Assembly (NCBI GenBank): GCA_026706845.1
Contig: JAPOXY010000148.1
Coordinates: 1-36,640, forward strand
DNA length: 36,640 nucleotides
Direction: 5' to 3'
Source: Gemmatimonadota bacterium
Lineage (GTDB): Bacteria; Latescibacterota; UBA2968
A program made the translations under genes and the position numbers. Under the pieces are notes generated by a model. It saw nothing but the letters and a program-made list of their open reading frames with translations, searched no databases and had not been told where the DNA came from. Below, piece by piece: positions 1 to 36,640 of the stretch; the stretch's first letter is position 1, and each line of letters begins with the position of its first letter.

Positions 1-245
1 TCTTTTTTTTTAGTGGTGTCAATAAGATCATACGTATGGCTGGGCGTAGGACCATACAGAAGATTCCTTGGCGTGTCATAAGTTACTGGGCGTCCCCAAA
101 GTTCCAATGCTTTTCTATCCACGAGATAGATCAGCTTGAGAAGTTTATACATGTCAATGCTTTGACCGCCATTATGCTTTATCAACAATGCCGCAACCTG
201 GGCAGCTTTCCGCTCTTTGAATTGAGGCATCTCTATTGTTGACAT
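1..245 (-). CDS. Panacea-domain (DUF4065) protein, 3' part beyond the window
   Basis: Reading the minus strand from an ATG at 245-243 gives 81 codons open to the window edge. Residues 32-40 read MYKLLKLIY, followed by LVDRKALELWGRPVT and then YGPTPSHTYDLI at 64-75. This is the usual N-terminal pattern of the Panacea/DUF4065 (SocA-like) family, whose members act as proteolysis adaptors or as antitoxins in PanAT-type toxin-antitoxin modules. The start is supported by an AAAGGAGG Shine-Dalgarno sequence five bases upstream. A hairpin terminator at 326-361 separates it from the next minus-strand gene, so it is probably transcribed alone or with genes to the left. Any toxin partner would lie outside the window. 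The family call is from remembered motif resemblance; the antitoxin role is inference. Confidence 0.72.
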   Translation of the reverse strand, partial: MSTIEMPQFKERKAAQVAALLIKHNGGQSIDMYKLLKLIYLVDRKALELWGRPVTYDTPRNLLYGPTPSHTYDLIDTTKKK

Positions 246-283
246 AAATACCTCCTTTTATTTTTTCTCAAAAAATATAGGGA

Positions 284-289
284 ATTATA
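284..289 (-). promoter_or_regulatory. Possible -10 box for the Panacea gene
   Basis: On the minus strand a perfect TATAAT lies about 40 bases upstream of the ATG at 245, within the only space between that gene and the terminator at 326-361. No good -35 hexamer is visible at 16-18 bases, so this is a weak call. Confidence 0.3.
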
Positions 290-325
290 TACTAAAAAGC
301 GATGGAGAATTTGCTGGTAAAAATA

Positions 326-361
326 AAAAAATCCCATCCTGTATTCAGGGTGGGATTTTTG
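326..361 (-). terminator. Rho-independent terminator of the 382-4155 operon
   Basis: A 12-bp stem (330-341 pairing with 346-357, one G-T pair) with a four-base loop is flanked by A- and T-runs, so it could work in both directions. It lies 20 bases past the stop of the minus-strand gene at 382-1653 and fits as its terminator. Confidence 0.8.
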
Positions 362-381
362 TTTATAGTTTTTCTATTGTT

Positions 382-1653
382 TCACATCTCAGTAATTGCA
401 ACTCTTTTTTTTAATGTGTCGAGGTCGATTTTTTGGCTGGCGTAGGCTTCAATGTCGCGTTTGGCAACGCGGAAAAGGATGCGGTCGGGGCGTTTAATAT
501 CGGTTGTTTTGTCTTTGTGGCCGATTTTGAAGTGGCTCTGTCCGACGAGGTTGGTGTGAACGATGATGGATTCCTCTGGTGAGAGGTCTCGCAAGGTTGG
601 ACCGTAGTCGGCGAGGGTTTCAATAATTGAGGTTTTGAATGCTTCGAGTTCGTCATCTCGGTCGGATTCTCGTTTGTACCCATCGTACCAAAACTGATTG
701 TCCTGTTGTGAGATGAGAAAGAGTGCGCCTATGCATTTTTGGTAGAAGCCCGTGCATTGAGTGCCACTCAAGAAGCGGAGATCTGTATCCTTTTTGAGAA
801 TATTGGTCAAAATATCGGCCATGATGTCGATTGTTTTGTCGCGTGCTGGCTGCGGTTTGTGCTCGCGAAAGGTGATTTGATCACGGAAAGTTTGTTCGTC
901 AATTTTGCCACGGTTGTGGGCATCAATATCGCGTTTGGTGACGGTGGCTTCGAGGAGGATACGCTTGGGGGTGACAATTTTAATGTGTTTGGAGACTTCC
1001 TCTATCTGTTTTTTGGCTTCCTCCATGAAGGCTTTTATTTCAAATTGAATATCACCGCTTCGATCTATTGTGGATTGTTTGATATGTATTTTATCGGCAT
1101 GGGTGGAGTCGGCATGGACGATAAATTTGACGGAGGAGCTATGTTCTGCTGGGTGCAAGAGAACGGTTACGCGGTTGTCATCTTTAAGTTGTCCAATGGC
1201 ATTTCCATAGATGCTTAAAAATTCGGTGATTTGTTTTTTTATAACTTCATTTTGATCTTTTGAGGCTGCTGGTTTTTGTTCGATCAGGATTTCTTCTTCA
1301 TTTTCACTGCTTTTGTCGCGGTTGGCACTAATCACACGTACTCGAATCTCTTTGTCTTCTTCATTTTCACTGCTTTTGTTGCGGTTGGCACTAATCACCT
1401 GTACTCGAACCCCTTTGTCGTCACCGTATTTTTGCATCCAGCCGCTGGCAATGAGCAAGACGCCGTGATTTTCGATATAAAGACCCGTGGTGGAAACTTT
1501 TTTTTCCTCAAAAAATTGGTCGAGTATGCTTTCCTGAATGGAGAGGTCGCGTTTCATGCGTTTCCAGTCCATGTCGGCGAGGGCTGAAGTGCAAAATGTA
1601 ACGAGAGCTATTCCTGTAAAGAGGATGGTTTGCACGATTTTTATATGTCTCAT
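382..1653 (-). CDS. Secreted protein of unknown function with duplicated domain
   Basis: 423 residues starting with a clear Sec signal peptide (positively charged MRHIK, hydrophobic core, likely cleavage after ...TSALA near residue 26). I do not recognise the family. The protein contains two diverged copies of one domain. The first, around residues 140-275, has FLSIYGNAIGQL...VLLHPAEHS...PKRILLEATVTKRDIDAH; the second, near 325-420, has IIETLADYGPTLRDL...IIVHTNLVGQS...PDRILFRVAKRDIEAY. Between signal and first domain lies a charged 21-residue segment present twice in tandem. An AAAGGAG ribosome site precedes the ATG. It is the last gene of the sigma/anti-sigma/TlpA operon, 33 bases after the thioredoxin gene, so an envelope function under that ECF sigma factor is likely (inference). 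Confidence 0.75.
   Translation of the reverse strand: MRHIKIVQTILFTGIALVTFCTSALADMDWKRMKRDLSIQESILDQFFEEKKVSTTGLYIENHGVLLIASGWMQKYGDDKGVRVQVISANRNKSSENEEDKEIRVRVISANRDKSSENEEEILIEQKPAASKDQNEVIKKQITEFLSIYGNAIGQLKDDNRVTVLLHPAEHSSSVKFIVHADSTHADKIHIKQSTIDRSGDIQFEIKAFMEEAKKQIEEVSKHIKIVTPKRILLEATVTKRDIDAHNRGKIDEQTFRDQITFREHKPQPARDKTIDIMADILTNILKKDTDLRFLSGTQCTGFYQKCIGALFLISQQDNQFWYDGYKRESDRDDELEAFKTSIIETLADYGPTLRDLSPEESIIVHTNLVGQSHFKIGHKDKTTDIKRPDRILFRVAKRDIEAYASQKIDLDTLKKRVAITEM
1292..1417. repeat. 63-bp tandem duplication inside the secreted-protein gene
   Basis: Bases 1292-1354 and 1355-1417 align with about 58 of 63 positions identical. The period is a multiple of three, so the duplication adds 21 in-frame residues with core VISANRxKSSENEE. 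The copies have diverged by a few substitutions only, which suggests a fairly recent slippage or unequal-exchange event. Confidence 0.92.
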
Positions 1654-1686
1654 TTTGATTTCTCCTTTCGTCCAGGGGTATCTGCA

Positions 1687-2904
1687 TCAATCACTGGCAT
1701 CATTCACAACCAAAAACTCTATCTCCCGCTGTTCTTTCCGAACTTGTAAACCGAGTTGTTCTTTCAGAGCTGCGAGCACGGAATTGGGATCGTCTTCGTC
1801 ATAGGTGATTTCCCAGTCGTATTTTCCTTCTATTCCAGTACCATCCTCTACAATACGCTCTAAAACGGACTCCAATGAGTTTGCCAGCATGCTGATTTCA
1901 CCGTTGATTGTCTTTATCTTACCACGTCCACCGCTTGTCATAGATCCCCCTGAACCCATTACTGAGGGCTTCAATTTTTCTGCGCTGTCTTCTCCAGCCG
2001 TGAGTACGAGGACTTCAACAGATTTTTTCTGGTTGGAAACGCGCAACTGTAGCGATGTCGTCAGCGCTTGTTGGAGTAGCAAATCGAACTGGTCTCTCGG
2101 CAATTTGGCTGAGATTGTGTACCACGAGTCTAAAAGCGTCTCTGGACCTATAATCCGCGTTTTGGGGACATCGTAAGCCGAGCTTAAAGCCTGGTGCAAT
2201 GTAATGCCTTCTGCGTCCAATTTTCTGTATCCTTTTGAACTACCTGTACCGAATGACGGCCACTTTCTCTTTTCTGTAGGTGCAATCGATATTTTGAAGA
2301 TGGGGTCGGTACCTTTGTTTTCGACAGTTTTCGGTTTTGGCAATTTGGGACGCTCTATTTTTTCCCCAGCGATGACCTTTTTAATTATGTCAGATGATAG
2401 CCCTACTGGGTGAAGCGATGCGGCGATTATGCCCTCATGGTTGATCAAAAATGTCCGTGGGATTCCCCTGACACCATAAGCTTCAAAGGCTGACCGATCC
2501 GTGTCCAGTCCAATCCACGATTTCATTTCTTGCCGTTTCAGAAATGGCGCAATTACGTCTTCACCTTCATCTGTTACTGAGATAAACTGGACTTGCTTGT
2601 CGCGAAATTCCTCGCTTAGCTGGTTCAGATGTGGGATCTCTGCCACGCAAGGAGCGCACCAGGTTGCCCAAAATTCCAGGACGACAACTTTGCCCTTTAG
2701 TGCCGATAAGCTTTTTTCACTTTCTGGTGCTTGCAGGTATTTTTCAATGTTCAGTTCTGGCGCAGTCTGCCCAATCAGGCTCTGCTTTCCCATTACATTC
2801 ATAACCAATACTTTGGCTTTCTCAACTGAGCTCTCCTGCGCTATGACACTTGTAGCAAATATCTGAACAATTATTGCGATTTTCAGTAGATGGGAGTTAT
2901 GCAT
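1687..2904 (-). CDS. TlpA-type thioredoxin fused to a DUF3738/TIGR03435-like domain
   Basis: 405 residues with an N-terminal signal peptide (cleavage probably near ...SVIAQ, residue 23). Residues about 45-190 are a TlpA/ResA-type thioredoxin fold: FWATWCAPC with redox Cys83 and Cys86, and the cis-proline motif GIPRTF at 148-152. Residues about 200-403 resemble the TIGR03435 (DUF3738) family: LDAEGITLHQALSSAYDV, a GPETLLDSWYTI stretch, and a C-terminal GIEGKYDWEITYDED...ALKEQLGLQV. Thioredoxins of this class reduce or exchange disulfides outside the cytoplasmic membrane; the role of DUF3738 is not established. The ATG is preceded by AAGGAGA. It lies 14 bases after the anti-sigma gene in the same operon. 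Confidence 0.88.
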   Translation of the reverse strand: MHNSHLLKIAIIVQIFATSVIAQESSVEKAKVLVMNVMGKQSLIGQTAPELNIEKYLQAPESEKSLSALKGKVVVLEFWATWCAPCVAEIPHLNQLSEEFRDKQVQFISVTDEGEDVIAPFLKRQEMKSWIGLDTDRSAFEAYGVRGIPRTFLINHEGIIAASLHPVGLSSDIIKKVIAGEKIERPKLPKPKTVENKGTDPIFKISIAPTEKRKWPSFGTGSSKGYRKLDAEGITLHQALSSAYDVPKTRIIGPETLLDSWYTISAKLPRDQFDLLLQQALTTSLQLRVSNQKKSVEVLVLTAGEDSAEKLKPSVMGSGGSMTSGGRGKIKTINGEISMLANSLESVLERIVEDGTGIEGKYDWEITYDEDDPNSVLAALKEQLGLQVRKEQREIEFLVVNDASD

Positions 2905-2918
2905 TGTGGTATCTCCTT

Positions 2919-3605
2919 TTAATAGGGCTGGTTTACAGGTACGCGCTTAACGGGCATCTGTCGCAAGATGTGGTCGTAGCGGATTTCCTGTGTGTTGTAG
3001 AGGATCTGTAGTCCGCGGTCAATGCGCAGGAGGTCCTGTTGGCGCTGGGTTTCGAGTTCGCTTACGAGGCGGATGAAGGTGTTGTTGACTTCATTGCGCT
3101 GCTGGTTTTGCGATTCCTGGACGAGGCGATTGGTGTAGTTGATTAGATTTTGTTGATGGATGATAAATTCGCCGAGGGTGATGGGGGCGTCTAATGAGGC
3201 GTCTTTAGAGGTGTCGGTGATGGCGATTTGTTCAGGTGAGTCGCTGGATCGCAGGCCGATAGAGGTGTGGAATGCGCCGTCTCGTATGGCAAATTCGATG
3301 TTGAGAAAGGTGAAGATGAGGATTGCGGCAATGGCTACGCCTGCAGTTGCCCAGGTTTTGGGGTATCGCCTGGGGAGCAGGTTTTGCCAGAGGGATTGGC
3401 GATCCTGTACGAAGACGAGGTCCAGGTTGGGTTTTTCGTCGCCCCAGGCATTGAGGATGCGGGATGTGCTGCCCAGTTCTTCAAGGGTTTGGCTGCAGGA
3501 TGGGCAGGTTTCGATGTGAATTTTGAGGCGTTCACGCGCTTCTGGACGGATGTCTTCGTCGTAGAGGTAGGCGATGAGTTGTTCGCGGGTGATGTCACAG
3601 TTCAT
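2919..3605 (-). CDS. Zinc-finger anti-sigma factor
   Basis: 228 residues from the ATG at 3605, which overlaps the end of the sigma-factor gene by 11 bases; a longer reading frame exists upstream but would lie inside the sigma gene. Residues 30-37 form the HxxxCxxC zinc-binding motif (H30, C34, C37) of ZAS anti-sigma domains. One membrane segment follows at about 84-104. The outside part ends in a Gln/Arg-rich, probably coiled-coil region, where residues 150-215 contain several QxxxN and LxxQxQQ stretches. Such proteins hold their cognate ECF sigma factor at the membrane until an envelope signal releases it. The overlap with the sigma gene supports a cognate pair and translational coupling. 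Confidence 0.88.
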   Translation of the reverse strand: MNCDITREQLIAYLYDEDIRPEARERLKIHIETCPSCSQTLEELGSTSRILNAWGDEKPNLDLVFVQDRQSLWQNLLPRRYPKTWATAGVAIAAILIFTFLNIEFAIRDGAFHTSIGLRSSDSPEQIAITDTSKDASLDAPITLGEFIIHQQNLINYTNRLVQESQNQQRNEVNNTFIRLVSELETQRQQDLLRIDRGLQILYNTQEIRYDHILRQMPVKRVPVNQPY

Positions 3606-4155
3606 AACGCACCATGTCCTCGCTGATGTGCCAGCGGTCAAAAATTTTTTTGAGGGCAGAGAGGCCGTAATACATTCTGGATTTGACCGTGTTGATGGGC
3701 ACTTTGAGTGTTTCGGCAATTTCGGTGAATTTTAGTCCCTGATATTCTTTCATGATGATGACGACGCGCTGTTCTTCGGGCAAGTTTTGCAGTGCGCGAT
3801 TGAGCAGGTCCCGAACGCTTTGTTCGTGAACCATCGCGTCTGGAGGCGTTGTTGTGTCTGCTATGGGGGTGTCGAGTGTGTCGAGGGAGATGAGGCTGCG
3901 ACGGCGACCAGCGTCTCGGCAGGCGTTGAGTGCGATTTGATAGATCCACGAGGTGAATTTGTCGGGGTCGCGCAGACGCCGCATGTTTTTGTACGCGCGG
4001 ATAAAGGTTTGCTGGCACAGGTCGCGCGCGTCGTCTCGGTTGCCCACATAGCGCAGGACAAAGTTGTAGATCGGGCACTCCCAGCGTTTGACCAGGGTGT
4101 TAAAGGCCGCGATTTGCCCGGCTCGGAACTGGGCAATCAATTCCGCATCGTTCAT
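3595..4155 (-). CDS. ECF-family RNA polymerase sigma factor
   Basis: 186 residues, normal for an ECF sigma factor. Sigma region 2 lies at about 8-75 (RDDARDLCQQTFIRAYKNMRRL, then FTSWIYQIALNACRD). A short linker is followed by region 4 at about 110-165 (LPEEQRVVIIMKEYQGLKFTEIAETL, then NTVKSRMYYGLSALKK), the helix-turn-helix that reads the -35 element. It is the first gene of a four-gene minus-strand operon with its anti-sigma factor, a thioredoxin and a secreted protein, and such sigma factors usually control their own operon. The start has no strong Shine-Dalgarno sequence. The stress sensed is unknown; the thioredoxin suggests redox or protein folding in the envelope (inference). Confidence 0.93.
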   Translation of the reverse strand: MNDAELIAQFRAGQIAAFNTLVKRWECPIYNFVLRYVGNRDDARDLCQQTFIRAYKNMRRLRDPDKFTSWIYQIALNACRDAGRRRSLISLDTLDTPIADTTTPPDAMVHEQSVRDLLNRALQNLPEEQRVVIIMKEYQGLKFTEIAETLKVPINTVKSRMYYGLSALKKIFDRWHISEDMVRYEL

Positions 4156-4267
4156 TAATTAAGAGACCGTGTTTGGGGTTCTGTGTGTTGGTTCACCTTT
4201 CAAGACGTTTGGTTGGGGTGAAAAGTTTTAATGATGATTGAATTTTTTCATATTTTGAGGGAAAGTT

Positions 4268-4349
4268 TGTCATCGCGTTGAGGTGTTGTAGGGGACGGTC
4301 CCCGTGCCGTCCCGTCATCGCGGCATGGTGTTAGCAGCGACCCAGAAAG
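4268..4349. repeat. Palindrome-containing interspersed repeat, copy 1
   Basis: Bases 4268-4315 are identical to 7348-7395 (48 bp). Inside are a perfect 13-base palindrome at 4291-4303 (ggggac g gtcccc) and an alternative stem gggacgg/ccgtccc at 4292-4298 and 4307-4313. Bases 4316-4349 form a second, weaker hairpin half that is also found after copy 2. It lies just before the start of the secreted-protein gene at 4367. It looks like a REP or MITE-like element. Confidence 0.85.
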
Positions 4350-4366
4350 TTCCACAGAGGTATTAT

Positions 4367-7336
4367 ATGCAAATTTTAATTCTATTCATAGCTTTTGCGA
4401 GCACAGCGAGTTTTGCGGGCGCCGATGAGTTGAAGAACTATTTGTTCGATATGGGTGCTGCAGATTCAAAGGTGGCATCGGGCTATATACGGGTGACGCC
4501 AGATGATGTCTATACAGCCGAACGAGGGTATGGGTTTACCTCGCGGGTTTCCGGTGCGATTGAAGCTGCCGAGGCGTTTTCCTGGTTTGGCGCATTGTTG
4601 ACGGATGGTGTTGGTGGGCGTTACGGGCGTCGGGATTATGCGCGAGAGGGTCTGGTGTTTCGGGTGGATGTGCCAGCGGGGTATTATATGGCTGAGGTCG
4701 GTGTGCCCGATGGTCCAGATGCGCGGTCGCTACAGGTTTATGTGAATGGCGTTTTTGCAGCGCGTACCAGGGATAACCCGATGCGTCAGAGGGGATGGGA
4801 TCAAACACCGCCGGAACAGTTGCGTTTTCCGGTGTCCGTGTCGGGAGATTCTGTGCTGATTCGCATTGAGGGTGTGGGAAGTGGCAAGCTCTATGAGTCG
4901 CAGCGGGTGGGGTTGATGTCCGTGGCATTGCGCCCCAGCTATCCCCATTTGTTTCAACGGGTGGGTGGTCGTTTAGAGGCAGTTGATTCCGTTTTTGCAT
5001 TAGAACCCGATTTGCAACAGGGGATTGCCCGGTATGATCGCGGGGATTTTGAGGGTGCTGCGTCGGCTTTTCGAAAGGCGGATGTTGCACCATTAGTGAA
5101 AGCTGAGCTTTTGTTGTGGACGGCAGGCCATGTGTCTTGTCCGCATCACCGAGATTTAATAGAGGAGGCTCTGGATTTATTAAAAAGAGATACTGATGTT
5201 CGCTCTCAAAATCGCGTGCGGGATGTTTTTACCTATTTAGAGGGTCTGGATCGGGTTGAAGCGCGCAATTGGAGTTGGGCAAGAGAGAAGTTTGGGATGG
5301 GCCAGAGTGGCCGTCTGTGGTATGCACAAGTGCATCTTCGCCTGGTTGCGGGCGATCCCGGAGATCCTCTGCGATTTCGCGCGTTATATGCTCTGGGTCA
5401 GGTGTATTTCGGGTATTTTATGGAACTGCATGATGTGCGTTTTGTCGAGGCGTCGGATGAAATTTTTTTGGAGCTTCGAGAGGCATTTTTAGAAGATCAG
5501 ATGATTCGCATGTATTTGGGCGAGCGTTTTGCTTATGACGATCCCAGATATACCGAAGGCGCAGAGGATGCGCCGGTCTGGGCGGCAAAACAGCGCGAGG
5601 CACTCAAGCGGCTGCTCGATGTGATTCATTACTGGACGGATGAGCGGCAGGCTGAAAATGGCGAGATGGGTGGGCATTACGAAGACGATTGTGAGATGTT
5701 TCGGCATTGGCAGCCCGCTCTTTTTGCGGCAGATGATGCTCGAGCGATCAGGGCAATACGACGTATGGCCGATGGCGTTTGGAATAGCGATTTGATTGCG
5801 GATGGGTACAGCAAACGCGCGTATGATGTGGAGCATTCTTCAGAGCTGATTTCCGATACGCATCCGATTCTTCTGGCAGCGGAATACGGGAATCCAGAGT
5901 ACGTGGAACGCGCGATGGCAACGGCGCGGGTGATGCGCGATGTGTGGGTGGGTAAGACCGAGCTGGGCAATTTGCATTTTAAGTCGATGCGTATTGGGGC
6001 GCACGAGGTGGATGAACGGGCGCCGTATAATGTGGATGTGCCGTATAATGCGCGGGCGGTGAAACCGATTCGCTGGTTGGCCTGGTACAATCGACATCCC
6101 GAGGCTGTGCGTCTGATTTCCGAGTGGGGAAAAAGCTGGGTTGAGGCGATTTCGCGAGAGGCAGATGGAAAGCCCGCAGGGGTGATTCCGGCGGCGATTA
6201 CGTTTCCGGAGAATAAGCTGGGTGGTCCGGGTGATACGTGGTATGATACGGGTATGGGATGGCTTTATTCTTTTCCGAGTGCTTCGGGAATGATTTACGA
6301 TCATCTTCTGGCTGTTTGGTGGATTACGGGAGATGAGGCTTTTTTGCAGCCGCACCGCGATGGGCTGGCGATTCTCGAAAATTTGGATGATCTGCCCGCA
6401 GATGCCGAGGTCGGTTCTCGTGCCTGGGCTTTGCGCCGGGTGCTGAATCCGGGACGCTTTTCGAGCTATCGGTTGCTTACAGGTGATGCGCGATACGATG
6501 CCCTGTTTCGAGAGGGTGGGTCAAGTTATTTGCGATGGCGATTGACGGGAGATGTGTCGTATCTAATTTCGGGTTGCGAGCATAGTATTAATAGTATGCG
6601 GATTAACCGCTCGTTTCTGACTTCGGAAGTTTATTTTACGGATCGCGTGTTTGTGCGCGGGGCTGAGCATTTGCTGGCGATGTACACAGGTGATGTGACC
6701 CGGGCAGGCGATTTTCCGAGTTTTGCCGTGACGTGGAAGAATACGGGTGCTGATTTTGCCGCGCTGGTGACAGAGAGTAGCGATAGGGCGCTGCGTATGT
6801 TGGTCTATAATTTTGAGGCTGAGGAGAAGACAGTGGGTATGCGTCTGTGGCGTTTGAAGGATGGGGTTTATTCGGTTGTCGGCAAACAGATGGGGCAGGC
6901 AGATGTTTTTCGACGGGATGGGGTGCGTGTCCGACGGGGAACAGAGGTTGCGGTTGATTTGCCCTCACGAGTGTTGATGCGAATTTCGATTGATCTTACA
7001 GGTGAGGTTCAAGAGGTGGCTGAGTATTTACCAGATGCCGGCATTTCCGCGCGCGATGTGGTGGTGGATGGCGATCGTGTACGGGTGACGGTACACAATA
7101 TTGGCACTGTGGATGTTGAAAGTTTAACGGTTGCTCTGTACGGTGGTGAGAAGGCGCTGGATCGCAGGGTAATTCAGAATTTGGAAGCGCCTCTGGATTT
7201 GTTGCCGAGAGCGAAACAGGTCGTGTTTTCCATTGGTTCTGATATGCTGGATTCCATTACCGTGGTTCTTGATCCCGAGGAGAAGTTGGAAGAGATTACG
7301 CGGGTGAATAATCGGGTGACTGTGGCTGTGAAATAG
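4367..7336 (+). CDS. Large secreted carbohydrate-binding/toroid protein with C-terminal CARDB-like domain
   Basis: 989 residues from the ATG at 4367, chosen because it follows AGAGG at a proper distance and opens a good signal peptide (MQILILFIAFASTASFAGA). An upstream ATG at 4304 would lie inside the repeat. The mature N-terminus (NYLFDMG...SGYIRVTPDDVYTAERGYGF, to about residue 200) matches the galactose-binding/malectin-like domain found at the front of secreted rhamnogalacturonan esterases and lyases. The middle, about 210-850, is helical and tryptophan-rich, like the alpha/alpha toroid of polysaccharide lyases and heparinase-like enzymes; I cannot assign catalytic residues. The last 90 residues (VRVTVHNIGTVDVESLTVALY...EEITRVNNRVTVAV) look like a CARDB adhesion module. 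Likely role: binding or degrading a polysaccharide outside the cell. Confidence 0.7.
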   Translation: MQILILFIAFASTASFAGADELKNYLFDMGAADSKVASGYIRVTPDDVYTAERGYGFTSRVSGAIEAAEAFSWFGALLTDGVGGRYGRRDYAREGLVFRVDVPAGYYMAEVGVPDGPDARSLQVYVNGVFAARTRDNPMRQRGWDQTPPEQLRFPVSVSGDSVLIRIEGVGSGKLYESQRVGLMSVALRPSYPHLFQRVGGRLEAVDSVFALEPDLQQGIARYDRGDFEGAASAFRKADVAPLVKAELLLWTAGHVSCPHHRDLIEEALDLLKRDTDVRSQNRVRDVFTYLEGLDRVEARNWSWAREKFGMGQSGRLWYAQVHLRLVAGDPGDPLRFRALYALGQVYFGYFMELHDVRFVEASDEIFLELREAFLEDQMIRMYLGERFAYDDPRYTEGAEDAPVWAAKQREALKRLLDVIHYWTDERQAENGEMGGHYEDDCEMFRHWQPALFAADDARAIRAIRRMADGVWNSDLIADGYSKRAYDVEHSSELISDTHPILLAAEYGNPEYVERAMATARVMRDVWVGKTELGNLHFKSMRIGAHEVDERAPYNVDVPYNARAVKPIRWLAWYNRHPEAVRLISEWGKSWVEAISREADGKPAGVIPAAITFPENKLGGPGDTWYDTGMGWLYSFPSASGMIYDHLLAVWWITGDEAFLQPHRDGLAILENLDDLPADAEVGSRAWALRRVLNPGRFSSYRLLTGDARYDALFREGGSSYLRWRLTGDVSYLISGCEHSINSMRINRSFLTSEVYFTDRVFVRGAEHLLAMYTGDVTRAGDFPSFAVTWKNTGADFAALVTESSDRALRMLVYNFEAEEKTVGMRLWRLKDGVYSVVGKQMGQADVFRRDGVRVRRGTEVAVDLPSRVLMRISIDLTGEVQEVAEYLPDAGISARDVVVDGDRVRVTVHNIGTVDVESLTVALYGGEKALDRRVIQNLEAPLDLLPRAKQVVFSIGSDMLDSITVVLDPEEKLEEITRVNNRVTVAVK

Positions 7337-7347
7337 AAGGTTTTGGT

Positions 7348-7446
7348 TGTCATCGCGTTGAGGTGTTGTAGGGGACGGTCCCCGTGCCGTCCCGTTGTTT
7401 TAAGGGTTGTCATCGCGGCATGATGTTGAGCCGCGATCCAGAAGGT
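7348..7446. repeat. Palindrome-containing interspersed repeat, copy 2
   Basis: The first 48 bases are identical to copy 1 at 4268-4315, exactly 3080 bases away. After a 15-base stretch absent from copy 1, the second block follows. Here it forms a perfect 8-bp stem, atcgcggc and gccgcgat, around a ten-base loop (7412-7437). The two copies bracket the gene at 4367-7336. Confidence 0.85.
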
Positions 7447-7483
7447 TTGCCATTGGTTTTGTTTGTTATCGCATGGAGAAATG

Positions 7484-8194
7484 ATGCCTTTAAGCGAGTT
7501 CGAGTTTTTCGGTTTTGCCCATGTTGCCGCGATGGTTGTGATACTCGCTGTGCCGATTATTTTGACTCTTATTGTTAAGTGGCTCAATTCGGAGAGGGCG
7601 ACTCAGGCGATCTGCTATGGGTTTGCGGGTGTGATTGCGCTCAACGAGGTGCTGAACTGGAGCTATCGATTGGCGACGGTTGGAGTGCATGAGTTTGTGC
7701 GGGAGTATATGCCGTTGCATGTGTGTGGGATTACTGTTTTCGCTGCTGTGGTTATGCTCATTTTACGACGACAGACAGCTTACGAGATTACCTATTTCTG
7801 GGGACTTGTCGGCGCGACCAATGCGGTTGTGACGCCTCAGCTTGAGTTCGGCTATCCGCAGTATCGCTTTTTTCAATATTTTATCGCGCATGGCGGTATT
7901 GTGGCTGCTGCGCTGTTCGCCACATGGGGCCTGGGTATGCGGCCGACAGGCAGATCGGTTTTGCGCGTTTTTGTTTTGCTGAATCTTCTGGCGATTGTTT
8001 TGATCGGCGTCAATTTGATGCTGGGGAGCAATTATATGTTTCTCTGTCAACCGCCTGATACAAAATCGCCTTTTTTCTTTTTGCCGTGGCCGTGGTATCT
8101 CTTATTTCTCGATGGCATAGCACTGGTGTTATTTTATGTGCTTTTTATTCCGTTCGCGAGGAGAAAGTTATACGCTTCAAATTCGTCGAGATGA
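7484..8194 (+). CDS. YwaF/TIGR02206-family integral membrane protein
   Basis: About 236 residues with six to seven hydrophobic segments. Family landmarks are the central MPLHVCGI, a Thr/Gln/Pro-rich loop (NAVVTPQLEFGYPQYRFFQYFIAHGG) and a C-terminal GSNYMFLCQPP...PWPWYLL, all typical of the YwaF family, whose function is unknown. Two adjacent ATGs at 7481 and 7484 follow GGAGAA; I chose the second for spacing. The stop overlaps the ATG of the sensor gene by four bases (ATGA at 8191-8194), so the two are probably co-translated. Confidence 0.85.
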   Translation: MPLSEFEFFGFAHVAAMVVILAVPIILTLIVKWLNSERATQAICYGFAGVIALNEVLNWSYRLATVGVHEFVREYMPLHVCGITVFAAVVMLILRRQTAYEITYFWGLVGATNAVVTPQLEFGYPQYRFFQYFIAHGGIVAAALFATWGLGMRPTGRSVLRVFVLLNLLAIVLIGVNLMLGSNYMFLCQPPDTKSPFFFLPWPWYLLFLDGIALVLFYVLFIPFARRKLYASNSSR

Positions 8195-9435
8195 TAGATC
8201 AATGCGCAAAATGCCTGATTCTCCTGATGCTCGTGGGCGCGAGTGCGTGTTTTGCGGCGACGCCTTTTACACCTCGTTACCCGGATCCCGTGCATGAGTC
8301 CTGGCGCTGGCGATTTTTTTCAGAGTTGAAGGGGCAGGGGGTGTCGTGTTTGGCGCAGGATGGGGATGGCAATTTTTTGTTTGGGACGGATGATGGTATT
8401 TATCGTTACGATGGGATGAGTTGGCATCTCTTTCCATTTGATGAGGGGATGGTTGGGGCGCAGATCAACGCGCTTTATGTCGCTCGGGACGGCGGTGTTT
8501 ATGTGGGATCTGACCGGGGTATTGGTCGTTTTGAGGACGGGGTATGGGAACGGGTTTTTCCATCTGAGGGAGAATGGAATACCTGGGATTTGATGGAGGC
8601 AAAAGATGGGAGCTTGTGGACGGGTACGGAATGGGGTGCGCTCAAGTTGACGCCGGAAGGAACAAGGCTGTATGTGGCTGCGGAGGATACAACGGGTATT
8701 CGGGAGATGGTGTCAGATGCTGTGACTTTTGTTGTGGTTCCTTTGGACAATCGGAGGCTGGCGGTTTATGATGTGTGCGAAGGGTCCGACGGAGCGATCT
8801 GGTTTGGGATGTACGACGGCGATTTGATTCGTTTTGATTTTGCATCGGGCTATCGGCGTTTCAGTGGGGAAGATGGGATCGATCAGGGGATGTATCCGAG
8901 GATCTGTGTGACAGCGGATGGCGTTGTTTGGGTCGTGTATGGTGACAATAGCAAGCGCGTCAACCGGTTTGATGGCGAGAAGTGGGAGGCTCTCGAAGTT
9001 GGTGGTCTGGGTCGCGATCACCATTATACGTCTATTCTGGAGAGTGGGGATGGGACGCTCTGGATTGGCGGTAGCCGTTTGATTGCCCATAAGGATGGTG
9101 TGTGGCGCGTCTATGATTCGAGCGTGTCTTCGCATCACATGGGACTCCACGAAGCCACGGACGGTGCGTTCTGGATGGTGAGAAGGGGCGAGGAGGCTGT
9201 GCGTCTGGATTTGAGTGAGAACCAGACGCAGACTTATGAGGGTCTCATTTTTCAGTGCGATGCGCCAGATGGAGCACAGTGGTTTATATCGCAGGATAAC
9301 GGTGTTGTGCGCTATGACGGGCAGGGGTGGACGCGGTTTGGCATGGCGGATGGCTTGATGGATACGCCGAGTAAGCTGATTGTGACGCGAGATGGCGCGC
9401 TTTGGATGAGCAGGTCGCGGCTACAGCGCGATTAG
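8191..9435 (+). pseudogene. Sensor histidine kinase, fragment 1: signal peptide and Reg_prop propeller
   Basis: Starts at the ATG overlapping the previous gene's stop, with a signal peptide (MIDQCAKCLILLMLVGASACFAA). The remaining residues are repeated two-component-regulator propeller blades, recognisable by D-G-x-[IL]-W-[FVI]-G followed by YDG or FDG and a W (for example DGSLWTGTEWGALKL and DGAIWFGMYDGDLIRF). The frame ends at a TAG at 9433-9435 in the middle of a blade (DGALWMSRSRLQRD). The blade continues in another frame (AATARLDGSEW) from about 9414. A single base missing near 9414 explains the break. Intact, this would be the outer ligand-sensing domain of the kinase encoded further on. 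A sequencing or assembly error is the main alternative. Confidence 0.82.
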
Positions 9436-10715
9436 ATGGCTCTGAATGGATTCTTAAACGCCACCCTCAGCTTTCCTGGGGTATTGATCCGCGTGCGGTT
9501 TACGAAGCGTTTGATGGCTCTTTGTGGTTTGCCGCGGCTGTGGATTGGTGGTTATATGATTTTCTCGGTGGGGTCGTGGTTTTCGATGGGACGAGTTGGA
9601 CACATCACCCTGTTCCGAGTATGACGCATTATGCGCGTGGGATCGGACAGAGTTCTGATGGAATTTTGTGGTTTGGTGGGCAATTGTTCGGTTTTGATGG
9701 GGTGCGGAGAGTGCAGTTCACGGGTCCAGAGTTGTTGGCAGAAGATTTTGTTGATGCCGTTTATACGACGCCACGGGGAGACCTGTGGTTGGGTTCCCGA
9801 ACTTATGGGGTGTTTCGGTATAATGGGACGGAGTGGCAGCGGTTCGATTATGGAGACGGGCTGGCGGACAATAGTGTACAAAGCATTTTCCAGGATCGGG
9901 ACGGTGCGATCTGGGTGGGGACAGCAGAGGGTGTCAGCCGGTTTGATGGGCGCACATGGTTAACACAGGCTTTGCCTTCCGAATTTCCGCGCGCAGAGTT
10001 TTATGATCCGATTCTTCAGTCTGGAGACGGAACGATCTGGCTCAATTCTGTATCTGATGTAGATACCTGGCTCAAAAGGTCAGCACCTCGGGGTATAGCA
10101 TCATCCTGTACCTTGCGTACTATTCGATATGTGCCAGAGACCGATCCACCTGAGACCCTGATGACCCTTGCTCCGGATGAGGTGCCCGAGGATGGAAAGA
10201 TAACTTTCGCCTGGTCAGGGACAGATCTCTGGCGAAGTACTTTGAGCGAAGATTTGCAATACGCCTATCGTTTGGACGGTGGGGAGTGGTCGCCTTATGG
10301 CGGGGATACGGTCCGATCTTTTGAGGATCTGGATGTGGGGACGCATACGATTGAGGTTAAAGCGCGCGATCTGGCGTTTAACGAAGATCCTGTGCCGTCG
10401 CTGGTGCAGTTCAATGTTGTTCCGATGGTGTGGCGCCGTCCGTGGTTTATTGGGTTGATTTCAGGGTTTGTGAGCCTTACGGGGTATCTGGTTTCGCGGA
10501 TTATTGTCAGGGATCGGAGGTTGCAGCAAGCAAATGAAGATCTTGCATCTGCTAATGAGACGCAGCTTTTGCAGTCCGCGCGTCTGGTGTCGCTGGGGCA
10601 GATGGTTGCTGGTGTGGCACATGAACTGAACCAGCCGCTGACTGTTGTCGAGACAACTACCGGGGATATTTGTTTGCGGCTGGTGGAGGGGGTGCAGCTT
10701 GAGACGGACCAGTAG
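9414..10715 (+). pseudogene. Sensor histidine kinase, fragment 2: propeller, Y_Y_Y domain, membrane segment, HisKA
   Basis: This frame carries on the propeller without a credible start of its own (only a TTG at 9402, no ribosome site). More blades run to about 10090 (DGAIWVGTAEGVSRFDG). Next comes a Y_Y_Y-like beta-sandwich at about 10140-10420 (YAYRLDGGEWSPYG...LDVGTHTIEVKARD). A membrane segment follows at about 10444-10505, then a short coiled coil and the dimerisation/phosphoacceptor motif LVSLGQMVAGVAHELNQPL, whose His is intact. The frame ends in an amber codon at 10713-10715 (LETDQ-stop-REMMEDV). The sequence continues in the same frame with the rest of the kinase, so the stop is a point nonsense change or is read through. 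Confidence 0.8.
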
Positions 10716-11288
10716 AGGGAGATGATGGAGGATGTTCGAGGGGTGGTGGATCGGAAAGCAGGGACAGTCGATCAATTGCGGGTGTATTCGCGCGATGAAT
10801 CCGAGGAGCCGCGCCAGGCGATGGATGTGAATGAGGTGATTGCGAGTAGTCTGAAGTTGATGGGTTCACAACTCGAGAATCACGGGGTTGATCTGGTGCT
10901 GGATCTTTCTGATGGGCTTCCAGTCGTGTGGGGACATCCGCATCCGCTCGAGCAGGTGGTTCTCAATTTGCTGTCCAATGCCCGGGATGCAGTGGATGAG
11001 CGGGCTGAGGTGGAGGGGGTGGGTTATGATAAGCGGATCTGGATCCGAACGCGCGTTGAGGGCGATGTGGTTGTTCTTGATGTGGAGGATAATGGGGTTG
11101 GGATGGATGAGGCGATCCGGCAACGTCTTTTTGAGCCTTTTTTTACGACTAAGGATGCAAACCGGGGTACGGGTTTGGGGTTGTCGATTATTTATGCCAT
11201 TGTTCGCAGTCACGATGGGGAGATTACTGTGGAGAGTGAACAGGGCATAGGGACGACGTTTAAGGTGGTGTTGCCGGTGGTGGCGTAG
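10716..11288 (+). pseudogene. Sensor histidine kinase, fragment 3: HATPase_c domain
   Basis: In the same frame as fragment 2, directly after its amber stop. The end of the helical dimerisation domain (EMMEDVRGVVDRKAGTVDQL) is followed by a complete HATPase_c ATP-binding domain: N box NLLSNARDAV, G1 box VEDNGVGM, F box FFTTKD, and G2 box GTGLGLSI. The first ATG is at 10722 (GAGGGAG just ahead overlaps the stop region), so a free ATPase domain could be made by re-initiation. There is no sign of a receiver domain. The last 29 bases overlap the end of the convergent GH113-like gene. With two lesions in one gene, this kinase is probably non-functional unless both are sequence errors. Confidence 0.82.
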
Positions 11289-12816
11289 TAGGGGTTTCTA
11301 TATAGGACGCATAGGCTGATCGCACGATTTCCTCGGATAGCTTGCCGCGAATAGAATACGTGCGGCGACGTGCCCAGTATCTCGCCCACCGTTCGTCGCT
11401 GGCTATCCAATTATCCCAATAGAAGACACCATTTACTATCCCGGGATACTGAGTCATGGTGTTGATTAATGCCTTATAGATGTTGGCCTGGGTTTCTCGC
11501 CCGTCATCCCGCCCATTGCCATTCCAGTCGGTAAATACGAATCGCCGGTTTTGCGCTGAGGTATCACCTGGTTTTTGAGATGTTTCAATCACATCCATAG
11601 CACCGTATTCGGTAAATACAATGGGTCGGTCGGGATTTCTGTCCGCAAGAGGTACAAGCAGGTTTTGGAATATCTGTCTGTAACGCGCCTGGAAATGTTC
11701 GACGCTCAGTACTGTTGAGGGACGCGAGTCCGTCAGTGGAAACCACGCACTGATTCCAAGGATGTCGAGATCCAGATCTTCCCATAGATGACCTGCGCCC
11801 GATCCCGGTCCGTAAAAGTGGGATGCTGCGAGTACGTCATAGTGCATGTCATAGGTTAGCAGGCCACTGTACACGGCACGCACACTTTGCACCATTGATC
11901 TGAGTTCTCGACCAAAATCATTGGTCATATAACCTCCTGAACGGGTGCGAAAGAGCCGGTCAGTCTCCGTGCCCAACGAGTATAAACGCACGCCCACCTC
12001 CTCTGCAATTCTGGCAAAATGTACGGCCTGTTGCGTATAGGTTGACCAGAACTCGGCGGCCAGGCCGCCCAGGGTTCGCAGCTCCCGACGCCAGGGCCAG
12101 TATTGGGGCAATATCAACCCATAGATATTCGGATTATCAGGCGGAACGCCGCCAGGTGCCGGGTCTCCGAGTTGCCACCTTCGTACCGGGTGTGCGGCGG
12201 TTTCAGCCTCATAGGCTTCGAATGCCAGGGTCAGATAGACGTCAATCCCGTGATTTCTAAATTCTCGGATCAATTGTCTGAGTGCTTCATCTGAAAAAGT
12301 GGGAATATCGACATTTGATGCGTACACGCGCTCGATCGTGCTGTCCATGCTGTCGTCGTAATGCAGCGCAACGGATAGGCCGATCCAGTTTATATGCAGG
12401 CTCTTTAGCCATTGGATATAGTCCAGAGGGATGAGCGTTCCGATCCTTCCAGCGGCTTCCCATTGATCTACAACATAGCCGGTATCTCCCCAATTGCCCG
12501 CAGCATGAATGGCGCGTAGTGGAAAGTCTATCATCCTGCCTATCGTCTGGGGCACTGTTTTGCCAAAGTCGCTGGCAAAGATCAGAAAGTCTGAAAATGC
12601 AATCGCGCCATCGCCATCCAGGTCGAATCGGTCTTCATACATCTCATCACCGCGACTCGTCCCGAAGTGTTCGATAAATAGCAAAAAGTCTGGAAGATCC
12701 ACAACGCCGTTTCCGTCAAAGTCGGGGAGAGGACTGGATTGTGATGCGTGTGCCATAGGTAGCCAGGTCCATAGACAGCTTGTAACGACCACAAGCAGGA
12801 TACAGAAATGCTTCAT
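11260..12816 (-). CDS. Secreted GH113-like glycoside hydrolase with N-terminal dockerin-like repeats
   Basis: 518 residues from the ATG at 12816 (AAGGTG upstream; a longer frame begins 14 codons earlier without support). A signal peptide is followed by two calcium-binding-like repeats, FDGNGVVDLPDFLLFIEHFG and LDGDGAIAFSDFLIFASDFG, arranged like a dockerin. The rest fits a TIM-barrel related to GH113 or similar beta-mannanase-like families: NWIGLSVALHYDD, GIDVYLTLAFEAYEAET, the acid-containing SLGTETDR after strand 4, LGISAWFPL, and the second acid in PIVFTEYGAMD. Substrate is uncertain. The product ends in a Thr/Pro-rich tail (PTTPPPATPP). It converges on, and overlaps by 29 bases, the broken kinase gene. 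Confidence 0.75.
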   Translation of the reverse strand: MKHFCILLVVVTSCLWTWLPMAHASQSSPLPDFDGNGVVDLPDFLLFIEHFGTSRGDEMYEDRFDLDGDGAIAFSDFLIFASDFGKTVPQTIGRMIDFPLRAIHAAGNWGDTGYVVDQWEAAGRIGTLIPLDYIQWLKSLHINWIGLSVALHYDDSMDSTIERVYASNVDIPTFSDEALRQLIREFRNHGIDVYLTLAFEAYEAETAAHPVRRWQLGDPAPGGVPPDNPNIYGLILPQYWPWRRELRTLGGLAAEFWSTYTQQAVHFARIAEEVGVRLYSLGTETDRLFRTRSGGYMTNDFGRELRSMVQSVRAVYSGLLTYDMHYDVLAASHFYGPGSGAGHLWEDLDLDILGISAWFPLTDSRPSTVLSVEHFQARYRQIFQNLLVPLADRNPDRPIVFTEYGAMDVIETSQKPGDTSAQNRRFVFTDWNGNGRDDGRETQANIYKALINTMTQYPGIVNGVFYWDNWIASDERWARYWARRRTYSIRGKLSEEIVRSAYASYIETPTTPPPATPP

Positions 12817-12909
12817 ACTGCACCTTTCTGTGCGTTGTTGAAAAGAACACGAGTCCAAAATATATTTTCAGGCGCGATAGGTAAAGCGTATTTGACCTGT
12901 TTTATTGAG

Positions 12910-12946
12910 AAAAGCCCAAGGGTCTATAGAAGGCCATTGGGCTTTT
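12910..12946. terminator. Hairpin between the GH113-like gene and the ATPase operon
   Basis: A 10-bp perfect stem (aaaagcccaa at 12910-12919, ttgggctttt at 12937-12946) has a 17-base loop. It sits in the 300-base divergent space between the starts of 12816 and 13117. It is therefore upstream of both genes and may be a leftover terminator. Its right arm and following bases (ttgggcttttgtgtggttt) recur almost unchanged at the terminator near 17404. Confidence 0.5.
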
Positions 12947-13012
12947 GTGTGGTTTGTTCTCATTATTTTCGTGCCATATACCAATTATATATAATGGTTT
13001 ACATCAATTTTT

Positions 13013-13098
13013 ATTTATACGACAATTTTGTTGACGACGGTTTTGTTGTTTTATATATTTATACGACAATTTTGTTGACGACAATTCTGTCGTATAAA
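13013..13098. promoter_or_regulatory. Operator-like direct and inverted repeats upstream of the ATPase operon
   Basis: A 26-bp sequence (atttatacgacaattttg plus ttgacgac) occurs twice without change, at 13013-13038 and 13057-13082. The second copy is also the left arm of an inverted repeat: tttatacgaca at 13058-13068 pairs perfectly with tgtcgtataaa at 13088-13098. The repeats cover the likely -35 box and start site of the operon, so a repressor bound here would block transcription. Its identity is not visible. Confidence 0.75.
13031..13059 (+). promoter_or_regulatory. Sigma-70-type promoter of the ATPase operon
   Basis: TTGACG at 13031-13036 and TATATT at 13054-13059 are separated by exactly 17 bases, with transcription expected to start near 13066, about 50 bases before the ATG at 13117. 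It overlaps both copies of the operator-like repeat. Confidence 0.6.
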
Positions 13099-13116
13099 AA
13101 AAGAAAGCGAGGAACA

Positions 13117-14361
13117 ATGAATTCATCGACTGGCCGTTGGGTAAGCGACGACGACTTTTTTAATCGCGAACGCGAGTTGCGGATACTGAAGACACGGGTT
13201 CGTGACGGCAATCACATATTGCTTACAGGACAGCGGCGTATGGGAAAGACCAGTATTGCCCGAGAACTCGGGCGACGGCTTGAAGCTGAGGATTGGATTT
13301 TTCTCTTCGCTGATGTCGAGGGGGCGACCTGTGTGGAGGACGCAGTCGCAGACATAGCACAGGCCGTGCATCCCATTCGTCCCATTGCGTCTCGTTTTGC
13401 TATCGAGATGAAACGCTGGTTGGATGATAACATTGAGGAAATCAACGCGTACGAATTTCGCGTCAAAATTCGTGCTGGTCTGGATGCAGGAAGCTGGCGT
13501 CGTTACGGGGAACAACTGCTTCGCGATTGCGCTATGCAGGACAAGCCAGTGCTCCTCGTCATTGACGAGCTACCGATTCTTCTCAAGCGAATGCTTAATG
13601 GTGACGACGGTGTCAGACAAGTCGATGAGTTTCTGAGCTGGTTGCGCGGCGTGCTTCAAGATATCGGGAATGGGTCTCTGGTCCTCATCGTATCCGGCAG
13701 CATTGGGCTTACCCCTCTGGTAAATCGGCTAGGCATACCCGATCGCATTAATCATCTCTATCCTTTTCGCCTGGGACCGTGGGACCGCAACACCAGTATT
13801 GATTGTTTCCAAAGTCTCGCGGAGAGCTACAAATTACAAGTTGAGGACGACGTGGCAAACGCGGTGTATGACGCACTCGGCGTTGGTATCCCGCACCATG
13901 TACAGTCCTTTTTTGCACGATTGAGGGACCACGCTATCATGCAAGGGCAGGACCGGGTGACAGTAGAAGATGTCGAGGAGGTCTATCGCACGGGGCTTCT
14001 CGGTCCTTCCGGACAGAACGATCTCGTACACTACGAAACGCGTCTCAAAGAGGCATTAGAAGATGATAGCCATACCATCGCTATGGAGATTCTCGCCGAG
14101 GCAGCCACCCAGGGAGTGTTCACACCAGGAGCGCGGCGTTGCCTCGAAAGGCTATACGCCAGGGTGGTTGACGATGCACAGGGGCGCATCGCATATACAC
14201 TCGAAATTCTGATACATGACGGCTATCTCGAAGATGGGGAAGATGGTTATCGCTTTCCGTCGCGCCTGCTGAAGGACTGGTGGTCGGCGCGTTTCCGCGA
14301 TCATCACATTCCCCTCGAAAACCGCCGTTCTGACGATAAATCATTGGGAGACAGGCAATGA
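13117..14361 (+). CDS. Archaeal-ATPase-like (STAND/AAA) NTPase, first gene of the pair
   Basis: 414 residues from the ATG at 13117, preceded by GAGGA; the open frame extends further upstream but only through the promoter. The NTPase core has Walker A GQRRMGKT at 38-45, Walker B VLLVIDELPI at 145-154, and a sensor-like LVLIVSGSIGL near 188. This matches the PF01637/archaeal-ATPase clade of STAND NTPases. The C-terminal part is helical and ends in a winged-helix-like segment (YTLEILIHDGYLEDGEDGYRFPSRLLKDWW) found at the same place in that clade. No toxin or membrane domain is attached. The stop overlaps the start of the next NTPase gene (ATGA at 14358), so the two proteins are probably made together and may form one complex (inference). 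Confidence 0.85.
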   Translation: MNSSTGRWVSDDDFFNRERELRILKTRVRDGNHILLTGQRRMGKTSIARELGRRLEAEDWIFLFADVEGATCVEDAVADIAQAVHPIRPIASRFAIEMKRWLDDNIEEINAYEFRVKIRAGLDAGSWRRYGEQLLRDCAMQDKPVLLVIDELPILLKRMLNGDDGVRQVDEFLSWLRGVLQDIGNGSLVLIVSGSIGLTPLVNRLGIPDRINHLYPFRLGPWDRNTSIDCFQSLAESYKLQVEDDVANAVYDALGVGIPHHVQSFFARLRDHAIMQGQDRVTVEDVEEVYRTGLLGPSGQNDLVHYETRLKEALEDDSHTIAMEILAEAATQGVFTPGARRCLERLYARVVDDAQGRIAYTLEILIHDGYLEDGEDGYRFPSRLLKDWWSARFRDHHIPLENRRSDDKSLGDRQ

Positions 14362-17333
14362 ACAAGTCCGATCAACGAATTCGCAAGTTCAATCCGGGGA
14401 CATTTCTATCTGACGAGGAGGTGATCGAGCAGTTCGTGGTGAGAAAACACGAACTCAGTATCGCGCTTGAGGTGCTGCGCGGGAATATCGATTCACCATC
14501 CTGCCAGCATGTTCTGGTGGTCGCGCCTCGGGGGCGGGGAAAAACCATGTTGCTCGCGCGCGTCGCGGCGGAATTGAACACTGATGACGGGCTCTCCGAA
14601 TGTCTTTTACCAGTTCGGTTTATGGAAGAGAGTCACGAGGTGCTCAATATCGCGGATTTCTGGCTCGAAACCCTGTTCCACCTTGCGCGCGAGAGCGTCA
14701 GGCACGATCCCGTACTCGCACAGGAACTGCGAGAGACGCACGCCGATCTGAGAGATCGCTGGCGCGAAAAGGAACTCGCAGATCGCGTCTTTGCTGCTGT
14801 CCTGGATGCATCGGACCGGCTGGGCAAAAAACTCGTTCTCATGGTCGAAAATCTACAGTCAATTGGCGAGAACGTGGATGACGATTTCGGCTGGCAGCTA
14901 CGCGGCGCATTGCAATCAGAGCCTCAGATCATGTTGCTCGCCACCGCCACGAGTCGCTTCAAGGGTCTGGACGACGCAGAACAGCCGTTCTTCGAGCAGT
15001 TCCGAATACTGGATCTGGAACCATTAAATACCGAAGAATGCCGTCGTCTGTGGCAGGTTGTCACCGGCGACGAGGTGAGCGACCATGGGATCAGACCTCT
15101 CGAGATTCTGACCGGAGGTAGTCCTCGCCTTCTGGTCATAGTCGGCGAGTTTGCGCAGCATCGGTCGTTGGGCCAGTTGATGGAAGAACTGGTGACATTG
15201 ATTGACGACCATACCGAGTATTTTCGCAGTCACCTGGAGGTCCTGGCCAGTGTCGAACGTCGCGTGTATCTCGCGGTGATTGATCTTTGGCAACCGTCGA
15301 ACGCGGGCGAGATCGCGGTACGGGCGCGCAAGGACATTCGAACCGTGTCAACACTACTCCGCCGCCTCGCCAACAGGGGTGCGGTCATCGTGGAAGGGAC
15401 TGGCAGGAAACGAATGTATGTTGCCTCGGAACGTCTCTATAGCATCTATTACAAACTGCGACGCGAACGCGATGAGGCGGCGGTTGTAGCAAATCTAATC
15501 TATTTTATGGCAGTGTTCTATAGCGAAGCGGAACTGGTAGAGATGTCCGATGAGCTGATTGCGGAGGCGGCGCGATTACCGGTGATTCGCGAGGGTTTTG
15601 AACGGGCAATCGCCGAACAGCCGCAAGTCGGCAGTGTGTTCTCTAACATAGTGAGGCCAAGTATTGATCAGGCATCTGACCTCGCTACGTCAATTGATAA
15701 TAAGAGTTTAGAACAACTGTTAGAAGAGATTAATACAGCGTTCAACGAGGAAGCATTCGAGAAGGTTATCGAGATAGTGGATCAAGCTTTTGCTGCTTGG
15801 AGCGCAAATTGGCCTCAAGTGCCAGAACCATTGATCGCTATGGGATTTCTTAACAAGGCATTAGCACACGGGGAACTCGGCGAGTTTGCGGCTGCAATTT
15901 CTGCCTACGACGAGGTGATCGCCCGCCTTGGAGACAGTGATATACCCGATCTCCAAGAGCGTGTCGCTTGGGCATTGTTCAGAAAGGGAAATGTGCAAAG
16001 ACAACTCGGCGAGTTCGCGGCTACGGTTGCTGCCTACAACGAAGTGGTCGTACGCTTTGGTGACAGCGATGTACCTGCTCTTCAAGTTCTGGTCGCTTGG
16101 GCATTGTGCGACAAGGGAGATACTCACGAGGAACTCGGTGAGTTTGCAGCTGCGCTTTCTGCCTACGACGAACTAATTAAGCGTTTTGGCGACAATGATG
16201 CACCTACTCTTCAAGAGCATGTTGCTTGGGCGTTGTGCAAAAAGGGAGATATGCAAGGACGACTCGGCGAGTTTATATCGGCGATTGCGACTTATGATGA
16301 AGTGGTCGCCCGCTTTGGCGATAGTGACGCACTCTATCTCCAGGAGCGTGTTGCCTGGACATTGTGCGCCAAGGGAGATGTGCAAGCGCAACTCGACGAG
16401 TTCGCAACTGCGTTAATAACTTATGATGAAGTGATCGCACATTTTGATGACAGTGATGCACCTGCTCTTCAGGTTCCTGTCGCTCGGGCATTGTGCGGCA
16501 AGGGAAATATGCAAGTACAATTGGGCGAGTTAGCAGCTGGGGTAACGATTTATGATGAAGTGATCGCCCGCTTTGGTGACAGCGATATAATTGATCTCCA
16601 AGAGCGAGTCGCCTGGGTATTATGCAAAAAGGGAGATGTGCAAAGCCGACTTGGCGAGTTTACGTCGGCGGTAGCGTGTTATGATGAAGTGATCACACGC
16701 TTTGGTGACAGCGAGGCTCTCATGCTTCAGGAGCGTGTTGCTTGGGCATGGTCCGGCAAGGGAGATGTGCAAGGACGACTCGGCGAGTTTGTGGCTGCGA
16801 TTTCTGCCTATGACGAAGCGGTCGCTCTCTTGGGTGATAGTGATGCACCCGATCACCAGGTTCCGGTCAACTGGACATTGTTCAAAAAGGGTATGAGACA
16901 AATCCAGATGGGCCGTGCGAAAGAAGCTCTACGCACCTGTGAAGAGATTGAAAGAAGACTCGATGCCTTGACCGGCAATGAGAAGATTGAGTTTTCATGG
17001 CGCACAAAGTGTCTGCAGGTTTTGGCGCTGATGGTCCAGAAAAAACGTCGGGCTGCCGTGGACATGTTCCGGTCTGCGTATGCTGTGTTCGTACCTGACA
17101 ACGAAACGATAATGCACGAGATGTTACATTTTGTGCCTGAGTTGATTGCACAGGGTGTTTCGGAGCGTGACCTTATTGAGATTCTGTCCAGCGACAAGGA
17201 GAAATTGGACGCATTAGTACCTCTCATAGTTGCTCTGCTACAGCGTGCTGGCGAGGTGGTTCGCGCGCCTGTGGAAGTCCTTGAGGTCGCGAAGGATATC
17301 AATAAGGATATTGACGCGAAAATGGCGAGTTGA
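14358..17333 (+). CDS. STAND-type NTPase with winged helix and eight TPR-like repeats
   Basis: 991 residues. The NTPase domain occupies about 20-290: Walker A APRGRGKTM at 56-64, a Walker B strand LVLMVENL near 159-166 with Glu-Asn where Asp-Asp/Glu is usual, sensor strand LLATATSRF, and GGSPRLL at 253-259, the GxP motif of STAND/archaeal ATPases. A winged-helix segment follows (about 300-375, EIAVRARKDIRTVSTLLRRLANRGAVIVEG). After a linker come eight 43-residue TPR-like repeats (residues 508-851, consensus GEFAAAISAYDEVIARFGDSD), a degenerate ninth, and a helical end. Sensor domain plus STAND NTPase is the plan of many signal-transduction and defence NTPases; no effector domain is recognisable here, so the partner gene or the C-terminus may supply it. 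A paralogue lies at 18342. Confidence 0.88.
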   Translation: MNKSDQRIRKFNPGTFLSDEEVIEQFVVRKHELSIALEVLRGNIDSPSCQHVLVVAPRGRGKTMLLARVAAELNTDDGLSECLLPVRFMEESHEVLNIADFWLETLFHLARESVRHDPVLAQELRETHADLRDRWREKELADRVFAAVLDASDRLGKKLVLMVENLQSIGENVDDDFGWQLRGALQSEPQIMLLATATSRFKGLDDAEQPFFEQFRILDLEPLNTEECRRLWQVVTGDEVSDHGIRPLEILTGGSPRLLVIVGEFAQHRSLGQLMEELVTLIDDHTEYFRSHLEVLASVERRVYLAVIDLWQPSNAGEIAVRARKDIRTVSTLLRRLANRGAVIVEGTGRKRMYVASERLYSIYYKLRRERDEAAVVANLIYFMAVFYSEAELVEMSDELIAEAARLPVIREGFERAIAEQPQVGSVFSNIVRPSIDQASDLATSIDNKSLEQLLEEINTAFNEEAFEKVIEIVDQAFAAWSANWPQVPEPLIAMGFLNKALAHGELGEFAAAISAYDEVIARLGDSDIPDLQERVAWALFRKGNVQRQLGEFAATVAAYNEVVVRFGDSDVPALQVLVAWALCDKGDTHEELGEFAAALSAYDELIKRFGDNDAPTLQEHVAWALCKKGDMQGRLGEFISAIATYDEVVARFGDSDALYLQERVAWTLCAKGDVQAQLDEFATALITYDEVIAHFDDSDAPALQVPVARALCGKGNMQVQLGELAAGVTIYDEVIARFGDSDIIDLQERVAWVLCKKGDVQSRLGEFTSAVACYDEVITRFGDSEALMLQERVAWAWSGKGDVQGRLGEFVAAISAYDEAVALLGDSDAPDHQVPVNWTLFKKGMRQIQMGRAKEALRTCEEIERRLDALTGNEKIEFSWRTKCLQVLALMVQKKRRAAVDMFRSAYAVFVPDNETIMHEMLHFVPELIAQGVSERDLIEILSSDKEKLDALVPLIVALLQRAGEVVRAPVEVLEVAKDINKDIDAKMAS
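15879..16910 (+). repeat. Eight tandem 129-bp TPR-encoding repeats
   Basis: The reading frame repeats every 129 bases exactly; GEF/GEL-type unit starts fall at 15879, 16008, 16137, 16266, 16395, 16524, 16653 and 16782, with a degenerate unit beginning at 16911. Units differ mainly at a few positions within each helix pair, so the array has probably changed length by recombination. Confidence 0.92.
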
Positions 17334-17376
17334 GATGGGTGGTTGGCAGGTTTTACATATCAGAAGCTCTCATAGG

Positions 17377-17414
17377 AAAGCCCAACGGTTTAGAGGGAAC
17401 CGTTGGGCTTTTTG
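17377..17414. terminator. Strong bidirectional terminator between the NTPase operon and vapC
   Basis: A 14-bp perfect stem (17377-17390 with 17398-17411), seven-base loop and T-run lies 43 bases after the NTPase stop. It also lies 27 bases past the end of the convergent vapC gene, so it can serve both. Confidence 0.9.
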
Positions 17415-17441
17415 TGTGGTTTTCTCTGGCTTCCGCCAGGG

Positions 17442-17819
17442 TCAAGGCCGAAAGATTTTTAGATTGAGTTCGTTGATCTGGCGGTAGTGTTTCCTATTCG
17501 CTGTGCAAAGTGTTACATGATTTTCAATAGCTGTTGCTGCAATTGTGGCATCGGCCAGATACAGTGCTGTCTTAAGGGTATATTCTTCCATATATACAGA
17601 CGCTCTGTGTCCGATATTTTCAGTGAGGGGTAAGGTCTGAAAGGCGTGATCAGTGAGAAAATCCTTGATCGTTTTTAATTCCTGCCGATTTCTCGCACCC
17701 TGGATAAATTCCATATACGTAACAATTGATATCTGACGATCATCGATACTTTCAACGAGTTTTGCAGCCCCTTCATGACCTCTGAAAACCCATATCACAA
17801 CATCGGTATCAAAAATCAT
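17442..17819 (-). CDS. vapC: VapC-type PIN-domain toxin
   Basis: 125 residues, the normal length for VapC ribonucleases. Acidic metal-binding positions are D4 (MIFDTDVVIW), E37 (SIVTYMEFIQGAR) and D90 (LADATIAATA), followed by the terminal TANRKHYRQI segment typical of PIN domains. VapC toxins cut specific RNAs, often initiator tRNA or 23S rRNA; the target here cannot be read from sequence. The start overlaps the antitoxin gene's end by 11 bases. The pair sits between the two paralogous NTPase loci. Confidence 0.92.
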   Translation of the reverse strand: MIFDTDVVIWVFRGHEGAAKLVESIDDRQISIVTYMEFIQGARNRQELKTIKDFLTDHAFQTLPLTENIGHRASVYMEEYTLKTALYLADATIAATAIENHVTLCTANRKHYRQINELNLKIFRP

Positions 17820-18054
17820 TCAAGCGGCCTTTTCTCAAATTGCGGACGTAAGCATCGACATCTGCCATGTCTTTCCTGTCTCGCCACATCCCAAAAGCTT
17901 CATGGTCTTTTATAGATTTGTTTGTTCGCTGTTGGCTGGGAGAGAGGATGGCTTTTTCCTTGCCGCGATAAAAAATGGTGACCGATTCGTTGCGGTCAAG
18001 TGCGAGTAAGACATCTTTCATGCGTCGTCTCAGGTCGAGAATAGATGCTTTCAT
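17809..18054 (-). CDS. vapB: Phd/YefM-like antitoxin partner of VapC
   Basis: 81 residues. The N-terminal half (MKASILDLRRRMKDVLLALDRNESVTIFYRGKEKAILSP) has the short DNA-binding form seen in Phd/YefM-type antitoxins paired with PIN toxins. The C-terminal half is charged (DRKDMADVDAYVRNLRKGRLNDF) and would fold around the toxin. A strong AAGGAGG lies five bases before the ATG. Antitoxins of this type repress their own operon, and a palindrome lies just upstream at 18070-18088. Confidence 0.85.
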   Translation of the reverse strand: MKASILDLRRRMKDVLLALDRNESVTIFYRGKEKAILSPSQQRTNKSIKDHEAFGMWRDRKDMADVDAYVRNLRKGRLNDF

Positions 18055-18069
18055 AATTCCTCCTTAAAG

Positions 18070-18107
18070 TGTACACATAATGTGTGCAATTGAAGATAAG
18101 ATGTCAA
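18070..18107 (-). promoter_or_regulatory. vapBC promoter and autoregulatory palindrome
   Basis: On the minus strand a perfect TTGACA (18102-18107) is followed after 19 bases by CATTAT (18077-18082). The -10 box lies inside an imperfect palindrome (tgtacacat a atgtgtgca, 18070-18088, one mismatch), fitting repression by the antitoxin. Confidence 0.6.
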
Positions 18108-18139
18108 GCGGTGAATTGGCTTCTGCGTTGTTAAGATCG

Positions 18140-18195
18140 TTAGTCGCTCTTAGATGATTCAGCATAGGAGGCATATGCTGATCGCACGATTTTCT
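18140..18195 (-). pseudogene. Scrap resembling the 3' end of the GH113-like gene
   Basis: Bases 18164-18193 match 11302-11331 at about 27 of 30 positions. Read on the minus strand they encode KKIVRSAYASYAE followed soon by a stop at 18142-18140; the end of the GH113-like protein reads EEIVRSAYASYIE. No similarity is seen upstream of this stretch, and it lies between the vapBC promoter and the second NTPase promoter. It looks like a residue of a duplicated and mostly lost gene copy. Confidence 0.5.
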
Positions 18196-18251
18196 TTATT
18201 GCGTACCCATATCCTACTGACAGCTAACGACTTATATCGCCCTTCACTTTT

Positions 18252-18316
18252 TGTCAACAATTTGGTTGACATTTTTTGGGGAAATATTATTTTGTCAACA
18301 GTTTTGTTGACAAAAT
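18252..18316. promoter_or_regulatory. Two GTTGAC palindromes upstream of the second NTPase gene
   Basis: The first palindrome is tgtcaac/gttgaca with a six-base centre (18252-18271). The second is attttgtcaaca/tgttgacaaaat, a perfect 12-bp pair of arms around gttt (18289-18316), 25 bases before the ATG at 18342. They share the TTGTTGAC core with the repeats at 13013-13098. This looks like a pair of dimer-binding operator sites overlapping the promoter, but I cannot place the -35 and -10 boxes with certainty. Confidence 0.72.
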
Positions 18317-18341
18317 TTAATGAATCACCGGGAGATGTGTA

Positions 18342-20792
18342 ATGAATAAGTCCGATCGGCCGATCCGCAAGTTCAATCCGGGGACGTTTCAGTCCGATGA
18401 GGAGGTGATTGAGCAGTTTGCGGTGGGGAAACACGAACTCGATATGGTGCTTGGGGTGCTGCGCGGGAATATCGGTTCACCATCGTGTCAGCACGTTCTG
18501 GTGGTCGCGCCCCGGGGTCGGGGAAAGACTATGTTGCTCGCGCGCGTCTCGGCGGAGTTGAATGCTGACGAGGAACTCTTTAGATGTTTTTTGCCGGTTC
18601 GGTTTATGGAGGAGAGTCACGAGATATTCGATCTCGCGGATTTTTGGCTCGAGACGCTGTTCTATGTTGCGCGGGAGAGTGTCGGGCACGATTCCGCGCT
18701 CGCGCAGGCGTTGCGAGAGGCGCACGCCGATCTGACTGATCGATGGGACGAGGAGGCGCTCGAAGATCGCGCCCGTGACACTGTCCTGGATGCGGCGGAC
18801 CGATTGGGTAGGAAACTCGTTCTTATGGTGGAAAACCTGCAGACACTCTGCGAAGATGTGGATGACGATTTTGGCTGGCAACTGCGCGGCGCGTTGGAGT
18901 CCGAGCCTCGGATTATGCTGCTCGCTACTGCGACGAGTCGCTTTGAGGGGCTGGAAGATGCAGAGGAACCGTTCTTCGAGTTGTTCCGAATCATCGATCT
19001 GGAACCGCTGGGTACTGAGGACTGTTGCCGTCTGTGGCAGGTGGTCAGCGGCGATGAGGTGACAGAGCGCGAGATCAGGCCACTCGAGATTCTGACTGGG
19101 GGCAATCCCCGCCTTCTGGTTATGGTCGCTGAGTTCGCACACCACCGGTCGTTGCGCCAGTTGATGGAAGAATTGGTGACGCTGATTGACGAGCATACCG
19201 AGTATTTTCGCAGTTATCTGGAGGCTTTGCCCAGGAGCGAACGCCGCGTGTATCTCGCGTTGATTGATTTTTGGCGACCATCGAGTACGAGCGAGATCGC
19301 GGCGCGGGCGCGTATGGGGGTTCGGTCCGTATCAACTATGCTCGGTCGGCTTGTCACCCGGGGTGCGGTTGTTGTGGAGGGGACTGGCAGGAAGCGTTTG
19401 TACGCGGCAGGAGAACCTCTCTATAGCATCTATTACAAGCTGCGGCGCGAGCGCGACGAGGCGATAGTTATGAGAAGTCTGATCCATTTTATGATGGCGT
19501 TCTACGGGATAGGCGAGTTGTACCAGATGTCGGGGCGGCTGAATCTGGGGGCGGCGATTATTCGCGAGGGTATTGAGCGTGCGCTCGTCGAACAACCGCA
19601 CGTTGAGGACAGTTTTTTGCGCGTGGCAGGGTCGGCCATCGAATATATACCGGACAGGGCGACGGCAAATGCACCATTCTCGGCGGAACTGCGTTTAAAA
19701 GAGGAGATCCAATCGGCGCTCGATGAGAAAGAATTTGAACGGGTTATCGAGATTGGGGACCATTTTATCGCTTCTGGAGGCGTGGATGCATCTCTCATGC
19801 CGGAGTCTCTCGTTGCCTACATATTGCATATGAGGGCTATTGCTTGTGAGAAATTGGAAGATTTCCAGGAGGTGGTCGCGGTCTGCGACGAGATGGTTGA
19901 GCGTTTCGACGATGCAGGTGACCAGACACTTCTGGCGCGGATGGCTCGGGTATTGATCCACGGGGCAAGAGCGAGATATGAACTCGGAGAGTTGGATCTG
20001 ACGGTGTCGGCTTATGAGGATGTGATTGAGCGTTTTGGCTCCAGTGATGCTCCCGATTTCCAGTTCCCGGTCGTTCTGGCGTTGTTAAAGCAGGGAGATT
20101 TGCAAGTTCAACAGGGGGAGTTGGACCTGGCGATGTCGGCTTATGAGGATGTGATCGCGCGTTTTGGGACCAGCGATGCGTCGGGAATTCAACTTATGGT
20201 CGCTCTGGCATTGTCTCAAAAGGGAGATTTACAAGCCCAACTGGGAGAGTTGGATTTGGCAGTATCTGCGTATGAGGATGTGATCGCGCGTTTTGATACC
20301 AGCGATGTGCCAGCGATCCAGGTTCTGGTCGCCTGGGCATTGTCCCAAAAGGGTATGATACAAATTAAGGTAGGGCGTATGAAAGAAGCTTTGCTCATAA
20401 GTGAAGAGCTTGAGGGAAGACTCGGTGCGTTGGCTGACGATGAGAAGGTGATGTTTGTATGGCGAGCAAGGTATGTCCAGGCTTTGGCACTGCTGCTAAG
20501 GAACAGACAACGGATGGCTATGGATGTGTTTCAGTCGGCGTATGCTGTGTTCTTACCTGACAACGAGACGATGATGTACGAGATGCTACAACTCGTGCCC
20601 GATTTGATCGCAAACGGTGCTCCTGAGCGCGATCTTGTCGGGATTCTTCTGTCCAGGGGCAAATCCGATGCGCTGGAACCTCTTATTGTTGCCTTGCGAC
20701 AGCGTACCGGCGAGGTGGTTCGCGCGCCTGTGGAGGTTCTCGAGGTCGCGAGGGATATCAATAGGCGTATTGAGTTTTTCCGGAATGTATAA
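18342..20792 (+). CDS. STAND-type NTPase with winged helix and TPR-like repeats, paralogue of the gene at 14358
   Basis: 816 residues, started at the ATG after GGGAG. The first 380 residues run almost parallel to the protein at 14358: same opening MNKSDxxIRKFNPGTF, Walker A APRGRGKTM, Walker B LVLMVENL, sensor LLATATSRF, GGNPRLL and winged helix. The linker after residue 390 is diverged. The repeat part is shorter, with three clear 43-residue units (19986-20372, consensus GELDLAVSAYEDVIARF) and degenerate units on both sides. The last 140 residues again match the paralogue closely (FQSAYAVFLPDNETMMYEM...VVRAPVEVLEVARDIN). Unlike the first locus, no companion ATPase gene precedes it. No recognisable effector domain is present. 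Confidence 0.88.
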   Translation: MNKSDRPIRKFNPGTFQSDEEVIEQFAVGKHELDMVLGVLRGNIGSPSCQHVLVVAPRGRGKTMLLARVSAELNADEELFRCFLPVRFMEESHEIFDLADFWLETLFYVARESVGHDSALAQALREAHADLTDRWDEEALEDRARDTVLDAADRLGRKLVLMVENLQTLCEDVDDDFGWQLRGALESEPRIMLLATATSRFEGLEDAEEPFFELFRIIDLEPLGTEDCCRLWQVVSGDEVTEREIRPLEILTGGNPRLLVMVAEFAHHRSLRQLMEELVTLIDEHTEYFRSYLEALPRSERRVYLALIDFWRPSSTSEIAARARMGVRSVSTMLGRLVTRGAVVVEGTGRKRLYAAGEPLYSIYYKLRRERDEAIVMRSLIHFMMAFYGIGELYQMSGRLNLGAAIIREGIERALVEQPHVEDSFLRVAGSAIEYIPDRATANAPFSAELRLKEEIQSALDEKEFERVIEIGDHFIASGGVDASLMPESLVAYILHMRAIACEKLEDFQEVVAVCDEMVERFDDAGDQTLLARMARVLIHGARARYELGELDLTVSAYEDVIERFGSSDAPDFQFPVVLALLKQGDLQVQQGELDLAMSAYEDVIARFGTSDASGIQLMVALALSQKGDLQAQLGELDLAVSAYEDVIARFDTSDVPAIQVLVAWALSQKGMIQIKVGRMKEALLISEELEGRLGALADDEKVMFVWRARYVQALALLLRNRQRMAMDVFQSAYAVFLPDNETMMYEMLQLVPDLIANGAPERDLVGILLSRGKSDALEPLIVALRQRTGEVVRAPVEVLEVARDINRRIEFFRNV
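19986..20372 (+). repeat. Three tandem 129-bp TPR-encoding repeats
   Basis: GELDL starts fall at 19986, 20115 and 20244, each exactly 129 bases apart. Period and helix layout equal those in the eight-unit array of the paralogue, but the sequence of the units differs. Confidence 0.9.
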
Positions 20793-20864
20793 AAATATTA
20801 AAATACATTGAGACATAATCTGAATGCGTGATCTTGATGAGTATCAGAATCATTGTTTTGCGCA

Positions 20865-22046
20865 TTATGTGTTTCCCAATATGCGAATGTATAATGTGCC
20901 GCTGAATCGCACATGTGCGCGTTTCAGTTTTTCGATTTCTTGCTTTTTTTCTGTAAGTTCTTGTTCCATCCGCCTCAATTCGAGATAGTGAATTGGCGGA
21001 TAAGCCATTTTTGCGATTTCCAGTTTTTCACAAATTCTCAATATTTCTTCTGATAGATTTTTTTTGCGTTCTGATAAATTTTGAGGGACGGGCTGAAGCC
21101 GCGAGATATCTACTTTTTGGGTAAATTGAAATTTCAATGTCCGGAGGGTGACGGTGATGGTATTGGGGGTTTCACGCCCGGGGGAGAATGTTTCAGTTGC
21201 TTTGAGCTGTCCAGATGCAAAACTGTTTTCGGGGATTTGCTTTACCAGCTCTTCCCAGGTTTTGTTTTTCAATTGGAGCGTCTGAATTCTCACGGGGTGG
21301 TCCGTCTCGCGCACGCGCACTTTGTCCGGTAAGATGGCACCGTGTTCTCCGCACGTTTGAACCTGTCCGTTGTATATGATCCAGAACATGGCGGGCCTGG
21401 CATCGAGGATCACGCCTTCTCCGCGTATGTGCTCCCGCGTGTGTCGCCAGCGTCCTTCAAAGGCTAAGATGGTTTCTGTGTCGGCTTGTCGGTAATCTGC
21501 GTATGCAGCAGGGGGCGTGGCCATGAGGTATCTGAATGATTTCCAGATGCCTCCCATGTGCAATACGGGCAGGAATATCAGGAGCATACATACGAGTCCG
21601 ATTAACAGGCAGCGTTCTCCCTTAGATCCGGTTTTGATTCTGTATTTTGCGCTGCCAGGGAAGACACAGACCGCTGAATAGGGATAAAATAGGGGTACGC
21701 CGCTTTTGGTGGCGCAATCGGCGACTATATGGCTCATGTAGCCCAGGAGCAAGGCCGCGTAACACGGGATTTGATAGATGAGCAGGGGCCAGATCATGAC
21801 CGATAGGGCGAGGAGGCAGAGCAGCGAGTGTGTGATTGTGCGGTGTCCCCATTGTCTCTCGATGGGGATAGATGCAAACGGGAGCACGCGACCGATATAA
21901 CTGTGCGGGGAATCTATATCCGGGAGCACGCTTCCTATGATGGCGCATGCGACAGCGGGGAGACTGCGGTGAAGGGGCAGGGAGAAGAACGAAAAGGATC
22001 CCGCTACGGTGAGCAGGCCAAATGCGATGTGTGTGGGTGCGGTCAT
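20865..22046 (-). CDS. YdjM-like membrane-bound metal-dependent hydrolase family protein with C-terminal coiled-coil domain
   Basis: 393 residues. The first 190 resemble the YdjM/DUF457 family: opening MTAPTHIAFGLL, the acidic motif GSVLPDIDSPHS (residues 38-49), HRTITHS (68-74), and GYMSHIVADC...GVPLFYP (102-120), with these His and Asp residues as probable metal ligands between four to five membrane segments. Hydrolase activity in this family is predicted, not shown, as far as I know. Residues about 195-393 are an additional soluble domain with TILAFEGRWRHTREHIRGEG and a final coiled coil of about 50 residues. It starts inside the stop of the upstream ATPase gene (ATGA at 22046-22043), so the two are translationally coupled under the sigma-54-like promoter at 22942-22957. 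Confidence 0.82.
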   Translation of the reverse strand: MTAPTHIAFGLLTVAGSFSFFSLPLHRSLPAVACAIIGSVLPDIDSPHSYIGRVLPFASIPIERQWGHRTITHSLLCLLALSVMIWPLLIYQIPCYAALLLGYMSHIVADCATKSGVPLFYPYSAVCVFPGSAKYRIKTGSKGERCLLIGLVCMLLIFLPVLHMGGIWKSFRYLMATPPAAYADYRQADTETILAFEGRWRHTREHIRGEGVILDARPAMFWIIYNGQVQTCGEHGAILPDKVRVRETDHPVRIQTLQLKNKTWEELVKQIPENSFASGQLKATETFSPGRETPNTITVTLRTLKFQFTQKVDISRLQPVPQNLSERKKNLSEEILRICEKLEIAKMAYPPIHYLELRRMEQELTEKKQEIEKLKRAHVRFSGTLYIRILGNT

Positions 22047-22888
22047 CGTCTGAACCTGTACGTGAAGAATCGTATGCCTACGAGTATCGCGCTGCCAATA
22101 CCGGCGAGGACATAGCCTTCCATACTGCCGATGCCGCGCATGAAGAATCGGGCTGCGACAACGACCAGCAGAAGCAACACCACAGCGAACGTAAGATCAA
22201 TCTGGTTTCGGGCGCCTGTGTGAGATACATGTCGCACGGCAGATCGGGTCACGGCGGGTTCTTTGCGGAGTTTTTCGACGATTTCGATGATGGCGCGCGG
22301 GTTGCCAGCACTTTGTTGCAATATGGAGGTTTCGGTCATGCGGTAGTCTTCTATGTCGGCGCCGGCAGTACACTGCCAGATCAGGTGTTTTGCTTCGGAG
22401 GTGGATAAGGGTTCTATTTCTATGCGATCGAATTTCCAGAAGTGTTTTTCATACGTTTTTACAATTTCTCGCAGGGCGGCTATGATGATGTACTTGCGGT
22501 TGAGTTTGTCGATTAGTCGCCCGACGGAGGGGGTTATATCTGATAAGTCATCTATAATTAAGACGCATTCGTTTTTTGTCACTGCGTCGAGTACTATGTC
22601 TGTCCAGGCTTGAATGGTCTCGCGAGCGTGCCGTTTTTTGATTTTTTCAAAGTCCTCAATGTGCGGATAGAGTTTTCCGCTTTTGTGAAGTTCTTCTGCA
22701 ATATTTATGAGGGCTTCTTTTATTGGGGATAGGGTTTTTACTTTGAGGACATGGTCTGCATCGACTTGCGCGAGGAGATGGCTTTTGCCTATGCCGACGG
22801 GACCGACTATCAGGGTGTCGATGCGTTTTGCCAAGTTTGTTTTTAACAGATGAAGTTTTTCTTTTCGTTCTACTGGCTGGTGTATCAT
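22043..22888 (-). CDS. Membrane-anchored archaeal-ATPase-like NTPase
   Basis: 281 residues. The P-loop domain has Walker A GPVGIGKS at 29-36, Walker B CVLIIDDLSD at 108-117, an arginine-containing IIAALRE strand, LSTSEAKHLI, and AGNPRAI at 194-200, the GxP signature of STAND/archaeal ATPases. Unlike most of them it ends in two membrane segments (about 231-250 and 258-276) separated by a short loop, so the ATPase would face the cytoplasm as a tail-anchored hairpin. AGGAGG lies nine bases before the ATG. It is the first gene of a two-gene operon with the YdjM-like protein; a joint membrane complex is likely, with unknown function. Confidence 0.85.
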   Translation of the reverse strand: MIHQPVERKEKLHLLKTNLAKRIDTLIVGPVGIGKSHLLAQVDADHVLKVKTLSPIKEALINIAEELHKSGKLYPHIEDFEKIKKRHARETIQAWTDIVLDAVTKNECVLIIDDLSDITPSVGRLIDKLNRKYIIIAALREIVKTYEKHFWKFDRIEIEPLSTSEAKHLIWQCTAGADIEDYRMTETSILQQSAGNPRAIIEIVEKLRKEPAVTRSAVRHVSHTGARNQIDLTFAVVLLLLVVVAARFFMRGIGSMEGYVLAGIGSAILVGIRFFTYRFRR

Positions 22889-22941
22889 GAGAAACGCCCT
22901 CCTGTATGGGTTGGAATTGAAACTTTGTGCTCTTCATATAA

Positions 22942-22957
22942 TGCAAAAAGCGTGCCA
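22942..22957 (-). promoter_or_regulatory. Sigma-54 (-24/-12) promoter
   Basis: On the minus strand TGGCAC (22957-22952), five bases, then TTGCA (22946-22942) fits the sigma-54 consensus at all conserved positions, including the GG and GC doublets at the right distance. The start site would be near 22930, about 42 bases ahead of the ATPase ATG at 22888. Sigma-54 promoters need an activator ATPase bound upstream; candidate sites lie at 23034-23092. Confidence 0.8.
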
Positions 22958-23033
22958 AAATTTGCCAAAAATTCGTAAGTGCTTGCAGGAGAGCGTGTTT
23001 TTAGAAAATGCTGAAAAATGGGCCTGTGGGGAA

Positions 23034-23092
23034 CTGTTTCAAATGAAACAGTTGGTGTGTCAAATGAAACAGTTGGGATAGGAATGAAACAG
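23034..23092. promoter_or_regulatory. Candidate activator-binding sites upstream of the sigma-54 promoter
   Basis: Three related sites recur here: a perfect palindrome ctgtttca aa tgaaacag at 23034-23051, a near copy gtgtcaaatgaaacag at 23057-23072, and a half site aatgaaacag ending at 23092. They lie about 80-140 bases upstream of the promoter, the usual place for sigma-54 activators, several of which bind TGT-N-ACA type palindromes. A small plus-strand frame across 22887-23081 is probably not a gene. Bases 23093-23199 hold nothing else I can name. Confidence 0.7.
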
Positions 23093-23199
23093 GGGGATTA
23101 GAGGGTACCGTCAGGGGTCTGCATCGCTATAATGACTCTGCCAGATACAAAAAGCCCGACCAGGTGGGGACAGGTGAGGTGCATTCAACAATATCTCGT

Positions 23200-24810
23200 T
23201 TAACGCAATTCACCAAAATGGGAAACAAAAATGAGAAAATCCAGAAAATCAACGGGGCCATCCCCGTTGAAATCCAATTTTGGATCGTAATTACTATCCG
23301 TGTGCAAAAGCTTAAAACCATTCCCAAAGCGCAGAAAGTCGGAAAATGCAACGCGCCCATCGCCATCGACATCACATACGAGATCCGTCGCCATGCTTCC
23401 GCCCGTTGACAGCGTGTAATTCACGCGCCGCCTTTCTCCCGAAAGCGATGTTTCCATCACAATAAATACTACCTCGTCAAAACGGTTGGCTCCTGGAATT
23501 ATCACCGTTGTCCCGCGTGGGTACAATAGTTCGACACCGGACGGAGAGATTAGCATAACCAGCAACGTCCAGTCCCCCTGGTCATCCAGCGAAAACACCC
23601 CTCGAAGCCCGCCAAAGATATTTGAAGTATCTACGCGCAAATATGTCGTCCCCAAATGATCAACCGTTTCAGACCCTTCAAAAGAACCACCTGTGCCGAG
23701 GGGTATATTGGCATGCTTTATCGAGGGCAAATCGCGCGCTTCAACATAATACCCGGGGCGGGCACGCTCATCCGTCAAATAATTCCACGCGGCAAACCGC
23801 GGCATCACCTGGGCAAATTCGCCCAGAGGCATTCCATCATCAATAAGCGACAAACTGTATTTGCTCGAATCGCGTTTTTTGAGCAACTCCCAAACGCCTT
23901 TGATCACATCCGCTCCATAAACCTGCTCGACGTGATGGGCAAAAATCGACGCGCCGAAAGGATGGCGACTTCCAGAATCTTTGTCCAATGACGCTTCGGG
24001 ATCGTCGTAGAAACACGAATAATAGCTCGGGCAACTCATGTACTGATAAAAATCATTTACTTCGGGATAGGCTACATCCTCCATCCAGGTCGCCGTGGCT
24101 TCCTGCCACCACGCAGCGGCAAAATCGGCATAATACCCAAATTGAATCGCGTGAAAAAACTCGTGTGCAGCCGTCACGCGCAAACCATCCAATCCGCGTG
24201 ACTCGTAAATATTCTCTGCATAATTATTGTCAATTTCTATATAACTCGGCGTTGTCAACTCTCTAGGTACAATCGGCCAAGCATAGCCATAAGCCCGCAG
24301 AAAGGCGAGATTTTTAATATACACATCGTAAACACCATCGCCATCGGATGGAGGGGGATTATAGCCCAGTTGATTGATCTCCAAATCCCAAACATCCTCA
24401 AAAACCCGCGCGGCCTCATCGACATAATCCGGTACACCATTGGCGTCTGTATCGGTTGGAGCAACGGCGTGTATCCCCACCGTATCGTAGTGAATTTTGA
24501 AATGCCCCCCCGAAGACAGAATTGAATGACTCAGAATAGGGCGCTGCTGGAGAAACGCAAATGCCTCCTTGGCTGCGGGAGGCAAACGATCCCAATTCGC
24601 GGTTAAACCCCTTATTGCCGATGTCCCACAAATCGCCCTATCCAGTCGAAACTCGCTATCAGCGGGCAGAACTTCGGGGAAAAAATGGGCACACGCACGA
24701 CAGTAAATATCGTGCAATTCAGTCCCGGGTATAAAAATGGGCGGGACTTGTGCATGCGCGGATTTACCCGCGAATAAAATAATCGCCAACAAAACAGCAC
24801 GTCTCCCCAT
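23200..24810 (-). CDS. Secreted HExxH metalloprotease-like protein with C-terminal dockerin-like repeats
   Basis: 536 residues from the ATG at 24810, two bases after the end of pyrK; an earlier TTG start would overlap pyrK. A signal peptide ends near AHAQ. Residues about 100-330 resemble the MXAN_6640-type putative metalloproteases: HFKIHYDT, TDTDANGVPDYVDEAA, GDGVYDVYI, then the zinc motif HEFFHAIQFGY at 216-226 with a downstream WWQEATATWMED carrying the third ligand/acid. A beta-rich region follows. The last 55 residues hold two Asp-rich repeats (VDGDGRVAFSDFLRFGNGF and FNGDGPVDFLDFLIFVSHFG), equivalent to those in the GH113-like protein. It is the last gene of the pyrimidine cluster but has no evident link to that pathway. 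Confidence 0.82.
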   Translation of the reverse strand: MGRRAVLLAIILFAGKSAHAQVPPIFIPGTELHDIYCRACAHFFPEVLPADSEFRLDRAICGTSAIRGLTANWDRLPPAAKEAFAFLQQRPILSHSILSSGGHFKIHYDTVGIHAVAPTDTDANGVPDYVDEAARVFEDVWDLEINQLGYNPPPSDGDGVYDVYIKNLAFLRAYGYAWPIVPRELTTPSYIEIDNNYAENIYESRGLDGLRVTAAHEFFHAIQFGYYADFAAAWWQEATATWMEDVAYPEVNDFYQYMSCPSYYSCFYDDPEASLDKDSGSRHPFGASIFAHHVEQVYGADVIKGVWELLKKRDSSKYSLSLIDDGMPLGEFAQVMPRFAAWNYLTDERARPGYYVEARDLPSIKHANIPLGTGGSFEGSETVDHLGTTYLRVDTSNIFGGLRGVFSLDDQGDWTLLVMLISPSGVELLYPRGTTVIIPGANRFDEVVFIVMETSLSGERRRVNYTLSTGGSMATDLVCDVDGDGRVAFSDFLRFGNGFKLLHTDSNYDPKLDFNGDGPVDFLDFLIFVSHFGELR

Positions 24811-24811
24811 C

Positions 24812-25618
24812 TCAGTCCCCCCAGACAATTTCGTGGGCGTTGATGACGGGTCCTTCGAGGCAGACGCAGCGATAGCGGCGGTCTTCGGTGGGATATGTTT
24901 TGTATTCGACTACGCATCCGACACAGGCGCCAAAACCGCAGGCCATGTGGTTTTCGAGGGAGGCATAGCAGGGGGCGTTTAATTCGGCGGCGATGTGGGC
25001 TACGCGCGCCATCATGGGATGGGGACCACAGGTGAGGATGGTGGTGTGGTTTGGAAGGGTGTGTTCGGCAATGAGTTCTGTGACAAATCCGCGGTGTCCT
25101 ATGCTGCCGTCATCGGTGGCGATGTGGATGGGTAGGTCGGTGGGTAAGAGTGCGGACATGTCGGGCAGGCGCGCGGTATTTGCCGCGCCCATGAGGTAGA
25201 TCATGTCGGGACGGCGGTCGGGGTGTTCCCAGGCCAAAAATGCGAGGGGGACGAGGCCGACGCCGCCTGCGACGAGGAGGATGCGTTTGGTTTTTGGGGG
25301 GGCAAAAGGGTTGCCCAGTGGGCCGCTGACGTCAAATGGGTCGCCGCATTGGGCAGAGGATAGACGTTCGGTGCCGGGTCCGATGACGTCGTAGATGAGG
25401 TCGAGCCATCCAGCTTCGCGGTCTGCGCGCAATACGCTGAAGGGACGGCGAAGATAGGGGGATAGGCCCGGGTCAGTCAGGATTTGCAGGAATTGCGCCG
25501 GGCGAGAGGCGGTTGCGAGCCGGGGCGCGTGCAGGCGCATGAGATATACGCCCTGTGCAATGGGTTCGTTTTTTTGTACGACGGCAGTTTCGGAGATGAA
25601 GTTCGGGATTTCGGGCAT
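24812..25618 (-). CDS. pyrK: Dihydroorotate dehydrogenase electron-transfer subunit
   Basis: 268 residues, normal for PyrK. It passes electrons from dihydroorotate oxidised by PyrD to NAD. Visible features are the FAD-binding RRPFSV, the NAD-binding AGGVGLVPL and LTCGPHPMM, and the [2Fe-2S] cysteine cluster CGFGACVGC with a later CVC (RYRCVCLEGPV). pyrD is not in the window. The gene lies in the same cluster as the two carB genes, six bases after the TPR-TonB gene, which fits pyrimidine synthesis. Confidence 0.93.
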   Translation of the reverse strand: MPEIPNFISETAVVQKNEPIAQGVYLMRLHAPRLATASRPAQFLQILTDPGLSPYLRRPFSVLRADREAGWLDLIYDVIGPGTERLSSAQCGDPFDVSGPLGNPFAPPKTKRILLVAGGVGLVPLAFLAWEHPDRRPDMIYLMGAANTARLPDMSALLPTDLPIHIATDDGSIGHRGFVTELIAEHTLPNHTTILTCGPHPMMARVAHIAAELNAPCYASLENHMACGFGACVGCVVEYKTYPTEDRRYRCVCLEGPVINAHEIVWGD

Positions 25619-25624
25619 TGTTGC

Positions 25625-27745
25625 TTACTCTGGCGGTTCAAAGTAGATGGTTATATCTATCCACATGTCGCGCGGTGCGTCTTCGTGTATGCCGGGTTCA
25701 AAGGTGTATTGTTTTGCTGCTTCTACTGCGGCACTGTGAAAGCGTTCGGGTCCCGAGGTTACGTGGACTTCGCCTACGCTGCCGTTTTTTAAGATGAGCA
25801 AGCGCAAGAAGACCGTGACGGGTTTGCCTTCGGCTCTGGCTTCTTCGGGGTATTCGGGTTCAACTTCTTCTATGACCTGAGGCTCTTCATCGGCATCTAC
25901 GGCTTCCATGATACCGCCTCCGATAATGACATCGGGTTTGAAGGCGGGTTTTGGAGGGGGTGTTTTTTGCGTTCTGAGCTTTGAGATATCAGGCGGGGTA
26001 GCCGTTGTATCCGGTGGTGCATCCGTTGTATCAGTTCGCGTTGTGTCGGGTTGCGTATCAGATGGTTGCGTTTGGGTGGTGTCTGCAGGCTCAGGCGGGG
26101 GGTCGAGGAATTTGCCCTTGAGTTTGTCGGTTGCAATTTTGCCGTATTGTGTGAGGGGGTATCGCTCCTGCACTTGTTCGTAAATGGTTTTTGCCTGTTC
26201 GCGCTGGTCCAGGTCATTTTCGTAGGTCCAGGCAAGGGCAAAAAGTGACTTTGGGGCAAAGAGGCTGTTGGGATATTCGTCGGCTATTTGTCGATAGATG
26301 GGTAAGATATCCCGTGCTGGTGTGCCTTCTGCGATGAGGTTTTCAGCTTCGAGAAATCGCGTTTCTGCCAGGTCATCGTCGGTGTGTTTTTGATTGAGGC
26401 GCGTCCTGGCTTCAACGGCATAAGGTGTGTTGGGATATTGGTCGAGAAGTAGTTGGAAGTGTTCGCGCGCTGCGGTTTCATTTTTCAGGCTGTCGGCATA
26501 AATAAGTCCGATGGCATAACGCACTTTGGGTGCCAGGTCAGTCGTGTCGGTCAGGCTCAATACGCGCTGGTAAATACTCAGGGCTGAATCGGGTTCGCCG
26601 AGATTAAAGAGGTATAGTTCGGCGAGGTCAAAAAGCGGTCCCAGTGCTTTTTGCGGGTCTTCGACTTTCTCGGCTTGTTTGGTATAGCGTTCGAGTGCTA
26701 CGAGATCTTTTTGCCGTTGTAAAGCCAGTTTGCCCTCATCTGAACTTCGGTCTTCGCGGACGGCTTTTTCGAATAGTTCTTTGGCTTTTTCCAGGTTTCT
26801 ACGCGATTTTTGTTCGATGAGCCCCAGGCGATAAAAAGCTTCTGCGCTGTATTCGCTACGGGGGTATTTTTTCCCGACGTCGCTGTAGATTTCTTCCGCG
26901 GTTTCAGTCTGATCTTTCAACCGGTATATATGCGCCTGTTTGAGGCGTATTTCGGCTTCGTATATGCGAAGCCGTTTGATTTTTAATATTTTTTGGTATG
27001 TGTCCAGCGCCCCGTCGTATTTTTGCTGGCGCTCGAGGGTTTCGCCAATTTTGACGCGGGTTTCAAAATTTGTCCTGGTATCGGGTTTTGATTTTAGCAC
27101 GTTTTCGTAGGCTTCAAGTGCTTCGTCGTATCGGTTCAATTCGAGGAGGTTGTTGCCCACGCCTTGCCAGGCGCGCGCGCGCAATTTGTGCTTTTTGTCG
27201 AGTGTTTCGAGCAGTGTTTTATAGGATATGATCGCGTCTTCTCTGTTGCCCTGTGCAGCTTCCATTTCCGCGAGTGCCAGATTTGCCAGGCCGTATAACT
27301 CGGGATCGGTTTCTTTCTCAAAAAGAGAAAATGTAGTCCGCGCTTCATTGGTGCGATCCATTGCCCAGAGTGCGAGGCCCTGCCAGTAGCGCGTTTCGGG
27401 GATTAGTTCGCTTTCTGGGAAGAGTTTTTGCAGTTCTTGAAATTTGGTGAGTGCTTCGGTGTAATCTTCGCGCCAATAAGACGCTTTGCCGATGAGTAGC
27501 AAGCTGTTGTCGAACCATTTGCTATCGGGAAAGTATTTGAGCACGATGGACGCTTTGAGTATGGCCCGCTGGTAGAGCGCGTTATAGGTCGCAGGTGTTA
27601 TTCGGCTGCCGGGGGTTTGGGATTCGAGGCGCTTTTGCTCGGCTATACTGTACTGTTGTTTGGCGTTGTAAAAGGTGTTGTAATACACGCTTTTGCAAGC
27701 CAGACAGAGGATGCAGAGGGATGTGATGTAGATGAGACGAGACAT
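25625..27745 (-). CDS. TPR-repeat lipoprotein with C-terminal TonB-like domain
   Basis: 706 residues. The N-terminus MSRLIYITSLCILCLACKS has a lipobox with C17 as the likely lipid site. Residues about 30-545 are TPR-like helical repeats of the outer-membrane assembly/YbgF sort (YFPDSKWFDNSLLLIGKASYWREDYTEAL; YPRSEYSAEAFYRLGLI; YPNTPYAVEARTRL). A low-complexity Thr/Asp/Pro/Gln linker follows (about 548-595). The last 80 residues are a TonB C-terminal domain (VEPEYPEEARAEGKPVTVFLRLLILKNGSVGEVHV...AAKQYTFEPG). The usual TonB membrane anchor is replaced by a lipid anchor. It overlaps no gene but is only five bases from carB2 and six from pyrK. Confidence 0.85.
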   Translation of the reverse strand: MSRLIYITSLCILCLACKSVYYNTFYNAKQQYSIAEQKRLESQTPGSRITPATYNALYQRAILKASIVLKYFPDSKWFDNSLLLIGKASYWREDYTEALTKFQELQKLFPESELIPETRYWQGLALWAMDRTNEARTTFSLFEKETDPELYGLANLALAEMEAAQGNREDAIISYKTLLETLDKKHKLRARAWQGVGNNLLELNRYDEALEAYENVLKSKPDTRTNFETRVKIGETLERQQKYDGALDTYQKILKIKRLRIYEAEIRLKQAHIYRLKDQTETAEEIYSDVGKKYPRSEYSAEAFYRLGLIEQKSRRNLEKAKELFEKAVREDRSSDEGKLALQRQKDLVALERYTKQAEKVEDPQKALGPLFDLAELYLFNLGEPDSALSIYQRVLSLTDTTDLAPKVRYAIGLIYADSLKNETAAREHFQLLLDQYPNTPYAVEARTRLNQKHTDDDLAETRFLEAENLIAEGTPARDILPIYRQIADEYPNSLFAPKSLFALAWTYENDLDQREQAKTIYEQVQERYPLTQYGKIATDKLKGKFLDPPPEPADTTQTQPSDTQPDTTRTDTTDAPPDTTATPPDISKLRTQKTPPPKPAFKPDVIIGGGIMEAVDADEEPQVIEEVEPEYPEEARAEGKPVTVFLRLLILKNGSVGEVHVTSGPERFHSAAVEAAKQYTFEPGIHEDAPRDMWIDITIYFEPPE

Positions 27746-27750
27746 GGGAT

Positions 27751-29562
27751 TTAAGAAGTGTGAAAGTCCTGGAGTGAACGAATGCGAATTGTGCTGTTGT
27801 TTTTGAGCGATTGGATGCCAGCAACAGCGGCGGCGGCTCCCGATAAGGTGGTTGTGTAGGGCAGGCCGTATTGTATGGCTGCTTTGCGTATTTCAGGGTC
27901 GGCGGCCTGAGATTGTTCTCCTGCGGGTGTGTTGATCATGAGAGATATTTCGCCGTTTTTGATGGCGTCGAGTATGTTTGGGCGCCCTTCTTGAATTTTG
28001 AAGATCCGATTACAGGCGATGTTGTGGCTTTTGAGAAAGGCGCAGGTTCCCCCTGTGGCAATGAGGCGAAAGTCCATGTCGGATAGTTGTTGGGCAATCG
28101 GTACAAGTCCTTCTTTGTCGCGGTCGTTGACGCTTAAAAATACGGTTCCCTCCTGGGGCAAGCGCACACCTGCGCCGAGTTGCGCTTTTTGGAAGCTGAG
28201 GCCAAAGTCGGTGTCTATGCCCATGACTTCGCCGGTGGATTTCATTTCGGGACCGAGGACGGTGTCAACACCGGGAAATTTGTTGAAGGGCAAGACGGCT
28301 TCTTTGACGGCGATGTGATTGATGGGGACTTCCCGGGTAAAGCCCTGTTCTACAAGTGTGCGCCCGACCATTGCGCGGGCAGCGACTTTGGCCAGGGGCA
28401 CGCCAATGGCTTTGCTGACAAAGGGCACTGTGCGCGATGCCCTGGGGTTGACTTCTATAATAAATACGTCTTCGCCTTGAATGGCAAACTGAATGTTCAT
28501 GAGGCCGACGACATTGAGTGCTCTGGCCAGGGCGTGTGTGTGGCGGCGCAGTTCGTCGAGGTTGGCGCTGGAGATCTGATAAGGGGGCAAGACGCAGGCG
28601 CTGTCGCCAGAGTGTACGCCCGCGCTTTCGATGTGTTGCATGATGCCGCCAATGACGACTGCCGTTGGATCTGCTACGGCATCGACGTCAAATTCGTGTG
28701 CGTCTTCTAAGAACCGATCGATGAGGATGGGGCGCTCTGGAGAGGCTTCTATGGCATTGCGCATATAGGCGATGAGGGCTTCGCGGTCATATACGATCGC
28801 CATTGCGCGGCCCCCGAGGACGTAAGAGGGGCGCACGAGGACCGGATATCCGATTTGTTCGGCTATGGCGATTGCTTCGTCGGTGCTTATTGCGGTGCCG
28901 TTTTCGGGTTGTCGTATGTCCAGTTCTTTGATGAGTGCGCCAAAGCGCTTGCGGTCTTCGGCAAGGTCAATGGCGTCGGGCGATGTGCCGGCGATGTTGA
29001 GGCCCCCGCGTTCGAGGTCGCGCGCGAGGTTGAGCGGTGTTTGTCCGCCGAATTGAACGATGACGCCGTCGGGTTGTTCAACATCGGCTATGCTGAGTAC
29101 GTCTTCAGCGGTGAGCGGTTCAAAGTAGAGTTTGTCGGATGTGTCGTAGTCGGTGGAGACGGTTTCGGGGTTGGAGTTGACCATGATGGTCTCAAAGCCG
29201 TCTTCTTTGAGGGCATAGGAGGCGTGGCAACAACAATAGTCGAATTCGATGCCCTGTCCAATGCGATTGGGACCGCCGCCCAGGATCATGATTTTTTGGC
29301 GATCGGATCGGATGGCTTCGTTGTCTGTCTCATAGGTCGAGTAGTGATACGGCGTGTAGGCTTCAAATTCGGCCGCGCATGTATCTACGGTTTTGAAAAC
29401 GGGCGCGACGCCGAGTTCTTTGCGCAGGGCGCGAACAGCCCATTCGTCACTTTGCCACAGGTGTGCCAGTTGGCGGTCGGAAAAGCCGTATCGTTTGGCT
29501 TTGAGCAGGTCTGCGCGAGAGATACGCGATTTTAAGTCGTTGAGGGTGTGCTGTTTTGTCAT
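27751..29562 (-). CDS. carB: Carbamoyl-phosphate synthase large subunit, C-terminal part (split carB)
   Basis: 603 residues. It begins within the oligomerisation domain (LKSRISRADLLKAKRYGFSDRQLAHLW, then VDTCAAEFEAYTPYHYSTYE). Next comes the second ATP-grasp half, which makes carbamoyl phosphate from carbamate (GGGPNRIGQGIEFDYCCCHA, VNSNPETVSTDYDTSD, VQFGGQTPLN, EVNPRASRTVPFVSKA), then the MGS-like allosteric domain (about 470-603, IATGGTCAFLKSHNI). The ATG comes two bases after the stop of the N-terminal gene, in a different frame. All expected motifs are present across the two proteins, so together they should make a working enzyme for arginine and pyrimidine synthesis. Confidence 0.93.
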   Translation of the reverse strand: MTKQHTLNDLKSRISRADLLKAKRYGFSDRQLAHLWQSDEWAVRALRKELGVAPVFKTVDTCAAEFEAYTPYHYSTYETDNEAIRSDRQKIMILGGGPNRIGQGIEFDYCCCHASYALKEDGFETIMVNSNPETVSTDYDTSDKLYFEPLTAEDVLSIADVEQPDGVIVQFGGQTPLNLARDLERGGLNIAGTSPDAIDLAEDRKRFGALIKELDIRQPENGTAISTDEAIAIAEQIGYPVLVRPSYVLGGRAMAIVYDREALIAYMRNAIEASPERPILIDRFLEDAHEFDVDAVADPTAVVIGGIMQHIESAGVHSGDSACVLPPYQISSANLDELRRHTHALARALNVVGLMNIQFAIQGEDVFIIEVNPRASRTVPFVSKAIGVPLAKVAARAMVGRTLVEQGFTREVPINHIAVKEAVLPFNKFPGVDTVLGPEMKSTGEVMGIDTDFGLSFQKAQLGAGVRLPQEGTVFLSVNDRDKEGLVPIAQQLSDMDFRLIATGGTCAFLKSHNIACNRIFKIQEGRPNILDAIKNGEISLMINTPAGEQSQAADPEIRKAAIQYGLPYTTTLSGAAAAVAGIQSLKNNSTIRIRSLQDFHTS

Positions 29563-29564
29563 GG

Positions 29565-31013
29565 TTAGTCCATCAGGGCGGCGAGTTCTTTTTCGACTTC
29601 GACGAGTTGTCGCATGTTGTCGAGAAACCAGGGATCAATTTTGGTGGCGTCAAAAATTTCCTGTACGGATAGTCCAGCGTCATAAGCCGTTTTGAGATAG
29701 GCTAATCGCTGCGAGTTGGGTTCGCGCAGGCCGCGTTCGAGGGCTTCGCGCGAGAGGGTGTTGGGGTGGATGTCTTTGCCGTCGGCACCAAATCCCGCGC
29801 GGCCGATTTCGAGAGAGCGCAAGCCTTTTTGCAGTGCTTCTTTAAACGTCCGACCTATGGCCATGGTTTCACCTACGGATTTCATTTGTGTGCCCAACAG
29901 ATCAGCGGTTTGGGGAAATTTTTCAAATGTCCAGCGCGGGATTTTGATGACGCAATAGTCGATGGTGGGTTCAAATGAGGCGGGTGTTTCGCGCGTGATG
30001 TCGTTTTGTATTTCGTCGAGGGTGTATCCAATGGCGAGTTTGGCGGCTATTTTGGCGATGGGGAAGCCCGTGGCTTTTGAGGCGAGCGCAGAGCTGCGGG
30101 AGACGCGGGGGTTCATTTCTATGACGACGCGCCGGCCCGTGTTGGGATCTACTGCAAATTGGATGTTGGAGCCGCCGGTTTCCACGCCGATTTCTCGGAT
30201 GCAGGCGATGGCATCGTCGCGCATTTCCTGATATTCTTTGTCGGTGAGGGTTTGCGCGGGTGCCACGGTGATGGAGTCGCCCGTGTGTACGCCCATGGGA
30301 TCGAAGTTTTCTATAGAGCAGATGATGACGACGTTGTCGTTTTGGTCGCGCATGACTTCGAGTTCGAATTCTTTCCAGCCGATGATGGATTCTTCTACGA
30401 GAATCTCAGAGGTGGGCGATAGGCTGAGGCCGTGTGCAGCAGCGTGTCTGAATTCTTCGATGTTGTACGCGGTGCCAGCGCCTGTGCCGCCCAGGGTGTA
30501 GGATGGGCGGATGATGGCGGGAAATCCGATTTCAGCCGTGATGTCGAGTGCTTCTTTGAGGGTGTAGGCAAATCGGCCTTTGGGAAAGTCGAGGCCGATT
30601 TTGTCCATGGCTTTTTGAAAGGCTTCTCGGTTTTCGGCTTTTTCAATGGCGTGTGGTTTTGCGCCGATCATTTCGACGTTGAATTTTTCGAGTGTCCCCT
30701 GTTCGTGCAGGGCCATGGCGGTGTTGAGGCCCGTTTGCCCGCCCAGGGTTGGGAGGAGGGCATCCGGGTGTTCTTTTTCGATGATGGCTGCGCATACTTC
30801 GGGTGTGACGGGTTCGACATAAGTCTTATCAGCCATTTCGGGGTCGGTCATGATGGTGGCGGGGTTGCTGTTGACCAGTACGACTTCGTATCCCTCTTCT
30901 TTGAGGGCTTTGCAGGCTTGTGTGCCCGAGTAGTCAAATTCACAGGCTTGTCCTATGACGATGGGACCAGAGCCGATGAGCATTATTTTTTTGAGGTCGG
31001 TTCGTTTGGGCAT
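29565..31013 (-). CDS. carB: Carbamoyl-phosphate synthase large subunit, N-terminal part (split carB)
   Basis: 482 residues, opening [30 protein letters not shown]. It contains the complete first ATP-grasp half, which makes carboxyphosphate and carbamate: [58 protein letters not shown]. The first part of the oligomerisation domain follows, ending [12 protein letters not shown] and a TAA. Full-length bacterial CarB is near 1,070 residues, which is what the two genes add up to. Split carB genes are known in Aquifex and methanogens. carA is not in the window. Confidence 0.93.
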
Positions 31014-31031
31014 TGGGTACAGGGTCCAGAA

Positions 31032-32651
31032 TCAGGTGGTGAGGTATAGATCAAGACAGTCCGCACTATCTCGTATTTGGTGTATGGCGGCGGCAAAGTT
31101 TTCGATGATGTCACTGGCGATGAGGCTTATTTGTCCTGTTTTTTTAACTGCGATGTCAGCGGCGAGACCGTGGAGATAGACGGCTGTGCAGGCGGCGTCT
31201 GATGGATTGAGTCCCTGACCGATGAGTGCGGCTAATAGGCCCGTGAGTACGTCTCCTGTGCCGCCGGTTGCCATTCCCGGGTTGCCTGTTGGGTTGATGT
31301 GTATTTCGCCTTCTGGCGTTGCGACGATGGTCGGTGCGCCTTTCAGGACTGTGGTGGCTCCGATGTCGGAGGCAAATTCCAGAGCGCGTGCTATGGGGTC
31401 GCGCTGTATTTCGGCGATGCTGCACCCGGTCAGGCGCGCAAATTCCCCGATGTGCGGGGTGAGTACCAGGGGTGTCTCGCAGGCGCGGATTGCATTGAGG
31501 TCGCTGGCGAGGGCGTTGAGTGCGTCGGCGTCAATGACTGCGGGGCAATCCAGGTCGCGCACGAGGCGGCGGATGAGTTCGACGGTTTCTCGATGGGTGC
31601 CTAAGCCTGGACCAATGGCTATGCTGTCGGCTGTGCGACACGCGCGTTGTATTTCACCCCGGGCGCGCAGGGATAAGCATCTGACTTTTTTGACTTCGGG
31701 TAGCGGGTGGGTCATTGCTTCGGTGACTTTGATTTCGAGTATGTCGTTGAGGCTTTTGGGTACGCCGAGTGTGACGAGGCCCGCGCCTCCTTTGAGTGCC
31801 GCGTTTGCAGCGAGTGCCGCCGCGCCTGTGAGTCCCACGGATCCGGCGAGGATATATACTCTGCCGCAGTCTCCTTTGTGGGCGTCGGGTTCCCGGCGGG
31901 GGAGCAGGCGAGCACAGCGGCGGTTGTCTATCAGGTAGGTGCTGATGTGTTCGCTCTCAATTGCCGAGGGGGGGATTCCGATGTCGATGAGGTGCAGTTT
32001 GCCGCATTGGGCGCGTCCGGGATAGAAGAAGTGTCCCATGCGGGGCAGTGCAAATGTGACTGTGCATGTTGCGGTTGCACAGGGTCCTTCGATTTGGCCC
32101 GTGTCGGCGTTGAGTCCAGAGGGTATATCCACGGCAACTATGGGGCATTTGGCGCGGGCGAGGGCTTCTATAAGGTCGGCGTATATGCCGCGGGGAGGTC
32201 CCTGGATACCCGTGCCCAGGAGCGCGTCAACGGCGATGTCGGCATTGGTCAGTGCGTTTTGTACTGTTGCGATATGATCAACTGGCTGCACGATGTCCGG
32301 GGGCAGTCGGTCGAGGTTGATTTTTGCATCGCCTGTTATTTCCCGGGCGGATGTGGCTGTGAATACCTGGACTTTTGCACCGCTTTGGGCCGCTTGTCTG
32401 GCGATGACAAAGCCGTCGCCGCCGTTGTTGCCTTTGCCACAGAGGATGACGATGTGCCGGTTTTGGCGTTCGCCCAACAGGTTTTCTACTGCCCGGGTTA
32501 CACCCTGGCCTGCGGCTTCCATGAGTTCTATACCCGGCACACCACTGTCAATTGCCCGACGGTCAATAGATGCCATCTGGGAGCCGGTGATGAGCGCAAT
32601 CATAGGGGAGGGTGCGAGGTCAGGCGCGCGGTGTGAGATTTTCTGGGTCAT
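31032..32651 (-). CDS. nnr: Bifunctional NAD(P)H-hydrate repair enzyme
   Basis: 539 residues, the usual length for the fused protein. The N-terminal half is the NAD(P)HX epimerase (NnrE/YjeF_N): GSQMASIDRRAI, GIELMEAAGQG, and the GKGNNGGDGFVIAR loop. The C-terminal half is the ADP-dependent NAD(P)HX dehydratase (NnrD) of the ribokinase-like fold, with AGSVGLTGAAALAANAALKGGAGLV, AIGPGLGT, and the catalytic GNPGMATGGTGDVLTGLLAALI. It recovers damaged hydrated NADH and NADPH. Two starts are possible, ATG at 32651 or 32603; neither has a clear ribosome site, and the later one fits the family's N-terminus better. It heads the minus-strand cluster, 18 bases before carB. Confidence 0.92.
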   Translation of the reverse strand: MTQKISHRAPDLAPSPMIALITGSQMASIDRRAIDSGVPGIELMEAAGQGVTRAVENLLGERQNRHIVILCGKGNNGGDGFVIARQAAQSGAKVQVFTATSAREITGDAKINLDRLPPDIVQPVDHIATVQNALTNADIAVDALLGTGIQGPPRGIYADLIEALARAKCPIVAVDIPSGLNADTGQIEGPCATATCTVTFALPRMGHFFYPGRAQCGKLHLIDIGIPPSAIESEHISTYLIDNRRCARLLPRREPDAHKGDCGRVYILAGSVGLTGAAALAANAALKGGAGLVTLGVPKSLNDILEIKVTEAMTHPLPEVKKVRCLSLRARGEIQRACRTADSIAIGPGLGTHRETVELIRRLVRDLDCPAVIDADALNALASDLNAIRACETPLVLTPHIGEFARLTGCSIAEIQRDPIARALEFASDIGATTVLKGAPTIVATPEGEIHINPTGNPGMATGGTGDVLTGLLAALIGQGLNPSDAACTAVYLHGLAADIAVKKTGQISLIASDIIENFAAAIHQIRDSADCLDLYLTT

Positions 32652-32803
32652 GTTGCAGTTTTGTGCCTAAAAATACAGGAAGGGCACGGGCAACGCAAAC
32701 CCTTTTTTGGTGGTTGTAAGGATCGGAGATTATTGGGTGTTCGATTGATAAATAGAAGAAAAACAAAGTGTAATTGTAGTCAAGTTGATTTGATACAAAC
32801 CGC

Positions 32804-32832
32804 TTGACACAGATGGGGCGCTTATCTATACT
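32804..32832 (+). promoter_or_regulatory. Consensus sigma-70 promoter of the tRNA-Ser/gltX unit
   Basis: TTGACA at 32804-32809, 17 bases, then TATACT at 32827-32832. Transcription should start near 32839, seven bases before the first tRNA. This is the best-matching housekeeping promoter in the window. Confidence 0.85.
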
Positions 32833-32845
32833 TTTCGGATGGTGT

Positions 32846-32933
32846 GGTGGGGTGCGAGAGCGGTCGAATCGGGCGGTCTTGAAAACCGTTGACCCTCGCG
32901 GGTCCGTGGGTTCGAATCCCACCCCCACCGCCA
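32846..32933 (+). tRNA. tRNA-Ser (anticodon UGA)
   Basis: Acceptor arms ggtgggg (32846-32852) and ccccacc (32923-32929) pair. The anticodon stem gcggt/accgt holds loop CTTGAAA with TGA at 34-36. A long variable arm typical of serine tRNAs (gaccctcgcgggtc) and the T-arm with ggttcgaatcc follow. The CCA end is encoded at 32931-32933. Confidence 0.95.
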
Positions 32934-32989
32934 TTTATCTTGCATTTATACAGGTCCTTTGTTACTTTTGGCTGTTCGTTTTTGTTCGC

Positions 32990-33082
<93 letters not shown>

Positions 33083-33103
33083 ATATTCACAGGTCGATTT
33101 TCG

Positions 33104-34525
33104 ATGTCGGATACGGTTTTGCGTTTTGCGCCGTCTCCCACAGGTGGGTTTCACGTGGGGAATGCGCGAACGGCAATTTTTAATCATCTTTACGCGAAGC
33201 ACGACCAGGCAAAGTTGTTGTTGCGCGTGGAAGATACGGATCGAGAGCGTTTTACAGAGTCGTCTCTTCAGACGATTCTGGACGGTTTGAACTGGCTCGG
33301 TGTTGATTTTGACGCCGAGCCAGTGTTTCAGTCGCATAATGCCGAGGCGCATAAGCAAGCAGCCGAGCGTCTGGTGGAGACGGGTCATGCGTATTACGGC
33401 TATGAGACTGCCGAAGAGCTTGACGCGATGCGCCGGCAGGCGCAGGTCGAGAAGCGGCGCGTGCGCTACAATCGGGATTTGACGCCGGAACAGCAGGCGG
33501 CTTTTGAGGCCGAGGGGCGGCCAAAGGTTGTGCGGTTTAAGGTGCCTGCGGGTGAGACGGTCTGGCACGATCACATTCGGGGTGTGCAGCGGTGGGATAA
33601 TGCCGAGGTTGAGGATTTTGTTTTGTTGCGGCCCGATGGTTCGCCTGTTTACAATCTCGCGGTGGTGGTGGATGATCACAATATGGGTGTGAATATGGTG
33701 TTGCGGTCTGCGGACCATTTGTCAAATACGCCGAAGCAGATTATGCTGTTTGAGGCGCTTTCGTGGATGGTGCCGGAGTATGGGCATTCGACGCTGATTC
33801 TGGGTCCCGATGGCAGCAAGTTGTCAAAGCGCCATGGGGCGACGACGATTTCGGAGTATCAGGAGCGGGGTTTTTTGCCGGATGCGATGTTCAATTATCT
33901 CGCGCTGTTGGGATGGGCTCCCGGAGATGAGCGCGAGGTGTTTGCGCGTGATGAGTTGACCGGGGCGTTTTCTGTTGCGGGGTTGCTCAAGCGAGATGCG
34001 ATTTTCGATGAGAAGAAGCTGGTCTGGCTCAATGGCGAGCATATGCGTCTTCGTCCGGTGGATGCGGTTCTGGATGATGCTGTTCCGATTTGGGTTGCTG
34101 AGGGGTGGCTTACGGAGGCAGAGGCTTCTGAACGGCGGGGTGAGTTGTTGAGGATTGCAGAGTTGTTGCAGCCGCGGTTGCATACACTTGAGGATTTGAA
34201 GCATACGGGTTATTTTTTTGTGGATCCAGAGGTGTATGATGCAAAGACGGCTAAGAAGAACTGGAAGACGGATACGCCCGAGCGCGTTGCGTTGATGATT
34301 GAGCGTTTGGAGGGTTTGGATTCGTTCGGTGAGGGCGATATTGAGGGTGTGACGCGCACACTATCTGGTGAATTGGGGATTTCGGCTTCGAGGCTGATTC
34401 ATCCGACGCGTCTCGCGCTTTGCGGCGTTGGGTTTGGGCCGGGGTTGTTTGAACTGATGGCTGTGCTCGGACGGGAGACGTGTATTCGCAGGCTGAAAAA
34501 GGCGCTGGAGGTTTTGGGTTCATAA
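33104..34525 (+). CDS. gltX: Glutamate-tRNA ligase
   Basis: 473 residues, normal for a class I glutamyl-tRNA synthetase. The HIGH signature appears as PSPTGGFHVGNAR (10-22), the KMSKS motif as KLSKRHG (about 240-246), with LLRVEDTDRERF, and YNLAVVVDDHNMGVNMVLR between them. The C-terminal anticodon-binding helical domain is complete (KKNWKTDTPERVALMI ... LIHPTRLALCGVGFGPGLFELMAVLG). It charges tRNA-Glu; in organisms lacking a tRNA-Gln synthetase a non-discriminating form also charges tRNA-Gln, which cannot be decided here. It lies directly after two tRNA-Ser genes and before tRNA-Gln. Confidence 0.96.
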   Translation: MSDTVLRFAPSPTGGFHVGNARTAIFNHLYAKHDQAKLLLRVEDTDRERFTESSLQTILDGLNWLGVDFDAEPVFQSHNAEAHKQAAERLVETGHAYYGYETAEELDAMRRQAQVEKRRVRYNRDLTPEQQAAFEAEGRPKVVRFKVPAGETVWHDHIRGVQRWDNAEVEDFVLLRPDGSPVYNLAVVVDDHNMGVNMVLRSADHLSNTPKQIMLFEALSWMVPEYGHSTLILGPDGSKLSKRHGATTISEYQERGFLPDAMFNYLALLGWAPGDEREVFARDELTGAFSVAGLLKRDAIFDEKKLVWLNGEHMRLRPVDAVLDDAVPIWVAEGWLTEAEASERRGELLRIAELLQPRLHTLEDLKHTGYFFVDPEVYDAKTAKKNWKTDTPERVALMIERLEGLDSFGEGDIEGVTRTLSGELGISASRLIHPTRLALCGVGFGPGLFELMAVLGRETCIRRLKKALEVLGS

Positions 34526-34552
34526 TACCCTGAAACGCTGATTATATATTTT

Positions 34553-34623
34553 TGCCCCCTCGTCTAATGGCAAGACATGCGGCTCTGGACCGTAGAATCG
34601 GGGTTCGAATCCCTGGGGGGCAA
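34553..34623 (+). tRNA. tRNA-Gln (anticodon CUG)
   Basis: Acceptor tgccccc (34553-34559) pairs with gggggca (34616-34622). The anticodon loop CTCTGGA gives CTG. The T-arm has gttcgaatcc. Unlike the two tRNA-Ser genes, the 3' CCA is not encoded (the gene continues acccaaa). It starts 27 bases after gltX. Confidence 0.92.
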
Positions 34624-34634
34624 CCCAAAAATAA

Positions 34635-34672
34635 AAAAGCCCGTCAATCATCACCGATTGACGGGCTTTTGT
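34635..34672 (+). terminator. Strong terminator after tRNA-Gln
   Basis: A 15-bp perfect stem (34635-34649 with 34656-34670) with six-base loop and T-rich tail lies 12 bases after tRNA-Gln. It also lies 50 bases beyond the end of the convergent LRR gene, and probably serves both. Confidence 0.92.
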
Positions 34673-34724
34673 TTAGCTGAATAGCGGAGTCGGGCTAACG
34701 GTTTGTAATCCGTCCGAGCGCGTC

Positions 34725-36640
34725 TTATTCCGAGCAAGTTGGGCCATTGGCGTCTTCAATGTCCTGAAGCCAGGCCTGAAAGGCTGCATCAAGCGGCGCA
34801 CATAGGCCACTTTCACTCCAAAAGTGAAATATCTGTAGCTTCGTCAGCATTGTCAGACTCTGAGGTAGCGAACCAGTCAACTGATTGCCGCCAAGCCACA
34901 GTTCTGTGAGGTTTGTCAGGTTGGCCAATTCGGATGGTATCTGTCCAGTCAATTGAGTACCGTTAAGATCCAGTCTCTCAAGGTTTGTCAGGTTGGCCAA
35001 TTCGGATGGTATCTCTCCACTCAACTGATTGCCCCAGAGATTCAGTTCAGTGAGATTTGTCAGGTTGCCTAATTCCGTTGGGATCTCCCCACTTAATTGA
35101 TTGCCGTGAAGTCCCAAGAAAGTGAGATTTGTTAGGTTACTCAATTCTGTTGGGATCTGTCCACTCAATGCATTTTCGCCAAGATCCAAACCCCCAAGGT
35201 TCGTCAGGTTGGCCAATTCGGATGGTATCTCTCCACTCAACTGATTATACCAAAGGCCCAGATACCCAAGGTTCGTCAGGTTGCCCAACTCTGCTGGAAT
35301 AGAGCCAGTCAACTGATTCTCGTTAAAACTCAGGTAAGTAAGATTGGTCAGGTTGCCTAATTCCGTTGGGATCCGCCCACTCAAAAACTTATTGTGGCCA
35401 AACTCCAGATGCCCAATGTTCGTCAAGTCGCCCAATTCTGTTGGAATCTCTCCAGTCAGATTGTTCTCTCCCAGATTCAATGCTGTCACCGAGCCATCAG
35501 AAACGCCGACGCCATACCATGTGGAGATGTCGTTGTCGGTGAGCCAATTATCGTTATTTGTCCAATTATCTCCACCCGTTGCGTTATACAGTGCTACCAA
35601 TGCCTCGCGCTGGCCTGGTGGGGGTGGTGGGGCGCAAGTTGGGCCACCAGCGTCTTCAATGCCCTGAAGCCATGTCTGAAAGGCCGCATCAGATGGCGCA
35701 CATAGTCCCTCATTATTCCAAAACTGCAATCTCCTCATTCCTGTCAGCCCGGTCAGGGTTTGAGGCAGTTCACCGCTCAACTGATTATCGTTAAAATCCA
35801 GTTCCTCAAGGTTGGTTAAGTTGCTCAATTCCGGAGGAACTTCTCCTGTCAGATTATTATTCCACATGTACAGGGCCGTAACCGAACCGTCAGAAACATC
35901 AACGGCATACCATGTGGAGATGTCGTTGTCGGTGAGCCAATTGGTGTTATTTGTCCAATTGGGTCCATCTGTTGCATTATACAGTGCGACCAGTGCCTCG
36001 CGCTGGCCTGGTAGAGCACAAGTTGGGCCATCGTGATCTTCAATACCCTGAAGCCAGGCCTGAAAGGCCGCATCAGACGGCGCACATAATCCTCCACCTC
36101 CAAAGTTAAATCTCTCCAGCTTTGTTAGCATCGTCAGGCTCTGAGGCAGCGCACCACTCAATTTGTTTCCAACAAGTTCCATTACCTCAAGGTTGGACAA
36201 GTTCCCCAGTTCTACGGGAACTGAACCACTCAACTCATTACCGAAAAGTTTTAGTGATCTGAGGCTGTTCAGGTTACCCAATTCTGCAGGGATTTCCCCA
36301 GTCAACTGATTCCTGTAAAGAGTGAGTTCCTCAAGGTTGGAAAGATTGCCCAATTCTGTTGGAATTGAACCACTGAATTGATTAGTGTGAAGATTCAGGC
36401 GAGTGAGGTTGGACAGGTTGCTTAATTCCGTTGGGATCTCACCGCTTAACTGATTATTCCAAATATTCAGTGCATTAAGGTTGGCCAGGTTCCCTAATTC
36501 CGCAGGGATCGCACCGCTCAACTGATTATCATGAAGATTCATTTCCTCCAGGTTTGTCAGGTTACCCAATTCTGTTGGGATCTCCCCACTCAACGCATTG
36601 TTGTTAAGAGCCAGGTGCTTGAGATTGGTGAGGTTACCCA
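34725..36640 (-). CDS. Plant-type leucine-rich-repeat protein, N-terminal part beyond the window
   Basis: 638 codons remain open to the right edge; the frame has no credible start inside. It is built of 24-residue repeats with consensus LxxNQLSGEIPTELGNLTNLxxL, the plant-specific LRR class also common in large bacterial surface proteins. The array is broken into blocks. Each block ends in a cap GLCAPSDAAFQAWLQGIEDxxGPTC (three copies), and two are followed by a new N-cap GQREALVALYNATxGxNWTNNxNWL and DGSVTALxxxxNNLTGE. The protein ends directly after the last cap (GPTCSE), with no sorting signal. Such proteins are usually secreted and bind proteins or sugars; the ligand is unknown. Confidence 0.88.
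   Translation of the reverse strand, partial: GNLTNLKHLALNNNALSGEIPTELGNLTNLEEMNLHDNQLSGAIPAELGNLANLNALNIWNNQLSGEIPTELSNLSNLTRLNLHTNQFSGSIPTELGNLSNLEELTLYRNQLTGEIPAELGNLNSLRSLKLFGNELSGSVPVELGNLSNLEVMELVGNKLSGALPQSLTMLTKLERFNFGGGGLCAPSDAAFQAWLQGIEDHDGPTCALPGQREALVALYNATDGPNWTNNTNWLTDNDISTWYAVDVSDGSVTALYMWNNNLTGEVPPELSNLTNLEELDFNDNQLSGELPQTLTGLTGMRRLQFWNNEGLCAPSDAAFQTWLQGIEDAGGPTCAPPPPPGQREALVALYNATGGDNWTNNDNWLTDNDISTWYGVGVSDGSVTALNLGENNLTGEIPTELGDLTNIGHLEFGHNKFLSGRIPTELGNLTNLTYLSFNENQLTGSIPAELGNLTNLGYLGLWYNQLSGEIPSELANLTNLGGLDLGENALSGQIPTELSNLTNLTFLGLHGNQLSGEIPTELGNLTNLTELNLWGNQLSGEIPSELANLTNLERLDLNGTQLTGQIPSELANLTNLTELWLGGNQLTGSLPQSLTMLTKLQIFHFWSESGLCAPLDAAFQAWLQDIEDANGPTCSE

Follow-up and report, generated by a model that had tools for sequence, protein, structure and literature searches.

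A predicted sigma-54 enhancer-promoter leader upstream of an ATPase-YdjM operon and its paralogues in an uncultured bacterial phylum

Upstream of an operon encoding an ATPase and a YdjM-domain membrane protein, we found a conserved leader that, judged from its sequence, probably (at a probability of about 0.8) combines an RpoN-dependent promoter with an upstream enhancer, where an NtrC-family response regulator would act at a set of dyads to drive this operon and its paralogous copies. The core of a preliminary description of this DNA, namely a sigma-54 promoter with enhancer-type sites controlling an ATPase/YdjM pair, is upheld by the presence of rpoN, the promoter in 23 of 23 complete leaders, phased dyads in 22 of them and a linked, co-occurring candidate activator. 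The window, which is the whole stretch of 36,640 nucleotides that was analysed, corresponds to contig C148 in an assembly of 279 contigs and 5.46 Mb (the window genome). Its features are listed in Table 1, together with the fusion gene of a second operon in the same genome.

Table 1. Leader and operon features in the window, and the fusion gene of the second operon (positions refer to the window unless a contig is named).
Feature	Position	Strand	Basis
YdjM-domain membrane protein, 393 aa	20865-22046	minus	Pfam YdjM (PF04307)
ATPase, P-loop AAA+/STAND-like domain, hydrophobic C-terminus, 281 aa	22043-22888	minus	weak Pfam matches and structure model
Ribosome-binding site, CAGGAGGG, leader-conserved	22897-22904	minus	reading of the window and alignment of 23 leaders
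Sigma-54 -24/-12 promoter element, TGGCACGCTTTTTGCA	22942-22957	minus	exact match
Block of about 30 bp between array and promoter, AAAAACACGCTCTCCTGCAAGCACTTACG in the window copy	22974-23003	minus	alignment of 23 leaders
Proximal dyad TGTTTCA-AA-TGAAACA, TGTTTCAAATGAAACA	23035-23050	none	direct reading and pattern search
Second dyad TGTGTCA-AA-TGAAACA, TGTGTCAAATGAAACA	23056-23071	none	21 bp from first dyad
Distal half-site TGAAACA	23085-23091	none	20 bp beyond right half of second dyad
Fusion gene (L034): tyrosine recombinase catalytic domain and membrane-anchored AAA+/STAND-like ATPase, then YdjM	G000:C37:651-2168		

The promoter element is the only exact match to the -24/-12 pattern in the window, and its -24 TGG begins 69 nt ahead of the ATPase ATG at 22888, which bears out the original reading of a full match well placed before the operon. 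With one mismatch allowed, the pattern averages 0.92 matches per dinucleotide-shuffled window, and the hexamers alone are therefore weak evidence in a single window. A scan for sigma-70 promoters and terminators returned 7 promoter-like sites versus 3.5 expected, with none in the leader, and an Rfam search of 20700-23400 gave nothing up to E=1. The proximal dyad begins 93 bp upstream of the -24 TGG, and the two dyads and one half-site read at 23035-23091 agree with the earlier count of two and a half sites in 59 bases. A distal half-site at 20 bp is found likewise in three further loci (L074, L075 and L076). The dyad sequence TGTTTCANNTGAAACA with up to two mismatches has 3 matches in the window, whereas shuffled windows average 0.11 and none of 100 reaches 3. 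The block between the array and the promoter contains CAA-N4-TTA, which recalls the IHF core. In the alignment of 23 leaders its core CTCCTGCAA and most of its positions are invariant or nearly so, giving it a conservation about equal to that of the promoter; it is possibly a site for a DNA-bending protein.

Sigma-54 itself is encoded in the window genome: the search for rpoN, which had been proposed as a check, returned the gene with E=1.9e-58. The pattern TGGCAC-N5-TTGCW occurs 42 times genome-wide compared with once for a reversed-pattern control, so that -24/-12 promoters are abundant in this genome. For nine of these 42 promoters, an activator gene on the same strand has its AAA domain 566-669 bp upstream, which makes activator-before-target a habit of the window genome. 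Before the nine other activator-linked sigma-54 promoters, we found a weak and different inverted repeat in four cases and, by the criterion used, none in five; there is thus no general rule on inverted repeats at such promoters.

A search for other promoters with TGTTTCA palindromes, likewise proposed beforehand, led to a second array and leader on contig C37. Allowing at most one mismatch, TGTTTCANNTGAAACA is found at 5 places in the whole genome; 4 of them are in the window array and one paralogous array (C37:2336-2372), and the remaining one is a lone match on C66. A looser pattern gives three dyads at C37. The alignment between the leaders of the window and of C37 is good as far as the array and poor farther out. 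The C37 leader is followed by a 505-aa tyrosine recombinase-ATPase fusion and then by YdjM to the end of the contig. The recombinase part matches PF00589 with E=3.1e-39 and has the R, HxxR, H and Y motifs, and the ATPase part shares 75% identity with the window ATPase. Outside the genus, G031 has a homologue of the fusion in the same gene order and G039 also has the fusion, both without this leader; a different inverted repeat, GATGTAGACC...GGTCTACATC, stands ahead of the fusion gene in these two genomes (L085 and L087), and upstream of the gene in both loci the -24/-12 pattern gives no match.

The ATPase matches AAA_16, ATPase_2 and nSTAND in Pfam weakly, always under the gathering score. Its AlphaFold model is of fair quality only (mean pLDDT 77, pTM 0.60), and the fold matches to RFC, ORC, NLR, MuB and TnsC, with TM scores of about 0.35-0.5, indicate on the strength of that model an AAA+/STAND protein and no more. 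The Walker motifs and the hydrophobic C-terminus are kept even in G019 and G031. The YdjM protein, whose gene has a 4-bp overlap with the end of the ATPase gene, matches PF04307 with E=1.3e-28 and 100.1 bits against a gathering score of 29 bits. PADLOC recognised no defence system for the ATPase, the fusion or YdjM; the ATPase had only a 36-residue match to Avs2 (E=0.00065). Most proteins encoded behind the leader belong to membrane or envelope types, and from its membrane proteins we would guess that the target operon works in the envelope. The membrane and envelope targets are in line with the published view that sigma-54 controls the bacterial exterior (PMC3162934), as a parallel and not as evidence.

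Several features of the surrounding DNA were also observed. Two paralogous ATPase-TPR genes (14358-17333 and 18342-20792) adjoin the operon; in sister genomes the NtrC-type regulator lies between an ATPase-TPR gene and YdjM, while the window has only 72 bp there. On the other side, a gene for a putative metalloprotease bearing a dockerin (23200-24828) separates the array from a flavoprotein gene (24812-25618), and in the sister loci L077, L078 and L081 the leader comes directly after the same flavoprotein gene. Farther away, propeller and histidine-kinase frames at 8086-11288 (8086-9435, 9402-10715 and 10722-11288) resemble one sensor kinase split in three, and the large subunit of carbamoyl-phosphate synthase, named by eye, occupies 27751-31013 as two adjoining genes (27751-29562 and 29565-31013).

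The leader was then followed across the genus. A BLAST search with the whole leader DNA against 22 genomes, 11 of the genus and 11 of other genera, found it in 10 of the 11 genus genomes and neither in G008 nor in the 11 genomes of other genera. A protein search with the fusion against 147 relatives, whose figures hold among the matches listed, strongest first, gave matches of at least 47% identity covering the ATPase in 10 of the 11 genus genomes; G008 had, among the matches listed, a general recombinase match only and none that covered the ATPase. Outside the genus, ATPase-covering matches of at least 47% were among those listed for G019, G031 and G039, and reading of these loci revealed no dyad array. 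From 26 BLAST matches we obtained 23 complete leaders, leaving out three with no recognisable start (G005:C11, G010:C123 and G002:C34); further matches that were short or on the opposite strand were read as dyad self-matches or short remnants and were not counted.

All 23 complete leaders have the -24/-12 element, at -68 to -77 from the ATG, and 22 have dyads, one to three each and 53 in total. The spacing of neighbouring dyads is exactly 21 bp in 31 of 31 cases, which puts the activator sites on one helical face, as looked for at a sigma-54 promoter, and the proximal dyad begins 92-94 bp above the -24 TGG in every one of the 22 leaders. The exception (G007:C1:4270844-4271028, L185) has lost the array, and the CPBP gene behind it is internally shortened to 84 codons, as if it had decayed along with its switch. 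With at most one mismatch, the dyad pattern, searched in 16 genomes, occurs 4-11 times in each of the ten leader genomes, once in G008 and not at all in the five other-genus genomes searched; five leader genomes have a lone conserved TGTTTCAATTGGCACA outside the arrays. The genes behind the leaders encode the fusion, the ATPase alone, a CPBP protease (PF02517), an HlyD adaptor (PF16576, PF13437), YdjM or truncated versions. To judge from the encoded proteins, most leader junctions resemble in-frame deletions in an ancestral order of leader-(CPBP)-recombinase-ATPase-YdjM-HlyD. An exception to this pattern is G010:C113, where 32 bp left over from a leader lie between HlyD and YdjM; they could come from recombination.

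The activator is likely an NtrC-type response regulator, to judge from the genes next to the operons. In G009 and G003, the gene for a 470-475-aa regulator of this type sits right before the array, in the same orientation (L068 and L071), and in G003, G005, G006 and G007 a 472-493-aa relative is encoded convergently at the 3' end of the window-type operon (L076-L079). The regulator gene borders both operon types in the sister genomes, where the domain order is REC-AAA-HTH_8, and G001 has a frame-split copy some kilobases from the operon. Six regulators that were compared are 78-95% identical to one another. The window genome encodes a full regulator of 494 aa on C96, 77-86% identical to those six, with all three domains over the cut-off (Response_reg, 1.1e-28; Sigma54_activat, 4e-70; HTH_8, 1.1e-11). 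This gene adjoins neither operon of the window genome; a regulator remnant that has lost its AAA+ part in an internal deletion of 737 bp lies beside the C37 operon. The loop that contacts sigma-54 reads GAFTDA in the C96 copy and in all copies read but one, that of G007, which has GAFTGA. At E <= 1e-120, the regulator is present in 9 of the 22 genomes, that is, in 9 of the 10 with the leader and in none of the 12 without it; at this threshold it was found neither in the leader-bearing G010 (470 contigs) nor in G008 or the 11 other-genus genomes. Since these are close relatives, the co-occurrence does not represent many independent events. The preliminary description had also envisaged an activator gene preceded by the same palindrome; a candidate regulator was identified, but the palindrome is absent around it in the window genome (L123), and the link between regulator and operon rests on adjacency in sister genomes and on co-occurrence. 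The receiver domain of the regulator implies a histidine kinase.

What is observed are the sequence elements with their conservation and phasing, the presence of RpoN, and the linkage and co-occurrence of the regulator; from these we infer binding, phosphorylation, looping and transcription along the following lines. The NtrC-family response regulator would bind as dimers at two or three dyads of the form TGTKTCA-WW-TGAMACA, standing two helical turns apart. Once phosphorylated by a histidine kinase, it would form an AAA+ ring that contacts RNA polymerase-sigma-54 by looping to the -24/-12 element, and this looping would turn on the ATPase-YdjM operon and its paralogous copies, which carry the recombinase-ATPase fusion, the CPBP protease or the HlyD-type adaptor. 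As far as such elements can tell, the unit is a real sigma-54 enhancer-promoter, and the observation of a promoter with upstream sites is confirmed. The predicted regulon would be a new one, with a mechanism of a type already known.

An unlikely alternative is that the array binds a different regulator, either a repressor or another activator, while the linked NtrC-type protein serves another gene. The position of the regulator gene away from both operons in the window genome and its apparent absence from G010 would fit such an arrangement, and the conserved 30-bp block could have another partner. However, the regulator adjoins both paralogous operon types in several genomes and is co-present with the leader, and sigma-54 promoters need an AAA+ activator, for which no other candidate is linked.

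It is quite improbable that the dyads are parS-type sites for ParB, or for a ParB/Noc paralogue, which would serve chromosome organisation or local silencing and for which proximity to a promoter would be secondary. Both half-sites of the dyad are the same as those of parS TGTTTCACGTGAAACA, and parS-like sites exist in the genus: G008 has TGTTTCATGTGAAACA and CGTTTCACATGAAACA at the ends of mnmE and of rsmG, and CG-centred sites lie between rsmG and mnmE in G003 (TGTTTCACGTGAAACG) and G010 (TGTTTCACGTGGAACA). In contrast, none of the 53 leader dyads has a CG centre, all being centred on TT, TA or AA, and in G003 and G010 the CG-centred sites are separate from the arrays of the same genomes. 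G008 has its parS-like sites without the leader and without a linked regulator, and the strict 21-bp phasing together with the fixed distance to the promoter suits an activator array. The untidy part concerns the window genome and seven other leader genomes: a search at one mismatch gave no site centred on CG, TG or CA in them, which leaves their parS as either more diverged or unassembled and makes a weak spot in the case against ParB.

A more far-reaching idea, which we regard as a long shot, is that the leader acts as an exchange platform, an enhancer-promoter-start cassette with swapped cargo genes, perhaps by means of the recombinase-AAA+ fusion that it expresses. If true, a two-component signal would govern both expression and gene exchange; in a weaker form of this idea, the activator dyad arose from a ParB site or still cross-talks with one. 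Chance, in the form of a fortuitous -24/-12 match beside unrelated repeats, has practically no probability and was rejected: a window is expected to contain about one match to the promoter pattern when one mismatch is permitted, but the whole leader is kept in 23 copies with fixed geometry, which refutes chance as a full account, and the dyad count was reached in none of 100 shuffles.

The RpoN-dependent enhancer-promoter reading offers a testable regulatory unit in an uncultured phylum, with a promoter, activator sites, a candidate activator and target operons, and it would tie operons of a tyrosine recombinase-membrane-anchored AAA+ ATPase fusion to a specific signalling input. A literature search with 'Latescibacter' and 'sigma-54' found no published sigma-54 work on Latescibacter. 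The arrays are also a caution that TGTTTCA/TGAAACA dyads are not always parS.

Compared with known systems, the leader shares the half-sites TGTTTCA/TGAAACA with ParB/parS, but its 53 sites never have a CG centre and form a phased array before a promoter, whereas the parS-like sites stand beside rsmG/mnmE. The second gene of the operon encodes a membrane protein of the same family (PF04307) as E. coli YdjM; E. coli ydjM is a member of the LexA regulon (PMC4576408), in contrast to the sigma-54-type promoter here. The PEP-CTERM PrsK/PrsR system (PMC1569441) likewise has a two-motif element, an activator site with a sigma-54 site, before many genes and an NtrC-type response regulator with a matching phylogenetic profile. 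Our comparison with it concerns the element and the regulator, and the regulator of the window genome scores 407.3 bits against the PrsR model (TIGR02915), under the cut-off of 502.6. For the NtrC-family regulons of Clostridiales, a survey (PMC6615313) reports that most targets are co-localised with the activator gene, that most activator groups have multiple sites and that fifteen groups have TGT-N10-12-ACA sites, a form that includes the TGT-N10-ACA of our dyads. Both have an activator, here a candidate one, with sensor, AAA+ and HTH domains that often adjoins its target, multiple upstream dyads and a -24/-12 promoter; the leader described here differs in its phylum and its targets, in the strict 21-bp spacing of its dyads and in the placement of one leader before several genes.
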